The notes below the pieces were generated by a model. That model did not search any database. It was not told where the DNA came from and saw only the letters and a list, made by a program, of their open reading frames with translations. From NCBI RefSeq assembly GCF_000308475.2, contig NZ_BAFT02000032.1:1-64000 (forward strand): a DNA stretch of 64,000 nt, in the 5' to 3' direction. The first letter of the stretch is position 1; each line of letters opens with the position of its first letter. This DNA comes from Nocardia brasiliensis NBRC 14402. Its GTDB lineage: Bacteria > Actinomycetota > Actinomycetes > Mycobacteriales > Mycobacteriaceae. The translations under genes and the position numbers were made by a program. Of the stretch, positions 1-64,000 are shown one piece after another.

Positions 1-507
1 GAAGAACCGCTTGCCGATCTCGGGGCCGTCCCGGTTGTAGCTGTCCATGATGTCCGCCAGTGCGGCGGCGAGTTCGTGCAGCGCCGGGGCGACGGTCTCG
101 ATCCCGTCCGCCCGCGACCATCCCCACTCGAGCGGGACACCTTCGATGCCGATGACGATCCGGCCGTAGGACGGCGACTCGACCGAGTAGGTGATCCCGG
201 CCGGAGCGTCGCGGATCGGGCTGCGGAGGTCGAGTTCGGTGGCCTCCCCCGGCACCGTGAAGCGCTGCGCGAAATCGAGGTCCGCGCGGATCATTTCGAC
301 GATGCGCGCAAGATCGGCGTGCCGCCCGCCACGGTCGTGCCTGGCACCGTAGGACCGCTGCGCGGAATCGGTCCTTGCGCTGGTACCGGACTTGTGCAGG
401 ATGCGGTCGAGCATCCGCTGCGCCACGGCACGTTCGCCGGCGCCGGTACCCGGATGCTCGATCAGCGCCCGCAACCGGGCGATGCGCAGTACGCCGACGG
501 TTGCCAT
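1..507 (-). CDS. hypothetical protein, partial (possibly DUF2786-like)
   Basis: The reading frame starts at an ATG at 507 and stays open to the window edge, so the C-terminus is missing and 169 codons are visible. The N-terminus (MATVGVLRIARLRALIEHP) followed by a helical stretch with AQRMLDRIL resembles the short helical start of DUF2786 proteins, but this is from memory of the family pattern. The rest has no catalytic motif I recognise. Codon use fits a real high-GC gene, and the plus-strand frame over it reads as arginine/proline-rich noise. No neighbour suggests a function. Confidence 0.65.
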   Translation of the reverse strand, partial: MATVGVLRIARLRALIEHPGTGAGERAVAQRMLDRILHKSGTSARTDSAQRSYGARHDRGGRHADLARIVEMIRADLDFAQRFTVPGEATELDLRSPIRDAPAGITYSVESPSYGRIVIGIEGVPLEWGWSRADGIETVAPALHELAAALADIMDSYNRDGPEIGKRFF

Positions 508-691
508 GAAACACCCTCCGTAGCCGGGCCGACCTGTCCCGGGGTCGATCATGCCACCCTGCCGCCCCGTACCGCCCGAACGCCCACCGCCCGAGCGAAC
601 GCCCGCTCCGCCCGGTGGGCGCGGTTGCGGTGCGCGACTGGGGAATAGATGAACGATTACGTTCGCCGACCTGTCTGAGTAGCGTAGAAGC

Positions 692-1153
692 ATGCGGAAA
701 CCGCGATTTCACCGCAGGCGAGTACTGGCGGCGGCCTTCCCGATCGGAGTGGCCGCGGCACTGCTCGGAGCCACCGGCTGTGGCTCGGAATCCAGCGGTC
801 GAGCACCGGACCCGTCCACCGCCGCGACCACCTCCGCGGCGGTGCGCATCGAACTACACCAGACCGGTGGCATCGCGGGGGTCCACGACATCTACACCGT
901 CGACAGCGCCGTCGCCGATCAGCGGCGCGGCCAATTGTTCGACCTGGTCGGCAGCCAGCAGTTCCGCACGCTCAGCGACAGCTATCTGGGTCCGGACGAA
1001 TGCCTCGACCAGTTCTACTACGAAGTGGTCGTGACCTACGCCGACAACACGACGAAGAACGTGAACACCGACGACTGTAGCCAGGCACCACAACTGCTGA
1101 CCGACGTCCGGGCGCTCACCAAGCAGATCGGCGTACAAACCAGCCACCGGTAG
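692..1153 (+). CDS. predicted secreted lipoprotein of unknown function
   Basis: A 153-residue protein. It opens with an arginine-rich n-region (RKPRFHRRR), a hydrophobic core and then GATGC, which can serve as a lipobox with Cys30 as the lipidated residue. Ser, Gly and Thr follow, as is usual for the linker of actinobacterial lipoproteins. The mature part is about 120 residues, with two further cysteines (DECLDQ and DDCSQ) that could form a disulfide outside the cell. I do not recognise the family. The gene stands alone, with no partner in a plausible operon. The plus frame was chosen over the opposite-strand frames because of the clear signal sequence. Confidence 0.75.
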   Translation: MRKPRFHRRRVLAAAFPIGVAAALLGATGCGSESSGRAPDPSTAATTSAAVRIELHQTGGIAGVHDIYTVDSAVADQRRGQLFDLVGSQQFRTLSDSYLGPDECLDQFYYEVVVTYADNTTKNVNTDDCSQAPQLLTDVRALTKQIGVQTSHR

Positions 1154-1341
1154 TCTCCGCGCGCAAACACATCGTGCACACCGGTCGGTTCTCCGGGGCA
1201 TCGGAGCACATCGGGGTATATCCACGCCACGCCACGCCGACGACATCGGTTCCGGCTGGCGTAATTTCATAATCATCGGATCACCAGACGCTCATAACGA
1301 CAGGCGAACCGCTATGGACGCCAATTCTAGGGGGATGCGTC

Positions 1342-2106
1342 GTGTATGAAAATCGATCAGGATTAGCTGTCGTGACGGCTTATCTCCGCAGTGAATCGCC
1401 AACCCTCGAACAGTTGCTCGATGACGCGGCATTAATGTCGTATGAACATCAAGAGCGCAGTATCGAAGTGCTCGGCGCGCACCGCTGGCATGTCACATAT
1501 GAGCCGCCATTATTCGAGTTCTTCGGCGATCATCCGTTGGCCTGTACGCGGTTTCACGTCCTCGGCACGGCCGCGCCCGGTCCGCGCAGCTGGCTGTGGA
1601 GCTGGGCCAACTACGACTGGTACCCGTCGGAGGTCACCGAACTCGCCCGGTCGGTGCGCGATTACGGTCTGCGCCACGGGATCCCGGAACTGCACACCGC
1701 CGAGATCCCGTTCGCGAAGCTGCCCGGCGCGCCCACCGAACCGAACCGGGTCACCTGGCTCATCGGTGAACTGTGCAAGGCGGTCTCGGGCAGCTGGACG
1801 TGGTACAGCTGCGATGTCGGCGGCGGCACCCGGCTCGCGGTCCTGATCGAACACCCCGAGCTGACCCCGCCCGCGCTCGATCTACTCAGCCTCATGCACG
1901 TGCTCAACGGCGTCTTCCGGCTCGAGCTGCCCGACCATCGACGGGCCATCCACAGCTACGCGGTGCAGCGTGGGCTCGCCGCCACCTTCACCGACGACGC
2001 GAGCAAACTCCTGCTCGCCGGTCCGGGTCTGGAGGTGGCCATCGCCTTCGACGCCGCGGGCCGCGTCACGGCGATGTCCTCCTCGCGGGCGGACAGCCTG
2101 GCCTGA
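1342..2106 (+). CDS. DUF6882-like protein
   Basis: A 254-residue cytosolic protein. The segment containing RSWLWSWANYDWYP is the tryptophan-rich core I associate with DUF6882/DUF6882-like proteins, whose function is unknown. There is no signal peptide or membrane segment. The start at 1342 is a GTG; a later in-frame GTG near 1372 is possible because no strong ribosome-binding site precedes 1342. The gene ends 67 bp before the T-box leader of the downstream tRNA synthetase and probably belongs to a separate transcript. Confidence 0.7.
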   Translation: MYENRSGLAVVTAYLRSESPTLEQLLDDAALMSYEHQERSIEVLGAHRWHVTYEPPLFEFFGDHPLACTRFHVLGTAAPGPRSWLWSWANYDWYPSEVTELARSVRDYGLRHGIPELHTAEIPFAKLPGAPTEPNRVTWLIGELCKAVSGSWTWYSCDVGGGTRLAVLIEHPELTPPALDLLSLMHVLNGVFRLELPDHRRAIHSYAVQRGLAATFTDDASKLLLAGPGLEVAIAFDAAGRVTAMSSSRADSLA

Positions 2107-2173
2107 AACACCGGGCCGCGCCGGGAAAATGACTGGCGCGGTCGCCGGTGGCCACTACCATCGAGAATGCGGC

Positions 2174-2324
2174 GCCGACGAGCGTGACGAACTCCGAGCC
2201 GCGTCGGCCGGTCACCGAGCTCAGAATCGACCAGCAGAGGCGGCGCGCCACGCGTCGCGAAGGTGTGGTGGCACCGCGACATACCCGATCGCCCACACCT
2301 CCCGGGGACGACAACCAGGAGGTG
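2174..2324 (+). promoter_or_regulatory. translational T-box riboswitch (Asp/Asn type)
   Basis: The T-box element GGTGGCACCGCG lies at 2267-2278. It forms a textbook antisequestrator: helix 2262-2268 with 2293-2299 (GGTGTGG/CCACACC), a 7-nt bulge TGGCACC at 2269-2275, then GCG 2276-2278 with CGC 2290-2292. The alternative fold pairs CACCTCC (2296-2302) with the Shine-Dalgarno GGAGGTG (2318-2324), hiding the start at 2331. In the bulge the variable base is C, which pairs with a G73 discriminator, as in tRNA-Asp and tRNA-Asn. A 7-bp hairpin at 2174-2180/2202-2208 could be a short Stem I; its loop holds both GAC (2186-2188) and AAC (2190-2192) as possible specifier codons. Confidence 0.88.
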
Positions 2325-2330
2325 ATTTCG

Positions 2331-3623
2331 ATGCCACGTACGCTCTGTGCGGCACTGCCCGCAGCCCTGCGAAAACCGGGTCCGGTGACCATCGAGGGCT
2401 GGATCCATCGGCGCAGGCAGCTCGCGAGCGTGAGCTTCGTCGTGCTGCGCGACCGCTCCGGACTGGCCCAGGCGGTGGTCACCGATCCCGCTGTGCGTCA
2501 GCAGGTTTCGGAACTGCCGGAGGAGACCGTGGTCCGGCTGACCGGAACCGCGAGCCGCAACGCCAAAGCGCCGGGCGGGGTTGAACTCGTCGACCCGGCC
2601 GTGCACGCGCTGAGCGCACCGGCCGCGGCGTCGCCGCTCGAGCTGTGGCGCCCCGAACTCGGCGTCACCCTGCCGGTCGCGCTGGACCACGCCGCGCTCA
2701 GCTGGCGCCATCCGACGCGACGGGCGGTGTGGCAGATCGCCGCCGCCTCGCTCACCGGTTTCCGGCGGCACCTCGACGGTGCGGGTTTCACCGAGGTGAG
2801 CACCCCTAAGATCGTCGGCCAGTGCGCCGAGTCAGGCGCGAATGTGTTCGCGCTGGACTACTTCGGAGCGCCCGCCTACCTGGCGCAGTCACCGCAGCTG
2901 TACAAGCAGATGCTCACCGGCGTCTTCGAGCGGGTGTACGAGGTCGGTCCGGTCTTTCGCGCCGAACCGCACGACACCGCGCGGCATCTGGCCGAATACG
3001 TCTCCCTGGACGTCGAATTCGGGTTCGTGCGCGACCACCGGGACGTACTCGCCCAGCTCCGCGCGACACTCGCGGCCATGCTGGAGGCCATCGCCGAAAA
3101 AGCCTCCGCGGCAGTCGAAACCGCGGGGGTGCGACTGCCTGTCGTACCCGAGGAGATCCCGGTCGTGCACTTCCGCGAGGCGCTCGAACTGGTCGGCGCC
3201 GCCGCCGACGAGCCCGACCTCGCGCCTGAACACGAGCGCTTCCTCGGCGCGTGGGCCAAGCAGCGCTACGACTCGGATTTCCTTGCCGTGGAAGGCTATC
3301 CGGCGGCCAAACGCCCCTTCTACACCCATCCGCAGCCGGACGACCCGCGTTGGACCAACTCTTTCGACCTGCTGTTCCGCGGGCTGGAACTGGTCACCGG
3401 CGGGCAACGCCTGCACAACCATGCCGACTACCTCGCCGCGCTGGCGGCGCGCCGTGCGGACCCTGCCGCGTACGACGCCTACCTGGCCGCGATGCGGCAC
3501 GGCATGCCACCGCACGGCGGTTTCGCCATCGGGCTGGAACGGTGGGTGTCGCGCCTCACCGAGGCCGACAACATCCGCCGGGCGGCGCTGTTTCCCCGGG
3601 ATCGCCACCGTCTGCAGCCCTGA
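2331..3623 (+). CDS. aspS: aspartyl-tRNA synthetase, archaeal/type 2 (possibly Asp-tRNA(Asn) forming)
   Basis: A 430-residue class II aminoacyl-tRNA synthetase that charges tRNA with aspartate. The N-terminal OB fold includes VTIEGWIHRRR. The AspRS signature QSPQLYKQ is present, motif 2 reads FRAEPHDTARH, and motif 3 is GLERWVSRLT near the C-terminus. The length fits the compact archaeal-type AspRS and not the long bacterial AspRS with its GAD insert that actinobacteria normally carry, so this is probably a second copy. The start at 2331 is set by a perfect AGGAGGTG eight bases upstream; the frame is open further upstream, but that part is the T-box leader. Whether it reads tRNA-Asp only, or also tRNA-Asn, cannot be told from sequence alone. 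Confidence 0.9.
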   Translation: MPRTLCAALPAALRKPGPVTIEGWIHRRRQLASVSFVVLRDRSGLAQAVVTDPAVRQQVSELPEETVVRLTGTASRNAKAPGGVELVDPAVHALSAPAAASPLELWRPELGVTLPVALDHAALSWRHPTRRAVWQIAAASLTGFRRHLDGAGFTEVSTPKIVGQCAESGANVFALDYFGAPAYLAQSPQLYKQMLTGVFERVYEVGPVFRAEPHDTARHLAEYVSLDVEFGFVRDHRDVLAQLRATLAAMLEAIAEKASAAVETAGVRLPVVPEEIPVVHFREALELVGAAADEPDLAPEHERFLGAWAKQRYDSDFLAVEGYPAAKRPFYTHPQPDDPRWTNSFDLLFRGLELVTGGQRLHNHADYLAALAARRADPAAYDAYLAAMRHGMPPHGGFAIGLERWVSRLTEADNIRRAALFPRDRHRLQP

Positions 3624-3688
3624 GATCCGCCCCGTGGCGCGTCCGGCGGGTACGGTGGGCTGATCAACCGACCGCAGCCGGGGGAAAC

Positions 3689-4045
3689 ATGAAAAGCGAC
3701 AGGGTCATTCGCCGGTTCACGCCGGACGCGCAGGAAACACGGGTTTATGGCGAACCCTATGAGACCGCCGACGGGTCGACGATCGTCACTGTCGTCCGAC
3801 CCGGCGGTGGCCCTCGTGCGGCCGCGCCGCTCGGCATTTTCGTCGTGCACGACGGCCAGGTGAAATGGGAGCCCGTCGTGGATACCACCCGTCTCGCGCT
3901 GCTGGGCGAATTCATCGGGCTGGCGGCGGCGGTGATCACGACACTCGCGATCCTGCGCCGCCCGCCGTGGCCCGATGTGTCGGTCGCCGGTCTGCGCGCG
4001 ATGCGCGGGCTGCACGACTCGTGGCAGGATCGCCGCCGGGACTAG
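3689..4045 (+). CDS. GerW (YtfJ)-family-like small membrane-associated protein
   Basis: A 118-residue protein. The pattern RVYGEPYE, then a glycine-rich strand, then PLGIFVVHDGQVKWEPVVDTTRL matches the layout of the GerW/YtfJ family (GEPYE, then GVYVIKDGKV, then PALDVNR). That family is a sporulation protein in Bacillus but is widespread and uncharacterised in non-sporulating actinobacteria. A hydrophobic segment (about residues 73-92) follows, then a basic tail. The ATG follows GGGGGAAAC. The gene converges on the secreted-protein gene at 4042 and the two stop codons overlap. Confidence 0.6.
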   Translation: MKSDRVIRRFTPDAQETRVYGEPYETADGSTIVTVVRPGGGPRAAAPLGIFVVHDGQVKWEPVVDTTRLALLGEFIGLAAAVITTLAILRRPPWPDVSVAGLRAMRGLHDSWQDRRRD

Positions 4046-4404
4046 CCGCCCAGCGCGCCTTCGTAGACGTAGCAACCGAATCCATCGACCTTCGCCGGCA
4101 AGGCCGCCTCGCCGAAAGCCTCCTTGCTCTCGCCTTCGCAGACCGCGATCATCTCCGGCTTCGGCGCGATGCCACGCTGGTGCAGCTTGAACTTCTGCTT
4201 GATCGGCCCGGATTCCGGAGCGCCGTTGCGCGCCTGACAGTTCCCCGTGCCGACCGCCCCCACCTGCTCCGGCTCCTCGATGTCGTCGCACACGTAGGTC
4301 CACGGTTCCTCGGCGCCCGCGATCGCGGCCACGGAGGTCAGGCCGGCTACCGCCGCGATGAACAAGACTGCGAGGACCGCGATCCGGACCGGGGACAGGC
4401 GCAT
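4042..4404 (-). CDS. small secreted protein of unknown function
   Basis: A 120-residue protein with a clear signal peptide: a short basic start, a hydrophobic core (IAVLAVLFIAAVAGLT) and a likely cleavage after AIAGA. The mature part has four cysteines (CDD, NCQ, VCEG, GCYV) and a lysine patch, suggesting two disulfides in an exported protein. The ATG at 4404 was chosen because GAGG lies about seven bases upstream; an ATG at 4416 would add four residues. No family was recognised. It is transcribed towards the GerW-like gene and away from the phosphoribosyltransferase gene. Confidence 0.75.
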   Translation of the reverse strand: MRLSPVRIAVLAVLFIAAVAGLTSVAAIAGAEEPWTYVCDDIEEPEQVGAVGTGNCQARNGAPESGPIKQKFKLHQRGIAPKPEMIAVCEGESKEAFGEAALPAKVDGFGCYVYEGALGG

Positions 4405-4765
4405 GACAATCCTCATTTCTCTAGTGCACGGGAGGCAGGAAAGGGGCCGAGGTGAGACCCGATAGCGCGAACCGTAGCCGAAGCCACAAACGTTTTGCCC
4501 GATTTCAAACGGGTGTCGTCCACGTATCGGCACACCCGGAAAAGCCGGACACAATTCCGGCGGAAATCGCGCGGCGGAATGCGTTCGCGCCGTTTGGCGA
4601 AGCCGCGAATCGGGTAAAGGGCTTTCTCCGCCGAAATCGGGCCGAGCGGCGAGCACCGGCCCGATGCACCCGCGTGGCCGCACCGAACGCGGACCGTGCG
4701 GGCGGACACACCGCGCGCCCCTCGTATGCTCGGTGCGCAGTCGCGACGAGGAAGATGGAGGATCC
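4405..4765. other. intergenic region between divergent genes
   Basis: This 361-bp stretch separates the secreted protein (minus) from the phosphoribosyltransferase (plus). I see no coding frame with a family signature. A TATGCT hexamer at about 4727 could be the -10 box for the rightward gene, without a convincing -35. Short dyads such as ATTCCG/CGGAAT are present but unremarkable. Confidence 0.4.
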
Positions 4766-5260
4766 ATGGCGGATCGGGAAGTGCTGACCTGGGAACTGTT
4801 CGGTTCGGCGAGTCGGGAATTGGCGACCACGATCGCGGACGACGGGTTCGAGCCCGATCTGATCCTCTCGATCGCGCGCGGCGGGTTGTTCGTGGCCGGC
4901 GCGCTCGGTTACGCGCTAGACGTGAAGAACCTGCACGTGATGAACGTCGAGTTCTACACCGGCATCGACCAGCGGCTCGATCTGCCGGTGATGCTGCCGC
5001 CGGTCCCGCAGGCCGTGGATCTGGCCGGCGCCACCGTGCTGGTCGCCGACGACGTCGCCGACACCGGGGCCACACTGAAGCTGGTGCGCGACTTCTGCGA
5101 ACACCACGTCGCCGAGGTGCGGTGCGCGGTGATCTATCAGAAGCCGCGCTCGGAAGTCGACTGCGAATACGTGTGGAGGCACACCGATCGCTGGATCAAC
5201 TTCCCGTGGTCGACCGAACCGCCGGTGGTGCAGCGGCAGGTGAAGGTGCTCGACGCCTGA
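4766..5260 (+). CDS. phosphoribosyltransferase
   Basis: A 164-residue type I phosphoribosyltransferase. The PRPP-binding loop VLVADDVADTGATLKL is the standard signature (two acidic residues, then DTGATL), and LSIARGGLFVAG forms the pyrophosphate loop. This size and the C-terminal INFPW segment are typical of the Gpt/xanthine-hypoxanthine-like group in actinobacteria, which transfer phosphoribose to purine bases; the base used is not visible. The ATG at 4766 follows GATGGAGGA. It converges on the OhrR-type regulator gene with only 4 bp between stop codons. Confidence 0.85.
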   Translation: MADREVLTWELFGSASRELATTIADDGFEPDLILSIARGGLFVAGALGYALDVKNLHVMNVEFYTGIDQRLDLPVMLPPVPQAVDLAGATVLVADDVADTGATLKLVRDFCEHHVAEVRCAVIYQKPRSEVDCEYVWRHTDRWINFPWSTEPPVVQRQVKVLDA

Positions 5261-5273
5261 GCGGTTACCGCTC
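5259..5273. terminator. short palindrome over convergent stop codons
   Basis: GAGCGGT and ACCGCTC flank a single T, a perfect 7-bp dyad spanning the ends of the phosphoribosyltransferase and OhrR-like genes. It may help end transcription from both sides, but it has no T tract, so the role is uncertain. Confidence 0.3.
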
Positions 5274-5840
5274 CTTGCGCTCGCCGGTCAGCGCGTCGAG
5301 CCGTTCGCCGAGCGCGTTCACCTGGTCCCGCAGGGCGATGAGGGTGTCGATGGGGTAGCCGACCGAGGCCATCACGGACTCGATCATCTCCCGCGCCTGG
5401 CGCTGCAGTGCGATACCCGCCTCGGTCGCGCGCAGTTCGACCGAGCGGCGGTCGTGCGCGCTGCGCACGCTCTCCACGAAACCGTGCGCCTGTAGTCGCT
5501 GGATCAGCGGCGACACGGTGCCGTAGTCGAGGCGTAGCTGTTCGCCCAGTTCCTTCATGGTCATCCCGGGCCGCTCCCACAGCGCGAGCAGCGCGAGGTA
5601 CTGCGGATACGTGATGTGCATCGCGTCGAGGAACGGCCGGTAGGCCGCTGTCATCGCGCGCGAGGTCGAGTACAGGGCGAAACACAGCTGGTTCGTCAGC
5701 GAGAGCAGGTCGTGGTCGGGATCCCCGGCGGTTGCGACGGTGCCGTGTGGTGCGGCCGGATCGACACGCACCGCTGCGGTGGGATGCGCTTGTTCGAACA
5801 TACCCTGCACTGTACGCATGGTGGACAGGGAATTTCTCAC
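5265..5840 (-). CDS. OhrR/MarR-family redox-type regulator
   Basis: A 191-residue winged-helix regulator. The segment TNQLCFALYSTSRAMTAAYRP closely follows OhrR, whose single N-terminal cysteine (here in QLCFALY) senses organic peroxides. The DNA-binding part has TYPQYLALLALWE and GEQLRLDYGTVSPLIQRL, where OhrR usually has LDSGTLTP. The GTG at 5840 overlaps the stop of the aminotransferase gene (GTGA), the same coupling as in the genes before it; ATGs at 5819 and 5801 are alternatives, since OhrR proteins usually start closer to the cysteine. It is the last gene of the five-gene operon and may regulate it in response to oxidation. No ohr peroxidase gene is nearby. Confidence 0.85.
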   Translation of the reverse strand: MRNSLSTMRTVQGMFEQAHPTAAVRVDPAAPHGTVATAGDPDHDLLSLTNQLCFALYSTSRAMTAAYRPFLDAMHITYPQYLALLALWERPGMTMKELGEQLRLDYGTVSPLIQRLQAHGFVESVRSAHDRRSVELRATEAGIALQRQAREMIESVMASVGYPIDTLIALRDQVNALGERLDALTGERKER

Positions 5841-6829
5841 CGTGCGGCCGCGATCACCGCCTCGGTTGCCGCGGTGTCGCCCACCGTGATCCTGATGCCG
5901 GTGGCGCAGTGTTTCACCTGGATCTCGGCGCCGGCGAAACCCACACGCAGCCGGTCGAGTTCGAGCGAATCGCAGCCGGTGAGGTAGACGAAGTTCGCGC
6001 TACTGGTCGGCACCTGATAGCCCAGTTCGCGCAGCCCGGTCGTGAGCCTGCCGCACTCGCGGGTGATCGTCGCGGTGCGCACCGCCAGTTCCGCCTCCGC
6101 GGCGTAGCAGGCGCGCACGCCCGCCTCGGCCAGGGCGGTCGTCCCGAAAGGCAACTGCCAGCGCCGGATTCGGGCCATGAGCGGCACCGAGCCGAGCGCG
6201 TAACCGACCCGCAGCGCGGCCAGGCCGTACGCCTTGGAGAAGGTGCGCACGACGATCAGGTTCGGATGGCGCGCGAGCAGCTCGGCGCTGCGCACCCGCT
6301 CGCTCGGCCGCACGAAATCGACATAGGCCTCGTCGAAGACCACCACGACCGACCGAGCAGTACGTTCCAGGAACCCCGAGAGTTCCGCGTGCCCGATCGC
6401 GGTGCCAGTCGGATTGTGCGGACTGCACAGCACCACGACGGCCGTCCGCTTGTTGACGGCCGCGGCCAGCGCGGGCAGATCCTGGTGCCCCGTTGAGGTC
6501 AAGGGGACTTCCACCACCCGGCCGCCGACCGTCGCGGTCAGCAGCGGGTAGCCGTCGAAGGTGGGCGTCGCCAGCACCACCCCCGCGTCCGGCGGCACGA
6601 ACTCCTGCAGAATGTGCATGATCACGCCGGTCGCGCCCGCGCCGACCACCACCTGCTCCGGCGGGTAGCCGAGCCGCGTCGCGATCAGCTCGGGCAGCCT
6701 GCGCGGCAGGAACTCCGGATACCGATTCGCCGCGCCGAGCGCCCCGGTCAGCGCCTGCCACACCGAAGGCAGCGGGCCGTACGGGTTTTCGTTCAAGGAC
6801 AGCCGGTGGCCGCGGTGCGCGGTGTGCAT
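5837..6829 (-). CDS. HisC-like PLP-dependent aminotransferase (class I/II)
   Basis: A 330-residue fold-type I aminotransferase. LNENPYGPLPSV at the N-terminus is the histidinol-phosphate aminotransferase group signature, SPHNPTG is the PLP/substrate loop, FDEAYVDF carries the PLP-ring aspartate, and TFSKAYGLAALRVGY carries the Schiff-base lysine. A true HisC is normally in the his operon. Here the gene follows a FabH-like ketosynthase by 12 bp and ends in a four-base overlap with the regulator, so I infer that it aminates a ketone made by the upstream enzymes of this operon. The substrate is unknown. Confidence 0.88.
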   Translation of the reverse strand: MHTAHRGHRLSLNENPYGPLPSVWQALTGALGAANRYPEFLPRRLPELIATRLGYPPEQVVVGAGATGVIMHILQEFVPPDAGVVLATPTFDGYPLLTATVGGRVVEVPLTSTGHQDLPALAAAVNKRTAVVVLCSPHNPTGTAIGHAELSGFLERTARSVVVVFDEAYVDFVRPSERVRSAELLARHPNLIVVRTFSKAYGLAALRVGYALGSVPLMARIRRWQLPFGTTALAEAGVRACYAAEAELAVRTATITRECGRLTTGLRELGYQVPTSSANFVYLTGCDSLELDRLRVGFAGAEIQVKHCATGIRITVGDTAATEAVIAAAR

Positions 6830-6841
6830 CAGCCGCGGTCC

Positions 6842-7864
6842 TCAGCGTCCACCCCAGCGCACCGCGGCGGCCGCCGCGAAATCCCCGGCATGCGCGAAAC
6901 CGGCGAGCAGCAGCAGCGATCCGGCGGGCACTTTACCGGCGCGCACCGCGTGATCGAGCGTCACCGGGATGCCCGCGGCGAACAGGTTGCCGCACTCGTC
7001 GAACGTGTCGGGGTGCCGGTCGACCGGAAGTTGCAGTGCGTCACGCCAATTGCGCAAGAAGGCCCGGTTCGGCTGGTTCGTCACCAGCAGGTCCAACTCG
7101 TCGGCCCGCACGCCGATCCGCCCGCATACCGCGTGTGCCACCTCCGGCACGATGCGATTGCCCCGGGCAAGCACTTTCGCGATCTTCGACTCGGTGAAGC
7201 CGACATGCATCTGGCCCGGACCCGCCTCCCAGTACTTGCGCGGCGGATCCGCGAGCACCGTCATCTGTCCCGCGTACTCCGGCAGATGCCGGGCTTCCAC
7301 GTCGAGAATCGGTGACTCACCGGACTTCACGAGCAGACCGACGCCCGCTCCGTCCCCGGGGATGGCGGCCTGCGGCTTGGACCGCACCTGCTCCTGGGTG
7401 AAGATCTGCCCCGCCGCGTTCTGCACGGTGATGATCAACGCCGCACGCGCGGCACTGCTCAGCAAGAGCTGCCTGGCGATCTTCATCGCGTAGACGAAGG
7501 CCACACACCCGCCGTTGTGCAGGTCGATCAGCCACTCCGGGGCGAGGCCGAGCCGCGCGGCAACCTCTCCCCCGTTACCGACGATGCCGAGCTCGGGGAT
7601 CTGCGTGTGCACGATGAGAACGTCTACCTCGCTGAGGAATTCGCTACCCCGGCGTTCGAGCATCGGCGCGATCGCCTGCTCCGCCATATCGGCGGGCGTC
7701 TCGCCGGGCGCGATGTGATGCCGGAACGGCGGGGACTTGAACATCGCGTTCGAGGTGTTGTCCGCGGGATCGGCGTAGCGGGCGAAATAGTCCGCGGCGA
7801 CCCGGTTCTTCGGCAGGTAGCTGGAAACGTCTGCCAGGCTTACGGTTTCGGTCGTCGTGCCCAT
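6842..7864 (-). CDS. FabH-like (KAS III) ketosynthase or acyltransferase
   Basis: A 340-residue thiolase-fold protein of the KAS III superfamily. The nucleophile is the cysteine of HNGGCVAFVYAM. At the catalytic His position of FabH (usually HQAN) the sequence reads NQPN, while the later Asn is kept (CGNLFAAGIP). Cys is therefore present but the His is replaced, which is more common among KAS III relatives that transfer acyl groups (CerJ-like) or condense unusual partners than among fatty-acid initiating FabH. The ATG at 7864 overlaps the preceding TGA by one base (TGATG), so the genes are translationally coupled. It probably acts on the product of the ThDP enzyme or supplies an acyl group to it. 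Confidence 0.85.
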   Translation of the reverse strand: MGTTTETVSLADVSSYLPKNRVAADYFARYADPADNTSNAMFKSPPFRHHIAPGETPADMAEQAIAPMLERRGSEFLSEVDVLIVHTQIPELGIVGNGGEVAARLGLAPEWLIDLHNGGCVAFVYAMKIARQLLLSSAARAALIITVQNAAGQIFTQEQVRSKPQAAIPGDGAGVGLLVKSGESPILDVEARHLPEYAGQMTVLADPPRKYWEAGPGQMHVGFTESKIAKVLARGNRIVPEVAHAVCGRIGVRADELDLLVTNQPNRAFLRNWRDALQLPVDRHPDTFDECGNLFAAGIPVTLDHAVRAGKVPAGSLLLLAGFAHAGDFAAAAAVRWGGR

Positions 7865-8520
7865 CAGTCCAGCCATTTCGGCTTGACCGGCTCGCCTTTG
7901 GCGTGCCGGTGCTCGCAGATCGCTTTCAGATTCCGCAGTTCCAGCAGGTGGCCCGCGTAGAAGAGATTCCAGAAATCCCCGACCCAGACCGGGCGACCCG
8001 GCGGGGCGGTGTCCGGGTAGCCGTTCTCGTCGTAGAACGGATGGTGACAGTTGGTCCACACGACCACCGAGCCCGGCTTGTTCAGCACCACCTGCGCGTC
8101 GAGCACGCGCATCAGATAGATCATCCAGAGGTGCTCGGATTGGTCCCAGGCACAGTGATAGTCGACCGTGCGGGCCGCGGCGTTGGCGACCGTGCGGGTG
8201 TAGATGCGGGTGTGCTCGCCGATCCGATCGTCGGACACCCACAGGTCCGGTTCGGCGGTGCGCTCGAAACCCCGCATGCTGTAGGTCCATTCGCACAGGC
8301 TGCGGGTATCGGACAGGTACTCGAACACCTCGTCGGGCGGGGCGGCGACGTACTCGTTGACGGTGCAGAACTGCCCGTAGACCTCGTCGTGCGGATACAC
8401 CGCGCGGGTCATGTCCAGGACGATCGGCATGCCTTCCTTGACGCTGATGTTCTCGATCCGATAGACGCCTGGCACTTCGACATCCGGGACCTCGATCGGC
8501 GCGGCGGCGGGTTCGGTCAT
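7864..8520 (-). CDS. SRPBCC-fold (START/Bet v1-like) protein
   Basis: A 218-residue protein. The central part (YVAAPPDEVFEYLSDTRSLCEW) is the typical start of an SRPBCC hydrophobic-pocket fold, used by polyketide cyclases, lipid carriers and ligand-binding proteins. A 50-residue N-terminal extension and a tail rich in His, Tyr and Trp (NCHHPFYDENGYPD) are unusual for simple SRPBCC proteins; the clustered histidines could bind metal. The ATG overlaps the stop of the ThDP enzyme gene (ATGA). From context it may bind or cyclise the intermediate passing between the ThDP enzyme and the ketosynthase. The exact reaction is unknown. Confidence 0.75.
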   Translation of the reverse strand: MTEPAAAPIEVPDVEVPGVYRIENISVKEGMPIVLDMTRAVYPHDEVYGQFCTVNEYVAAPPDEVFEYLSDTRSLCEWTYSMRGFERTAEPDLWVSDDRIGEHTRIYTRTVANAAARTVDYHCAWDQSEHLWMIYLMRVLDAQVVLNKPGSVVVWTNCHHPFYDENGYPDTAPPGRPVWVGDFWNLFYAGHLLELRNLKAICEHRHAKGEPVKPKWLD

Positions 8521-10316
8521 GCGTAGAGCTCCTTCAGGAAGGGGGCGAAGGGTGGGATTTCGTCTGGGTCGCAGCGGATTTCGAGGAACACCGGGCCGGT
8601 CTCGGTGGCGGTCGCGTGCAGTGCGGCCTCGAACTCGGCCCGCGTGTCCGCGGAATAGGCGGGGAGATGCGGGAACATGGCGGCCACCGCCGCGCCGATG
8701 CGCGCGGGTCCGAACCGGTTGTAGGTGTAATCGCCGGAGTAGTAGAGCTGTTCGCGGGTGACGCACATGGCGTGCGCGTTGTTGTTGAAGATCACGAACG
8801 TGACCGGCGCGTGGTACTCGACCGCGGTGTGCACCTCGTGACCGTGCATGAAGTAGGCGCCGTCCCCGGCGAGGACGAACGTGCGCCGCCGCCGGCCCAG
8901 CGCGCTGCCGATACCCGCGCCGAACGCATAACCCATGCCGCCCATGCCCAACGCGATCACGAAGCGGCCGCCCGGTGGCACCGGCAGGTGATGGACCGCG
9001 GCCGCGCCGGTGTTGCCCGCGTCGACCACCACGTCGGTGCCCGGCGTCAGGCGCGCGGCGATCGCGTCGAGGGCGTCGCGGTAGCGCACGCCGGGACCCG
9101 AAGCATGCGGAACCTCCAGTGGCGCAGGCACGATCGGCTCCCGCAGCACCGCATCGACCGCCGCCGACGCGGTCAGCTCGGCCAACCTGGTCCGCAGTGG
9201 ACCACACAGCCAGGCAGCTGTGCGCACGAAGGCGCGATCGGTGCCGATATGCCAGATCCGCGGGCACGCGGTGAGCGCGGCCTCGAGCCCCGCCCTGGCG
9301 AGCACGGGCAGCGGAGTGCCGACCACGACGCACAACTCGGCAGCAGCCAATAGCTCCGCTACCCGCGGATGCCCCATACTCCCCGCGATCCCCGCGAAGT
9401 GCGCGTGCCCGTTCGGAAAGACGTCTTTCGCGTCGGGCGTCACCGCCACCGCTGCCCCCAATGCCACTGCGGCAGCAAGCAATTCCCCCCGCGCGTCCGC
9501 CCGCGCAACCTCGGGTCCCGCGATGATCACGGTGCGCCACACACCCGCACGCACTGCGCCGTCGACCCGTCGCGCCTGGCCCCTTTGCGCCGCGCCTTCG
9601 CGGCAATCGCCCTTCGGCTCGGAGTCGAGCGCGCCGTCAAGCTGCACTCCGCCTTTACCCCGCCTCGCACCGTTTCCGGATGGTTCACCGCCAACAAGGT
9701 CGAGTGGCCTCGGTCCAGGGTCGATCGGCCAAGCTTCTTCGTCGGGCGCTTGCTGTGCCTGAACGTCCTTGGGGAGCAAGAGGACTGCTGGGCCGCCTGC
9801 TCGTGCGGCTTCGATCGCCCGGGTGACGACCTCGGTGACGTCCTCGGCTCGGTCCAGGCGCAGGCAGACTCGTGCGACGGTGCCGAACAGGCGTTCGGCG
9901 TCGATTCGTCCGTGCCCACCGCCGGTGTCCTGGAAGGCGCCGTGCCCTTCGAGGGGGCGCGGCGGCTGGCCGACCAGCGCCAGTACCGGTATCCGCGAGT
10001 CGAACGATTCACCCAGCGCGGCAACGAGATTCAGGGCCCCACCACCGGACGTCGCGACCACGATCCCAAGGCGGTTGGTGGTGCGGGCGTAGCCGTCGGC
10101 CATGGTCGCGGCACCGAACTCGTGTTTCGCGACGACGCCGGTGAGTGGCGCGGCGCTGCGATGCAGCGCATCGTAGACGTCCTCGATGTTCGCGCCGCCG
10201 ACCCCGAAGACATGATCGGTGTGCGCGGCGATCAGCTCGATGATGCGGTCGGCGACCGTTTTCCGGCATTCGACGGCGACGCCGTTCGTTTCCGAGATAG
10301 ATCGCGTGCGATTCAT
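8517..10316 (-). CDS. thiamine-diphosphate-dependent enzyme, acetolactate synthase-like
   Basis: A 599-residue ThDP enzyme with the usual N-terminal PYR, middle and C-terminal PP domains. The catalytic glutamate lies in AKHEFGAATMADGYAR, and the ThDP/Mg motif starts at GDGAYFMHGHEVH and ends in NNN. These enzymes decarboxylate 2-keto acids and join the resulting carbanion to another carbonyl, giving acyloins or acetolactate-type products. The stretch around residues 210-255, rich in Gly, Arg and Gln, is an unusual insertion between the PYR and middle domains. The ATG at 10316 is used; a TTG at 10325 is in frame. It is the first gene of an operon with SRPBCC, KAS III, aminotransferase and OhrR-like genes. 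It is too isolated from ilv genes to be IlvB. Confidence 0.85.
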   Translation of the reverse strand: MNRTRSISETNGVAVECRKTVADRIIELIAAHTDHVFGVGGANIEDVYDALHRSAAPLTGVVAKHEFGAATMADGYARTTNRLGIVVATSGGGALNLVAALGESFDSRIPVLALVGQPPRPLEGHGAFQDTGGGHGRIDAERLFGTVARVCLRLDRAEDVTEVVTRAIEAARAGGPAVLLLPKDVQAQQAPDEEAWPIDPGPRPLDLVGGEPSGNGARRGKGGVQLDGALDSEPKGDCREGAAQRGQARRVDGAVRAGVWRTVIIAGPEVARADARGELLAAAVALGAAVAVTPDAKDVFPNGHAHFAGIAGSMGHPRVAELLAAAELCVVVGTPLPVLARAGLEAALTACPRIWHIGTDRAFVRTAAWLCGPLRTRLAELTASAAVDAVLREPIVPAPLEVPHASGPGVRYRDALDAIAARLTPGTDVVVDAGNTGAAAVHHLPVPPGGRFVIALGMGGMGYAFGAGIGSALGRRRRTFVLAGDGAYFMHGHEVHTAVEYHAPVTFVIFNNNAHAMCVTREQLYYSGDYTYNRFGPARIGAAVAAMFPHLPAYSADTRAEFEAALHATATETGPVFLEIRCDPDEIPPFAPFLKELYA

Positions 10317-10320
10317 CGCA

Positions 10321-10427
10321 CACAATGTATCTGGGACAGTTGGCCGTCACAATGTGATCCGAGTCATATTCCAAGCGGAATTAGATTGCGGCACAACAGC
10401 TTTGATCAAGCGTCCAGTTTGTTGTGC
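10321..10427 (-). promoter_or_regulatory. candidate control region of the ThDP-enzyme operon
   Basis: Just upstream of the operon start are two direct copies of CACAATGT (10321-10328 and 10348-10355) spaced 27 bp, and an 8-bp inverted repeat GCACAACA/TGTTGTGC (10391-10398 and 10420-10427). OhrR/MarR proteins bind AT-rich dyads of this kind, so these are candidate sites for the regulator encoded at the operon end. This is inference from position only. Confidence 0.35.
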
Positions 10428-10515
10428 GGCTGCCCAACGGGCGCTGTGCAGGTGACAGCTGAGTCCGGCTCAACGAGATCCACTCGCCGAGCCGGTGATC
10501 GAAATCGGTACGAGG

Positions 10516-10800
10516 TCAGCCGATAACGGAGTTCATGATGGTTCCTGCACTCGTCGCCACCGCACCGCCGGCCATCGCACTGGCGATCATCTTGGGCGAC
10601 TGCAAACCGCCACCGCTCCACTTCTCCCACGCGAACCGGCCACCGCCGTAGGTGATGGCGGTGATGCCGGACAGTTGCACGAGCCAGGTGAAGTAGCGGC
10701 CCATTTGCATCAACTTGTCCGCCAGCGGCGGCGCCTCCGGAGTCGGATTGCTGACCTCCGCAAGAACGGTGTCGTGTAGCGCGGCCAGAATCATGCTCAC
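10516..10800 (-). CDS. small two-segment membrane protein (unknown)
   Basis: A 94-residue protein with two hydrophobic stretches (FTWLVQLSGITAITYGGG and MIASAMAGGAVATSAGTIM) separated by a short polar turn, and a proline-rich N-terminus. Glycine- and alanine-rich hairpins of this size are seen in pilin-like or TrbC-like proteins of actinobacterial conjugative elements; the similarity is in general layout only. The GTG at 10800 has AAAAGGAG eight bases upstream, which is a good start; an ATG six bases later is an alternative. It lies beside a decayed methyltransferase, so the area may be the remains of an acquired segment. Confidence 0.6.
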   Translation of the reverse strand: MSMILAALHDTVLAEVSNPTPEAPPLADKLMQMGRYFTWLVQLSGITAITYGGGRFAWEKWSGGGLQSPKMIASAMAGGAVATSAGTIMNSVIG

Positions 10801-11113
10801 GTTCGTTGCTCCTTTTCGCAGGCTGAGGTGGGTCCGGACACGAGGAAATCGCGCTGTCGTGCGCGATTCGACCAACCGAAGAAATGCGCCGGCACAGAAT
10901 TCGCCGACACCACTGGCACGACGGAGCTATCTGCCGCTACGGACTCGTGCCATGTCGCTCCCGCTTTCCGCTCGTCGCCGGAAAAACTCGTGACCTGCGC
11001 AATTGAACCTCACCAAGATCACGCGTGGTCTGCGACACACCGAAAATTCGACACACCGAAGCAAGACCGTGATCTGACCCGAGGACGACCCACAACCGCG
11101 CGGCACTCACGGG
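10801..11113. other. gene-free stretch with a short direct repeat
   Basis: No convincing gene. A 12-bp direct repeat CGACACACCGAA occurs at 11033-11044 and 11049-11060, sixteen bases apart. Base composition is a little less GC-rich than the neighbours, as expected for a decaying or regulatory stretch. Confidence 0.4.
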
Positions 11114-11284
11114 GTGGCCCAGCGGCTCGATGCCGCCGAACAGGCGGGCATCACGTTCCACCCGCGCGGCCGGGCCGAGACCGAGGCGCTCTTCGCGGGC
11201 ACCGACCTCGTCGAGCCCGGGGTGGTGCCCGTGGTCAGCCGACATCCCGACGCCGGCGACACCGACGTCGAATCCGCCCGGTAA
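11114..11284 (+). pseudogene. C-terminal remnant of a SAM-dependent methyltransferase (DUF574/Methyltransf_19-like)
   Basis: A 56-residue open tail ending at TAA 11284. RAETEALFAGTDLVEPGVVPV is the usual C-terminal pattern of the actinobacterial DUF574 methyltransferases (FAGxxLVEPGxVxVxxW). The full proteins are about 270 residues with an N-terminal SAM domain, and none of that is found upstream in this frame. The expected tryptophan region now reads SRHPDAGD. I read it as a truncated relic. It carries no start of its own with a good ribosome-binding site. Confidence 0.55.
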
Positions 11285-11344
11285 TGGGCAGGTATCGGCC
11301 GCGAGCCCTGACCGCGACGCCGCGCCGGCCGATGACTGTCGTTG

Positions 11345-12364
11345 CTAGTCGGCGACTTTCACGACGAGTTTGCCGAAGTTGCGCCCCTCGAGCAGCCCGA
11401 TGAAAGCTTCGGGCGCGTTGGCCAACCCTTCGACGACATCCTCGAGGTAGCGGATGCGTCCCTCCGCGATCCAGCCGGAGACCTCCCGCAGGAAATCGGG
11501 ATACAGCTCGCGGACGAACTCGGTCTGGATGAAGCCGCGAACGGTAAGGCTCTTGGTGAGGATGCGGGCGTAGAAGGACGGGAAGCGGTCGGGACCCTCC
11601 GGCTTGCCGCTCGCGTTGTAGTTCGCGATCATGCCGCAAACCGGCACGCGCGCATAGGTATTCAGCAACGGGTACACCGCGTCCGCGACGTGGCCGCCGA
11701 CGTTCTCGAAATAGATGTCGATACCGTCTGGCACCGCCGCCCGCAGCTGGTCGGCGAAGTCGGGGGCGCGGTGATCGAGGGCGACGTCGAAGCCCAGCTC
11801 GTCGCGCAGCGCCGCGCACTTCTGGGGCCCGCCCGCGATGCCGATCGCGCGCACACCCTTGATCTTGGCGAGCTGCCCGACCGTGGCACCGACCGGACCG
11901 GTCGCCGCGGCGACGACGAGCGTCTCCCCGGCCTGCGGTTGACCGATCTTCAACAGTCCGGAGTAGGCGGTGAAGCCCGGCATGCCGAGCACACCGAGCG
12001 CGGTGGAGATCGGCGCCTTGTCCGGATCGAGCTTGCGCAGGGACGACGCGGACGCTACGTCGGCGCTCTGCCAGCCCGAGTAGGCCAGCACCACATCGCC
12101 CTTCGCGAACCCGGAGTCGCGCGAGTCGAGCACCTCCGCGACCGTGGCGCCGACCATCACCTGGCCGAGCTCGACCGGCTTCGCGTAGGACTCCGCATCG
12201 CTCATCCGCCCGCGCATATAGGGATCGAGCGACAGGTACAACGTTCGCAGCAGCACCTGCCCGTCCTCGAGCGGTGGCAGTTCCGTGGTTTCGATACGGA
12301 AGTCCGCGGGGGTGGGCGCGCCCACCGGCCGGGATGCAAGCACGATTCGCGTCGACTCGACCAT
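11345..12364 (-). CDS. NADP-dependent MDR-family oxidoreductase (CurA/LTB4 dehydrogenase-like)
   Basis: A 339-residue zinc-free medium-chain dehydrogenase/reductase. LYLSLDPYMRGRMSD near residue 50 and a cofactor fold with AATGPVGATVGQLAKIKG near residues 155-170 are typical of the leukotriene B4 12-hydroxydehydrogenase / CurA group, which reduce the double bond of alpha,beta-unsaturated ketones and aldehydes with NADPH. There is no catalytic-zinc cysteine pattern. The length is normal for the family. It is a single gene facing away from the LGFP genes, and no regulator is visible next to it. Confidence 0.9.
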   Translation of the reverse strand: MVESTRIVLASRPVGAPTPADFRIETTELPPLEDGQVLLRTLYLSLDPYMRGRMSDAESYAKPVELGQVMVGATVAEVLDSRDSGFAKGDVVLAYSGWQSADVASASSLRKLDPDKAPISTALGVLGMPGFTAYSGLLKIGQPQAGETLVVAAATGPVGATVGQLAKIKGVRAIGIAGGPQKCAALRDELGFDVALDHRAPDFADQLRAAVPDGIDIYFENVGGHVADAVYPLLNTYARVPVCGMIANYNASGKPEGPDRFPSFYARILTKSLTVRGFIQTEFVRELYPDFLREVSGWIAEGRIRYLEDVVEGLANAPEAFIGLLEGRNFGKLVVKVAD

Positions 12365-12473
12365 GCGGCCAAGCGTAGTCCTCGGCTAACGACCTCGCCG
12401 GTACCGCCGATAGGGCTGGTGTCGGATTGCGCGACACCGTTGTCTCGTACTCACCAGCACCCCGGGAGTTCTT

Positions 12474-13220
12474 TTGGCACGTCTATCTCGCACCCCTCGC
12501 CCACACGGCCGCGTCGCGCTGACCGCGGCCACCGCCACCGCGCTCGCGGCACTGCTCACGGCGGGCCCGGCGGGCGCCCGGCCGATCGGGCCGTTCGATG
12601 TCGGCGGCGCGATCGAGGTCGAATACGACCAGGCGGGCGGCGGCGCCGTGTTCGGCGATCCGGTCACGCCGGAATCCGACGCGGGCCGCGGCGGGAAATT
12701 CCAGGCCTTCGAACGCAACGCCTCCATCTACTGGCATCCCAGCACCGGCGCGAACGCGGTCGGCGGCGCGATCCGCGACAAATGGGGCAACCTGGGCTGG
12801 GAGAATGGCGTGCTCGGCTACCCCGTCACCAGGGAAGAGTCGACCCCGTCGAAGCCCGGGCGCTACAACCACTTCCAGGGCGGGTCCATCTACTGGTCCG
12901 TCGGCACGGCCGCCCACCAGATCGGCGGTGCCATCCGGGACAAGTGGGCCGCCTACGGCTGGGAGAACAGCCCGCTCGGCTTCCCGATCACCGACGAGGC
13001 GGCCGCCAAGAACAACGGCCGCTACAACCTGTTCAACGACGGCGCCATCTACTGGTCCCCGAAGTACGGCGCGCACGTCGTCTGGGGCGCGATCCGCACC
13101 ACGTGGGAAGCACGGGCGGGCGCGAACGGCGGCTACGGCTACCCCACCAGCGACGAATACGACTACCAGGGCGGCAAGGCCCAGGACTTCGAAGGGGGAC
13201 GTATCACCTGGCAGCCCTGA
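12474..13220 (+). CDS. secreted LGFP-repeat cell-wall protein (copy 1)
   Basis: A 248-residue exported protein: a signal peptide to about residue 35 (cleavage near AGARP), then LGFP-type repeats with the marks FGDPVTPE, LGYPVTREE, LGFPITDEA and YGYPTSDEY, each followed by a YWSP/YWSV-like segment. LGFP repeats occur in surface proteins of mycolic-acid actinobacteria and are thought to anchor proteins to the wall or mycolate layer. The start is a TTG with GGGAG six bases upstream. It is the first of two tandem paralogs, and the upstream regions also resemble each other. Confidence 0.88.
   Translation: MARLSRTPRPHGRVALTAATATALAALLTAGPAGARPIGPFDVGGAIEVEYDQAGGGAVFGDPVTPESDAGRGGKFQAFERNASIYWHPSTGANAVGGAIRDKWGNLGWENGVLGYPVTREESTPSKPGRYNHFQGGSIYWSVGTAAHQIGGAIRDKWAAYGWENSPLGFPITDEAAAKNNGRYNLFNDGAIYWSPKYGAHVVWGAIRTTWEARAGANGGYGYPTSDEYDYQGGKAQDFEGGRITWQP
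12963..13057 (+). repeat. 95-bp identical block, copy 1 (LGFP genes)
   Basis: This segment, within the LGFP-copy-1 gene, is identical base for base to 13799-13893 in the second gene, while the flanking sequence of the two genes differs. It encodes the ENSPLGFPITDEAAAKNNG region. Confidence 0.95.
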
Positions 13221-13318
13221 GCGCACCGCCGGGTCGGCGGGTTCGACGCGGTCGCGGCGTGTCATCATCCTCGGCGACGCTGTCTCGTCATCGAGGATGG
13301 CCTGACCGAGGAGTTTCA

Positions 13319-14056
13319 TTGGCACGCCTGTACCGGATTCTGCCCGGCTCGTATTCGACCGCACTGGCCACCGCGGTGCTCGCGGTAGCCCTCACCGCGG
13401 GGGTCGCGCACGCCCGGCCGATCGGCCCCTTCGAGGTCGGCGGCGCGATCGAGGTCGAATACGACGCGGCCGGCGGTAACGCGGCACTCGGCGACCCGAC
13501 GACGCCCGAGACCGACGCCGCGAACGGCGGCAAGTACCAGGACTTCGAGCGCAACGCCGCGATCTACTGGAACGCCGAGGTCGGCGCGCACCAGATCGGC
13601 GGCCCGATCCTGGAGAAATGGCGCGGCCTCGGCGCGGAGTCCGGCGCGCTGCGCTACCCGGTGACCCGGGTGCAGCAGACGCCGGTGAAAGCGGGCAGCT
13701 TCAGCCATTTCCAGGGTGGTTCGATCTACTGGTCGGTGGGCACCGCGGCGCATCAGCTCGGCGGCGTGATCCGGGACAAGTGGAACTCGCTCGGCTCGGA
13801 GAACAGCCCGCTCGGCTTCCCGATCACCGACGAGGCGGCCGCCAAGAACAACGGCCGCTACAACCTGTTCAACGACGGCGCCATCTACTGGTCGCAGAAG
13901 ACAGGTGCCCACGCGGTCTGGGGCGCGATCCGGCTCACCTGGGAATCCCGGGCCGGGGCAAACGGCGCCTACGGCTACCCCACCGGGGACGAATACGACT
14001 ACGAGGGTGGCAAAGCCCAGGATTTCGAAGGTGGTCGCATCACCTGGCAGCCGTAG
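13319..14056 (+). CDS. secreted LGFP-repeat cell-wall protein (copy 2)
   Basis: A 245-residue paralog of the preceding gene, with a signal peptide ending near AHARP and the same order of repeats (LGDPTTPE, LRYPVTRVQ, LGFPITDEA, YGYPTGDEY). In the second repeat the usual LGYP reads LRYP. The start is again a TTG, preceded by GAGGAG. The gap to copy 1 is about 100 bp and contains a degenerate copy of the copy-1 upstream sequence (GCGAC..TG..TCTCGT), so the promoter was duplicated too. The 3' ends of both genes encode the same EGGRITWQP terminus. Confidence 0.88.
   Translation: MARLYRILPGSYSTALATAVLAVALTAGVAHARPIGPFEVGGAIEVEYDAAGGNAALGDPTTPETDAANGGKYQDFERNAAIYWNAEVGAHQIGGPILEKWRGLGAESGALRYPVTRVQQTPVKAGSFSHFQGGSIYWSVGTAAHQLGGVIRDKWNSLGSENSPLGFPITDEAAAKNNGRYNLFNDGAIYWSQKTGAHAVWGAIRLTWESRAGANGAYGYPTGDEYDYEGGKAQDFEGGRITWQP
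13799..13893 (+). repeat. 95-bp identical block, copy 2 (LGFP genes)
   Basis: The exact partner of 12963-13057. A stretch this long without a single silent change, in genes that otherwise differ, suggests recent gene conversion. Confidence 0.95.
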
Positions 14057-14066
14057 CATTCATCGG

Positions 14067-14966
14067 ATGACCTTGGGTGACAAGCGCATCAGCCGTCGGA
14101 CGCTACTCGGCGCGACCGCACTGCTGCCGCTGACAGCTTGTTCGACAAGCGCGACAACGGGTTCCGCGCCGACAACGCAGGCACGGCACGACCGGCTTTT
14201 CGAGCTGGAACGAAAGTTCGACGCACGCTTGGGTGTCTACGCCCTCGATACTGCGAGCGGTGCGACCATCGCGCACCGGGCAGACGAGCGGTTCGCGTTC
14301 TGTTCCACCTTCAAGGGACTGGCCGCCGCGGCCATGTTGCATCGAAATCCGATGTCGCACTTGGACACTGTGATTCGGTACACCGATGAGGACCTGACGA
14401 AGAATGCCGCGATCACACCGCAGCATGTCGCCACCGGCATGACGATCCGCGACCTGTGCGACGCGGCCGTGCGCTACAGCGACGGCACGGCGGGCAACCT
14501 GCTGCTGCGCGATATCGGCGGACCCGCGGAACTGACGGCCTACCTGCACGGTCTCGGCGATCCGGTCACCCGGATGGACCGGATCGAACCCGCGATCACC
14601 GAGGCGACACCCGGCGATTTACGCGACACCAGTTCACCGCGCGCGCTCAGCACCGACTACCAGCGGATCGTGCTCGGCGACGCGCTGCCCGGGGGCAAGC
14701 GCGCGTTCCTGCGAGATCTCTTGGAGCGCAACGCGACCGGTGCGGGTGCGTTGCGCGTCCGGGCGGGCGTGCCGCCGGGCTGGCAGGTGGCCGACAAGAC
14801 CGGGACCGGGGATTACGGCACGCTCAACGATATCGCCATCGTGTGGCCGCCGGAGCGTGCGCCGCTGGTCATCTCGCTCATGTCCAGCAAGGCGACCGCG
14901 GCGGCCGAATACGACCAGGCGTTGCTCGCCGAGGCCGCCGCGTACGTGGTGAAAGCGTTGGCTTGA
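14067..14966 (+). CDS. class A beta-lactamase, Tat-exported lipoprotein
   Basis: A 299-residue serine beta-lactamase that hydrolyses beta-lactams in the cell envelope. The twin-arginine signal SRRTLLG leads into the lipobox LTAC (Cys26). The active-site motif is STFK, preceded by Cys; the second motif is SDG (YSDGTAGN) where most class A enzymes have SDN, as in mycobacterial BlaC. The omega-loop glutamate is in EPAITEA, where the residue at the usual Asn170 place is Thr. KTGTG is the third motif. Related Nocardia enzymes of the AST/FAR type share the general layout. It begins 11 bp after the LGFP gene, so it could be read from the same transcript. No BlaI/BlaR regulator is next to it. Confidence 0.93.
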   Translation: MTLGDKRISRRTLLGATALLPLTACSTSATTGSAPTTQARHDRLFELERKFDARLGVYALDTASGATIAHRADERFAFCSTFKGLAAAAMLHRNPMSHLDTVIRYTDEDLTKNAAITPQHVATGMTIRDLCDAAVRYSDGTAGNLLLRDIGGPAELTAYLHGLGDPVTRMDRIEPAITEATPGDLRDTSSPRALSTDYQRIVLGDALPGGKRAFLRDLLERNATGAGALRVRAGVPPGWQVADKTGTGDYGTLNDIAIVWPPERAPLVISLMSSKATAAAEYDQALLAEAAAYVVKALA

Positions 14967-14999
14967 CCCTTACGTCGCGTGAGGCTCGACGATCAGGGC

Positions 15000-15491
15000 A
15001 TGAACGAATACATCAGCCCGGTTCCGGTGCCCGCGCTCGACGCGGTCGCTCCCGAGGTCTACCGCAGCTACTACGGCATGCCGATGTTCATCACCGTGCC
15101 GACCGCCGATTTCGCCGCTTCCGCGGACTTCTGGCTGCACGGGCTCGGCTTCATCGACATTTTCACCATCCCCGGTCAGCTGATCCATCTGCGGCGCTGG
15201 GCATTTCAAGACGTATTGCTCGTCGCCGGGGAGCCGGCCGAGGCCGCGCCCGTCATGCGGGTCGACTTCTCCTGTGTGCCCAGTCAGATCGACGAGATCG
15301 CAAGCCGCTGCGAGGAACTCGTCCCCGGCTCCACCAGTGGTCCCCGGGAGATGCCGTGGAACGCCCTCGAATTGACGGTGATCACGCCGGAGCGCGCGCA
15401 CGTCGTCATGACGGCGGCGCGGCCGATCGACCCGCGCAGTCCGCAAGCGGACGCCCTGCGGGCCGTCGGATTCCCCGTACCGGAAGCGTGA
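15000..15491 (+). CDS. VOC-family (glyoxalase/bleomycin-resistance fold) protein
   Basis: A 163-residue protein. MPMFITVPTADFAASADFWLHGLGF is the usual opening of a VOC beta-alpha-beta-beta-beta unit, and the second half carries a degenerate repeat. VOC members bind metals or sequester drugs; some confer resistance to bleomycin-like compounds. The ATG at 15000 was chosen because a GTG at 14979 has no ribosome-binding site. It lies 33 bp before a TipAL-type MerR regulator on the same strand, suggesting a small drug-responsive unit. No metal ligands can be assigned with confidence. Confidence 0.8.
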   Translation: MNEYISPVPVPALDAVAPEVYRSYYGMPMFITVPTADFAASADFWLHGLGFIDIFTIPGQLIHLRRWAFQDVLLVAGEPAEAAPVMRVDFSCVPSQIDEIASRCEELVPGSTSGPREMPWNALELTVITPERAHVVMTAARPIDPRSPQADALRAVGFPVPEA

Positions 15492-15524
15492 CCTGGGATT
15501 CGCCGGAGATCGGAGGCAGTAGCC

Positions 15525-16379
15525 ATGCGCGATACTGAGGTGATGACACGAGGCGCCCGCGACGCACCGGCCGGGACGGGCGAGCCGACCGACCCGGACG
15601 GCACGACCGTCGGCCGGACCGCCGCGCTCGTCGGGATCAGCGTGCGCACGCTGCACCACTGGGACGTGATCGGCTTGGTCCAGCCGAGCGGGCGGACCTG
15701 GTCCGGCTACCGGCTGTACTCGGCCGAGGACATCGCGCGGATCCATCGCGTGCTCGTCTACCGGGAGATCGGGCTGCCGCTCGCCGACATCGCCCGAGTC
15801 CTCGACGACCCGGCCACCGACGCGCGCGACCACCTGCGCAACCAACGATCCCAGTTGGTCGACCGGATCGCTCGCCTGCAAGAGATGGTCGGCGCGGTCG
15901 ACCGGATGCTGGAATCCTTCCGGTCCGGCATCCGGTTGACACCGCAACAGCAGGTCGAGATCTTCGGCGACCAGTGGCGCAGCGAATGGGTCGAGCAGGC
16001 CGGCCAGCGCTGGGGCGACAGCCCGCAGTGGGCGCAATACGCCGAACGGGCCGCGAATCGGTCCGCGGACGACTGGCGCGAGATCGCCGCCGAAACCGAG
16101 CAGCTGTACGCCGACCTGGCCGCGGCGAAACTCGCCGATATCGCCCCCGGTTCCGACGCGGCCAACACCCTCGCCGAACGTCATCGCGCCCTGCTGTCCC
16201 GCTACTTCGACTGCCCCCACGCCCGCCACGTCTGCATCGCCCGCATGTTCGTCGACGAACCCGGGTACGCGGAATACCACGACGCCATGGCCCCCGACCT
16301 CACCCTGTGGTTGCGCGACGTGGTGTTCGCGAACGCCCGCGTGCACGGAGTCGAGCCGGAAACGGCCACATGGGATTGA
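15525..16379 (+). CDS. MerR-family regulator with TipAS drug-binding domain
   Basis: A 284-residue regulator. The N-terminal winged helix (VGRTAALVGISVRTLHHWDVIGL, then SGYRLYSAEDI) is MerR, residues about 100-140 form the dimer coiled coil, and the C-terminal half (FGDQWRSEWVEQAGQRWGDSPQW, later RYFDCPHARHVCIARMFVDEPGY) is the TipAS antibiotic-sensing fold. TipAL proteins bind thiopeptides or other drugs and switch on their own promoter and resistance genes. It probably controls itself and the VOC gene. A family-typical cysteine is present (FDCPH). Confidence 0.9.
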   Translation: MRDTEVMTRGARDAPAGTGEPTDPDGTTVGRTAALVGISVRTLHHWDVIGLVQPSGRTWSGYRLYSAEDIARIHRVLVYREIGLPLADIARVLDDPATDARDHLRNQRSQLVDRIARLQEMVGAVDRMLESFRSGIRLTPQQQVEIFGDQWRSEWVEQAGQRWGDSPQWAQYAERAANRSADDWREIAAETEQLYADLAAAKLADIAPGSDAANTLAERHRALLSRYFDCPHARHVCIARMFVDEPGYAEYHDAMAPDLTLWLRDVVFANARVHGVEPETATWD

Positions 16380-16801
16380 ACGTCGGGGTGTGCGACGGTG
16401 CGGGCGCGGCCAACCGCGACGCTCGGCTATCCGGCCTGGCCAGGTGGCCGCGTCGCCGGACGCGCCACGGCGGCGGCACAGCATCGGCCGCTACCCGCCT
16501 TCGACGGTAAGCGGTCGCGCCACCGAGCACAGTCGCGAAGGCACTGGGAATCCGCCGAACGCAGACGCTCTTGCGTCTTGGGCGACAGGCAATCGCGCAA
16601 ACCGAGCGCCCGCCGAACGGGCACAGCTGCCGACCTCGACGATAGGCGTTGGCACGTCCAGCACACGGCGGCCGAAGCATAGGCCCCCTCGACGGCAGGC
16701 AGTCGCACAACCGAGCGCGCACGACGGTGGCGGTGCGCACGTCTGCCGACCGCGGGCAGTTTGGGGTGCGGGATGGGTGCGGAGATGTTTCGATCGGAAG
16801 C
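16380..16801. repeat. gene-free stretch with a degenerate repeat in three copies
   Basis: No convincing gene lies here. Three imperfect copies of a 27-29-bp unit built on GACGGCAGGC..GTCGC.CAACCGAGC occur at 16503-16529, 16582-16610 and 16691-16719, all in the same direction, roughly 80 and 110 bp apart. Between them are further partial matches such as CCGAACG and GCACGTC. The unit has no terminal inverted repeats that would identify a known mobile element. Open frames here are arginine-rich and read as noise. Confidence 0.5.
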
Positions 16802-17260
16802 ATGACAGAGACCGATGATGTCGCGCAGGTGGTACAGGCCAGCCGGGAAGTTGCCGCGGAGGCGGCGGCGATCTTCGAGTTGATCGCCGACCCGGCGCAG
16901 CAACCGCGCTGGGACGGTAACGAGAATCTGGCCGAGGCGCCGACCGGTCAGCGGGTGCGTGCGGTCGGCGACGTGTTCACCATGACGCTCACCATAGGTG
17001 CCGTGCGGGAAAACCACGTGGTGGAATTCGAGGAGGGACGCCGAATCGCTTGGCGCCCATCCGAAGTCGGACAGCAGCCGCCGGGACACCTGTGGCGCTG
17101 GGAGATAGAACCGCTGGACGACGCACGCACCCGGGTGACGCACACGTACGACTGGTCGCAGCTGACCGACGAGAAGCGGTTGGTCCGGGCCCGCGCCACC
17201 ACCTCGGACAAGCTCCTGGCGTCCGTCGATCGCCTCGCCGAACTCGCCGAGAAGTCCTGA
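16802..17260 (+). CDS. SRPBCC-family protein
   Basis: A 152-residue protein of the polyketide-cyclase/dehydrase type SRPBCC fold. The opening (EVAAEAAAIFELIADPAQQPRWDGN) and the strand around HVVEFEEGRRIAWRP and THTYDW are typical of the widespread actinobacterial group. These are hydrophobic ligand binders, mostly uncharacterised. The ATG follows GATCGGAAGC. It lies 39 bp before the macrodomain gene and may be co-transcribed. It is not closely similar to the SRPBCC protein at 7864. Confidence 0.82.
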   Translation: MTETDDVAQVVQASREVAAEAAAIFELIADPAQQPRWDGNENLAEAPTGQRVRAVGDVFTMTLTIGAVRENHVVEFEEGRRIAWRPSEVGQQPPGHLWRWEIEPLDDARTRVTHTYDWSQLTDEKRLVRARATTSDKLLASVDRLAELAEKS

Positions 17261-17299
17261 ACCGGCCCACTTCTCGGCACACCCGTTACCGTCGACCCC

Positions 17300-17827
17300 A
17301 TGACCGCTGAATCGCATCGGACCGCCGCCATCGTGCTACTGCGCGGGGACATCACCCGGCAGTCCGTCGACGCGATCGTCAACGCGGCCAACTCCTCTCT
17401 GCTCGGCGGTGGCGGGGTCGACGGAGCGATCCACGCGGCGGGCGGCCCCGAAATCCTCGCCGCCTGCCGCGACTTACGCGCCACCCGATACCAGCAGGGT
17501 CTCCCCGTCGGACAAGCCGTCGCCACCACCGCCGGCCGCCTCTCCGCCCGCTGGGTCATCCACACAGTCGGCCCGATCTGGTCACCCACCGAAGACCGCT
17601 CCGCCCTCCTCGCCTCCTGCTACCGCGAATCCCTCCGCGTCGCAGACCAACTCGGCGCCCGAACCATCGCCTTCCCCGCCATCTCCACCGGCGCCTTCGG
17701 CTGGCCCCTCGACGATGGCGCCCGAATCGCCATCGACACCGTCCGCAGCACGAAAACCACCGTACGAGAAGCACATTTCGTGCTGTTCGACGAACACGGA
17801 TACGAGGCGTTCGCCGCCGCGGGGTAA
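17300..17827 (+). CDS. macrodomain protein (O-acetyl-ADP-ribose deacetylase-like)
   Basis: A 175-residue single macrodomain. LRGDITRQSVDAIVNAANSSLLGGGGVDGAIHAAGG contains the ADP-ribose-binding loop of the MacroD/YmdB group, and FPAISTGAFGWP is the second phosphate loop. MacroD-type enzymes remove ADP-ribose from proteins or hydrolyse O-acetyl-ADP-ribose. Both key Asn residues of the NAAN loop and the Asp after the GGG stretch are present, so activity is likely. It has no fused domain. It follows the SRPBCC gene by 39 bp. Confidence 0.93.
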   Translation: MTAESHRTAAIVLLRGDITRQSVDAIVNAANSSLLGGGGVDGAIHAAGGPEILAACRDLRATRYQQGLPVGQAVATTAGRLSARWVIHTVGPIWSPTEDRSALLASCYRESLRVADQLGARTIAFPAISTGAFGWPLDDGARIAIDTVRSTKTTVREAHFVLFDEHGYEAFAAAG

Positions 17828-17901
17828 GCGGCTCTCGCGTGCTCGCCACGACCCGAGCCAACCATCGAGCCCGGTCCGGGCTTCGGTGTTGTCTGCACCG
17901 G

Positions 17902-17971
17902 TTGTCAACCTGGCGACATATAGCTACTATTCGGCTATCTGCGATCAGTGTTCCCTATTTGAACACCGATC
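17902..17971 (+). promoter_or_regulatory. sigma70-like promoter with a dyad just downstream
   Basis: TTGTCA at 17902-17907 and TACTAT at 17925-17930 are separated by 17 bp, a good vegetative-type promoter. Immediately after the expected transcription start lies the near-perfect dyad GATCAGTGTTC (17943-17953), loop CCTATTT, GAACACCGATC (17961-17971), which could be an operator or a 5' mRNA hairpin. The only gene that follows is the small secreted peptide. Confidence 0.6.
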
Positions 17972-18042
17972 AGATATGCACTTCACCTGCGAACACAGCG
18001 TCCTACGCCTCGCAGGTCCAGCCTTAGCAGGAAGGAACACCT

Positions 18043-18252
18043 ATGCGAAAGTTGCTGCTCTGGGGCGTAGCCGGGGCGATCATCGCGTCGACGTCGGTAG
18101 TGGCCGCGCCGGCTCAGGCCTCCCCGCCGCCGCCCTCGCTGCTGTGCTCGGTGTTCACCTGGCCGGCGGTGTTTCTGATCGAGATCACGGGTGGGCAGAA
18201 CGGCCCCGTGAGCCCGCTGTTGACTCCGCTTCAGCCGTTGTTCTGCGGCTGA
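18043..18252 (+). CDS. small secreted cysteine-pair peptide
   Basis: A 69-residue precursor. The signal peptide (MRKLLLWGVAGAIIAS, cleavage after AQA, about residue 26) is followed by a 43-residue mature peptide rich in Pro, Leu and Phe, with two cysteines, one near the start (LLCSVF) and one second from the end (FCG), which could close the peptide with a disulfide. A strong AGGAAGGAACACCT precedes the ATG. It has its own promoter and leader hairpin. I do not recognise the family; similar short exported peptides are common in Nocardia and mycobacteria. Confidence 0.72.
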   Translation: MRKLLLWGVAGAIIASTSVVAAPAQASPPPPSLLCSVFTWPAVFLIEITGGQNGPVSPLLTPLQPLFCG

Positions 18253-18465
18253 CCGGTTTACAGCACCAGGCCCTGCCCGACACCTCGGCGCAGATCGGCC
18301 ACCACTGTCGACAGGCACACAGAAGTGATGAGGCGGCAGTTAGCACGAGGGCAGGGCAGGCATCAAGATCACGGGTGCGCGACGCCGCGTCGTAACAAGC
18401 CGGCCGGTCGGGTCGATGGAAAGCTCAGTTCGTTGGGGTGGAATCGACTGTTCCGCGGAAAGTGC

Positions 18466-19185
18466 TCAGCAGCCCAGGATTTCGGCGAGCTGAAGGAAGT
18501 CGGAAGCCGTCAGGTCGCTGACGGTGTCCGACGGGCGGTCGGCCTGCCGATGCGGGCCCTTCTCCCCCGGGCGTTCGACGAAAGCGGTGCGCAAGCCCGC
18601 CGCTCGCGCGCCGTCGATGTCCCAACCGTGGGTCGCGACCATCAGAACCCGATCGGGGTCGATATCGAGCAGTGTCGCCGCGGTGCGATATACCTCCGGT
18701 GCCGGCTTGTAGGACCGGGCCAACTCCGCGGACAGGATGCAATCGAACGGCAGCTCAGCGGTTTTCACCAGACGGGTGAGCAACGCCATGCCGCCGTTGG
18801 ACAGCGCCGCGACGGTATAGCGGGTCCGCAACCGGGCCAGCCCGGCTGCCGCGTCGGGCCAGGCGGGCAGCAGGTGCCAGGCTCGGACCAACCGGGCACG
18901 GGCGTCGTCATCGAGGGCGACGCCGTGCCGCTCCAGCAGACTGTCCAGCGATTCACGATGCAACGTGTCGAGATAGGCCCACGGCCGCTCGCCCGCCCGA
19001 ACCCGTTGCATCGCAGGCAGATACATGTCCCGCCAGTCGTTGGCGAACACCTCTGCATCGAGCTGCACCTCGGCCGCCGCGAAGATCTCCGCCGCCTGCC
19101 CACTGACCCCGCTGAACCAGTCCACCGTGGTACCGAAGATGTCACACAGGATCACCTGCACCGCACCCCGATCGAACCCGGACAT
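18466..19185 (-). CDS. HAD-superfamily hydrolase, haloacid dehalogenase type II-like
   Basis: A 239-residue HAD hydrolase. The nucleophile aspartate is in LCDIFGTTVDW, motif II in ALSNGG, the lysine in SYKPAPEVYR and motif IV in VATHGWDIDGAR. That set matches 2-haloacid dehalogenases and their phosphatase relatives; the substrate is not readable. The ATG at 19185 has GGGAG six bases upstream; a GTG-led extension to 19215 is less likely. It is a single gene facing a 200-bp gap after the secreted peptide. Confidence 0.87.
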   Translation of the reverse strand: MSGFDRGAVQVILCDIFGTTVDWFSGVSGQAAEIFAAAEVQLDAEVFANDWRDMYLPAMQRVRAGERPWAYLDTLHRESLDSLLERHGVALDDDARARLVRAWHLLPAWPDAAAGLARLRTRYTVAALSNGGMALLTRLVKTAELPFDCILSAELARSYKPAPEVYRTAATLLDIDPDRVLMVATHGWDIDGARAAGLRTAFVERPGEKGPHRQADRPSDTVSDLTASDFLQLAEILGC

Positions 19186-19524
19186 TCGGACTCCCTTCGA
19201 GTGGGTGCGCCGCAACCCGGCCTTCGCCGAATCTCGCAGCCGAGCCTAGCGCGGAAGTGGCTTCGCGCCATACCAATCGCGGTGACAGCTGCTCAAGGGC
19301 CACGTCGCTCTTCCGCGGCAACCCTCGCCGCAATCGGGTCCGCCGATCACATAACACGCGACCCCCACGGACCCCGCAACACCGCGCCCACCGCGCTGGC
19401 GATCCGCGCATCGCGTAACGTCGCAACGAGCAGTTGCGTGCACCGCCTACCGCACCGTGGTGCTATTCGTGCCGAATCGCAAGTTGATCTCGAATACCCT
19501 TGCGAGAACGCAGCTCTCGCGGAC
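19186..19524. other. gene-free intergenic stretch
   Basis: About 340 bp between the HAD gene (start side) and the Nudix gene (end side). I see no coding frame with family features, no clear repeat and no strong terminator. Confidence 0.4.
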
Positions 19525-19923
19525 CTACCAGTCGACCACGCCCAACTCGTGCAACCTGCGGAAGACCAGCATCGAGCCGGGGGCGACGTGATCCATTGCC
19601 GCGTACTCGCTCACCGTGAAATACCGCAGTTCGGCGATCTCGCTGGTCGGCTGGGGCTCACCGTCCAACTCCGCGGTGAAGCACGTCATGTGCAGTTGGG
19701 TGCCGGCCGCGTGGCCGTAGGCTTCGGCCTCGAACACACCGAGTTCGTCGCAGGACACGACGCCGACGCCGAGTTCCTCACGCACCTCGCGGTGCAACGC
19801 GCCGACGGGCGTTTCCCCGGGATCGATCTTCCCGCCCGCCATGTAGAAGACTTCCTTGCCGATCGATCGCGTCTGCAGCAGACGGCGATCCCTGACGTGG
19901 GCCAACGCAGCTGTCCGAATCAC
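19525..19923 (-). CDS. Nudix hydrolase
   Basis: A 132-residue Nudix protein. The Nudix box is complete: GGKIDPGETPVGALHREV then REELGV, with the two metal-binding glutamates of REVREELG. Small single-domain Nudix enzymes hydrolyse nucleoside diphosphates linked to another group (X), often as a clean-up of oxidised nucleotides. The substrate is unknown. The ATG at 19923 is well placed. It is divergent from the DsbA-like gene at 20090. Confidence 0.92.
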   Translation of the reverse strand: MIRTAALAHVRDRRLLQTRSIGKEVFYMAGGKIDPGETPVGALHREVREELGVGVVSCDELGVFEAEAYGHAAGTQLHMTCFTAELDGEPQPTSEIAELRYFTVSEYAAMDHVAPGSMLVFRRLHELGVVDW

Positions 19924-20089
19924 CGGACCACCCTACTTTTCCGCTCCGGTGACGGGTCAACCGAATATGCACAAGCCGCCGATCATCCGCGCGCCGAGTG
20001 CTATTCGCCGGTCGGCGATACGAAACGCGGTCGGCGACACTAATGTGTCGGAGCGAACCTGTTCGATCGGCGAAAGGCATGGGGGAACG

Positions 20090-20881
20090 ATGAACACCAG
20101 TCGGAGTGGGTGGCCCAGCCTGCCGCCGAGCGGGGACCGCAATCGCACGGTGCTGGCCTGCATGGTCGCGGGCGCCCTGCTGTTCGCCGTCATTTCCGGG
20201 GTCAGCGTCGTGATCGTGGCGCAGGACCTGAGCCGGGACTTCGTCGGCACCGCGGTCGCGGCGCCACAGGCGCAACAGCCGGCGACCGGTCAGCAGCCCG
20301 CCGCCGAGCAACAGCAGCCGCTGGCCGCGACCCCCGCCAATGTCACCGCCAACGGCGCCATCCAGATCGGCGATCCCGCCGCGAAAAACGTCGTCCAGGT
20401 GGTCGCCGACCTGCAATGCCCGGCCTGCCAGGCGTTCGAGCAGGCCAACGCCACCGCCCTGGAGGACGCCGCGTCCCGCGGTGCCGCGCTGATCGAGTAC
20501 AACATCATCTCGTTCCTCGACCGCGCCTCCACCACCCAGTACTCCTCGCGCGCGGGCAACGCGGCCTACTGTGTCGCCGAAGCCGACCCGGCGAAGTTCC
20601 AGGGCTGGCTGGCCTCCATGTTCGAGCAGCAGCCCGCCGAGGGCGGCGCCGGCCTGCCCGACACCGACCTGATCGCGATCGCCCAGAGCGCCGGCTACAC
20701 CGAACCCGCTGTGGCCCAATGCATCACCGACCGCCGCTACGACACCTACCTGCGCACCAAATCCAAGGAGATCATCGACGGCGGCATCCGCTCTACTCCC
20801 ACCGTCCTGATCAACAACCGCCCCGTAGCCGACCCCAAACAACTCTTCACCCCCAACGGCCTAGCCCCCACCCTCCGCTGA
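20090..20881 (+). CDS. DsbA-like thioredoxin-fold protein, membrane-anchored
   Basis: A 263-residue protein. The N-terminal hydrophobic segment (LACMVAGALLFAVISGVSVVIVA, residues about 22-44) is a membrane anchor, followed by a low-complexity Gln/Pro/Ala linker and a thioredoxin_4/DsbA-type domain with the redox motif CPAC. The cis-proline loop is in RSTPTVLINN. It would form or shuffle disulfides in secreted proteins outside the membrane. Two more cysteines occur (AAYCVAEA and AQCITD). The ATG follows GGGGGAACG. It is probably a single gene. Confidence 0.9.
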   Translation: MNTSRSGWPSLPPSGDRNRTVLACMVAGALLFAVISGVSVVIVAQDLSRDFVGTAVAAPQAQQPATGQQPAAEQQQPLAATPANVTANGAIQIGDPAAKNVVQVVADLQCPACQAFEQANATALEDAASRGAALIEYNIISFLDRASTTQYSSRAGNAAYCVAEADPAKFQGWLASMFEQQPAEGGAGLPDTDLIAIAQSAGYTEPAVAQCITDRRYDTYLRTKSKEIIDGGIRSTPTVLINNRPVADPKQLFTPNGLAPTLR

Positions 20882-21049
20882 GCACCAGCGCGCACCCAGG
20901 ACTCAGCAGACCGGTAAGTCTCGAAATCCCTGCGTAACAAGGCCGCACCCGCGCCCGACTATCACTGCATCGTCGCACTTCGCGCGATGCCGACGCAGTG
21001 GGGGCCAGTAATGGCTTGCGTGCCTGATTACCCAAGGGGTGACTTTTCT

Positions 21050-23080
21050 GTGACATCTCCGACCCTGGCCAAAGGTCAAAACGTTCGATTGCCGGACGAG
21101 GTAGTTCAGATCGACGTCGTGATCGGGTGGTCCGAGTCGGAGATCCAAGTCGACGCCTCCGCGCTGTTGCTGAGCGCTGACGGAAAGGTCGGCGCCGACA
21201 GCGATTTCATCTTCTACAACCAGCCGGAGTCACCGGACGGCTCGGTCCGGTTTCTAGGTACGAGCGCGACCGAAGCGGGCGCGCAGGCCCGCATCGCAAT
21301 CGATCTGTCTGCTGTTTCCGCCGCAGTCCACACCATTGCCCTGGTCGGCAGTGTCGGTGACGGGACCTTCGGCAACCTCGGCAAACTGACCCTTCGAGTA
21401 GTCGACGCTGCCGGGTATTCCTTGGCGGAGTACGTGACCGCCGATGCGACTACGGAGTCGGCCTTCGTTTTCGGCGAGGTGTACCGGCGGGGCGGTGAAT
21501 GGAAGGTGCGTGCCGTCGGGCAGGGCTGGGCCTCCGGACTTGCCGGTCTCGCAACAGATTTCGGTGTCGACATCGACGACGAACACGAAACCGCGGAAGC
21601 TACCGCAGACATCGCCTCTGTCGAGGACCCGCTGCCCGTCACAGCCGATGCGATCGAGGTTGTCGCGGTTGCCGATGCGCCGCAGCAGGACACCGCCCCG
21701 GTAGTGCGCCCGCAAGCCCGCACTCGCGGTGTCCGCACCGCCAAACGAGCGCCACGCAAGGCGAAGCCGGTCGAATTCAAACTGGCCGAACTCGATTCCT
21801 GGCAACCGGCCCCACTTTTCTCGGTCGTCGGCGTCGGTGCGGGTGAAGAGCAAGAGCGGCGCGCGACCTCGGCGCTCATCGCGACCATGCAGGCGGTGCG
21901 TCCGTTCGCACGCGCCGTCTGTGCCCGAATGGGTGCGCCGGTGGGCGCTTTCGAGGGTTACGTCGAGGTACAGTACGACCGGGGCGATTCGAAGGTCATT
22001 CCAGACGCCGTGCTCAAGGTCTCGCGCGGCAGCCGCGTGTGGACGGGGCTGCTCGAGGTCAAGACGGGCAACGGCAAGCTCCGGCGCGACCAGCTCGAAA
22101 GCTACCTCGACGTGGCGCGTAAGAAGAAGTACGACGTAGTGGTCAGCCTGTCGAACGACATTCCGGCCGGGCCGGGCGAACTCCCTGTCGAGGTGGACCG
22201 GCGCAAACTCACCAAGGTGGCACTACGGCACCTGTCTTGGTCCGAGGTGGCGCACGAGGCGCGAATGTTGCTCTCCCACGGCGGCATCGACAACGACCTG
22301 CACGCCTGGATCCTGAGCGAGTTCCTGCGCTATCTGGATCATCCGCGGTCGGGTGCGGCGGAGTTCGTCGACATGGGCAGGCATTGGGTCGCGGTCCGCG
22401 ACGCAGTGGTCGCCGGCACCTTGCGTGCCGGTGATCAGAAGGCCCTGACCGTCGCCGATACCTGGGTCGCGCTGTCGCGCCACCTCGCATTGCGGTTGAC
22501 CGCCGAACTCGGGGTGACCGTCACACATGTCCTGCCGCGCAGGCATCGCGCTGATCCTGGAGCCCGTAGCGCGGCAGTGGCCGAACACCTCGCCGCCGAG
22601 GGAAGTTTCGAGGCAGTACTGCGAATCCCCGATACCGCAGGTGATCTCGTCGTGATCGCGGATGTGCGGACGAACAAGATCCGCTGCCGGACCACGCTGG
22701 ATGCACCGAACGAAGGCAATTCGGGGCGCCGATTGGCTTGGCTGCTGCGGCAATTGAGCGAAGCACCGGGCGACGTCCAAGTCGAAGCAGTCTTCTCCGA
22801 ACGAGGAAACGAGACCTGCGAACACCTTGCCACCGTGCGGGCGGACCCGAAGGTGCTGACGAACGACCGCGTCGGCTCGATCGTGTCCTTCGCGCTGGAG
22901 CAGACGTTTCCGATGGGTAGCCGACGCTCGGGTACCGCCGCGAGCTTCATCGCCAGCGTGACCTCGGCGACCGACGCCTTCTACGGCTCGGTCGTGCAGC
23001 CGCTGCGGGGATGGGTGCCCGCTGCCCCGAAACAGCCCGAACCTGCGGTGGCGGACGTGATGGCCGCGGCCGAGGATTGA
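21050..23080 (+). CDS. TerD-domain protein fused to a PD-(D/E)XK nuclease-like domain
   Basis: A 676-residue two-part protein. Residues about 1-175 are a TerD domain (LAKGQNVRLPDEV, then VDASALLLSADGKV and DSDFIFYNQ, the Asp-rich Ca-binding strands; GQGWASGLAGLATDFGV at its end). An Ala/Pro/Arg linker follows, and then a domain with EVQYD, IPDAVL (P318-D319) and LEVKTG (E336-x-K338), spaced as in PD-(D/E)XK restriction-fold nucleases, followed by RRDQLESYLDVARKK. The last 250 residues are unassigned. TerD proteins belong to the tellurite/stress and phage-resistance modules, and a nuclease fusion suggests a stress- or defence-linked role. The GTG at 21050 has AAGGGGTG upstream. Confidence 0.82.
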   Translation: MTSPTLAKGQNVRLPDEVVQIDVVIGWSESEIQVDASALLLSADGKVGADSDFIFYNQPESPDGSVRFLGTSATEAGAQARIAIDLSAVSAAVHTIALVGSVGDGTFGNLGKLTLRVVDAAGYSLAEYVTADATTESAFVFGEVYRRGGEWKVRAVGQGWASGLAGLATDFGVDIDDEHETAEATADIASVEDPLPVTADAIEVVAVADAPQQDTAPVVRPQARTRGVRTAKRAPRKAKPVEFKLAELDSWQPAPLFSVVGVGAGEEQERRATSALIATMQAVRPFARAVCARMGAPVGAFEGYVEVQYDRGDSKVIPDAVLKVSRGSRVWTGLLEVKTGNGKLRRDQLESYLDVARKKKYDVVVSLSNDIPAGPGELPVEVDRRKLTKVALRHLSWSEVAHEARMLLSHGGIDNDLHAWILSEFLRYLDHPRSGAAEFVDMGRHWVAVRDAVVAGTLRAGDQKALTVADTWVALSRHLALRLTAELGVTVTHVLPRRHRADPGARSAAVAEHLAAEGSFEAVLRIPDTAGDLVVIADVRTNKIRCRTTLDAPNEGNSGRRLAWLLRQLSEAPGDVQVEAVFSERGNETCEHLATVRADPKVLTNDRVGSIVSFALEQTFPMGSRRSGTAASFIASVTSATDAFYGSVVQPLRGWVPAAPKQPEPAVADVMAAAED

Positions 23081-23132
23081 CCCCGGACGGACCGAACCGG
23101 CGCGGCAAACGGACCCGACCGGGGCGCGCCCG

Positions 23133-23149
23133 GGCGGCGAGGGGCCGCC
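23133..23149. terminator. GC-rich hairpin between convergent genes
   Basis: GGCGGC (23133-23138) and GCCGCC (23144-23149) form a six-bp stem with loop GAGGG between the TerD fusion and the roadblock gene. There is no T tract, so the terminator role is tentative. Confidence 0.35.
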
Positions 23150-23168
23150 GCGCCGGCGCTACCGGGGG

Positions 23169-23540
23169 TCAGACCTCGAGGTCTTCTTCTATGCCTTTTA
23201 GGCGGTGGCGGGCGAGGGCGAGGTTGGCGCGGGTGCGGTCGAGGGCGAGGTAGAGGAACAGGCCCTTGGATTTTCGGCCGCTCACGGGACGGATGATGTG
23301 GTATTGGCCGGAGAGGGAGATGAGGATGTCCTCGATGCCTTCGTTGAGGCCGAGCTGATCGATGGTGCGCATCTTGGCGCGCACCACCTCGGTGTTGCCG
23401 GCGGCGGCGACCTGCAGATCGAGCGCTTTGGAACTGCCGAGCGTGCCGAGCGCCATCCCGCTGTTGTAGTCCACGACCGCGGCGCCGAGCGCGCCGTCGA
23501 TCACCATCATGTCTTTCAGCGACAGATCCAGATTGGACAT
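23169..23540 (-). CDS. roadblock/LC7-like protein (1)
   Basis: A 123-residue small alpha/beta protein with the roadblock layout. MMVIDGALGAAVVDYNSGMALGTLG opens with helix and first strand, ILISLSGQYHIIRPV is the central hairpin, and LFLYLALDRTRANLALARHRL is the last strand and helix. Roadblock proteins in bacteria partner with MglA-type GTPases or histidine kinases (as in actinobacterial cvn operons). No GTPase is next to this group, so the partner is elsewhere. The ATG at 23540 has AGAGG upstream. It is the last of three related genes. Confidence 0.75.
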   Translation of the reverse strand: MSNLDLSLKDMMVIDGALGAAVVDYNSGMALGTLGSSKALDLQVAAAGNTEVVRAKMRTIDQLGLNEGIEDILISLSGQYHIIRPVSGRKSKGLFLYLALDRTRANLALARHRLKGIEEDLEV

Positions 23541-23551
23541 GTCTTTTCCTC

Positions 23552-23965
23552 TCATTCGGTGTGTGTTGTCTGGTCTGTGCCGAAGTCGTTCGCCAGCATG
23601 TGGTCGGCGATGGCGCGGGCCACCGGCCGCGACTCCAGGTGCAGTCGGCCGACATTCACGTCGGGCCCGGCCAGAACGGTCAGCGAGGTCCACCCCGCCG
23701 CGTAGATCACCACGTGTCCTTCGCTGCCGCGCACCACGACCTCGTGGAAGCCGCCCCCGTGCGCGGTGGTCGTCAGCCGATAAGACAGCGACAGTTGCGC
23801 GGCGGCCAGGGCGGCCATGCCGCCGGGCTCGATGTGCGGTGGTAAATCGTGGGCGACGAGCAACCCGTCGCTGGAGGCGACCAGCGCGCCGGTCAGCTGC
23901 GGGACCCGCTCGCGAAGCAGCTTCAACTCCCCCAGTACGGTCGTGTTCAGTTCCGGTGCGGTCAT
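23552..23965 (-). CDS. roadblock/LC7-like protein (2)
   Basis: A 137-residue roadblock-type protein. LTGALVASSDGLLVAHDLP is the typical core strand-turn (compare the other two genes), and GGMAALAAAQLSLSYR is the following helix. The start at ATG 23965 (MTAPELNTTV) is favoured because it follows AAAGGTGGC; an in-frame ATG at 24034 would add 23 residues. It ends 11 bp before the roadblock (1) start and is probably co-transcribed. Confidence 0.75.
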   Translation of the reverse strand: MTAPELNTTVLGELKLLRERVPQLTGALVASSDGLLVAHDLPPHIEPGGMAALAAAQLSLSYRLTTTAHGGGFHEVVVRGSEGHVVIYAAGWTSLTVLAGPDVNVGRLHLESRPVARAIADHMLANDFGTDQTTHTE

Positions 23966-24055
23966 CGCCACCTTTGTCAACCTTCCCATCAAATCTCCGA
24001 GCAATTTCCTTCGCGCGGTCACGGGTCCTCCCAAACTGCCCCGCGGACTTCCGTC

Positions 24056-24439
24056 TCAACGCTCATGATCGTCCCCAGCGAATTCCGCGAGAATTCCCCG
24101 CAGCCGGTATCGGGCCAGCGCCAGATTTCCGGTGTCACCATCGAACAGGACGTGCACGAAGAGCTGCCCGGCGAAATCCCCGGGCAGCGGATTCAAGAGG
24201 TGATAGGCGTGCGTTCCGCACACGATGATCTCGGTGTCGTCGGATCCGGTCGCGAGCGCCGCGCAGTGCAGCACTGAACGCACGATATCGGTTGTGGCAG
24301 CGGCATCTTCGTGTTGATCGACCAGGTCGTGCCGACCCGCCGCGGCGATCGCGAGACCGCTCGTACCGTCCACTAGTGTCGTACTGCACGCACCGGGTAT
24401 ATCCATAATGCGCGCAAGGCAGCCGTCGATATCGAGCAC
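24056..24439 (-). CDS. roadblock/LC7-like protein (3), divergent member
   Basis: A 127-residue protein with the same overall fold: GACSTTLVDGTSGLAIAAAG, then a helix, then HLLNPLPGDFAGQLFVHVLFD and NLALARYRLRGIL, the last segment nearly the same as in roadblock (1). The GTG at 24439 follows GAGGAGCGC. It heads the three-gene set, and its upstream region faces the prenyltransferase gene. Confidence 0.7.
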   Translation of the reverse strand: MLDIDGCLARIMDIPGACSTTLVDGTSGLAIAAAGRHDLVDQHEDAAATTDIVRSVLHCAALATGSDDTEIIVCGTHAYHLLNPLPGDFAGQLFVHVLFDGDTGNLALARYRLRGILAEFAGDDHER

Positions 24440-24563
24440 GCGCTCCTCGCCTGTTCTGTAAGGGTTGAGGATTCCAGACGCTACACACCGTCTCCGCGTG
24501 TTGTACGGCAAACGCGGGGGGAATTCGCAGCAGCGCGGCATTTACCGAGGATACGTCCTAAAT

Positions 24564-24637
24564 ATACCTCGCAGTATTTAATACCTAACAGTTTCAATAC
24601 CTTTCGGTATTGCCCCGGACAGCGAAAAGGTACCTTT
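24564..24637. promoter_or_regulatory. operator-like cluster between roadblock and prenyltransferase genes
   Basis: Three direct copies of ATACCT sit at 24564-24569, 24581-24586 and 24597-24602, 16-17 bp apart. The third is part of the dyad AATACC-TTTC-GGTATT (24596-24611), and a further perfect 12-bp palindrome AAAGGTACCTTT is at 24626-24637. Such phased, AT-rich sites in a GC-rich genome are likely regulator sites. They lie in a 383-bp gene-free stretch (24440-24822) between divergent units and could serve either. Confidence 0.55.
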
Positions 24638-24822
24638 CGGTTTCCTCCGTTCGGGCCGGCGCCGCCGTCCGTTCGGTCAACGCTTCAACTTTCCTGCCCA
24701 CTTCGCCGTATCCTGCGCCCGGACCGACTATCGTGTCCCCTCGGACGTCGTGTCGGTCCATCCGTTCCCACAGCCATCGGCGGCTCGGGCAGCCTGTGGC
24801 GGTTGCATATTCGAGGTGACTG

Positions 24823-25719
24823 ATGAGTTCTACCGCAGTGGTGACGCTCGACAGCCTGCGCCGGGATCTGCGCGAGTACGCGCGCCTGGCCGAGGTCCGT
24901 TACGACCCGGCGGTCGTGGACCCGGTCCTGGAGCCGCTCGCCGACCTGTGGACGAATTCCGTTGTCGCCGTACGCACCACCACACACCCGGTGCCCGAGC
25001 GCGACGTCAACATGCGTTTGATGCACGCCGGCGAGCCGACCGAACTCGTCGCCACCCTGCGCGACGCCGGACTGCTCACCTACACCGGACATCCGATGGA
25101 GGAGCTGCTTGCCGCCGTCAGCGCGGCGGTGCCCGCCCGGGCGGGCGTCGACGTCGCCCTGTCCGACGGTGTGCAGAAGATCTGGCTGATCTTCCCCGAA
25201 TTGCTGAGCGTGGAACGGATGCTCGCCTTCCCCGGGATACCGGAGGCGGCCCGCGCGCACGCCGGGCACCTGTCCCGCTACGGCGGCCGAATCGGTATCC
25301 TCGCAGTCGATTTCGCGGCCCGCACGATGAATCTGTACTCGAACGTGTTCGAACCGGGCAGCCTCGGCTCGGCCGATATCGCCGAGATCCTGGCCGACCT
25401 CGACTTCACCGCAGCGACCGAGGAGGAGCTCGCGCTACTCGGCCGCACCTTCAATATCTATCGCACCTTCTCGTGGACTTCCGCACGCATGCAACGCATT
25501 TGCTTCCCGCTGCGCGTGCAGGCCGCGAACTTCCCGACGCACCTGCATCCGGTGCTGGCCCGTTTCGTCGAGGGCGCGCCCTTCGTCGACCCGGACACGC
25601 GCGGCTTCGTCTTCTACGCCGCCTACGGCCCCACCGACCGCTACTACAAGGTCCAAGCCGAATACGCTACCGCCCAGCAGGTCACCTTCCCCGGCGGCAC
25701 CGCGCCCCGCGTCAACTGA
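24823..25719 (+). CDS. ABBA aromatic prenyltransferase (NphB/CloQ type)
   Basis: A 298-residue soluble prenyltransferase that would transfer a dimethylallyl or longer isoprenyl group to an aromatic acceptor. It carries the family's spread of conserved segments: RDVNMRLMHAGEP, QKIWLIFPELLS, LAVDFAARTMNLYSNVF, RICFPLRVQ and GFVFYAAYGPTDRYYKVQAEY, in which Arg, Lys and Tyr side chains bind the diphosphate. There is no NDxxD motif, as expected for the ABBA fold. No aromatic biosynthetic genes are adjacent, so the acceptor is unknown. The ATG at 24823 is preceded only by a weak GAGGTGA. Confidence 0.9.
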   Translation: MSSTAVVTLDSLRRDLREYARLAEVRYDPAVVDPVLEPLADLWTNSVVAVRTTTHPVPERDVNMRLMHAGEPTELVATLRDAGLLTYTGHPMEELLAAVSAAVPARAGVDVALSDGVQKIWLIFPELLSVERMLAFPGIPEAARAHAGHLSRYGGRIGILAVDFAARTMNLYSNVFEPGSLGSADIAEILADLDFTAATEEELALLGRTFNIYRTFSWTSARMQRICFPLRVQAANFPTHLHPVLARFVEGAPFVDPDTRGFVFYAAYGPTDRYYKVQAEYATAQQVTFPGGTAPRVN

Positions 25720-25819
25720 CGCGCTGCGCAACAGCGGCGGCGACGCTGACAATCCTTTCGCCGCAAGGTGTCCGGCGAGTTGCCGAAACGAGTGGGCGGC
25801 GCGCCGCGATGGGAAAGGT

Positions 25820-26020
25820 ATGCGTAGCGACGTACTCACCTGCAGGGAGCGGCGGCAGGTCGTGCGACGGCTCGTCGCCCTGTGCCATCAGATGAACGAG
25901 CTCATCGATGTGGCGGAGGCCGAATCGTCGGAGCTGCTGCTCGCCCAGGCGCACACCACCTGCCGACTATTACAGGATCTGGTCCTGGACATGGTCGCGG
26001 CCGAGAGCAAGATCCGCTGA
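25820..26020 (+). CDS. small helical protein of unknown function
   Basis: A 66-residue, mostly helical, acidic-basic protein with no membrane segment and two cysteines in helical positions (LCHQMNEL and TTCRLLQDL). The ATG at 25820 follows GGGAAAGG, so translation is plausible, and the codon pattern is regular. I do not recognise it. It lies 100 bp after the prenyltransferase and may be read with it. Confidence 0.5.
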   Translation: MRSDVLTCRERRQVVRRLVALCHQMNELIDVAEAESSELLLAQAHTTCRLLQDLVLDMVAAESKIR

Positions 26021-26168
26021 GCGACCAGGCCGCAACGAGATCGCCGAGATTGTTTCGGCGTGTCGACAATCCGCGGGGGTGACCGAGCCGAACTCAGATG
26101 TGTAGGCATCGATGTTTCGGAACGAGGTCACCATGCGCACACCGGGACTGCCCGATATCGCGAGTTGC

Positions 26169-26564
26169 TCAGGCGGCCAGCGCGGCGCGCCAGCACCAGG
26201 TATCGGTGTACTGATGCAGCGCGCTGATCTTGCCGTCGGCCACGTGCCACAGATGCGCGAACTCCGCGAGTACGGGTTTACCCGTCGCGCGCGCAGTGCC
26301 GCGATAGTGCCCGGTGACGAGCACCCCGCCGTCCTCGGTGTCGTACCAGGCCTCGGCGTACGGCGCGATATCGAAGTCCTGGCCGACGGGTCCCCACACG
26401 GTGGCCAGCGCGACCTTCGGACCGCGCGGCGCGAAGTCGGTGACGCTGGGCATGCCCGGTGCCACCTCGGCCTCGAACTGCGGATGCAGCGCGGCCAAGA
26501 TCGCGGCGCCGCTGTTGGCCTGGATCGCCAGATAGAACTGATTCACCACATCTCTGTTGCTCAT
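26169..26564 (-). CDS. NTF2-like/SnoaL-like protein
   Basis: A 131-residue NTF2-fold protein. The opening MSNRDVVNQFYLAIQANSGAAI and the late strand LAEFAHLWHVADGKISALHQYTD are typical of SnoaL-like ketosteroid-isomerase relatives, most of unknown substrate. A dyad TTAGA/TCTAA (26574-26578 and 26587-26591) lies just upstream and may be a regulator site. It is a single gene. Confidence 0.85.
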   Translation of the reverse strand: MSNRDVVNQFYLAIQANSGAAILAALHPQFEAEVAPGMPSVTDFAPRGPKVALATVWGPVGQDFDIAPYAEAWYDTEDGGVLVTGHYRGTARATGKPVLAEFAHLWHVADGKISALHQYTDTWCWRAALAA

Positions 26565-26808
26565 ACCTCGATATTAGAGGGATCATTCTAAATCGGCCAG
26601 AGAGGCGGCGGTGATCAAAGGCACAACCAACTTCGCGCCGAGATCGATTGCGGGCCATAGCCAACACGCATATCGGACCGGACGATTCGCGCGGCGTTTG
26701 CGGTGTCACGATGACACCGTGCGGCTATCATTTGGTTAATCGTTCCGTGTACCGGGGGTCGGGTGGTGCCGAGGAGCGGCTCGGCGAGGCAGACAAGGCA
26801 GGGGTTGA

Positions 26809-27315
26809 GTGGCCACGATCGCGCAACTGAGGGCAATTCTGGCAGTGCTGCACATCGACCCCGGCGACATCGACGCCCTCGCCACCGAGAACAACGACCC
26901 GGCGGTCGAGCGCGCCAAACTGGCCGCGCTGTTGCAGCGGGTGTTCAGCAGCGAACTGCGCAGCGCGGTGACCAACACGCCGGACCAGCAGGAACTGGCC
27001 CGGCGCTGGACCGCGGCGAGCACCCAGCCCGCGCTGGACGGCGAGAACGCCACCGAACAGGCCCATTTCGACGCGCACTGGCTGCACAACCGGATCGACG
27101 CGCTGGCCCCGCGCCATCTCTCCGATCAGGCCCCGGTCCTGCTCGACGCCGCAGCCCGCGCCGCCGAGGCCGCACAGGTGCTGTTGTCCCTGAGCAGCGG
27201 GAACCCGCACGGCGACGGCACCGAATCGCTCTGGCAGACCGCCCTGGACGACCTGGCCTCGGCCTTCCATCTGATCAACGACGAGCACAACGCGATCACT
27301 CAGCCGATCGAATAG
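26809..27315 (+). CDS. hypothetical alpha-helical protein
   Basis: A 168-residue soluble protein, helical and acidic, rich in Ala, Asp, Glu and Gln, with no signal peptide, cysteine motif or repeat. The GTG at 26809 follows GGGGTT. The C-terminus (LINDEHNAITQPIE) ends 3 bp before the end of the ABC permease gene on the other strand, so it faces the biosynthetic cluster. I do not recognise the family and give no function. Confidence 0.65.
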   Translation: MATIAQLRAILAVLHIDPGDIDALATENNDPAVERAKLAALLQRVFSSELRSAVTNTPDQQELARRWTAASTQPALDGENATEQAHFDAHWLHNRIDALAPRHLSDQAPVLLDAAARAAEAAQVLLSLSSGNPHGDGTESLWQTALDDLASAFHLINDEHNAITQPIE

Positions 27316-27318
27316 CGC

Positions 27319-28110
27319 TCAGCTGCGGCCGACCTTGCTGTGGCTGAGCCGGAACCGGAACAGGGCGACCAGTCCGCCGACGACGCCGACCCCGAGCAGG
27401 ATCAGGCAGGGCACGACGATGTCGGCGAACCCGGCTCCGCGCAGGATGACGTCTTGGTAACCCTTCAACGCCCAGTACTGCGGCGTGAACGGCGATAAGG
27501 CCTGTGCCCAACCGGGCAGCGTGTCGCGCGGCGTGATCGTGCCCGCCAGCCCGCCGATGGCCAGCGAACCGACCTGCGCCATGATCGAGAGCTGGTCGAT
27601 GGTGCGGCACAGCGAGACGAGCGCGATGCCGAAGCCCCAGGTCGCGACCATCAGCGAGGCGCTGATCGGGACCAGCAGCCAGACCGAGCCCTTGCTGTGC
27701 AGGTCCCACAGCGTGAACGCGACCAGCCACAGGATGCTCAGGTGCACCACCGAGAACAGCACCGACGGGAGCGATTTGCCGAGGATGATCTCCCCGGCGC
27801 GCACAGGCGCGGCACGCAGCCGATCCCAGGTGCCCCACTCGTGCTCGCGGAAGAACGAGGCGCCGAGCAAGGTCGTGATGAAGAAGGCGAACATCACGAT
27901 GGTGCCCGGCCCCGCCTGCTCGATGCCGCTGGCGTTGGGGAACCCGCCGAAGAAGCGCAGCTGCGCCTTGTTCGCCGGGGTCAGGAACGCCATCATGCCG
28001 ATGGGCAGCACCGTGAGCACGATGAGCTGGGCCGGGTCGGACCGGATGCGGCGCAGGTCCGCCCAGGACAGCGCGCGCACCCGATCGACGGCGGAGTCAT
28101 GCAACAGCAT
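27319..28110 (-). CDS. ABC-2 type transporter permease (cluster exporter)
   Basis: A 263-residue integral membrane protein with six predicted hydrophobic segments (first: LIVLTVLPIGMMAFL; last: IVVPCLILLGVGVVGGLVALF). FREHEWGTWDRLRAAPV in the first loop is the ABC-2 permease pattern of drug exporters. It forms the membrane half of an exporter with the ATPase encoded just upstream (14-bp overlap). It is the last gene of the long biosynthetic operon and probably exports the product or gives self-resistance. Confidence 0.92.
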   Translation of the reverse strand: MLLHDSAVDRVRALSWADLRRIRSDPAQLIVLTVLPIGMMAFLTPANKAQLRFFGGFPNASGIEQAGPGTIVMFAFFITTLLGASFFREHEWGTWDRLRAAPVRAGEIILGKSLPSVLFSVVHLSILWLVAFTLWDLHSKGSVWLLVPISASLMVATWGFGIALVSLCRTIDQLSIMAQVGSLAIGGLAGTITPRDTLPGWAQALSPFTPQYWALKGYQDVILRGAGFADIVVPCLILLGVGVVGGLVALFRFRLSHSKVGRS

Positions 28111-29056
28111 CTCGGATCCCTTCGACGGGCTGGTCGGCGCCGGTCGCGGCCGCGCGCATGATCGCCAGGTAGGCGTTCTCCAGGTTTGGGTGCTGGATCT
28201 CCGCGGCAAGCAGTTGCTCGGTATCGGTGTCCAACGTGGTGAACAGCTGCGCGAGCAGTTGGCCCGGCGCGTTCGTCGGAATGTCGAGCCGGCGCCCCTC
28301 GACCACCGTGGCGCCCGGCGCGGCGAGGAACCCGCCGAGGCTCGCGGGGATCTCGGTCGCGAATTCGAGACTGACCGCCGCCTGCGCGTGGCGCTCGATC
28401 AGGTCGGCGGCACTCCCCTGCGCCAGGATTCGGCCCTGATGCAGCACGACCACCCGGGCCCCGAGCACCTCGAGTTCCGGCAGGTAGTGGGTTGCGTACA
28501 CCACCGCCGCGCCCCGATCGGCGAGGTTGCGTACCTCGTCGAGCAGGTCTTGCCGGGCCGAGACGTCCGCGCCCACGGTCGGCTCGTCCAGCCACAGCAC
28601 GTCCGGCTCGTGCAGCAGCGCCATCGCGGTGTGCAGCCGACGTTGCTGACCACCGGAGAGCTGGTGTGCCCGGGTGGTGAGGAACGGCGTGATGCCGAGC
28701 CGCGAGGCGACCTCGTCGATCCGCGCGGGCAGTTCCCTGCGGCCCACACCCATCAGCCTGCCGAAAAAGGTCAGGTTCTCCCGCGCGGTCAGCGTCGGAT
28801 ACACGCCGAGTTCCTGCGGCGCGAAACCCAGCTTGCGCCGGGCCTGGCGCGGCTCGGTCGCGAGGTCGATGTCATCGATCCGGACCGTCCCCGAGTCGGC
28901 GGGCGTGAGACCCGCGACGATGGACGCCGTGGTGGTCTTGCCCGCCCCGTTCGGACCGAGCAGGCCGACGATCTCGCCGGGTCGCACGAGCAGGTCGACT
29001 CCGGTGAGCACCTGTTTCTTACCGTACGACTTGTTCAGATCGCAGATCTCCAGCAT
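28097..29056 (-). CDS. ABC transporter ATPase, DrrA-like
   Basis: A 319-residue ATPase. Walker A is GPNGAGKTT, the Q loop FAPQELGVYP, the signature LSGGQQRRL, Walker B DVLWLDEPTVGAD, and the switch histidine is in YATHY. The C-terminal extension of about 90 residues is typical of drug-exporting DrrA relatives. It pairs with the ABC-2 permease. The ATG at 29056 follows GGAGGTG and lies 38 bp inside the end of the MaoC-SDR gene, so translation is coupled. Confidence 0.93.
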   Translation of the reverse strand: MLEICDLNKSYGKKQVLTGVDLLVRPGEIVGLLGPNGAGKTTTASIVAGLTPADSGTVRIDDIDLATEPRQARRKLGFAPQELGVYPTLTARENLTFFGRLMGVGRRELPARIDEVASRLGITPFLTTRAHQLSGGQQRRLHTAMALLHEPDVLWLDEPTVGADVSARQDLLDEVRNLADRGAAVVYATHYLPELEVLGARVVVLHQGRILAQGSAADLIERHAQAAVSLEFATEIPASLGGFLAAPGATVVEGRRLDIPTNAPGQLLAQLFTTLDTDTEQLLAAEIQHPNLENAYLAIMRAAATGADQPVEGIRDAVA

Positions 29057-30566
29057 CTCGCACCTCCTCGTGCAGCAGTGGCCAGGGCGCGCCCCATCCG
29101 GCCGCGCCGAGCACCGAAACTTCTCCGGCGACAACGTCTTCGGCGGAGAAGGCGTTGACGATATCGGCGGCGACCGGCGCGATGGGGTTGCTCACCGCGC
29201 GTCCGCCCGGGGTGTTCGTCAGGTCGGTCCACAGCCGCGGCGGACGGACCACCACCACGTGCCACGGATGATGGCGCGCAACGTATTCCGCGAGTCCCTC
29301 GACCGCGGCCTTGGCCGCCGCGTAGTGCGGCCACCAGCGGGGCGGAGCCAGCACCGCCTCCGACGAGATCAGCACCACGGTGGCGCCCTTCTCGAGCCGG
29401 GGCACGCACACCGACAGCGGCGCGAAGACCAGCCGGGTGCTCGCCGCCATGAACTGCGCGGCGGTCTCGACCGCGTCCGGCGCCAGCGGCAGCGTCGGAA
29501 TCGCCGGGGCCGCGAGCAGCACCACGCCGTCGAGGGGCCCTTCGGGCAGGGCGGCACCGAGGGCGTAGCCGTCGCTGGCGTCGGCGAGCACCGGCCACAG
29601 CCGGTCCCGGTAGGCGTGCGAGGCCGCGGCGAGCACCTCGGGCGCGCGGGTGCAGCTCACCAGGACCCGCGCGCCCTGACTCGCCAGCCCCAGTGAGACG
29701 GCGGCGCCGAGTCCCCGGCTGCCGCCGACGACCAGGATGGTGCGGCCCGCGAGCCGCTCCGAGGGCGGTAGCACGGCGGCCAGTTCCTGCGGGTCCGGTC
29801 CGGGCACCGACTCCCGGATCAGGCTCTGCACGGTGACGTCGGCGCTGGCGCCGCAGCGCATGCCGGCCTGCAGGGTGACCAGCCCCGAGCGCCGGTCCAC
29901 CTCGGGCGCGGCGGTGTCGAATTCCACTGCGCCGGAACCGGACCCGTGCAGCACGATGGTCGTCGCGACGAGCAGCGCGTCCCGGCCGGGCGTGCACATG
30001 CCGGTCCAGTAGCTGGCCCAGCCGAGCACGGCCGCGACATGTTCGGGCACGCGCCCGCCGATCACCCGCGAGACCAGGGCGGCGATCAACGGGTAGTCCA
30101 CCGCATACGTCCCGCCTTCGGCGCCCGGCGCCTGCGCGGAATCGCCTGCCACATCGGCCAATCCGAGCACGCGCGGGGTATCACGGCGCGGTTGGTCCGC
30201 GGCGGCGGGTCCGCACCACGGCAGCACCGAACCCAGCCGGCACCGGACGCCGACCACCTCGATGCCGCCGAAGCTGACCCGGCCGCGGGCCTCGCTCTCC
30301 GACACCGTCCAGTCGACCTCGTAGCGGCGGCCCGGAATCGTCGGCTGCCGGAACGTCGCCCGAATATCGCGCACCGCCATCGGATCGGTGGTCTCGGCGA
30401 GCGCGGCCAGCGCCAAGGTGACCACGAGCGCGCCGTGCGCCACCGGCCTGCCGTACGGCGAACGGTGGCCGAAATCGTTGTCCACGTGCAACGGATTGCG
30501 ATCACCGGTGGCGGCCGCGTAGGTCGCCACGTCGGTATCGGTCACACGGAACACGCGGGCCGTCAT
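29019..30566 (-). CDS. MaoC-like hydratase fused to SDR ketoreductase
   Basis: A 515-residue fusion. Residues 1-150 resemble MaoC hot-dog hydratases (TGDRNPLHVDNDFGHRSPYGRPVAHG carries the Asp/His dyad), and residues 150-270 may be a second, degenerate hot-dog fold. The C-terminal half is an SDR: VVGGSRGLGAAVSLGLA binds NAD(P), the catalytic Ser is in ISSEA and the Tyr-x3-Lys pair in YAAAKAAVE. Together these could reduce a beta-ketone and dehydrate the alcohol, or hydrate and oxidise. The PKS modules here have no ketoreductase or dehydratase, so this enzyme may act in trans. The ATG overlaps the ACP stop (ATGA). Confidence 0.85.
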   Translation of the reverse strand: MTARVFRVTDTDVATYAAATGDRNPLHVDNDFGHRSPYGRPVAHGALVVTLALAALAETTDPMAVRDIRATFRQPTIPGRRYEVDWTVSESEARGRVSFGGIEVVGVRCRLGSVLPWCGPAAADQPRRDTPRVLGLADVAGDSAQAPGAEGGTYAVDYPLIAALVSRVIGGRVPEHVAAVLGWASYWTGMCTPGRDALLVATTIVLHGSGSGAVEFDTAAPEVDRRSGLVTLQAGMRCGASADVTVQSLIRESVPGPDPQELAAVLPPSERLAGRTILVVGGSRGLGAAVSLGLASQGARVLVSCTRAPEVLAAASHAYRDRLWPVLADASDGYALGAALPEGPLDGVVLLAAPAIPTLPLAPDAVETAAQFMAASTRLVFAPLSVCVPRLEKGATVVLISSEAVLAPPRWWPHYAAAKAAVEGLAEYVARHHPWHVVVVRPPRLWTDLTNTPGGRAVSNPIAPVAADIVNAFSAEDVVAGEVSVLGAAGWGAPWPLLHEEVRDAGDLRSEQVVR

Positions 30567-30811
30567 GACACCCGCTCCCGCCGTGCGGTCACCACGGCCG
30601 CGGCGAGTTCGGCGAGCGTGGGTTCCGACGTGAGCGTGCGCTCCGGAAGTTCCACCGCGAACGCGCGTTCCACCGCGTACACCAGCCGGACCTGGGCCAG
30701 CGAATCCCAGGTGTCCATGTCGGCGCGCACGGTATCGGGGCCGTGGGCGGCCGGCTCGCCGACCACTTCGGCGAACAGCTCGAGCAACTGCTCCATCACA
30801 TCAGTAGCCAT
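30563..30811 (-). CDS. discrete acyl carrier protein
   Basis: An 82-residue ACP. The phosphopantetheine serine is in DTWDSLAQVRLV, followed by the usual helix III pattern. It overlaps the FkbH-like gene upstream by 11 bp and the MaoC-SDR gene by four. FkbH-type proteins load three-carbon units from glycolysis onto such discrete ACPs, so this is the probable partner. It could also accept the fatty acid from the FAAL. Confidence 0.93.
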   Translation of the reverse strand: MATDVMEQLLELFAEVVGEPAAHGPDTVRADMDTWDSLAQVRLVYAVERAFAVELPERTLTSEPTLAELAAAVVTARRERVS

Positions 30812-32540
30812 GGTGGGTCTGCGCCTCTCGCACGTGCGGGCTGCGCGCGGGCGCGCCACCCGTCAGGTCGAATCCGTATACCGCCCCCTGCGCCGACTCC
30901 GCCTCGAGTGCGAAACCGTGCCGGGGGTACAGCTCGCGCACCAGCGCGTTGCGGGCGGTCGGGAGATACCGGCCCACCAATCGCGAGCTGCCCTGTGCCA
31001 GCGCCCATTCGGCGGCCGCGGCCAGCAGATTGTCTTCCGCGTTCCGGCCGATCACCCGGCAGCTCAGCAGCAGGGTGTCGATCTCGACGGCGCCCTCGCG
31101 GTCCTCGGCGAGCAGCACGCCGACGATGCCGTGATCGGCGAAACGGTCCCGCAGGCGCAGGATCGCGGCGAACCAGCGCGGATCCTCGGCCATCTTCCGG
31201 ACCTGGCTCTGGGTGTGCCTGCGGGTGGTCAGGTTGAACTGGTTGGTCTTGGCGATCAGCTGGGCGGCCCGGTCCAGCGTGGTGCTGTTGATCGGCTCGA
31301 TGGTGGCGATCATGTCCAGGCTCGCGAGGAACTCGTCCAGGTTGTCCGTCACGATCCGTTCGGCGGCGGCCAGTGCCTGGTAGGAGCGCTGCCGCGAGAA
31401 GTCCTCACTCGACAGCGCACCGGGATGCAGCCAGGGCAGCGCGGCCAGCGCGGCACGGAACTTCGCGGGCGCCGCGGGCAGGCACAGCGCGCGCACCTCG
31501 GGGTGCGCGGCGACGACCTGGGCGCATTCGGCCGGGTTGTCGTCGACGAACGCAATGCTGCCGAGGCCGAGCCGGATCTTCTGCGAGATCTCCTGGAGCT
31601 GTTCGGATTTCGGCCGCCAGTCGGCGACGATGTGGGTGAAGTCCGCGGCCCGCAGCACCATGCCCGGCGCCTCGTCGATGGCCCGCAGCGCGAGCTCGCG
31701 ATCGTTCTTGCTGGCCACCGCGAGCAGTACGCCGCGCTCGGTGAGCGCCCGCAGATAGCGCTGGAAATCGGCGAACGCCTCGCCTTCGGCGCCGGTGCCG
31801 ACCCGGATGCCGTCGATGCCGTCGTCGCCGAGGACGCCGCCCCACAGGGTGCCGTCGAGGTCGACCACCACGCACCGCGCGGACCGGCCCCGGTCGGCCG
31901 CGACCGTGTCGGCGATCGCCGCGGCCAGCCACGGCAGGCTGTCCGGCGCATACGGTTGCCGCACCCGGTACCAGCTGCGCGAGTCCTCCCACTGCCGCAG
32001 ACCCACCTGGGCGGCAAGCTGTTCCACGTCGACGAAGAGCACTCGGCCCGCCGCCTGTTCGGCGAGCCGCGCGTTGATCTCGCGCACCCGGTGTGAGAGC
32101 GACTGCGGGGTACGCCAGGCGGCCGCGCCGTACGCGTCGACCGCGGGCGGTGCGAACCCGAGCTGCACCACCCGCACGCCGGAGCGCGCCGCGGCGTCCC
32201 ACAGCCCGACCCAGCGGTCCACGGTCTCCTCGACCGTGCCGGTGACATCGTGGTGCGTACCCGCCAGCACGACGTAATCGCCTTCGCGAAACGGTGTTTG
32301 AGGCGCGAGCAGGACTTGCTCGACCTGACCGAACGGAAACTCGAGCAGCTCCGGGGTCACCCCGGCGCGAGCGCAGGCCAGCGGCAGCAGCTCGGTGAGG
32401 AAGTCGGTGGTGTAGGTCGCCAGCACGGCCAGACGAACGGCGACGCCCGGCGAGCTCGGTTCGCGGGCGAGCGTTTTCGCGTGCTGGGTCCACGCGACAT
32501 ATCCGTCGGCGGGTGCGATCCGCACCGCGATATCGGCCAT
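30801..32540 (-). CDS. FkbH-like HAD-superfamily protein
   Basis: A 579-residue protein. The N-terminal 200 residues hold an SGNH-like region (LAVLATYTTDFL, then LAGTHHDVTG). The central HAD domain has VVVDLDGTLWGGVLGDDG (DxDGT nucleophile, typical FkbH), ASKNDRELA and the late FVDDNPAE. The C-terminal 180 residues look GNAT-like. FkbH proteins take 1,3-bisphosphoglycerate, dephosphorylate it and place glyceryl on an ACP, as a step to methoxymalonyl-type or glyceryl-derived units. The other methoxymalonyl genes (dehydrogenases, O-methyltransferase) are absent, so glyceryl itself, or a related unit, may be used. Confidence 0.92.
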   Translation of the reverse strand: MADIAVRIAPADGYVAWTQHAKTLAREPSSPGVAVRLAVLATYTTDFLTELLPLACARAGVTPELLEFPFGQVEQVLLAPQTPFREGDYVVLAGTHHDVTGTVEETVDRWVGLWDAAARSGVRVVQLGFAPPAVDAYGAAAWRTPQSLSHRVREINARLAEQAAGRVLFVDVEQLAAQVGLRQWEDSRSWYRVRQPYAPDSLPWLAAAIADTVAADRGRSARCVVVDLDGTLWGGVLGDDGIDGIRVGTGAEGEAFADFQRYLRALTERGVLLAVASKNDRELALRAIDEAPGMVLRAADFTHIVADWRPKSEQLQEISQKIRLGLGSIAFVDDNPAECAQVVAAHPEVRALCLPAAPAKFRAALAALPWLHPGALSSEDFSRQRSYQALAAAERIVTDNLDEFLASLDMIATIEPINSTTLDRAAQLIAKTNQFNLTTRRHTQSQVRKMAEDPRWFAAILRLRDRFADHGIVGVLLAEDREGAVEIDTLLLSCRVIGRNAEDNLLAAAAEWALAQGSSRLVGRYLPTARNALVRELYPRHGFALEAESAQGAVYGFDLTGGAPARSPHVREAQTHHGY

Positions 32541-32542
32541 CG

Positions 32543-33499
32543 CTACGCTCCTTCCGGTCTGCGGTGCGCGAAAGCCAGGTGCTTGCCTTCATATTCGGCC
32601 AGGGCGAGCAGGTTTTCGGCGATGCGCGCGGTCTGCACGGTGCCGCCCGCGGCGGCCCGCATCCGGGCATGCATCAGCAGGGGCGGTAGTTCGCGCCACA
32701 GGGCCACCGCGCGCTCCCAATGTTCGCGGCCCGCGTCGTCGAGCACCTCGTCGTCGAACTCCGCCGCCCACAGCAGCAGTTCACGTTGCCGCAGGGCCTG
32801 CCACAGGTCGTCGAGCTGGGTGAAATCGTCTGGGGTCGAAGCGAATTGGTAGCGGCTCGCCAGCGCCACCAGCGCATCCGCACCCACCAACCGGTCTGCT
32901 CGCGGCACGATCAGTTCGGCAGGGCGGGCCTGCAGCCAGCGATAGGTCCGGCCCACCTGGATCTGCGAGGTACCTGCCATCGCTTGTTCGCGCAGCAGCG
33001 CGACCGTGTCATCCGGGCCGAGGCTCACCGACCACTCCCGCAGTTCGGCGGCCGAAAGCACCGGAACCCGCTGCCCGGCTTGCGGTCCGAGCTCGGTGGT
33101 CATGGCGAGCGGGTCCTCCACCACCCAGCCGTCGACGGTGGCCACGATGGCCAGCCAGTGCGGCGCGTGCCATTTTCGATAGCCGTGCTGCCAGGGCAGG
33201 TGAAAGATGTCGGCGAGCAGCACGACCGAACCGTGCGCGGCCACCTGCTCCTCCAGCGCGTGGTACGCCGTGGCCCAGTCGTCGTCGCCGTGCACGCCGA
33301 ACCCCAGAGCGGGCAGCGGCGCGGCGGCGTCGTGTTCGAACAGCAGCAGGTCCTGCTCGGCGGGGGTGACCGCCAGGGTCGGGCCGCCCGCGAGCAGCGG
33401 CCGCCACCACCGGGTTTCGCCGCGAGCCAGCAGTGCGCTCGCCAGCGCCGCGGTGAAGCAGGTCAGCTTGTCGCCGTGGGTGGACAGTGCCGTGGTCAT
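32543..33499 (-). CDS. BtrH-like papain-fold acyltransferase
   Basis: A 318-residue protein. The N-terminal cysteine (LTCFTAALASALL, Cys14), a later His (PHWLAIVATVDGW) and Asp (VVEDPLA) match the Cys-His-Asp layout of the BtrH_N family. BtrH in butirosin synthesis moves an acyl group from an ACP to an amine. Here it lies between the FAAL and FkbH genes, overlapping the FAAL stop (ATGA), so an acyl transfer from a carrier protein during assembly or release is a reasonable inference. The target is unknown. The C-terminal 120 residues are helical and unassigned. Confidence 0.78.
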   Translation of the reverse strand: MTTALSTHGDKLTCFTAALASALLARGETRWWRPLLAGGPTLAVTPAEQDLLLFEHDAAAPLPALGFGVHGDDDWATAYHALEEQVAAHGSVVLLADIFHLPWQHGYRKWHAPHWLAIVATVDGWVVEDPLAMTTELGPQAGQRVPVLSAAELREWSVSLGPDDTVALLREQAMAGTSQIQVGRTYRWLQARPAELIVPRADRLVGADALVALASRYQFASTPDDFTQLDDLWQALRQRELLLWAAEFDDEVLDDAGREHWERAVALWRELPPLLMHARMRAAAGGTVQTARIAENLLALAEYEGKHLAFAHRRPEGA

Positions 33500-35262
33500 T
33501 TCTCGCCTCGCACCCGCAGCGTGCCGTCGAGGTAGGCGGTGCGCGAGGCCGAACGCTGAATCTTGCCGCTCGACGTGCGGGGAATCCCGCCGGGGCTCAG
33601 CAGCAGCACCTCGTGCACGCCGACGTCGTGCACCCGGAAGATAGCTTCGCGCACGGCGTTCCGCAGTTCCTGCGCCGTCGCGGTGTCGTCGGCCGGAATC
33701 CTGGCCTCGACCAGCACCACGATCTTCTCCTGCACGCCGACTTCGATGGAGAAGGCCGAGCAGCGCCCCGGCAGTACCAGCGGATGCGCCTGCTCCGCAG
33801 CGTCTTCGAGATCCGGCGGGTAGTAGTTGCGGCCGTCGATGATGATCAGGTCCTTGAGCCGGGTGGTCGGATAGACCTCCCCGTCGTGCAGGAATCCGAT
33901 GTCGCCGGTGCGCAGGTAGTACTTGCCGTCGCGCGGCGAGAGTTCGCCCCGGAAGGTCGCTTCGGTCTCCGCGGGCCGGTTGAAATAGCCGGAGCAGAGC
34001 GACGGCCCGTGCACCCAGATCTCGCCGAGCCGGTTCTCGGGCAGCGGCTCCCTGGTGTCCGGATCGACGATCTGCACCGCCGTGCCGGGCGCCGGGGCGC
34101 CGCCGCTGACGATGTCCGCGCCGTCCGGCGCGACCACCACCGATCCCGCGGCGAGCGCCGTGCGGTCCACTGTGACGGTCTGCACGCCGGACAGGGTGCG
34201 CCAGTTCACCGAGACCAGCAGCGTCGCCTCGGCCAGACCGTACCCCGCGATCAGGCTCGACTCGGACAGGCCGTGTCCGGCGAAGGCGGCGTAGAACTTC
34301 CGGATCGTGCTGACCCGCACCGGCTCGGCACCCGACAGGGCATAGCGCCAGCGGCTCAGGTCGATGCCGTCGAGTTCCTCGGGGCCGACCCGTTCGGCGC
34401 ACAGTTCGTAGCCCACGTTCGGGGAGGCGGCGAAGACCTGTGCGGGATGGTCGCTGATCGCCCGCAACCAGCGTTGCGGCCGGCGCAGGAACGAGGTGGG
34501 CGACATCTGAACCACGCCGTGGCCGTTGATGATCGGCATGATGACGCCGACCATCAGGCCCATATCGTGGAACAGCGGCAGCCAGCTGACGAAGCCGATC
34601 TCGTCCTCGGGGCCCACCCCGACGTGGTACATCATCTGGTAGGTCTGCCTGGCGTTGGCGAGCAGGCCGCGGTGCGGCACCATCACGCCCGCGGGGGTGC
34701 GGGTGGAGCCGGAGGTGTACTGCAGCAACGCGATCTGTTCCCGGTCGACCAGCACCGGCTCCCAGTCGGTCGCCAGCCGCGCGTTCACTTCGCCGGTGGT
34801 CACGATCAGCCGGGTCGTGTCGGTCGGCGAATTATCGAGCCACGCGGTCACATCGGTCAGTGCGTCGTCGGTGGTGACGAGGCAGGCCGGGTCGGCGTCG
34901 ACGCACACCGCGTCGATCCGGCCGTTGGAATTGTGCGCGCTCGGCGGATACAGCGGCACCGCGATGATGCCGGCGTACAGGCACCCGAAGAACGCTTTCA
35001 CGTACTCCAGGCCCGGCGGCAGCAGCAGCACGGCCCGGTCCCCCGGGTGCGCCACCTGGAGCAGCGTGGCCGCGTATGCCCTTGCCGCACGGTCGATTTC
35101 GGCGTAGGTGAGCGACTCCGTGACCCCGATCGCGGAGGTCGAATCGGGATAGCTCAGGAAGCTGTAGGCGAGCCGGTCCGGATGCTGGGCGGCCTGTCTG
35201 GTCAGCGCGCGCACCAGCGTGTCGTATTCGATATCGCCCCCGGTGAGCAGTGTCGTGGTCAT
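33496..35262 (-). CDS. fatty acyl-AMP ligase (FAAL)
   Basis: A 588-residue adenylating enzyme of the FAAL group. LLQYTSGSTRTPAGVMVPH is the nucleotide loop, SWLPLFHDMGLM follows, and the FAAL-type N-terminal part with PLYPP is present. The end (RTSSGKIQRSASR) has the conserved lysine. FAALs activate a fatty acid as acyl-AMP and load it onto a carrier protein, bypassing CoA. The probable acceptors here are the N-terminal ACP of the first PKS or the discrete ACP. The ATG overlaps the NRPS stop (ATGA). Confidence 0.93.
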   Translation of the reverse strand: MTTTLLTGGDIEYDTLVRALTRQAAQHPDRLAYSFLSYPDSTSAIGVTESLTYAEIDRAARAYAATLLQVAHPGDRAVLLLPPGLEYVKAFFGCLYAGIIAVPLYPPSAHNSNGRIDAVCVDADPACLVTTDDALTDVTAWLDNSPTDTTRLIVTTGEVNARLATDWEPVLVDREQIALLQYTSGSTRTPAGVMVPHRGLLANARQTYQMMYHVGVGPEDEIGFVSWLPLFHDMGLMVGVIMPIINGHGVVQMSPTSFLRRPQRWLRAISDHPAQVFAASPNVGYELCAERVGPEELDGIDLSRWRYALSGAEPVRVSTIRKFYAAFAGHGLSESSLIAGYGLAEATLLVSVNWRTLSGVQTVTVDRTALAAGSVVVAPDGADIVSGGAPAPGTAVQIVDPDTREPLPENRLGEIWVHGPSLCSGYFNRPAETEATFRGELSPRDGKYYLRTGDIGFLHDGEVYPTTRLKDLIIIDGRNYYPPDLEDAAEQAHPLVLPGRCSAFSIEVGVQEKIVVLVEARIPADDTATAQELRNAVREAIFRVHDVGVHEVLLLSPGGIPRTSSGKIQRSASRTAYLDGTLRVRGEK

Positions 35263-38200
35263 ACTCCGACCTCCTGTGGTGACGGCGCGGCGAGGAAGCC
35301 GACCTTGCGGAAGTAATCCAGGTAGCGGGTGAACAGGTCGTGGGCGACCGGCGGGCAGTGCACACCGACCTGTTCCAGCGCGGTGACCGCATCGTCGACC
35401 TCGAACTGGATCAGCGGCGTCAGCCCGTCACCGGTGTTCAACAGGCTCAGCACGCGGTAGGACGCCGAGCCCGCGCCCGCCTCGGCCGCGTGCGCGGCGA
35501 TCGCGGCACGCCACTCGTCGAGAGGCACGAGCCGCACCGGCGTGCCGCTCGCCCGCAGCCAGCCGACGGCGTCGGCGAAGGAACCCGGCGCGGGGTTGCG
35601 CACGTGGTAGATGTGCGTGCCGGGCCGGGTGTTGCGGGCCAGTTCGACCATGGCCGCGCCGGTGAAGTCGGCCGGCGCCAGATCCACCGGGAAGTCCACC
35701 TCGGGTGCGCGGCCGACCTCCTGGCTGGCTTTGACCAGCAGCCAGAAGAAGTCGCTGGTCTGGCAGGCGCCGGTACGGCTGTCCCCGCCGATGCGACCGA
35801 GCCGGAACACAGTGACCGGCAAGCCGCGCGCACCGGCCGCGCAGACCAGCCGCTCGGCGACCCACTTGCTGCGCAGGTAGCCCAGGGACAGTTGCGACGG
35901 GTCCTGCGCGGGCAGCCGTTGGCTGACCCGGCCGTCCACCGCATCACCGGGTCCGAGCACATACAGCGAGGACACGAAATGCAGTGGCGCACCGCTGTTC
36001 CTGGCCAGGGTGAGGAGTTCGTCGGTGCCGCGCACATTGGCCGCGGCCAGCACCTGGTACGGCAGCGCGAAATTCACGTGCGCGCCGTTGTGATAGATCG
36101 CCTCGATCGTGCGGCCGAGCAGCAGGAACTGCTTCTCGCTCAAACCGAGTCGTGGTTCGCCCAGATCACCGAGTACCGGCACGACCCGGTCGAACGCGGT
36201 ACGCGGCAGCTCATAGGTGTCGAAGGTCGCCGCGAGCCGGGCCAGGCCCGCCTCCGGGGTGTCCGCCCGGACCAGGCAGTGCACCCGGGATTCGGTGCGC
36301 TCCAGCAGTTCCCGCAGCAGGAACGCGCCGACGAAGCCGGTCGCACCGGTGAGCAGCACCTCTCCCGTTTCCGGCCGGGCGGTGGTCCACGGTCCAGCGG
36401 GCCAGGATTCGACGACGGCCGCCACCTCGGCGGCCAGGTCGATCGTGTCCTCCGCCGACGTCTCCCCCGCCAGCAGCGCCACCACACCGGCGACGGTCGG
36501 CCGGGCGAACAGCGAGCCGAGCGGAATGTCTTCGCCGAAGGTCTCTTTCAGGCGCAGGATGAGCTGCGCCGCGAGCAACGAGTGACCGCCGAGATCGAAG
36601 AAGTTGTCTTCCCGGCCGACCCGGGGAATGCCGAGCACCTGCGCGAAGACGCCCGCGACCCGCTGTTCGAGCGGCGTGCGCGGCGGCTCGTAGGCCACCG
36701 GGTTCCGGCGCAGCACCGGTGCGGGCAGCGCGCGACGGTCCAGCTTTCCGTTGGCGGTCAACGGGAATTCGTCCAGCACCAGCACCGCCGCGGGCACCAT
36801 GTGCTGCGGCAGCCGGCGGGCCAGGTGGGCCCGCACGTCGACCACGAGATCGTCGCGCGCCTTGACCCGCAGCGGATCCGAGACGATCAGATCGCCGGGC
36901 CATTCGGCGGCCCGCGCCGGCGCACCGGACAGTGCGACCTCCCAGCCGGTCGCCACGACGTCGTAGCGCCCGCCGGGGCGGCGCAGCGCCTCGATCCGGT
37001 ACGGCACCCGATCGGCGAGCGCGAGATAGTCCTCGGGGCTCACGCCGCCGGAATCGGCCAGCACGGCGCGGATCTGGGCGGCGGTCGCCCGGCCTCGCCG
37101 CAACTCCTCGACCACCGCGAGCGGTCCGGCCACCCGGGCGTCGAGCACATCGGTGACGAGCACGGCCGCGGGGCGGTCCTGCTCCAGCACTTCGGCCAGT
37201 CGCTGCGGCGTCGTCGTCGCGTCGAGCACCTTGGGCCGCACCGGAAGTCCGCGGGCGCCCGCGTACAGCACGGCGTCGTAGCGGAATCGGGACATCTCGT
37301 TGAGCTGCACACCGCGCTTGAGCCGCAAGCGGCTGCCGGTCAGCACCGGGCTCGCGGCGACGAAATCCTCGAAATACTTGGGTGAGATCACCAATTCGGC
37401 GTCCCGATCGAGCGCCGCGCGGACCGCGGGCGCAAGCTCGCTCGCACCCGCGGTCGGTGCGTTGGTCGCCTCGACCGTCGCGTGGAACGATTCGCTGAGC
37501 ACCAGATCCCGGACGTCGCCGACGAACAGCACGCCGTCGGGGGCGAGCAGCTCGGCTGCATCGTGCAGCACCCGGGTGAGGTACTCGGCGCTCGGAAAGT
37601 ACTGCACCACCGAGTTGATCAGCACGACATCGTAGGAGCCGGTGAGGTCGGCGGGCAGTTCGTCCGCGGCGCACAGCGCCAGCCGCACGTGTGCCAGCCC
37701 GGGATCGGGATCGACGATCTTCGCCCGGACGTTCTCGATGGCGGAGGCGGACACGTCGGTGGCGTCGTAGACCTCGCACAGCGGCGCCAGGCGGGACAAC
37801 AGCAGGCCGGTGCCGCAGCCGATTTCGAGAATTCGGCGAGGGACGAGCGAACGCACGGCCGCGACCGTCGCCTCGACCCACTCCCGCATGTGCTCCTCGG
37901 GAATGGCGGCATTGGTGTAGGAGCTGTTCCAGCCGGAGATGTCGAAATCAGCGTCGCCTTCACGCCCCTGCCGATAAGTGCTGTTGAACACGACCTGCCA
38001 GTTGGCGACCTGATCCTGTTCGGCGTCCGCCGCGTCCGTCGTCACGTCGCCCGGCGTGAAATAGGCGACGAGCGAGACGTTTCCGCCGGTGTCCTTGCGC
38101 GCCAGCACGACCGACTGGTCCACGCCGGGGTGCGCGGTGATCGCCGCCTCGATCTCGCCGAGTTCGATCCGGAACCCGCGCACCTTGACCTGCTGATCGA

Positions 38201-40898
38201 TCCGGCCCAGGTACTCCAGGTCACCGTCGGCGCGGCGGCGGGCCAGATCGCCGGTGCGATACACGCGGCGGCCGTCCAGCACGGCGCTCGCCACGAACCT
38301 TTCGGCCGTGAGTTCGTCGCGGTTGAGGTAGCCGCGGGCGACGCCGGGGCCGGACACCAGCATCTCCCCTGCCACGCCGTCGGGCACCGGCCGCCCCGCG
38401 GGGTCGACGATCAGCACCCCGAGGTCCGGCAGCGGCACACCGATCAGGCTGCCCGCCGCCGATTCCACGTCGGCCCTGGCGAGTTCGCGGTAGGTGACGT
38501 GCACGGTGGTTTCGGTGATGCCGTACATGTTCACCAGGCGTGCCGCCTGGCCGAACCGGTCGAACCACGGGGTGAGCGTGGCGAGGTCGAGCGCCTCGCC
38601 ACCGAAGATCACCCAGCGCACGGCGAGTTCGGTACCCGGCGCGCTCTCCAGCGCGCGCAGCAACTGGGTGAACGCGGACGGCGTCTGGTTCAGCACCGTG
38701 ACCTGTTCGCGCGCAAGCAGTTCCGCGAACTCGGCGGTGGACCGGCTCACCGAGCCGGGCACCACCACCAGACGGCCGCCGTAGAGCAGCGCGCCCCACA
38801 TCTCCCAGACCGAGAAGTCGAAGGAGTAGGAGTGGAACATCGTCCATACGTCCTGCGCGCCGAAGTCGTACCAGCGGGCGGTGGTCGAGAACAGCCGCAT
38901 CACATTGGCGTGCTCGATCACGACGCCCTTCGGCACCCCCGTCGACCCGGAGGTGTAGATGACGTAGCACGGGTCGTGCGGTTCGGCCTGCGCCAGCGGG
39001 AGATCGGGCACGGATTCCGCAGGCAGCTGGTCGATCAGCAGCAGGTCCGGACCCGCGGTCTCGGTCGCCGAGAGCAGCGAGCTGTGGCTGATCACCAGGC
39101 GCGCACCGGAATCGGCGATCATGAACTCGATCCGGTCCGCCGGATACATCGGGTCCAGCGGCACGTAGGCGGCACCGGCACGCAGCACGGCGAGGATCGC
39201 CACCACCACGTCGGCGGAGCGTTCCAGGTGAATGCCGACGAAGGACCCGCGATCGATGCCGCGCGCCCGCAGTCGGCGGGCCAATCCGTCTGCGGCGGCG
39301 GCGAGTTCGGCATAGGTCAGCGCGCTGTCGCCGAAGGTGAGCGCCACCGCCTCGGGCGTCTGGATCGCCTGGGCCGCGAACAGCTCGTGCAGCGTGAGTC
39401 GCGCCGCGGCGGCCGGGGCACACGGCAGCGCTGCGGCGAGCGCCCGCTGGCGTTCACCGGATTCGAGGAAGTCCAGTTCCGGGAGCGCAGTATCCGGTGT
39501 CGCGACCACCGCGGTCAGCAGCGCGACGAAGTGCCGGGCGATCGCGGACACGGTCGGCTCGTCGTAGAGGTCGACGTCGTATTCGAACGCACCCGCCAGT
39601 TCGGCGCCGACCTGCCGCAGGGTCACCAGCACGTCGAATTTCGTGGTGCCCGAATGCACTTCGACGTACTCGGCGTCGAGGCCGGGGATCGCGAGTTCGG
39701 GCAAACTGGTGTTCTGTAGCACCACGGCGGTGCGGAACAGCGGCGAATGGCTCAGTTCCCGGTCGGGGCGCACGTGTTCGACGACCAGGTCGAACGGGGC
39801 CTCCTGGTGATCGAACGCGTCGAAGACCACCCGCTGCTCGCGGGCCAGCAGTTCCCGGAACGTCGGCGCCCCGGACAGGTCGGTGCGCAAGGCGAGCGCG
39901 TTGACGAAGAACCCGATGAGCGGCTCGATCTCGGGCCGGGTCCGGCCCGCGATCGGGGTGCCGACGGTGATGTCCTCCGCGCCGGTGTAATACCGCAGCA
40001 GCGCTTTGAATCCCGCCATCAGCGCGATGAACAGCGTTGCGGGACGGTCGTGCACCCTGACCTCGTCGGCCAGGCGGCGCAGGCCGGCCAGCACCGGGGC
40101 CGGAATCGTGAACAGCACCCGCGCCCCGCGGTTCTCCGGTTCGAGCGCCCGGGGGCGATCCGGATGGAACGTCACCAGCGGCGGTTCGTCGCCGAGCACG
40201 CCGCGCCAGTAGTCGAGGTCGGCGCCGAACTTGTCGCGCTGCGCGAGATCCTGCAACCAGACGGCGTAGTCGGGGTACTGCAGCGGCAGTTCCGGCAGCT
40301 CGGGCGCGTGCCGTCCCGCGGTGAGATCGGCGTAGGCCGACATCAGCTCGGTGGCGAACACGCCGAGCGACCAACCGTCGGAGATGATGTGGTGCATCGC
40401 GACGGCGAAGATCGCGTCGTCCGCGCCGAGCCGCACCAGCAGCACCTCGACCAGCGGACCGGACAGGTCGAACACTGTCCGGCTGAACTGCTCGACCTGT
40501 GCCATCGCGTCGGCGAGCGGTTGCGTGGGGTCCAATTGCGCCGAGTTCACCACGGTCATCGGCAGCGGGGCCACCGGCCCGACCACCTGTACCGGAACGC
40601 CCTCGCGCACTTCGATACTGGTGCGCAGCGATTCGTGCCTGGCCACCACCAGCGACAGCGCGCCCTGTAATGCGGCGATATCCAGGTGGCCACGCAGGCG
40701 CAGCGCCAGCGGCATCGTGTACGTCGCCCGGTCGGGGAACAGCTGTTCCAGGAACCAGATCCGCTGCTGCGCGGCCGAAAGTGGCGCGGCCGCGGTGGGA
40801 TCGGGCCGGCGTGGAACAGCCGCGCGCGGCGTGCTGCCCGCGGCCCAGCGCCGCAGCAACTCGCGGCGGGAGGCGCCGGTATCGATGAGTTCAGGCAT
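35259..40898 (-). CDS. NRPS: C-A(Thr)-MT-PCP-TD
   Basis: An 1879-residue module. The condensation domain (MHHIISDGWS, about residue 170) has an intact HHxxxDG. In the adenylation domain (about 490-1380) the residues from SFDFSVWEMW, VLNQTP, VIFGGEA and NMYGITETTVH give the code DFWNIGMVH(K), the standard threonine code. An N-methyltransferase (EIGCGTGLLL near 1021) is inserted late in the A domain. A PCP (LGGHSLLAAQ near 1433) and a thioester reductase (LLTGATGFVGAFLL near 1518) end the chain. Predicted product: N-methyl-threonine added to the chain and released as aldehyde or alcohol. It overlaps the PKS gene upstream by 8 bp and is the last assembly-line gene. Confidence 0.95.
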   Translation of the reverse strand: MPELIDTGASRRELLRRWAAGSTPRAAVPRRPDPTAAAPLSAAQQRIWFLEQLFPDRATYTMPLALRLRGHLDIAALQGALSLVVARHESLRTSIEVREGVPVQVVGPVAPLPMTVVNSAQLDPTQPLADAMAQVEQFSRTVFDLSGPLVEVLLVRLGADDAIFAVAMHHIISDGWSLGVFATELMSAYADLTAGRHAPELPELPLQYPDYAVWLQDLAQRDKFGADLDYWRGVLGDEPPLVTFHPDRPRALEPENRGARVLFTIPAPVLAGLRRLADEVRVHDRPATLFIALMAGFKALLRYYTGAEDITVGTPIAGRTRPEIEPLIGFFVNALALRTDLSGAPTFRELLAREQRVVFDAFDHQEAPFDLVVEHVRPDRELSHSPLFRTAVVLQNTSLPELAIPGLDAEYVEVHSGTTKFDVLVTLRQVGAELAGAFEYDVDLYDEPTVSAIARHFVALLTAVVATPDTALPELDFLESGERQRALAAALPCAPAAAARLTLHELFAAQAIQTPEAVALTFGDSALTYAELAAAADGLARRLRARGIDRGSFVGIHLERSADVVVAILAVLRAGAAYVPLDPMYPADRIEFMIADSGARLVISHSSLLSATETAGPDLLLIDQLPAESVPDLPLAQAEPHDPCYVIYTSGSTGVPKGVVIEHANVMRLFSTTARWYDFGAQDVWTMFHSYSFDFSVWEMWGALLYGGRLVVVPGSVSRSTAEFAELLAREQVTVLNQTPSAFTQLLRALESAPGTELAVRWVIFGGEALDLATLTPWFDRFGQAARLVNMYGITETTVHVTYRELARADVESAAGSLIGVPLPDLGVLIVDPAGRPVPDGVAGEMLVSGPGVARGYLNRDELTAERFVASAVLDGRRVYRTGDLARRRADGDLEYLGRIDQQVKVRGFRIELGEIEAAITAHPGVDQSVVLARKDTGGNVSLVAYFTPGDVTTDAADAEQDQVANWQVVFNSTYRQGREGDADFDISGWNSSYTNAAIPEEHMREWVEATVAAVRSLVPRRILEIGCGTGLLLSRLAPLCEVYDATDVSASAIENVRAKIVDPDPGLAHVRLALCAADELPADLTGSYDVVLINSVVQYFPSAEYLTRVLHDAAELLAPDGVLFVGDVRDLVLSESFHATVEATNAPTAGASELAPAVRAALDRDAELVISPKYFEDFVAASPVLTGSRLRLKRGVQLNEMSRFRYDAVLYAGARGLPVRPKVLDATTTPQRLAEVLEQDRPAAVLVTDVLDARVAGPLAVVEELRRGRATAAQIRAVLADSGGVSPEDYLALADRVPYRIEALRRPGGRYDVVATGWEVALSGAPARAAEWPGDLIVSDPLRVKARDDLVVDVRAHLARRLPQHMVPAAVLVLDEFPLTANGKLDRRALPAPVLRRNPVAYEPPRTPLEQRVAGVFAQVLGIPRVGREDNFFDLGGHSLLAAQLILRLKETFGEDIPLGSLFARPTVAGVVALLAGETSAEDTIDLAAEVAAVVESWPAGPWTTARPETGEVLLTGATGFVGAFLLRELLERTESRVHCLVRADTPEAGLARLAATFDTYELPRTAFDRVVPVLGDLGEPRLGLSEKQFLLLGRTIEAIYHNGAHVNFALPYQVLAAANVRGTDELLTLARNSGAPLHFVSSLYVLGPGDAVDGRVSQRLPAQDPSQLSLGYLRSKWVAERLVCAAGARGLPVTVFRLGRIGGDSRTGACQTSDFFWLLVKASQEVGRAPEVDFPVDLAPADFTGAAMVELARNTRPGTHIYHVRNPAPGSFADAVGWLRASGTPVRLVPLDEWRAAIAAHAAEAGAGSASYRVLSLLNTGDGLTPLIQFEVDDAVTALEQVGVHCPPVAHDLFTRYLDYFRKVGFLAAPSPQEVGV

Positions 40899-43872
40899 TG
40901 TTGCGCCGTTCTTCGGCCGCCCCGGGCTGATTCAGCAGCAGTTCGACCTCGCTGTCGGACAGCTCGTCCAGCCGCCGTATCAGGTGTGCGGCGATGGTCT
41001 CGGCCATCCCCGCGACGGTCGGGCCCGCGAACAGTTCGCCCAGTGCGAGTTCCAACGGGAAGATGGCGCGCAGCTGGGTTGCGACGTGCACCGCGAGCAG
41101 CGAATCGCCGCCCAGCTCGAAGAAATTCGCATCCACGCCGACCGCGTCCACGCCGAGGGCGGCACACCACACGGCGCGCACGCGCTGCCGCACCGCCGCG
41201 ACGAACTCGTCCTCTTCAGTGCCCGCGGCATCGCTCGCGCCGGTGGCGGCAGGCTCCGGCGGGGTCTGCTCGACCGGGCGCATGCGCGTCGGCGCGGTCT
41301 CCGGCGGATCGACCCAATAGCGCTTCAGCGCAAAGGGATACGTGGGCAGGCCGACCGTCGCGGGCGTCCGGTCGCCATAGATCGCTTCGAAGTCGACGTC
41401 TACGCCGGACAGCCACAGGCGACCGGCCGCCTCGACGATCGCCGACTCCGGCGCACCGGCCCCGAGACCGACGCCGAGCGTGCCGACCGTGGCCGATCCG
41501 CGATCGGCGGTGCGCAGGAACGAGACCAGCGATTTGCCCGGCCCCACCTCGAGCGCGACGGTGGACAGATTGCGGCCGAGCAGCCCGAGGGCCGCCTCGC
41601 GGAAGCGCACCGTGCTGGTCATCTGCCGGGCCCAGTACCCCGGGTCCACCGCTTGCTCGGCGGTGATCGGGGCACCGGTCACGTTGGACCAGAACGATGT
41701 TCGCGGCGACCGGCGGGGCACGCCGCGCACCAGCTCCGCGAAACGCGCCGCGGCCTCGTCCATCAGCGGCGTGTGGAAGGCATGCCCGACCGGGAGCAGC
41801 GAGCTCGCCGCGCCTGCCGCGGACAGCTCCTCCGAGAGCCGGAGCAATGCCGCGGGCGCGCCCGCGACCACGCAGCGGGTCGCGGAATTGTCCGCGGCCA
41901 GCCACACGTCCTCCGGCAGGCGTGCCGCGACGGCGTCCGCGCCCTGGGAGATCGCGAGCATCCCGCCGGGCGGCGCGGCCGCCATGATCCGGCCGCGCGC
42001 GACCATCAGGCGTAGCGCGTCGGGCAGTTCGAAGACGCCGGCGAGGGTGGCGCAGACCAGCTCGCCGAGGCTGTGCCCCAGCAGTTCCGTCGGCGCGACA
42101 CCGAACTCGCGCCACATGCCCGCCAGCGCGTATTCCACCGCGAACAACGCGACCTGGGTCTGTTCGGTGCCCTCGGCCTGCCGGATCGCCGCGTCCAGTT
42201 CGAACCCGTCCGCGCGGAGCAACTCCGCGCACTCGCGCAGGCGGCTGCCGAACGGACCGACGGTGGCCGCGAGTTCGAGGACCGCTGCGCCGAGTGCGAC
42301 CCCTTGCCCCGGGAACAACCACGCCACCGCCGGTGCGGCTACCGCCTCGCCCGCCACGGGCTTGCGCAGCGCCGTGGCCGCCTGCGCCGTCGTGCTCGCC
42401 ACCACCATGCGGCGATGCGGGAACCGGCGGCGACGATGCGCCAACGTGTGTGCGACAGCGGCCAATTCGACATCGGTGTCGTCGAGGTAGTCGGCCAGGC
42501 GGGCCGCGGCACGGTCGGCGTCCTGCGGCGTGCGCGCCGAGATCAACAGCGCGCGTGGGCCGCCGGCCGCCGCGACGGGTGCGGGCACCGGTGGCTGTTC
42601 CACGATGACGTGCGCATTGGTGCCGCCGATGCCGAACGCGCTCACCCCGGCCCGGCGCACCTCGGCGGACCACGCTTTCAGCTCGGTGTTCACGTAGAAC
42701 GGGCCGGACGCGAAGTCGATCTCGGGATTCGGCCTGGTGTAGTGCAGGCTCGCCGGGATACGGCCGTCGCGCACCGTGAGCACCGCTTTGATGAAACCGG
42801 CGACACCACCCGCGGAATTCAAGTGGCCGACATTGGTTTTCACCGAACCCAGCGCACAGTACTGCGTGGCTGCGGTGTGCTCACGATAGGCGGCGCTCAG
42901 CGCCGCGATCTCGATCGGGTCACCCAGTTTCGTTCCGGTGCCGTGCGCTTCGACGTAGCCGATGGTGTCGGCGCCGATCCCGGCCGCCGACAATGCTTCT
43001 CGGATGACGGCCCGCTGGCCCGCGATGCCCGGCGCCGTGTAACCGATCTTGTCGGCGCCGTCGTTGTTCACCGCGGAACCGAGGATCACGGCGTGCACCC
43101 GGTCGCCGTCGGCCAGCGCGTCGGCGAGCCGTTTGAGCACGACAACGCCTACGCCGGAACCGAATACGGTGCCACCGGCGTCGGCGTCGAACGCCCGGCA
43201 GTGCCCGTCCGGGGAGAGGATCGAACCCTCCTCGTAGATGTAACCGGCTTGCTGCGGCACCTGCACGCTCGCACCGCCGGCCAGCGCCACATCGCACTGG
43301 AAGTCCAGCAGCGCCTGCGCCGCCTGGTGAATCGCGACCAGCGAGGTGGAGCACGCGGTCTGCACCGCGAAACTCGGTCCGGTCAGGTTGAGCTTGTAGG
43401 AGACCTTGGTGGCCAGGTAGTCCGAGGCGTTGCCGTGCAGGGCGTGCAGTTGCGAACTCGGGGTCTGGAACAGGCTCGCGTGCCCGGCCAGATTGCGCAG
43501 CAGATAGGTGCTCAGGCCCGCGCCCGCGAAAACACCGACGGAGCCGGGGTGCTCGGTGGCGAGGCGGCCGCTGTCCTCCAAGGCTTCCCACGCGCACAGC
43601 AGGAACAAACGCTGCTGCGGGTCGGTCAGCTGGACCTCTCGCGGGCTCATGTCGAAGAACTCCGCGTCGAACTTGTCCGCGTCCGGCAGCAACGCGCCCA
43701 CGTGCACGTAACCGGCGGGCGGGTCGGCGGGCATGGTCTCCGGCGCGAGCGGGCGCACCGATTCACGTCCCGCGCACAGGTTGCGCCAGTACTCGGCGAC
43801 CGTGTCGGCGCCCGGAAAACGGCAGGCCATGCCGGTCACGGCGATCCGGAAATCGTTGTCGTCGTGCGTCAT
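40891..43872 (-). CDS. type I PKS: KS-AT-PCP/ACP
   Basis: A 993-residue PKS module. The KS has all three residues (TACSTSL near 172, EAHGTGTKLGDP, KTNVGHLNSAGG). The AT (GHSLGE near 599) has HAFHTPL near 695, which marks malonyl-CoA. The carrier (FELGGDSLLAVH near 922) ends the protein. There is no KR, DH or ER, so the two-carbon unit keeps its beta-ketone unless the trans MaoC-SDR acts. It probably extends the peptide from the upstream NRPS before threonine is added. The ATG overlaps the NRPS stop (ATGA). Confidence 0.95.
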   Translation of the reverse strand: MTHDDNDFRIAVTGMACRFPGADTVAEYWRNLCAGRESVRPLAPETMPADPPAGYVHVGALLPDADKFDAEFFDMSPREVQLTDPQQRLFLLCAWEALEDSGRLATEHPGSVGVFAGAGLSTYLLRNLAGHASLFQTPSSQLHALHGNASDYLATKVSYKLNLTGPSFAVQTACSTSLVAIHQAAQALLDFQCDVALAGGASVQVPQQAGYIYEEGSILSPDGHCRAFDADAGGTVFGSGVGVVVLKRLADALADGDRVHAVILGSAVNNDGADKIGYTAPGIAGQRAVIREALSAAGIGADTIGYVEAHGTGTKLGDPIEIAALSAAYREHTAATQYCALGSVKTNVGHLNSAGGVAGFIKAVLTVRDGRIPASLHYTRPNPEIDFASGPFYVNTELKAWSAEVRRAGVSAFGIGGTNAHVIVEQPPVPAPVAAAGGPRALLISARTPQDADRAAARLADYLDDTDVELAAVAHTLAHRRRRFPHRRMVVASTTAQAATALRKPVAGEAVAAPAVAWLFPGQGVALGAAVLELAATVGPFGSRLRECAELLRADGFELDAAIRQAEGTEQTQVALFAVEYALAGMWREFGVAPTELLGHSLGELVCATLAGVFELPDALRLMVARGRIMAAAPPGGMLAISQGADAVAARLPEDVWLAADNSATRCVVAGAPAALLRLSEELSAAGAASSLLPVGHAFHTPLMDEAAARFAELVRGVPRRSPRTSFWSNVTGAPITAEQAVDPGYWARQMTSTVRFREAALGLLGRNLSTVALEVGPGKSLVSFLRTADRGSATVGTLGVGLGAGAPESAIVEAAGRLWLSGVDVDFEAIYGDRTPATVGLPTYPFALKRYWVDPPETAPTRMRPVEQTPPEPAATGASDAAGTEEDEFVAAVRQRVRAVWCAALGVDAVGVDANFFELGGDSLLAVHVATQLRAIFPLELALGELFAGPTVAGMAETIAAHLIRRLDELSDSEVELLLNQPGAAEERRNNA

Positions 43873-46800
43873 CGCGGGTCCCCGCTCTCGTCGTCGGACA
43901 GGTGCGGCGCGGGCGACCCCGCGCTCTGGCGGTGGGCCCGCCGACGCGCGGCGGCCGCGCGCCGGTCGAGCCCGCGGTCCCCCTCCTCCGGCGTACTCGC
44001 CCGACCGGCCAGGGTCTTCGCGAGTCCGTCGACGGTCGGCGCGGCGAACAGGTCGGTCATCGCCAGTTCGATGCCGAGCCGACGCTCCAGCAGGCCGCGC
44101 ACCCGGGCCACGGCAAGCGAGTGCCCGCCCAGATCGAAGAAGTTCTGCCCCAGACCGACCTCGCGGTCGAGCACCTGCGCCCACACTTCGGCGACGACGC
44201 GCTCCAGCTCGGTGCTCGGCGCGATGTACACCGGCGGCGCGGCCGGGGCGATCTTGGGCAGCTTGGCGCGGTCCAGTTTGCCGGTGAGGCCACGCGGCAG
44301 CTGGTCGAGCACCATGTAGGCCGACGGAATCATGTAGTCGGGCAGCCTGGTTCGCAAGAACGCCGACAACTCCAGGTAGTCGGGCTCGAGCGGGCCCTCC
44401 TGGGTGAGATAGGCGACCAACCGCGGCACCTCGGCGTCGGCGTCGAGTACCACGGCCGCCTCGGCCACCGTCGGATGTGCGCGCAGGAAGGTCTCCGCCT
44501 CCCCCGGTTCCACCCGGTGGCCGCGAATCTTGACCTGCCGGTCCTTCCGGCCGACGAAGACGAGCTTGCCGTCGGGTAAGCGCCGGGCCAGATCGCCCGT
44601 GCGGTAGTACGGCACGCCGTCGCGGCCGGTGCCGAACGCCCGCTCGGTGAGTTCGGGTCGATGCCAATAGCCGAGGGCCACATAGGGACTGCGCAGGGCG
44701 ATCTCGCCGTATACCTCGGTGGGCCGGCCTGCGGCATCCACCAGGTCCACCGCCACCCCTTCGACGGGGCGGCCGATCGGCACGCCCGCACGATCCGCGT
44801 CCGCGGGAGAAACGATGTGCTGCAACGCCACCGAGCATTCCGACGGTCCGTACAGACTCACCAGCCGGCACTCGGCGGTGAAATGCTTGCCGAAATCGAT
44901 GACGTCGCCGCGGACCACCTCCTCGCCGCCGAGCGCGACGAGCCGCAACGCCCGCGGTGTCCACGGCGCGTCGGCGTCGCTCAGCAGGTAGCGGAAAAGC
45001 GTAGGGGTGCAGTGCAGGACGGTGATCCCGGCCCGTTCGATCTCCGCGCGCAAGGCGGCCGGACCGTAGTTGTGCGGATCGATCACGCACAGCTGCGCGC
45101 CCGCCACCGCCGCGCCGAACGAATTCAACACCCCGGCGTCGAAGGTGTAGCGCGCGGGCGCGGCGACGACGTCGTCGGGGCCGAGGCGCAGCCGCCGTGC
45201 GTAGGTCACCGCGTGCGCCAACGCGTTACCGCGGCTCTGCGCCACGCCTTTCGGGCGTCCGGTGGACCCGGACGTGTGCAGGATGTAAGCGAAATCGTCG
45301 GCGCTTATATGCGATTTCGCCCACGTCGACAGGTCGTTGGTGGGCACCGCGCCGAGCGCGGGGTCCGGATGGTCGGCCCGCGCCGCGACCGTGAACACCT
45401 GCGCGCCGCCCGCGACGGACCGCGCGAGCGCGGTCAGCGACGGATCACACACCAGCGCGGACACATCGGCTTCCTCGAGGATCTCGATGAGCCGGGCCTC
45501 GGGCGCCCGCGGATCGAGCGGGACGTAGGCCACGCCGGCGCGCAGCGCCGCCCACACCGCGACGAAACTCTCCGGCGTGTGGTCGTACAGCAGCGCGACC
45601 CGGCTGCCGTCCAGTCCGGCGCCGATGAGCTGCTTGGCGATCGCGGCGGTGAGCAGGTCGAGTTCGGCATAACTGGTGACCCGCTCGCCGCCGCGTACCG
45701 CCGGTGCGTCGGCGCGCACGTCGATCACTGCGTCCAGACGATCGATCAGACGCTCGCCGGGCTCGGCCACCGGCACGAGCGCGGTGCCGGGCAGCTCCCA
45801 ATCCGGCTCGCCCGCAGTCGGTGCCGTCCGCTCCAGCGCGATCGCACCGACGAGCTGTTCGGGATCCGCCACGATCGCGGCCAGCGCGTCCGCATAGTGA
45901 CGCAGGGTCCGGTCGGCGCTGGGCTCATCGTAGAGGTCGAGGCTGTATTCGAGACTCAGCTTGGCGGTGCCGTCGGTTTCGTCGACGGTGAGGTCGAAGT
46001 CCATCTTGGCGGTCGCCCGCGGGGCGTCGACCAATTCGACCTCGAGCCCGGCCATCTCGAGCGTGGGCGGCGGGGTGTTCAGGTAGTTGAACATCACCTG
46101 GGCCAGCGGGGTCCGGCTCATGTCCCGGTGCGGCACCATCGCCTCGATGACCTTCTCGAACGGCAGGTCCTGGTTCGCGTGCGCCGCGAGCACGGTCCGC
46201 CCGACGCGGGCGACCAAGCTGGTGCAGGTTTCCTCCGGATCGACCCGGGTGCGCAGCGCCAGCGTGTTCAAGAAGCAACCGACCAGCGGCTCGACCGCCG
46301 AGCGGGTCCGTCCGGCGATCGGGGAGGCGACGATCAGATCCTGTTGGCGGGTATACCGATTCAGCACGGTATAGAAAGCCGCGAGCAGCACCGCGAAGGT
46401 CGTGACGCCCTGCCGGGCGGCGAGCGCGCGGATCTGCGCCATCACCTGCGGGTCGATCGAGTGGCGCGCCACCGCGCCGCGCGAGGTGCGCCGAGCCGGG
46501 CGTGGACGGTCGCCGGGAATCTCGGTGACCGTCGGGTGCGCGAGCTCGCCGCGCCAGAAGTCCAGTTGCCCGGCAAGACTCGTCGCGCTGTCGCGCTGCC
46601 AGCCCGCGTAGTCCGCGTACTGCACCGTCAGCGGCGGCAGCGGCGCGCAGTCCCGGTCGGTGCGGGCGCGATAGTGCGCCGAGACCTCTTGGCTCAGTAC
46701 CGCGATCGACCAGGCGTCGCACACGATGTGGTGCAGCGCCAAGGCGAGCAGGTATTCGTCGGGGCCGGATTTGATCAGGTGGTACCGCCAGACCGGGCCT

Positions 46801-48902
46801 TCCGTCAGATCGAACGGCGCCCGGTACACCTGGGCCGCGAGGTCTGCCGCCGCGCCGGAGCGGGCCTCGGCCGGCAAGTCGCTCAGATCCGTGACGTCCA
46901 GCGGCCGTGCGGCATACGGGCGGATCAGCTGGCGCAGCTGTCCGTCCGCGGTGGTCCGGTAGACGCTGCGCAGCACCTCGTGCCGCCGCTCCACCTGTGC
47001 CAGTGCGTGTTCCAGCGCGGCGATGTCGAGCACGCCGCGCAGCCGCAGCCCGCCGGGCATGATGTAGGTCGCGTTGCCGGGATCGAGGGTCTCCAGGAAC
47101 CAGAGCCGCTCCTGGGCATAGGAAACCGCGAGCAGCGCGTCCTCGGCGCGCGGCAGCGCGCGTAGCGGCGGCAACGACTCCTCTTGTGCGGCAGCGGCTT
47201 CGATCAGCCGCGCCGCCGTGACGATGGTCGGGCTCTCGAACAACTCGCGCAGCGAGACGCTCACCCCGAACTCGTCGAGGATCTGCGAGATCACCCGGGT
47301 CGCCGCGAGCGAGGTGCCGCCGAGCAGGAAGAAATCGTCGTGGCGGCCGATCTCGGGCCGCTGCAACGCCGCGGACCACAGCGCGGCCAGCCGGATCTCC
47401 CGCTCGCCGATCGGCGCCTCGAACGGGGCGGCCTCGGTGTCGAGCGAATCCTCCTCGTCGGCAATATCGCTCACCGCGTACGTCCGCACCGGGAGGGCGG
47501 CGAGCAGTTCGTCCACCTTGGTCGTCGGCGCGGCCGCGGCCGCGGCGGCCGCCACCGTACGGAAGTCCAGCGCCAGATCGGCGGCGGCCGTCGCGGTCAG
47601 CAGCGCCGAGTTGTAGGTGAGCTGCACGACCAGCTCCGAGCCTGCCTCGGCGACGTGCATGACGAGGTCGTACAGCGTCGCGCCGGTATCGATGGTGTGC
47701 CAGTCGACGGTCAGGCCCCATTCGCTCAGGTCGGGGCGCTCGAGCACCTGCTGGACGAACAAGGTCTGGAACACGGGGCTGTAGGCCGGATCCCACGGGC
47801 CGCCGATCGCCTCGACGATCCGCTCGAACGGCACGGTCTCGTCGTCATAGGCCGCCATCGCGGTATCGCGCGTGCGATGCAGCAGGTCCAGGAAGGTCTG
47901 GCCGGGCGCGACATCGGCACGCACCGGCACCGTGTTCACGAAATGCCCGATGGTCTTGGCCAATTCGGCGTACGGCCGGGCCGCCATCGGGATGCCGACG
48001 CAGAAGTCGAACCGACCGTAGCGGTGCGCCAGGATCAGCTCGTAGCAGGCGAGCAGAAAGACGAACGGCGGCACCCCGTTGGCCGCCGCGGCGGCGCGCA
48101 CCGCTGCGGTCACCTCGCGCGGGAACGAATCCTCGACGCGCGCACCGTTGTTCCCGACGCGCCGGGGTCGCCTGCCGATCGCGACATCCAGCGGCGGCGC
48201 CCCGCGCAGGAGCGCGGCCCGCCGCTCGGCCGCCGCCGCCTGCGTGGCGGGCACCCCGTGTTCGGCGCTCCACACCGCATAGTCGGCGTACTGCCGCGGC
48301 GGCGCGGACAACACGGTTTCCGCACCGCGGCGCAGTGCGCCGTAGGCCAGCCAGAGCTGATCGAACAGCAGCGCGATCGAAAGTCCGTCCAAAATCAGGT
48401 GATGCGCGACGACCGCGAGCAGCCACTGCTGCTCGGCCAGCCGAATCAGCGCCCAGCGCACGGGTGGCCGCGTCGCCGGCTCGAACGGCGCGGTCGCCAG
48501 CGTCTCGAGTAACTGATCTACCGCCGCCGCCCGGGATTTCGCGGGCACCAGCCGCAGATCCGGTGTCTGCCAATCGGCGCCGTCGGTCTCGACGATCTCG
48601 GCTTGCAGCCCGTCGGGCGTCTCCGTGAAGATCGTGCGCAGCGCGTGGTGCTGGCTCGTCACGGCATCGGCCGCCGCGCGCAGGGCCGCCGCGTCCAGCG
48701 GTCCGTCGATCCGGATGCCGAGCGGCACATGGTAGATCGCGGGATGACCGGCCAGCTGCTCATGCAGCCAGATGCCGCGCTGGGCCGGGGTGACCGGGAA
48801 CGGGCCCGCGCCCTCGCGCAGCGGAACGGTGGTGGTGGCCAGACCCGACGCGCGGCGTTCCCGCAGCCGCGCGAGGGCCAGGCTGCTAGCTGGTGAGTTC
48901 AT
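43869..48902 (-). CDS. NRPS: C-PCP-C-A-PCP (first module lacks A domain)
   Basis: A 1677-residue protein. C1 (HHLILDG near 171) is followed directly by a PCP (LLGGTSLAATR near 527) with no adenylation domain between. C2 (HHIVCDAWS near 729) leads to an A domain (HTSGSTGRPKG near 1210) and a second PCP (LGGHSLAVAR near 1592). The A-domain residues read from YTFDAGVLNSF, VLHCTP, VALGGEE and SLYGPSECSVA give DALHAGLVA(K), which I cannot assign to an amino acid. The first PCP must be loaded in trans or skipped. The ATG at 48902 lies 17 bp inside the preceding PKS gene. Confidence 0.93.
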   Translation of the reverse strand: MNSPASSLALARLRERRASGLATTTVPLREGAGPFPVTPAQRGIWLHEQLAGHPAIYHVPLGIRIDGPLDAAALRAAADAVTSQHHALRTIFTETPDGLQAEIVETDGADWQTPDLRLVPAKSRAAAVDQLLETLATAPFEPATRPPVRWALIRLAEQQWLLAVVAHHLILDGLSIALLFDQLWLAYGALRRGAETVLSAPPRQYADYAVWSAEHGVPATQAAAAERRAALLRGAPPLDVAIGRRPRRVGNNGARVEDSFPREVTAAVRAAAAANGVPPFVFLLACYELILAHRYGRFDFCVGIPMAARPYAELAKTIGHFVNTVPVRADVAPGQTFLDLLHRTRDTAMAAYDDETVPFERIVEAIGGPWDPAYSPVFQTLFVQQVLERPDLSEWGLTVDWHTIDTGATLYDLVMHVAEAGSELVVQLTYNSALLTATAAADLALDFRTVAAAAAAAAPTTKVDELLAALPVRTYAVSDIADEEDSLDTEAAPFEAPIGEREIRLAALWSAALQRPEIGRHDDFFLLGGTSLAATRVISQILDEFGVSVSLRELFESPTIVTAARLIEAAAAQEESLPPLRALPRAEDALLAVSYAQERLWFLETLDPGNATYIMPGGLRLRGVLDIAALEHALAQVERRHEVLRSVYRTTADGQLRQLIRPYAARPLDVTDLSDLPAEARSGAAADLAAQVYRAPFDLTEGPVWRYHLIKSGPDEYLLALALHHIVCDAWSIAVLSQEVSAHYRARTDRDCAPLPPLTVQYADYAGWQRDSATSLAGQLDFWRGELAHPTVTEIPGDRPRPARRTSRGAVARHSIDPQVMAQIRALAARQGVTTFAVLLAAFYTVLNRYTRQQDLIVASPIAGRTRSAVEPLVGCFLNTLALRTRVDPEETCTSLVARVGRTVLAAHANQDLPFEKVIEAMVPHRDMSRTPLAQVMFNYLNTPPPTLEMAGLEVELVDAPRATAKMDFDLTVDETDGTAKLSLEYSLDLYDEPSADRTLRHYADALAAIVADPEQLVGAIALERTAPTAGEPDWELPGTALVPVAEPGERLIDRLDAVIDVRADAPAVRGGERVTSYAELDLLTAAIAKQLIGAGLDGSRVALLYDHTPESFVAVWAALRAGVAYVPLDPRAPEARLIEILEEADVSALVCDPSLTALARSVAGGAQVFTVAARADHPDPALGAVPTNDLSTWAKSHISADDFAYILHTSGSTGRPKGVAQSRGNALAHAVTYARRLRLGPDDVVAAPARYTFDAGVLNSFGAAVAGAQLCVIDPHNYGPAALRAEIERAGITVLHCTPTLFRYLLSDADAPWTPRALRLVALGGEEVVRGDVIDFGKHFTAECRLVSLYGPSECSVALQHIVSPADADRAGVPIGRPVEGVAVDLVDAAGRPTEVYGEIALRSPYVALGYWHRPELTERAFGTGRDGVPYYRTGDLARRLPDGKLVFVGRKDRQVKIRGHRVEPGEAETFLRAHPTVAEAAVVLDADAEVPRLVAYLTQEGPLEPDYLELSAFLRTRLPDYMIPSAYMVLDQLPRGLTGKLDRAKLPKIAPAAPPVYIAPSTELERVVAEVWAQVLDREVGLGQNFFDLGGHSLAVARVRGLLERRLGIELAMTDLFAAPTVDGLAKTLAGRASTPEEGDRGLDRRAAAARRRAHRQSAGSPAPHLSDDESGDPR

Positions 48903-51900
48903 GAGCGGTCTCCAAAAGGGCATCGGCCTGCTCGACCATGAGTTCCTCCAGCGCCGCGGCCACCTGCGCGACGGTCGGCTCCAGCAACATGCGCCGCAGG
49001 GCGAACTCGATCTCGAAGAGCTCGCGCAGCCTGCGCACGAACTGGGTCGCGGCCAGTGAATGGCCGCCGATGCGGAAGAAGTTCTCGAACACGCCGACCT
49101 GCTCGAGTCCGAGCAACTCCGCCCACATCTCGGCGACGACCTGTTCGTATTCGGTACGCGGGGCGACATAGTCCGCGTCGGCGACGAACAACTCGGTGGC
49201 CCGGGTCGCCGGCGTGGACTGGATATCGGGCACCCCGTCGATCACCCGGTAGGACTTGCGGTCGTACGGGTACAGCGGCAGCTGAGCCGCCGACCGGTCC
49301 ACCGGATCGACACCGGCCCAGCGGATCTCGTGCCCGCGCACGTGCAGCTCGCCGACCGCGGCCAGCAGCACCGAGAGGTCGTCGATGTCACGCACCAGCG
49401 ACGGCACCGCGATGCCGGGCCGATCATTGTGGCGGAGCAGGCTTTTCAGCATCCCGTTGAGCGCGGGATGCGGGCCGATCTCGATGAAGGAGCTGACGTT
49501 GGCCTCGATCATGGCACCGACCGCCGCGGCGAACTCGACCGGCCGCACCACCTGGTCGGACCAGTACAGGCCGTTCAGCTGGGTGCCGTCGATCCGATCG
49601 CCGGTGACCGTCGAGTAGAACGCGATGCTGCCCGAACTCGGCTGGATGCACGGCATGTCGGCGACGAACTCCGGCAGGCAGTCCAGCATCAGCGGCGAGT
49701 GGAAGGCGTAGCGGCCCGGCAGCCGCCGGGTCATCACCTGCTCGGCGTCGAGCCGGGCGAGATAGCCGTCGACGGCGGCGGTGTGCCCCGAAATCAGGGC
49801 CCACTTGGGCCCGTTCGTACCGGCCAGATGCACGCGCGGCGGCAGTTCCAGCTCGGCGGCGGGCAGGTTCACCACGGCCATGCAGCCGTTGTCCCGCAGG
49901 CGCGCGGTCGCTTTCGCGCGGGCCGCGATGATCTGTGCGGCGGTGCGCAGATCGATCGCACCGCTCACGTGCGCGGCGGCGACCTCGCCGACACTGTGCC
50001 CGACCACCGCGGCGGGGACGATCCCCCACGACCGCCACAAGGCGGCGAGCGCGACCTGGAGCGCGAACAGCACCGGCTGCGCGGTGCCGGTATCGGCCAG
50101 GGCCTCGGCGTCGCCGCCGCGGTCCAGCACCGCGAAGGTCGACCAGCCGAGTTCGATCCGCAGCTCACGATCCACCGCGAGCAGCGCGTCCCGGAAGACC
50201 GGTTGCTGGCGAATCAGCTTGCGGCCCATACCGACCCACTGATTGCCCTGGCCGGTGAAGACGAAGCCCACCTGGCCGGGACCGCTGCGCGGCACCCGGC
50301 CCGCCGCCGCGCCGAGTGGCAACGAACCGGCGGCGATCGCGGCGAGCTGATCCGCGAGGTCCGTGTGATCGCGTGCGGGCACCGCGATTCGGAAGGGATG
50401 CTGGGCCCGGCGCGCGGTGGAGGTCTGCGCGAGTTCGGCGACCGGCGGTGCCGAACCGTCGCGCAGCAGTGCCAGCCAGCTGTCCACCAGCGCCAGCGTC
50501 GACTGCTCGCTGCGCCCGGAAAGGCTGACCAGATAGGGCCTTTCGGGCTGGGCCGACGGCGGCGTCCGAACCGGCCGCGTGGGCGCACCGGTGAGCACGG
50601 CATGCGCGTTGGTGCCGCCGAAGCCGAAGGAACTCACCCCGGCCAGCGCGCGCCCGCCGTGCGCGGGCCAGTCCCGGCTCGTGGTGGGCACCTCGAACGG
50701 CAGGTCCGCGAAAGCGATGTGCTTACTGGGCGATTCGAAGTTCAGGTTGGCGGGCACCTGACCGTGGTGCAGCGCCAGCGCCGTTTTCACCAGACCGGTG
50801 ATTCCCGCGGCCGCCTCCAAATGGCCCACCACCGTCTTGGCCGAGCCGACCAGGAATTCGCCGGTACCGGTGCGGTTCTCGCCGAACACGGTGCCGAGCG
50901 CGCGGGCCTCGATGGCGTCGCCCAGGATGGTCCCGGTGCCGTGCGCCTCGACGTACTGCACGTCGCGCGGATCGACCCCGGCCCGCCGGTAGGCCCGGCG
51001 CAGCACGTCGACCTGGGACTGGAAGCTCGGCGCGGTGAGGCCGTTGGTGCGGCCGTCCTGGTTGACCGCCGAACCGAGCAGTACCGCGTACACCCGGTCG
51101 CCGTCGCGTTGCGCCTGGGCCAGCGGCTTCAGCACCACGGCCGCGCTGCCCTCGCCGCGGACGTAACCGTCGGCGCGGTCGTCGAAGGTTTTGCAGCGTC
51201 CGTCGGCGGCCATCATGCCCGCCTCGGCCAGCGCCGCGGTGATGTGCGGATCGAGCGTCAGGTTGACGCCACCGACCACCGCGACGTCGCAGTCGCCGTC
51301 GTGCAGGCTGCGCAACGCCAGATGCAGCGCGACCAGTGAGGACGAGCACGCGGTGTCGACGCTCACGCTGGGCCCGCGCAGGTCGTACTGATAGGACAGC
51401 CGGTTGGCGGCGATGCTGGCCGCATTGCCGGTGACGGCGGCGATCGGCAGGCCTGCGTGCGGGTCGTGGCCGGCGCCGCGGGCGTATTCACCCGCGGTGA
51501 TGCCGACGAAGGCGCCGGTCGCGGTTCCGGCGAGCCGCTCGATCGGCACGCCCGCGTCCTCGAACGCGTCCGCGACGGTCTCGGCGAGCAGCCGTTGCTG
51601 CGGATCCATCACGGCGGCCTCGGCGTCGGAGATGCCGAAGTAGTTCGCGTCGAAGGCGTACGGGTCGTCGAGAAAGGAGCCGAACCAGGGAGTGCGGTGT
51701 TCGTCCGAGGCGCCGGCCTCGGCTTCGGCCGGTGACCTGCCGTATCGACTGTGCGGCGCCCGACCCACCAATTCTTTTCCGTGCCAGAGGGTTTCCCACA
51801 GCTGCTCGGGGCCGCGCAGCCCGGCGTAGGCGCAGCCGATGCCGATGATCGCCACCGGCTCCTGGCCGGTGTGCGGGCGCGTGGTGGCCACGGGCACCGG

Positions 51901-52191
51901 CTCGGCGCTGTCCTGCGGCAGCGGGGCGGGGCCGTCCTGTGCGGCCGCCAATCCTTCGGCCAGCGCGTGCACGGTCGGGTATTCCCAGGGCAGATCGGGC
52001 GGGAGCGGCTTGCCCATCCAGGTGGAAATCTTGCCGACGAATACCAAGGCCACCGCGGAGGTGAGGCCGAAACTGGAAAACGGCTCACTCAATGCGACAT
52101 CATCGCTGGCAATATCGAGTAATTCACTGAGTGTTTCGGTGAGAAACATGCTGATTTCGTCGGCCGTCCGACGGGCCATTTCTGCAGACAT
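48886..52191 (-). CDS. type I PKS: ACP-KS-AT-PCP (probable first module)
   Basis: An 1101-residue PKS. An N-terminal carrier domain (SSFGLTSAVALVF, Ser near 44) precedes a KS with intact TACSSSL (near 280), EAHGTGTILGDA and KTVVGHLEAAAG. The AT (GHSVGE near 730) has YAFHSPLM near 828, neither the clear malonyl (HAFH) nor methylmalonyl (YASH) form, so its unit is uncertain. The end is a PCP-like carrier (IGGHSLAATQF near 1046). The N-terminal ACP is the natural place for the starter from the FAAL or the FkbH pathway. There are no reductive domains. It starts 15 bp after the CPBP gene. Confidence 0.94.
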   Translation of the reverse strand: MSAEMARRTADEISMFLTETLSELLDIASDDVALSEPFSSFGLTSAVALVFVGKISTWMGKPLPPDLPWEYPTVHALAEGLAAAQDGPAPLPQDSAEPVPVATTRPHTGQEPVAIIGIGCAYAGLRGPEQLWETLWHGKELVGRAPHSRYGRSPAEAEAGASDEHRTPWFGSFLDDPYAFDANYFGISDAEAAVMDPQQRLLAETVADAFEDAGVPIERLAGTATGAFVGITAGEYARGAGHDPHAGLPIAAVTGNAASIAANRLSYQYDLRGPSVSVDTACSSSLVALHLALRSLHDGDCDVAVVGGVNLTLDPHITAALAEAGMMAADGRCKTFDDRADGYVRGEGSAAVVLKPLAQAQRDGDRVYAVLLGSAVNQDGRTNGLTAPSFQSQVDVLRRAYRRAGVDPRDVQYVEAHGTGTILGDAIEARALGTVFGENRTGTGEFLVGSAKTVVGHLEAAAGITGLVKTALALHHGQVPANLNFESPSKHIAFADLPFEVPTTSRDWPAHGGRALAGVSSFGFGGTNAHAVLTGAPTRPVRTPPSAQPERPYLVSLSGRSEQSTLALVDSWLALLRDGSAPPVAELAQTSTARRAQHPFRIAVPARDHTDLADQLAAIAAGSLPLGAAAGRVPRSGPGQVGFVFTGQGNQWVGMGRKLIRQQPVFRDALLAVDRELRIELGWSTFAVLDRGGDAEALADTGTAQPVLFALQVALAALWRSWGIVPAAVVGHSVGEVAAAHVSGAIDLRTAAQIIAARAKATARLRDNGCMAVVNLPAAELELPPRVHLAGTNGPKWALISGHTAAVDGYLARLDAEQVMTRRLPGRYAFHSPLMLDCLPEFVADMPCIQPSSGSIAFYSTVTGDRIDGTQLNGLYWSDQVVRPVEFAAAVGAMIEANVSSFIEIGPHPALNGMLKSLLRHNDRPGIAVPSLVRDIDDLSVLLAAVGELHVRGHEIRWAGVDPVDRSAAQLPLYPYDRKSYRVIDGVPDIQSTPATRATELFVADADYVAPRTEYEQVVAEMWAELLGLEQVGVFENFFRIGGHSLAATQFVRRLRELFEIEFALRRMLLEPTVAQVAAALEELMVEQADALLETAHELTS

Positions 52192-52206
52192 CTAACGCTA
52201 TCCCTA

Positions 52207-53043
52207 CTACGTAGAAACAGAAGTACGAGACTCCACGGAGTTGTCAGGATTGTCCGCGTCGGCGGGGACATTCTGTTCGGCGAGGGTTTTCCCCGGAATC
52301 TCGGACAATCCCCGAGCGGCCAGGTTCCGGCGCGCCTGCGCCAGCGGGAAGGCGAGAACGCGCAGATCGTGGAATAGCTTCACGGCGATCGTCGGCCAGA
52401 TCGCGCCGGTCAGTTTGTACATGAGCGCGAGCGCGACGCCACCGAAAATCACCTGCGCGGAGACGGCGGGCCGGAAACCGTGCCGCAGGCCGTCGATGAC
52501 GCCGCCCGCGAGGATGACCAGCACCCAGAAGGGCAGGTCCGGCCAGAGCAGCGCGACCGCGTAGAGGGTGAAGCCGCGGTAGACGACCTCCTCGGCGGGC
52601 GTGCTGAACGAGTTGGCCAGCCACCAGAAGCGCTCGATCGAGTTCTCCGGGGTGATGAACACGACGTACTCGATCTTGCGGGCGATCCAGTCCTTGCCCG
52701 CACGCCCACCGACCAGCGGAATCAGCACGGGCCCAAAGAGATACGAGACGTAGACGGCGATGATGGCGAGGCTGACGATCTGCTCGGGCAGCGAGAGGCC
52801 ACGGAAGATCGCGGTGTCGAAGTGGGTCAGGCCGAGTTCGCGCACCGAGGTGCCGCTGATCGCGAAGGCGACCAGGATGACCGCGAGCGTGGCCCAGGTC
52901 CGGAACACGCCACCCTGGTACAGGCGCACGCGCGCGTCGGACCGCTGCCCGAATTCACGCGTGAACACGCGGACCGAGAATATCTCGAAGAATGGCTCTG
53001 CGAATACGAGATAGACAAGCAGGACTATGCAGAATATTTCCAT
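52207..53043 (-). CDS. CPBP-family intramembrane protease-like protein
   Basis: A 278-residue protein with about seven hydrophobic segments. The CPBP motif 1 is EEVVYRGF (EExxYR), and later His residues (LRHGFRP, FHDLR) complete the family pattern. CPBP members process membrane-bound peptides or give self-immunity to bacteriocins. As the first gene of the biosynthetic operon it may give self-protection or help export; this is inference from position. The ATG at 53043 faces the large divergent regulatory region. Confidence 0.88.
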   Translation of the reverse strand: MEIFCIVLLVYLVFAEPFFEIFSVRVFTREFGQRSDARVRLYQGGVFRTWATLAVILVAFAISGTSVRELGLTHFDTAIFRGLSLPEQIVSLAIIAVYVSYLFGPVLIPLVGGRAGKDWIARKIEYVVFITPENSIERFWWLANSFSTPAEEVVYRGFTLYAVALLWPDLPFWVLVILAGGVIDGLRHGFRPAVSAQVIFGGVALALMYKLTGAIWPTIAVKLFHDLRVLAFPLAQARRNLAARGLSEIPGKTLAEQNVPADADNPDNSVESRTSVST

Positions 53044-53716
53044 CGGGGAGCCCCGTTCACTTCCGGTCGGGTCGGTATTTGTATCTGAATGGAATGGGGG
53101 TCGTCCGCGTCCTTGCGTTACCACTATTCCGTGGGAGACTCAGCGCACATCGGTGAAATTCGCTCTACTGCCCGAGCTGAAGCATCACCTACTCGCTGGT
53201 CCGGAACACATCGGCCAGACAGTACGCCCGTACTGAGATAACTGTCTACAGCTTCCATCTGGAAGATCCTGTGAGGTGGACCACCGCCGATATACGGAGT
53301 AAATACCTCCACATACCGGCGGTGCAGAAAGTCTGATTTGCGCCGTTTTTTCGCCCGATTGGGGCGAATTCGACGAGCCCGGTCAACCCTGCGGCGCAGG
53401 CCATTCAACTGCCCGAAACTTTGCTCACCAACGCACGCAACATCGCGTATCGGCAATATGATTGCCAATTGTTTGCCACTCCTGGAGCGAGCAACAAAGC
53501 CATTTGTGCCCGTTCCCAAATTGCCGCCGCGCGGCGGCCGCGCCACATGCGCGAGTGTTCATGCGACGGCCACCCACCGGGACCGTGCCACGCGCCTGCC
53601 CGTCGGCGGCCGTCCACCGCCGGGTCGCGAACCGGTACCGGCGTACCGCGTCGCGACCGCGAAAATTCCCATGCGGGAATAGCTCGGCTGGAGATACGTT
53701 CGTTGTTGGTGGTTAG
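53044..53716. promoter_or_regulatory. palindrome-dense divergent control region of the PKS-NRPS cluster
   Basis: This 673-bp gene-free region separates the leftward operon from the rightward MFS exporter. It holds many perfect dyads: AGTACG-CC-CGTACT (53221-53234), CTTCCA-TC-TGGAAG (53252-53265), GGTGG-A-CCACC (53275-53285), a nested ACCGCCG/CGGCGGT stem (53283-53289 with 53317-53323) enclosing GGAG/CTCC (53296-53299, 53307-53310), TTCGCCC/GGGCGAA (53350-53356, 53362-53368), GGCAAT-ATG-ATTGCC (53452-53466) and the 16-bp palindrome at 53523-53538. No regulator gene is in the cluster, so the sites probably bind regulators encoded elsewhere. Confidence 0.6.
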
Positions 53717-55165
53717 GTGAGCGAACGAGAGGGGCCGCGTGTGGCGACCGAGACCGTGCAGTCGTCCGTAGGTCTTCGTTCGGAGCGTGGCGCCATTCTC
53801 GGCTCGCTGATGCTCGCGACCGGACTGGTCGCCTTGGATTCGACCATCATCGCCACCGCGGTGCTGACGATCACCAGCAGCCTCGGCGGATTCGCCCAAT
53901 TCCCCTGGCTGTTCTCCATCTATCTGCTCGCGCAGGCGGTCACCGTCCCGATCTACGGCAAGATCGCCGACACGGTCGGCCGCAAGCCCGTCATTCTCTT
54001 CGGCGTCGCCGTGTTCGCGCTCGGCTCGCTGCTGTGCGGCCTCGCGACCAGCATGCTGGGACTGATCATCTTCCGCGCCGTGCAGGGCATCGGCGCGGGC
54101 GCGATCCAGCCGATGACGATGACCATCGCGGGCGACCTCTACACCCTGACCGAGCGCGCCAAGGTGCAGGGCTACCTGGCCAGCATCTGGGCGCTGTCGT
54201 CGGTGGCGGGTCCGCTGCTCGGCGGCATATTCGCCGATTACGTCAGCTGGCGCTGGATCTTCCTGATCAACCTGCCGCTGTCCGCCGTGGCGGGTTGGAT
54301 GTTGTTGCGCAGCTTCAAGGAGAGCGCGCCGCGACGCAAGCAGCAGGTGGACTATCTCGGCGCCGCACTGCTGACCATCGGCGCGGGCGCACTGATCCTC
54401 GGCCTGCTCGAGGGCGGGCAGGCCTGGGCCTGGAGCTCGCCGACCAGCGTGGCCATCTTCGCCGGGGGCGCGCTGCTGCTCGTGCTGTTCGGTCTGGTGG
54501 AGCGGCGGGCCGCGAATCCGGTGCTGCCGCTCTGGGTGTTCACCCGCCGGGTGCTCGTCGCGAGCAGCGTGGTGGGCGTGCTGGTCGGCGCCATCCTGCT
54601 CGGATTGACCTCCTACGTGCCGACTTTCACGCAGGGCGCACTCGGCACCAGCGCGCTGGTCGCCGGGCTCACCGTCGGCGCGCTCACGCTCGGCTGGCCG
54701 ATCGCCGCCGCACTCGCCGGAAAGGTGTACCTGCGCCTCGGATTTCGAGCCACCGCGCTGATCGGCAGCGGATTGGCCACGGTGGGCGCCGCGACCACCC
54801 TGCTGATCACCGAGGATTCGACGCTGTGGCAGGTAGCCGCCTCGTGTTTTCTGATCGGCGCGGGCATGGGCTTGGTCGCCGCGCCCACGCTCATCGCCGC
54901 GCAGGCGAGCGCGGAATGGTCCGAACGCGGCGTCGTCACCTCGGCCAACATGTTCGCCCGCTCGATCGGCAGCGCGGTCGGCGTCGCGGTGTTCGGCGCG
55001 ATCGTGAACGCGCGGATCGGCGACACCGATCATCCGGCGCCGGCCACGCTGTCCTCGGCGGTGCATCTGGTGTTCGTCACCGTGACGGTGATGGCGGTGG
55101 TCATGCTGCTCGCCTCGGCCTGTATGCCCGCGCGCAAATCCGTCGGCAGCGCACCCGCCGAATGA
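53717..55165 (+). CDS. MFS drug exporter, EmrB/QacA (DHA2, 14-TM) type
   Basis: A 482-residue membrane transporter. ATGLVALDSTIIATAVLTI is the DHA2 motif in the first segment, and GKIADTVGRKPVILFG is motif A. FRAVQGIGAGAIQPM and WRWIFLINLP are typical of the 14-segment drug:H+ antiporters. The GTG at 53717 is used; another GTG at 53741 is possible. It is divergent from the PKS-NRPS operon and probably exports the product or protects the producer, in addition to the ABC pair. Confidence 0.93.
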   Translation: MSEREGPRVATETVQSSVGLRSERGAILGSLMLATGLVALDSTIIATAVLTITSSLGGFAQFPWLFSIYLLAQAVTVPIYGKIADTVGRKPVILFGVAVFALGSLLCGLATSMLGLIIFRAVQGIGAGAIQPMTMTIAGDLYTLTERAKVQGYLASIWALSSVAGPLLGGIFADYVSWRWIFLINLPLSAVAGWMLLRSFKESAPRRKQQVDYLGAALLTIGAGALILGLLEGGQAWAWSSPTSVAIFAGGALLLVLFGLVERRAANPVLPLWVFTRRVLVASSVVGVLVGAILLGLTSYVPTFTQGALGTSALVAGLTVGALTLGWPIAAALAGKVYLRLGFRATALIGSGLATVGAATTLLITEDSTLWQVAASCFLIGAGMGLVAAPTLIAAQASAEWSERGVVTSANMFARSIGSAVGVAVFGAIVNARIGDTDHPAPATLSSAVHLVFVTVTVMAVVMLLASACMPARKSVGSAPAE

Positions 55166-55192
55166 TCGCTACTGCTTGGAAATCGCTGCTGC

Positions 55193-56179
55193 TCAGATGA
55201 ATTCGAACGTCGCGACCACCGGCGCGTGGTCGGACTCCGGGTACTTCTTGTCCGTCGCGAAGTCGGCCGACTCGTCGTGCAGCACCTCGTTGTGGATCTC
55301 GGTGCCGCGGTAATTGGCGAGCAGGTTACGGGTGACGAGCAGATGGTCCAGCATCGCGCCGCGGCCATGGTGGAACAGGGTGTAGCGCGCGGGTTCGGGC
55401 ACCGTGTGCTCGAGCGGCACCAGGACCCGGCCGGCGAGCGCGCCGTTGCCGGTGTCCTCCACGTCGCCGCGGATCGCGACGAGCGGAACCTCGTCGGCGG
55501 TCGCGTTGAAGTCACCCGCGACCACGATGCGGGCCGCCGCGTCCTGGTCCAGGATCTGGTCGATGAGCCTGCGCACCTCGACGGCCTGGCTCATCCGTTT
55601 CATGCCGGACAGGAACGAGCCCTCGGCCATCGCCCCGGCGTCGCGCCAGGTGAAGCGGTCGGCCTTCTGGCCGGGGATATCGGTCGGCAGTTTCGACTTC
55701 AGGTGTACGACGATCACGTGCAGCGGCGCGCCGAACAAGTCCAGTTCGACGTGCAGCACCGGGCGCTCGATATTGATCGGGTGCGGTTGCGCCGCAGGTG
55801 GATTCGCGGTCAGGATCTGATACATCGGTGCCGCGACCAGATCGTTGAGCAGCTGCGTGCGCGCGGTGACGGGCAGGGAGGTGACCAGCACGAGATTTCG
55901 TTCGTCGAACACCTCACCATTGGCCTTCTCCGTCGACACGACATTCCACCCGGACAGTCGAGTGCCCTGCAGGAGATCGGCCAGCGCCAGCAATGCGCGC
56001 GGCTGGCCCGGGCGCTCCTGACCGTTCACCTCCTGCAGGCACAGGATGTCGGCCCGCAGCCGATCGATCTGCGGTCGCATCACCGCGATGCGGTCGGCGA
56101 GCGTCGGCTCGAACGGTCCGGGATTCGGTGTCTCGTCGAAATTTTCGAGATTGAACGTCGCAATACGCAGGGTGACCAT
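55193..56179 (-). CDS. endonuclease/exonuclease/phosphatase (EEP)-family protein
   Basis: A 328-residue EEP-fold hydrolase. RIATFNLENF, LCLQEVNGQE, HLKSK, VVAGDFNATADE and a final SDHAPV are the ordered motifs; the Mg ligand Glu and the catalytic Asp-Asn and His are all present. Such proteins cleave phosphodiesters in nucleic acids, lipids or inositol phosphates. No signal peptide is seen. The ATG at 56179 follows GAGG nine bases upstream; ATGs at 56188 and 56194 are alternatives. It converges on the MFS gene with a 27-bp gap. Confidence 0.9.
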   Translation of the reverse strand: MVTLRIATFNLENFDETPNPGPFEPTLADRIAVMRPQIDRLRADILCLQEVNGQERPGQPRALLALADLLQGTRLSGWNVVSTEKANGEVFDERNLVLVTSLPVTARTQLLNDLVAAPMYQILTANPPAAQPHPINIERPVLHVELDLFGAPLHVIVVHLKSKLPTDIPGQKADRFTWRDAGAMAEGSFLSGMKRMSQAVEVRRLIDQILDQDAAARIVVAGDFNATADEVPLVAIRGDVEDTGNGALAGRVLVPLEHTVPEPARYTLFHHGRGAMLDHLLVTRNLLANYRGTEIHNEVLHDESADFATDKKYPESDHAPVVATFEFI

Positions 56180-56387
56180 GTCACACATCCTCATCAGGCC
56201 CCGACGATTCGAACGTCTCAATTGTCGCTCTGGGCAGCAGTGCGCATATAGGTACCCGACTACCCGAATTTGCGCCGGTGGCTGCGCGGAATCCCCCGCT
56301 CCACCCTGCGGCATCAGGGTGATCCCCGATGGTCAGCGGGCGGGGGCTCCGGCATGCTCGGCGCATGGCGAATCGCGGGTGGTCGTG

Positions 56388-58349
56388 ATGACGGTGGTAT
56401 CAGCGGTTTTCGTGCTCGTCGGGTGGGCGCTGCTGGTCTGGCTGGTCGCGACCGTCGCCCGGCGGGTGATCGGGACGCCGGTGGGCTGGCCGCGGACCGT
56501 GCTGCTGTCCGCGGTGTTTCCGGTGGCCGGGTCGACGGCGGCGACCGCGTTGGCGCACCGGCTCGGGCTGGTCGACGACGCCGGTGCGATCGCCGCGCCG
56601 TGGGGTGCGCTCACCGTGGTGGTGCTGCTGTGGGCGTGGATCTTCGTGCTGCTGCTCGCGGTGCTGTACGTCGCGGAGCTCATCGTGCCCAGCGGGTCGG
56701 TGCCGGGCCCGATCGCGCTGGTGCGGCGTTGGCGGCGGTCGCGGCAGGAGGCGATCCGGTACTGGCAGTTGCTCGGTGTGCTGCTCCGGCACGGGCTGGG
56801 CGGGTTCCTGCTGCGCGGCTCGCGCGCACATCCGGACCGGACCAGCGCGGCGGCGGCCAACCTGCGTGACGCGCTGAACGATGCCGGTGTCACCTTCGTC
56901 AAACTCGGCCAAATGCTGTCCACCCGAAGGGATGTCGTCCCTGCAACGATCGCCGACCAATTGGCGACGCTGCAAACCGACGCGACACCGCTGCCGTGGG
57001 ACCAGGTGGAGCTGATCATCGCGGCACAACTCGGGCGTCCGGCCACCGAGGTCTTCGCCTCGATCGAACAAGAACCGCTGGCCGCCGCGTCGGTCGGGCA
57101 GGCGCACGCCGCGGTACTCACCGACGGCAGCCGCGTGGTCGTCAAGGTGCAGCGTCCGGGGGCCCGCACCCAGGTGGCCCGCGACTTGCAGATCATGGGA
57201 CGGTTCGCGCGCAAGCTGGAGCGCGACGCGTCCTGGGCCCGCGAGATGGGTGTGACCGATCTCGTCGCGGGCTTCGCCGCCTCGCTGACCGAAGAACTCG
57301 ACTACACTGTCGAACTCGACAACATGCGCAATCTCGCTGGGGCAGCACAGGATTCGGCGATCACGATGCCCATGGCTTATCCCGAGTTCTGCTCGGCGAG
57401 CATGCTGGTGATGCAGCGGCTCGACGGCGTCCCGGTCGGCTCGGCCCGCACGGTGCTCGACCGCTTGGACTCCCCCACCCGAGCGAGGGCCGCCGCCACG
57501 CTGCTGTCGGAGACACTGCGGCAGATCTTGGTCACCGGGGTTTTTCATGCCGATCTGCACCCGGGCAATGTGCTCATCGATGACCAAGGACAGCTCGGCC
57601 TGCTCGATTTCGGCGCGGTCGGCCGGCTCGACGAAACCGAGCGGCTGGCCATCGCCGCGTTCCTGATCGCCATCGACGGGGACGATTCGGTCGGCGCGAC
57701 CGACGCCATGCTGCGGCTGCTCGGCGAGCCCGCCGACTTCGACCGGCGTACCTTCGAACGGCGGATCGGGCAGGTCATCGTCCGGTTCCGGGGCGGGTTC
57801 GGTGCCGGCGGCAGCAAAGCGCTGTTCACCGAGATGATCGGATTGATCGCCGCGGCCGGGTTCGCCATCCCCGGTCAGGTGGCCGGGGTCTTCCGCACCC
57901 TCGCCTCGGTGGAAGGCACACTGCTGCTGCTCGATCCCGGCTTCGACCTGCTGGTGTCGGCGCGGCGCGCGGGCGACGACATCCTCACCCCGCTGCTCTC
58001 GCCCGACCGTCTCGCCCTTCGCGCCAAGGGCCAGGCGTTGGCGGTTCTCCCAGTGCTGCAACGGCTTCCGGGGCGTATCGACAAGATCAGCGCGGACCTG
58101 GCGGCGGGGCGATGCAGCGTCGGCGTGCGCGTCTTCGAGCATCCGGCCGATCGCGCGTTCCTCGCCGAACTCGCCCAGCGGCTGATCACCGCGCTGTTCG
58201 CCGCGGCGTGTGTGGTCGCCGCGGCGGTGCTCCTGGTCGCCGGGAGCGACGCCGAATTGATCGGCGGCGTAGCGGTTTCCGCGGTGCTCGCCGCGGCGCT
58301 GGGGTTGATCGGCGCGGTACTGGGGATCAGGACGTTGCTGCGGAACTGA
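56388..58349 (+). CDS. ABC1/UbiB-family atypical kinase
   Basis: A 653-residue protein. Three N-terminal hydrophobic segments (from VSAVFVLVGWALLVWLV) are followed by the ABC1 kinase-like domain: FVKLGQMLSTRRDVVP (KxGQ motif), SVGQAHAAVL, VVVKVQRPG, EELDYTVELDNM, VFHADLHPGNVLI and LLDFGAVG. Two hydrophobic segments close the chain. UbiB/COQ8 proteins are ATPases or kinases acting in quinone or lipid metabolism at the membrane. The ATG at 56388 is preceded at once by a GTG that would also serve. Confidence 0.92.
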   Translation: MTVVSAVFVLVGWALLVWLVATVARRVIGTPVGWPRTVLLSAVFPVAGSTAATALAHRLGLVDDAGAIAAPWGALTVVVLLWAWIFVLLLAVLYVAELIVPSGSVPGPIALVRRWRRSRQEAIRYWQLLGVLLRHGLGGFLLRGSRAHPDRTSAAAANLRDALNDAGVTFVKLGQMLSTRRDVVPATIADQLATLQTDATPLPWDQVELIIAAQLGRPATEVFASIEQEPLAAASVGQAHAAVLTDGSRVVVKVQRPGARTQVARDLQIMGRFARKLERDASWAREMGVTDLVAGFAASLTEELDYTVELDNMRNLAGAAQDSAITMPMAYPEFCSASMLVMQRLDGVPVGSARTVLDRLDSPTRARAAATLLSETLRQILVTGVFHADLHPGNVLIDDQGQLGLLDFGAVGRLDETERLAIAAFLIAIDGDDSVGATDAMLRLLGEPADFDRRTFERRIGQVIVRFRGGFGAGGSKALFTEMIGLIAAAGFAIPGQVAGVFRTLASVEGTLLLLDPGFDLLVSARRAGDDILTPLLSPDRLALRAKGQALAVLPVLQRLPGRIDKISADLAAGRCSVGVRVFEHPADRAFLAELAQRLITALFAAACVVAAAVLLVAGSDAELIGGVAVSAVLAAALGLIGAVLGIRTLLRN

Positions 58350-59577
58350 GTTCCGGGTACGCCGGAAGCGACCAGTCGCCGCCCCGGTCGGTCTTCGCGC
58401 GCCGGGCGACGAGTTCGGGAATGCGCAGCGCGCAGGCGGCCGCGGTCAAGGCATGGAACGCGTCGATGCCGAGCTGCGTCGACGGCATACCCAACCGGAG
58501 CAACCGCGGTTTCACGGTGGCCTGGATCTCGTCCACGAACGGCCGCAGGGTGGTGTCGTAGTTCGCCAGCGCCGTGGACAGGTCTCCGGTATGCCGGTTG
58601 ATCTCGCCCGCCAGCACGTACGCGCCGACCAGTGCACCGGACACCCCCATGCCACTGTAGGGCGAGGCACAGTGTGCGGCGTCGCCGACCAGCACGACGC
58701 GCCCCGCGGACCAGGTGTTCGTGCGCACCTGCAGCGCCTCTTGGGAGTAGAAGCTTTCGGTGGTGCGCATGCCCTCGAGGAAGCGTTCGGTCTGCCAGCC
58801 CGCGTCGAGGAATCGTTCGGTCCAGAACTGCTTTTGGCGCTCCACCGGTTCGCGATGCACCGCCGACGCCTCACCGGAGGTCTCGCGCAGCATGAAGTAG
58901 ACCTGCGTCTCGGCCGGATTGTGGCTGCGGCGCATGATCATTCGGCCGTGCGGCGCGTGATGGGTGTCGCGGATATCGCCGTCCGCGGGGATGCGCGGAA
59001 TGAACCAGTAGGCCATATGGATGCCCACCGGCCGGTACGGGTCGGGCGCGGCGGCGGGCTGGATCGCGCGGCGGATCCGGGAGCCCTGGCCGTCCGCGCC
59101 GACCAGTAGGTCGAATTCGCCGGAGCTGCCGTCGGAGAAGTGGGCCAGCACCCGCGCGTCGTCCTGTTCGAACCGTTCCACGGTGCGCCCGAAGAGGTAC
59201 CGCACGTCGTCCGCTGTCGCGTCGTGCAGGATGCGCACCAGATCACCGCGCATGATCTCGTATTCGGAGGTCAGGGTCTGCCTGCCCTGGCCGGAGGTGT
59301 TGGCCAGGATCGTCCCGCGCGCTCGGCCCCGCGCGTCGACGAAGGAGACGCCGGCTTCGTGCACGAGCTTGCTCCGGACGGCGTCGAGCAGGCCCATGCG
59401 CTCGACGGCGTCGATGCCCTGACCGCGCAGGTCGACCTGCGCGCCGCTGGCGCGCAGCGCCGGGAAGCGTTCCGCGACCACCACTTGGTGACCGCCGTGG
59501 GCGAGCCAGTAGGCCAGGGCCTGCCCCGCGATGCCACCCCCGCAGACGAGGACTTTCAAGGACCGAACGGCCGTCAT
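58327..59577 (-). CDS. FAD-dependent monooxygenase, Tet(X)-like/PHBH fold
   Basis: A 416-residue flavoprotein hydroxylase. VLVCGGGIAGQALAYWLA is the FAD dinucleotide fold, LVGADGQGSRIRR the DG motif, and VVLVGDAAHCASPYSGMGVSGAL the GD motif. The same fold is used by tetracycline-destroying Tet(X) and by other aromatic hydroxylases. What singles this gene out is the divergent tetR-class gene and tetO-like sites between them, which suggest a tetracycline-type inducer or substrate. The ATG at 59577 follows GGAG. It overlaps the UbiB gene end by 23 bp (convergent). Confidence 0.9.
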   Translation of the reverse strand: MTAVRSLKVLVCGGGIAGQALAYWLAHGGHQVVVAERFPALRASGAQVDLRGQGIDAVERMGLLDAVRSKLVHEAGVSFVDARGRARGTILANTSGQGRQTLTSEYEIMRGDLVRILHDATADDVRYLFGRTVERFEQDDARVLAHFSDGSSGEFDLLVGADGQGSRIRRAIQPAAAPDPYRPVGIHMAYWFIPRIPADGDIRDTHHAPHGRMIMRRSHNPAETQVYFMLRETSGEASAVHREPVERQKQFWTERFLDAGWQTERFLEGMRTTESFYSQEALQVRTNTWSAGRVVLVGDAAHCASPYSGMGVSGALVGAYVLAGEINRHTGDLSTALANYDTTLRPFVDEIQATVKPRLLRLGMPSTQLGIDAFHALTAAACALRIPELVARRAKTDRGGDWSLPAYPELSSAATS

Positions 59578-59589
59578 GACCACTCCAAT

Positions 59590-59602
59590 CTATCAGTGAT
59601 AG
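59590..59602. promoter_or_regulatory. tetO-like operator 1
   Basis: CTATCAGTGATAG matches the core of the Tn10 tet operator (CTATCA.TGATAG). It lies 13 bp before the monooxygenase ATG, where a bound repressor would block that gene. Confidence 0.85.
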
Positions 59603-59620
59603 GTTCCGCTTCGAGGCTAC

Positions 59621-59633
59621 CTATCGCTGATAG
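59621..59633. promoter_or_regulatory. tetO-like operator 2
   Basis: CTATCGCTGATAG, with one half-site change from operator 1, centred 31 bp away and 10 bp before the TetR start. The two-operator arrangement and spacing resemble Tn10 tetO1/tetO2, so autoregulation of the repressor is expected. Confidence 0.83.
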
Positions 59634-59642
59634 ATTGTCAAT

Positions 59643-60239
59643 ATGGCAAAGCTGAACCGGGAAACCGTGATCGCCGAGGCGCTCGCATTACTGGACGAGG
59701 TCGGACTGGACACGGTCAGCACGCGGCAACTCGCGAAGCGGCTCGGCGTCGAGCAGCCCTCGCTCTACTGGCACTTCCGTAAGAAAGAAGACCTGCTCGC
59801 CGCCATGGCCGAGGCCGCGATGGCACCGCACGCGACGGCCCCGCTGCCCACGGCCGCCGACGACTGGCAGGACTGGTTCCGCGAGAACACCCGCAGCTTC
59901 CGGCGCACCCTGCTGCTGCGTCGCGACGGCGCGCGACTGCACGCCGGCACCCATCCCGGCGCGGGCGACCTCGGCCGGCTCGAGCACAAGATGGCGTTCC
60001 TCATCGCGGCCGGGGTGCCCGAGCGGGACGCGCAGATGGCGATGTTGACCGCGAGCAGGTTCACGGTAGGTGCGGTGCTCGAAGAACAGGCGGACGACGG
60101 CTCCGCGGCACAGATACCGGATATCCCGCGCATCGATCACGAATCGGCGTTCGAGGCGGGGCTGACCCTGATCGTGGACGGGCTGGCGCAGCGCGTCGAA
60201 CACGCTGGGGCACAGCCGAACTCAGAGATCCAGAGTTAG
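59643..60239 (+). CDS. TetR-class tetracycline-type repressor
   Basis: A 198-residue repressor of the original TetR (class A-H) type, with its own TetR_C effector domain. The helix-turn-helix (STRQLAKRLGVEQPSLYWHF) is nearly that of Tn10 TetR (KLGVEQPTLYWH). In the effector domain the Tc-binding residues His64, Asn82, Phe86, His100 and Thr103 are recognisable (MAPH, RENTRSF, DGARLHAGT), while the Arg at 104 reads His. It controls the divergent monooxygenase through two tetO-like sites. The ATG at 59643 follows operator 2 closely. Confidence 0.93.
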   Translation: MAKLNRETVIAEALALLDEVGLDTVSTRQLAKRLGVEQPSLYWHFRKKEDLLAAMAEAAMAPHATAPLPTAADDWQDWFRENTRSFRRTLLLRRDGARLHAGTHPGAGDLGRLEHKMAFLIAAGVPERDAQMAMLTASRFTVGAVLEEQADDGSAAQIPDIPRIDHESAFEAGLTLIVDGLAQRVEHAGAQPNSEIQS

Positions 60240-60458
60240 CTGGGCGTCCTGTCCCGCCGCGGTGACACAGGGCCGGATGGCGCGCGGCGGTGCGCCGAGA
60301 GCCACGGTCTCGCAGGTGCCGCAGATGCCCGCCCGGCACAGCGACGGGATCTCGATGCCCGCGCGCTCGAGCGCCTCCAGCACGGTGAGTTCGGCGGGCA
60401 CGGTGAGGGTCCGGCCGGAGCGTCGCAGCCGCACCACGAGCGCGGGCGGCCGAATCAT
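60222..60458 (-). CDS. [2Fe-2S] ferredoxin
   Basis: A 78-residue plant-type ferredoxin. The cluster ligands are in SLCRAGICGTCETV (C-x4-C-x2-C) and a later RPCV. It is short, with no reductase domain, and would pass electrons to the oxygenases encoded just upstream. The ATG overlaps the second MpaB gene stop (ATGA). Its end overlaps the TetR gene end by 18 bp (convergent). Confidence 0.92.
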   Translation of the reverse strand: MIRPPALVVRLRRSGRTLTVPAELTVLEALERAGIEIPSLCRAGICGTCETVALGAPPRAIRPCVTAAGQDAQLTLDL

Positions 60459-61792
60459 CGGACGGGACAGCGGTTGAGGTTCGCGGCGGAATTGTCGTGC
60501 TGGTCGTAGGGCGTGCCGTAGATGCCGACCCGAGCCGCCAGCAGCTCGGCCACCTTGGTGTTGCGCCGCCAGACCGGGTCGTCGGCGGCGGCGCGGCGCG
60601 TCCGGCGCCGCCGGGCGCCCGGCAGCTTGTCGTCGAGTGCGCGCAGCCGGACGTCCAGCCCGGCGGCGATGCCGGTCAGCGCCGCCCACGGCTGAATCGG
60701 CACGCTGTGTAATGGCGTGTCGCGCAGCAGTTCTCGCACCAAACCCGGGCTGCTGAAGTAGGCCAGCATGCCGACGAGCGGCGCCGTCGCCTGTACTTTC
60801 AGCCGATCGGCCAGGCTGGTGCCCGCGAGCCGGTGCGTCGCCGCGCCCGCCATATTCGCGGTCCACTCCGGCGCCGTGCCCGCCGTCGCGACCATGTAGT
60901 CCGACATCTCCATGCCTTCGACGGCCGAGCGCGGGATCAGTTCATCGGCCACACCGAAGACGTAGGCGATGTAGGCCCAATAGTGCATCACCGCGTTCAG
61001 TTGCCGCTCGGTGCAGGGCCGTCCGTGCGCATGGTCGAAACACATCGGGGACAGCCCGAACGTCACGGCGGCGCCCATCATGGTGCTGTTCGAGATGGGA
61101 TTGCCGTGCGCGGCGAAATGGTCCGCGCCCCAGGCCCGGCGCAGTCCGGCGCGCACCTGGGCGTGCATCAGCCGCACCCGCACGGTGTCCCTGAACACCG
61201 GCGACCGGCGTTGCATGCCGCCGCGCACGGTGACGTTGCGAAACCAGGTGGCGGTCTCCAGGTTTCGCCGGTACGGGTCGTTGACGAACCGCCCGGTGGC
61301 ACCGGTCGCCGAGGCCACCTCGGCGCCGACGAACGTGCCCATGAAGTCCTGCACGCCCATCGCGAGTTTGCCGGAGGTCGAGACGTTGATCCACAAGCGG
61401 CGGCCGTACTCCCACAGCTCCGGGTCGTACCAGTCCGGCGGGGTGTCCAGGCTCGCGAACAGCGAAACCAGTTCCGGCGGTGGGTCGTCCACCGTCTCGA
61501 TGCCGTGGTCGAGCGCTTGGTCGAGCAGGCGCCGGCCCGCGGCCGTGCCGATTCGGGCGAAGGCGGCGACCAGCCGGTCCATCGGCTCGTCGCCCTGCCA
61601 CAGATGGTCCGCCATCAGACGGGTGCGCGGCGTCTCGACCGGGATCGGCCGCACTTCCAGCCACGGCGACAGGATCGATTTCCTTGGCTCGTACCATAAT
61701 TCGGTGGCCACGGCGCGCGGCGGGGCGGGTCGCAGCGGCATCCCCGGACGGTAGTAGTAGTCGTAGGGATGGTGGGTGTGCACGTCGAGCAT
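60455..61792 (-). CDS. MpaB-type oxygenase (DUF2236/Lcp family), copy 2
   Basis: A 445-residue protein of the MPAB/latex-clearing-protein family, which binds b-type heme and cleaves or oxidises hydrophobic substrates. FMGTFVGAEVASATGATGRFV and VRVRLMHAQVR are the family core; the His of RLMHAQVR and the basic residues around it are the expected heme region. An extended arginine-rich tail follows. It starts 3 bp after the stop of the first MpaB gene. The substrate is unknown. Confidence 0.88.
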   Translation of the reverse strand: MLDVHTHHPYDYYYRPGMPLRPAPPRAVATELWYEPRKSILSPWLEVRPIPVETPRTRLMADHLWQGDEPMDRLVAAFARIGTAAGRRLLDQALDHGIETVDDPPPELVSLFASLDTPPDWYDPELWEYGRRLWINVSTSGKLAMGVQDFMGTFVGAEVASATGATGRFVNDPYRRNLETATWFRNVTVRGGMQRRSPVFRDTVRVRLMHAQVRAGLRRAWGADHFAAHGNPISNSTMMGAAVTFGLSPMCFDHAHGRPCTERQLNAVMHYWAYIAYVFGVADELIPRSAVEGMEMSDYMVATAGTAPEWTANMAGAATHRLAGTSLADRLKVQATAPLVGMLAYFSSPGLVRELLRDTPLHSVPIQPWAALTGIAAGLDVRLRALDDKLPGARRRRTRRAAADDPVWRRNTKVAELLAARVGIYGTPYDQHDNSAANLNRCPVR

Positions 61793-61795
61793 CGG

Positions 61796-62815
61796 TCAGA
61801 ATCCTGTCAGTTGGCGAAATCTCGTCACCGGCGTGCTGCCGTGATCCGCGTGCACGGGGCAGTAGTGTTTCGGATCGGCACGGTGTTCCGGTGCGGGCCA
61901 TAGCAATTCGGGGGCTTCCGGCGGCGCCAGCGTGGCCGGACGCCGGCCACGCGCGCGACGTCGCCCGGCCCGGATCCGGGGGAAGAAATAGCGGATTTCG
62001 TCCGGGGTCACCCGGTTCAGCGCGGTGAACAACGCGCACCACCGGTCGAACCAGAACTGGTCCCGCGGAGTCCAGTCGAAACCCATCGTGCGCCGGATCG
62101 CCGGATCGCACAGGCCGATCGTGACGAACTGGTAGAACCTGGCGCCCGCCGGGCGAAACAGCCTGTTCCACAAGGCTTCCGGCAACAGCTCCAGGATCGG
62201 GAACGGCGGCACCGGGGCCTGTTCGGCCAGACGGTACACCTCCCATGCGGCCTTGGTCGGCTCCAAGACCTGCTCGCACATGTGATTCCAGTACTCCTGG
62301 AACTCCGGCCAGCTCTTCGGCACGACCCGCATGCTCATCCCGTACATCTCGTACCACTGGTATTGCTCGCGCCAGAGCTGCTCGCGTTGTCCCGGCGTCA
62401 GCCCGCCCATGAAGAGCTCACCGGCCCGCAGGGTCTGCACGAAGAACACCGCGTGCGCCCAGTAGAACGTGCCCGGGTCGAGGGCGTGATATCGCCGCCC
62501 CTGTTCGTCGCGGCCTTTGATCGTGCGGTGATAGTCGACGATCTCGCGCGCGGTCTGCTCGGCGCGCGGGCCGTCGAAGACCACGCCGACGATCGGGTAC
62601 GCCGACCGCAGCACGCGCTGATAGAACTCGTCCTTGATCTGCGAGTGATACTCGACTCCCGCACCGAGACCCGGATGCATGTTCTGCACCATGCCGAGGA
62701 ACAACCCGCTCGGTGCGAAGTACAGCGAGCCGAAGATCTTCCAGGTCAACGAGTCCGGGCCGAGCGGAACAGGTACACGGCGACCCTCGTGCACCACGTC
62801 ATTGTGTGCCACCAT
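61796..62815 (-). CDS. MpaB-type oxygenase (DUF2236 family), copy 1
   Basis: A 339-residue DUF2236 protein. The pattern GSLYFAPSGLFLGMVQNMHPGLGAGV at the N-terminus and FYWAHAVFFVQTLRAGELFMGG in the middle are typical. It differs from copy 2 in length and in the core segment, so it is a separate subfamily. A start at ATG 62815 leaves the 47-bp space needed for a regulator site; an in-frame start at 62851 would run into it. It heads a three-gene unit with copy 2 and the ferredoxin. Confidence 0.87.
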   Translation of the reverse strand: MVAHNDVVHEGRRVPVPLGPDSLTWKIFGSLYFAPSGLFLGMVQNMHPGLGAGVEYHSQIKDEFYQRVLRSAYPIVGVVFDGPRAEQTAREIVDYHRTIKGRDEQGRRYHALDPGTFYWAHAVFFVQTLRAGELFMGGLTPGQREQLWREQYQWYEMYGMSMRVVPKSWPEFQEYWNHMCEQVLEPTKAAWEVYRLAEQAPVPPFPILELLPEALWNRLFRPAGARFYQFVTIGLCDPAIRRTMGFDWTPRDQFWFDRWCALFTALNRVTPDEIRYFFPRIRAGRRRARGRRPATLAPPEAPELLWPAPEHRADPKHYCPVHADHGSTPVTRFRQLTGF

Positions 62816-62829
62816 GAATCGATGCTGAC

Positions 62830-62856
62830 ACGAATAAATACTCGCGTTCAATTCGT
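62830..62856. promoter_or_regulatory. candidate TetR-family operator
   Basis: ACGAAT (62830-62835) and ATTCGT (62851-62856) form a perfect dyad with a 15-bp spacer in the short gap between the oxygenase operon and the divergent TetR-family gene. The size fits a TetR-family site. Confidence 0.5.
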
Positions 62857-62862
62857 CTTCTG

Positions 62863-63528
62863 ATGCCGCCGAAGACCCGGAAAACCCCGCAGCAGCAGCG
62901 GTCTCGCGCCATGGTCGCGCGCCTCGTCGACGCGGGTCAGGACGTGCTGATCCGGCACGGTTACGACGGCGCGTCCACCAACCGGATCGCCGAGGCGGCC
63001 GGGGTCAGCCCCGGCTCGCTGTACCAGTACTTCCCGGACAAGGACGCGATCGTCACCGCCGTGATCGACCGCTTCAACACCGAGGTCGCGGCCGTGGTGC
63101 ACGGCAGTGTGCTGGCCAACCTCGCCGAACCGCCCGAAATCGCTGTTCCCGCAGCGATTTCCGTACTGCTCGAGGCGCTCGGCCAGCATCCCGCGCTGCT
63201 GCGCGCGGTGATCGAGCAGACCCCGCGGCTCAGCGGCGCGAACACGGTGTTCGCCTTCGAACAGCAGATCGGCGGTATCGCCAGGGCCGCGCTCGCCATG
63301 CACAGTGCGGCGCTGCCCGACGACGTCGACTTCGACGCCGCCTCGTGGCTGCTCGTGCGCACCGTAGAACATCTGACGATCCGCTACGTGCTGGACCAGC
63401 CGCCCATTTCCCGCGAGCGGTTCCTGGCCGACATCACCAGGTTGATCCTGAACTTCTTCTATCCCGCGCCGAGCGGCCTACCTGCGAAGAGACCGCCGCC
63501 GCGCCGGTCACGAGCAGAACGCGAGTAG
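62863..63528 (+). CDS. TetR-family transcriptional regulator
   Basis: A 221-residue regulator. The helix-turn-helix is in STNRIAEAAGVSPGSLYQYFPDK, the common TetR-family form; the effector domain is not assigned. It is divergent from the MpaB-MpaB-ferredoxin unit and probably represses it. The ATG at 62863 is the natural start. It is a different subfamily from the tetracycline-type repressor at 59643. Confidence 0.92.
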   Translation: MPPKTRKTPQQQRSRAMVARLVDAGQDVLIRHGYDGASTNRIAEAAGVSPGSLYQYFPDKDAIVTAVIDRFNTEVAAVVHGSVLANLAEPPEIAVPAAISVLLEALGQHPALLRAVIEQTPRLSGANTVFAFEQQIGGIARAALAMHSAALPDDVDFDAASWLLVRTVEHLTIRYVLDQPPISRERFLADITRLILNFFYPAPSGLPAKRPPPRRSRAERE

Positions 63529-63538
63529 CCGATACGAC

Positions 63539-63576
63539 AACGGGCACGCGCCGCACCTCGCGGTCGCGTGCCCGTT
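63539..63576. terminator. strong bidirectional hairpin terminator
   Basis: A perfect 12-bp stem AACGGGCACGCG (63539-63550) with CGCGTGCCCGTT (63565-63576) encloses a 14-base loop with its own CCGC/GCGG pairing. It stands between the ends of the TetR-family gene and the permease, where both need a terminator. Confidence 0.8.
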
Positions 63577-63584
63577 TCGACGCT

Positions 63585-64000
63585 CTAGTGCTCGGCAGCC
63601 TTCCCGCGCGCACCGAACCGGGTCAGGCCCACATAACCGGCCGAGACCAGCACCGCCCACACCAGGCCGACCACCAGCGCGGTCCGCCCGCTCTCGGTCC
63701 AGAACAGCAGCACGACCACCAGGGCCAGGAAGGCCAGCGCTCCGACGGTGGTGTACGGGGCGGCGGGCAGGCGATAGTCGCTGGCGGGCAGTTCGCCGCG
63801 CGCAACCTTGGCACGGTAGATCAGGTGGCAGACCAGGATGATGCCCCACACGAAGATGATGCCGATGGTGCTCACCGAGGTGATGTAGTTGAACGCCTTG
63901 TCCGGCGAGATGACATTGACGATCACGCCGATCACCATCGCGGCCGCCGACACGCTGATGCCGACGTACGGCACCTGCCGGGAACTCAGCTTCGCCAGCG
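63585..64000 (-). CDS. amino acid permease, C-terminal part
   Basis: 138 codons are visible; the gene runs past the window edge. Four hydrophobic segments (ISVSAAAMVIGVIVNVIS, IGIIFVWGIILVCHLIY, VGALAFLALVVVLLFW, ALVVGLVWAVLVSAGYVG) and the loop YRAKVARGELPASDYRLP are typical of APC-family amino acid transporters of the AnsP/GabP/CycA type. The substrate cannot be told from this part. Confidence 0.9.
   Translation of the reverse strand, partial: LAKLSSRQVPYVGISVSAAAMVIGVIVNVISPDKAFNYITSVSTIGIIFVWGIILVCHLIYRAKVARGELPASDYRLPAAPYTTVGALAFLALVVVLLFWTESGRTALVVGLVWAVLVSAGYVGLTRFGARGKAAEH

Follow-up and report, generated by a model that had tools for sequence, protein, structure and literature searches.

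A predicted translational T-box of reduced architecture ahead of a second aspartyl-tRNA synthetase gene in Nocardia brasiliensis

Can a T-box stand in front of an aspartyl-tRNA synthetase (AspRS) gene in an actinobacterium, and if so, which tRNA would it sense and by which of its parts? The question is raised by a leader at 2169-2324 (+) of the window, by which we mean the whole 64,000-nucleotide stretch of Nocardia brasiliensis NBRC 14402 DNA analyzed (contig NZ_BAFT02000032.1, positions 1 to 64,000), ahead of the second AspRS gene, aspS2 (2331-3623). Actinobacterial T-boxes have been reported before ileS (PMC1262725, PMC2494555; these and the papers below are cited for the portions of their text that were available). 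Four T-box classes are described, in which tRNA binding is augmented by the IDTM, an S-turn or both; class II is glycine-specific and class III needs Stem II (PMC10482949). A truncated Stem I is reported to bind tRNA hardly at all without Stem II (PMC7583486). Our reading, which we hold to be very probable, is that the leader is a translational T-box riboswitch of reduced architecture controlling the second AspRS, with a mechanism proposed from its anatomy.

Gene, leader anatomy and modules not found

The aspS2 product was assigned as an archaeal-type aspartate--tRNA(Asn) ligase by NF003483 (Table 1) and scored 359.2 bits against TIGR00458, just short of the cut-off of 368.4. A bacterial-type AspRS is encoded elsewhere in the genome (L004; NF001750, 841 bits, cut-off 443), which bears out the preliminary description of aspS2 as a second, archaeal-type AspRS gene. 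Alongside the two AspRS genes, the genome carries an asparagine synthetase A-type protein (PRK06462) at C96, L003 1426-2427 (+), matched by NF005052 with 433.6 bits (cut-off 368). Asparagine synthetase of the A type (PRK06462) is a paralogue of AsnRS. Besides two weak unassigned matches (C89, C22), a protein search of the same genome gave no AsnRS-like match. The distribution of aspS2 is patchy, with matches in 19 of 150 Nocardia genomes. Directly 5' of aspS2 lies a DUF6882 gene (window 1342-2106, +); 19 other Nocardia loci were searched, and 10 have this gene in the same position (L018 and L095 being one locus).

Further along the window, large NRPS genes with condensation, adenylation, carrier, methyltransferase and reductase-type (NAD_binding_4) domains occupy 35262-49169 (-). 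At 5837-10295 (-) a hisC-like aminotransferase, a KAS III-like protein and a thiamine-diphosphate enzyme related to acetolactate synthase adjoin one another, each scoring below the cut-off of its best family. No sign was seen of a tie between aspS2 and the NRPS cluster, some 30 kb off, and the neighbours of aspS2 are common to up to 10 Nocardia loci.

Table 1. Features of the aspS2 leader and gene in the window.
Feature	Position or pairing	Strand	Basis or remark
-10-like hexamer TACCAT	2156-2161	+	TANNNT kept upstream of Stem I in relatives
Stem I, ultrashort, 34 nt	2169-2202	+	pairing in Nocardia alignment and in wider Stem I alignment
Stem I outer helix, 5 bp	GCGGC 2169-2173 / GCCGC 2198-2202	+	
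Stem I K-turn-like bend	bulge 2174-2176; GA 2177-2178 facing GA 2196-2197	+	sequence reading only
Stem I inner helix, 3 bp	GAG 2180-2182 / CTC 2192-2194	+	
Stem I apical loop CGTGACGAA	2183-2191	+	
Predicted specifier GAC (Asp codon), in apical loop	2186-2188	+	kept in aspS2 leaders
Putative Stem IIA/B-like pseudoknot	2204-2232	+	hairpin TCGG 2204-2207 / CCGA 2215-2218
Putative pseudoknot loop pairing	GGTC 2210-2213 / GACC 2229-2232	+	
Purine-rich flank AGAG and Stem III	2236-2258; Stem III 2240-2247 / 2251-2258	+	
Antisequestrator	2261-2300	+	helices A1 and A2 around T-box bulge
Helix A1	AGGTGTGG 2261-2268 / CCACACCT 2293-2300	+	no mismatch
T-box bulge TGGCACC	2269-2275	+	between A1 and A2
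Helix A2	GCGA 2276-2279 / TCGC 2289-2292	+	no mismatch
Sequestrator, 7 pairs	CACCTCC 2296-2302 / Shine-Dalgarno GGAGGTG 2318-2324	+	within 2296-2324
aspS2 start codon	2331	+	
aspS2, archaeal-type aspartate--tRNA(Asn) ligase, 430 aa	2331-3623	+	NF003483, 520 bits (cut-off 353)

The leader has the parts of a translational T-box listed in Table 1. The bulge between two exact helices, from which the preliminary description had started, was found free of mismatches, and the purine-rich flank matches the RRRxG-Stem III pattern (PMC7583486). The very short Stem I described earlier was also found, as an ultrashort hairpin, beginning at 2169 and not at 2174. A helix of 2174-2180 with 2202-2208 was tried as Stem I and rejected: it is perfect in the window, yet only 86.3% of its cells are paired in the Nocardia alignment, with zero covariation, and it was beaten by the adopted Stem I, the two helices of which are paired in 98.9% and 100% of cells. 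Of 26 leaders (18 Nocardia and 8 Intrasporangium-type), 25 have a TANNNT motif 4-9 nt 5' of Stem I, against 0.74 expected from mononucleotide shuffles. The aspS2 transcript would begin near the first base of Stem I, and since the -10-like motif lies just 5' of it, there is hardly any room for a longer one.

The leader had been called a complete translational T-box. Translational it appears to be; complete it is not, with neither IDTM nor Stem II recognisable. The AGAGAG-type distal Stem I motif (IDTM) was not found in any of the 18 Nocardia leaders, and Stem I at 34 nt is not the long Stem I with distal IDTM of class II. A Stem II domain with S-turn, by which class III is defined, was likewise not found in the window leader, which has only the small putative pseudoknot between Stem I and Stem III, nor do the other Nocardia aspS2 leaders provide it. 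The usual layout is present in the same genome before ileS (L001; assigned with 509.7 bits from a 489-aa piece, below the whole-protein cut-off), where a full domain with AGTAGAA and a GTGAG/CTCAC pseudoknot was found.

It is unlikely that the aspS2 leader is an ordinary class III T-box with short Stem I, as before ileS, and a Stem II in disguise, the hairpin or pseudoknot for example serving in its place. The pseudoknot does have the IIA/B topology, and in a relative, L109 of family f4, a Stem II with GTAGAA is apparently present; Stems I and III are nevertheless only 31-39 nt apart in the 18 Nocardia leaders, against a Stem II domain of about 70 nt in Nocardia farcinica ileS (PMC7583486). 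An AGTAGA resembling the S-turn strand occurs just 5' of Stem III in 4 of the 18 leaders, but it is missing from the other 14 and, where present, it abuts Stem III without a partner strand, and was rejected as an S-turn. The organism's own ileS leader shows what a full domain looks like. Furthermore, eight leaders of Intrasporangium, Terrabacter, Humibacillus and Flexivirga have just 14-16 nt linking Stem I to Stem III, and only 77-80 nt from the start of Stem I to the T-box bulge. This leaves no room for the pseudoknot either, and it too seems to be absent there. In seven of the eight, from Intrasporangium, Terrabacter and Humibacillus (L009, L010, L011, L013, L014, L015, L016), the bulge seemingly reads UGGCACA instead of UGGCACC; the Flexivirga leader (L012) is the one without this apparent change.

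Pairing and alternative folds among Nocardia leaders

A T-box leader was found ahead of aspS2 in all 18 distinct Nocardia leaders compared, which is well beyond chance for the same motif before the same gene. An aspS2 match was obtained in 19 of the 150 Nocardia genomes searched, and 18 of these supplied the leaders; the nineteenth, G027, has only a 3' fragment of aspS2. Over the stretch compared, L008 and L103 are identical, and so are L018 and L095, each pair joining a leader of the genus to one from a named record (Nocardia terrae and Nocardia colli, respectively).

Conservation of the paired arms in relatives, on which the preliminary description had staked its reading, was observed throughout this alignment. 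Of the 644 cells of the ON-state structure, 97.4% are paired, and sliding the pairing partner by 1-3 columns as a control left just 31-45% paired. Double-sided changes occur at 7 of 36 ON-state pairs, an extent reached by 3 of 500 shuffles; the 27 cells with double changes and the covariation score of 0.150 were not reached in any of 500, while the 20 further pair types were equalled by 51. With respect to the single elements, Stem III is paired in 92.3% of cells, with double changes at 4 of 8 pairs, and A1 and A2 in 99.3% and 100%, one A1 pair being doubly changed. The pseudoknot hairpin is paired in 97.2% of cells with one covarying pair; its loop pairing, also at 97.2%, shows no covariation because it is invariant save for one misaligned row. 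When Stem I alone was aligned over 29 sequences (20 distinct, Intrasporangium-type included), 95.5% of cells were paired and double changes were seen at 3 of 8 pairs, a number reached by 6 of 500 shuffles. The covariation score was reached by none of 500 shuffles and the further pair types by 108, and the outermost pair is broken in 7 of the 20 distinct sequences.

The competing fold that would hide the Shine-Dalgarno sequence, proposed in the preliminary description, was confirmed as a seven-pair sequestrator in predicted folds, mutually exclusive with the antisequestrator structure. Its cells are 99.2% paired, without covariation because it is nearly invariant. When the free region from Stem III to the Shine-Dalgarno was folded, the predicted minimum-energy structure contained at least 5 of 7 sequestrator pairs, and so was this OFF state, in 17 of the 18 Nocardia leaders. 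Energies of the helices taken alone were lower for ON than for OFF in the 15 of 18 sequences evaluated (window -29.0 versus -24.2; L089, L100 and L102 left out), the free minimum being OFF. When the whole leader is folded from its own sequence alone, the result differs from the proposed structure, and the structural case therefore rests on comparison.

Specifier, discriminator and the tRNA sensed

The preliminary description had noted both GAC and AAC in the loop and left the tRNA open. GAC indeed lies in the apical loop, and comparison settles the choice in its favor: at the specifier place, 97 of 98 actinobacterial aspS2 leaders carry GAC in the apical loop and one (L098) carries AAC. In one of the 98 rows, of type II (below), GAC was read by eye, the automated reading being CGA. 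The AAC of the window forms the 3' edge of the loop CGTGACGAA and continues into the helix GAG/CTC that closes it; long-Stem-I relatives do not keep AAC as a triplet. As a specifier of the window it was ruled out by the GAC of 97 of 98 leaders and by its place at the loop edge.

The organism's own tRNA-Asp gene has anticodon GTC and G73. Both its tRNA-Asp and tRNA-Asn genes have G73, which fits the variable C of the bulge (UGGC) as had been proposed; the bulge of the ileS leader in the same genome is UGGU. A serS leader of the same kind with long Stem I (L166 of G646; gene 173-1462, -) has TCC at the place of GAC, reading GAATCCACTCCCGAG where the AspRS leaders L144 and L146 read GAAGACACTCCCGAG. 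By its sequence, L166 is a natural swap of specifier along with gene, from GAC to TCC. With GAC in 97 of 98 leaders, TCC before serS and G73 matching UGGC, the best reading is therefore that GAC is the specifier and tRNA-Asp the tRNA sensed.

That the leader would sense tRNA-Asn, or tRNA-Asp together with tRNA-Asn, is quite improbable. The enzyme type, named aspartate--tRNA(Asn) ligase, would charge both, both have G73, and GAC could conceivably form a G-U pair with the tRNA-Asn anticodon; the specifier is, however, described as forming three Watson-Crick pairs (PMC7583486), and the near-uniform GAC speaks against it, the AAC of the Nocardia leader L098 speaking for it. L098 (2797-2948, -, genome G155) is itself a Nocardia aspS2 T-box whose nearest relative, L088, has GAC, and it may have moved from tRNA-Asp to tRNA-Asn.

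With tRNA-Asp as the ligand, the following course of events is proposed from the anatomy. The leader would start at Stem I, the apical loop of which would offer GAC for pairing with the tRNA-Asp anticodon GUC. If this tRNA is uncharged, its free 3' end (GCCA) would pair with UGGC of the bulge and hold the antisequestrator, withdrawing CACCTCC from the Shine-Dalgarno sequence, and translation of aspS2 would be on. With charged tRNA-Asp the antisequestrator would be lost, CACCTCC and GGAGGTG would pair, and translation would be off. The aspS2 product would thereby be an AspRS held in reserve, to be made when the bacterial-type enzyme fails to keep tRNA-Asp charged.

Distribution, architecture and meaning

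A model, R1, was built from the 18 Nocardia leaders. It scored 174.4 bits on the window, with a single other match in the genome at E<=1 (21.2 bits), and it matches 55 of 68 other loci examined outside the window. In 394 genomes of the class, R1 at E<=0.01 gave matches in 23 and the AspS2 protein in 21, 18 genomes having both, five the RNA only and three the protein only. The RNA stands before a bacterial-type aspS in G560 and G717, before another archaeal-type AspRS in G608 and before serS in G646; the fifth, G473, matched with 33.1 bits, no T-box motif being seen nearby, and is probably background. A further background match, with 28.5 bits, lies antisense to another gene; since background reaches about 35 bits, weak R1 matches prove little. 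In the second family (that of G701) R1 matched 56 of 245 genomes, and in family f4 3 of 17. At L159 (G717) and L161 (G560) the bacterial-type aspS lies behind a related short T-box, and the AspS2 search gave no match at E<=1e-100.

The Rfam model RF00230, proposed earlier as a check that would count against the reading if it failed, did not recognize the leader: no match at the gathering score was obtained in the whole window, and none at the leader even at E<=10. At E<=10 over 13 loci, four of five long-Stem-I leaders gave 52.8-63.8 bits (L189 none) and the organism's own ileS leader 39.5, all below the gathering score of 93, and the short leaders L002, L101, L107, L178, L109, L142 and L016 gave no match. 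As the own ileS T-box likewise falls under the gathering score, RF00230 is not decisive and was not treated as defining. By its sequence the aspS2 leader is a T-box on all criteria save the Rfam score, and it belongs in neither class II nor class III as published.

The 98 actinobacterial rows were typed by motif, length and hand placement, with no structural alignment behind the types. A long Stem I with a Stem II region was found in 35 (type I, defined by long Stem I and long distance and including L144 and L146 with a much shortened Stem II) and a long Stem I without Stem II in 14 (type II). Short Stem I occurs with Stem II in two rows and without it in 21 Nocardia-like rows, 18 rows with other helices and no S-turn, and eight minimal rows. 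L107 and L108 were placed in type IV, long Stem I and Stem II being missing, though a pseudoknot is not evident. The 14 type II rows, all Asp-specific, are L179-L184, L186, L188-L190, L192, L197, L204 and L206.

A quick AspS2 tree of 103 rows (SH-aLRT only, with long-branch warnings; L203 left out, its protein being incomplete) places the rows without Stem II, save L017, in one group of 61 with support 99. This group also takes in L109, one of the two rows with short Stem I and Stem II, and the minimal rows adjoin the long-without-Stem-II rows L181, L183 and L190. The types change 11 times on the tree (least possible 6; shuffled mean 59.7), and reduced forms are spread over several lineages. 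Tree and type distribution fit a loss of Stem II that was followed by repeated losses of distal Stem I. This is the most likely order, though L109 and L017 do not simply fit into it.

A decaying T-box, past tRNA binding and with aspS2 weakly or constitutively expressed, is very hard to credit. Two modules of well-studied T-boxes are absent and aspS2 is patchy in Nocardia, as decay would have it, but what is left of the element is conserved, compensatory changes included, across 18 distinct leaders, reduced forms recur in several lineages of the tree, and the bulge, specifier or K-turn should be the first to go in a decaying element. We return therefore to the T-box of reduced architecture, and on balance lean toward regarding it as a fifth architecture, in which nothing but the 3' discriminator and a 34-nt hairpin, K-turned and bearing the specifier, would capture tRNA-Asp. 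There would be neither IDTM nor S-turn, only a small pseudoknot in Nocardia, gone in Intrasporangium, Terrabacter, Humibacillus and Flexivirga. The AspS2 family would then display a dismantling series in natural examples, Stem II being present or absent behind a long Stem I and likewise behind a short one.

Among known systems, the class III ileS T-box of Nocardia farcinica and Mycobacterium tuberculosis shares with the aspS2 leader a short, K-turned Stem I that carries the specifier in its apical loop, as well as Stem III, antisequestrator, Shine-Dalgarno sequestration and a IIA/B-like pseudoknot; the aspS2 leader differs in lacking Stem II and S-turn, in GAC instead of ATC, in UGGC instead of UGGU and in its gene. 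The class II glyQS T-box of Bacillus subtilis also has no Stem II domain, but has a long Stem I with IDTM and is transcriptional and glycine-specific (PMC10482949). The 14 type II leaders are closer to glyQS in layout, but Asp-specific. The TBDB has its own class II (translational) covariance model, made for actinobacterial translational T-boxes (PMC7778990). A T-box on one of several (three) aspS copies is known from Clostridium acetobutylicum (PMC2494555); that, however, is a T-box of Firmicutes, and the available text of the same paper cites actinobacterial T-boxes before ileS only. In the open-access literature, of which our coverage was partial, no account was found of aspS2 T-boxes in Actinobacteria, nor of T-boxes that lack IDTM and Stem II alike; priority is not established.

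Published models, in the text available, hold codon-anticodon pairing too weak alone and in need of help from the IDTM, from the S-turn of Stem II or from the two together (PMC10482949, PMC7583486), and from this rule of assisted binding the aspS2 leader departs. Natural T-boxes with neither module offer a direct test of what a minimal tRNA sensor is and may disclose another grip on tRNA. The Asp-specific long-Stem-I leaders without Stem II indicate that this layout is not confined to glycine, and the reduced leaders tested escaped the Rfam model, which matters for annotation. For the organism, a spare AspRS under the control of tRNA-Asp suggests a response to AspRS inhibition or to Asp shortage.
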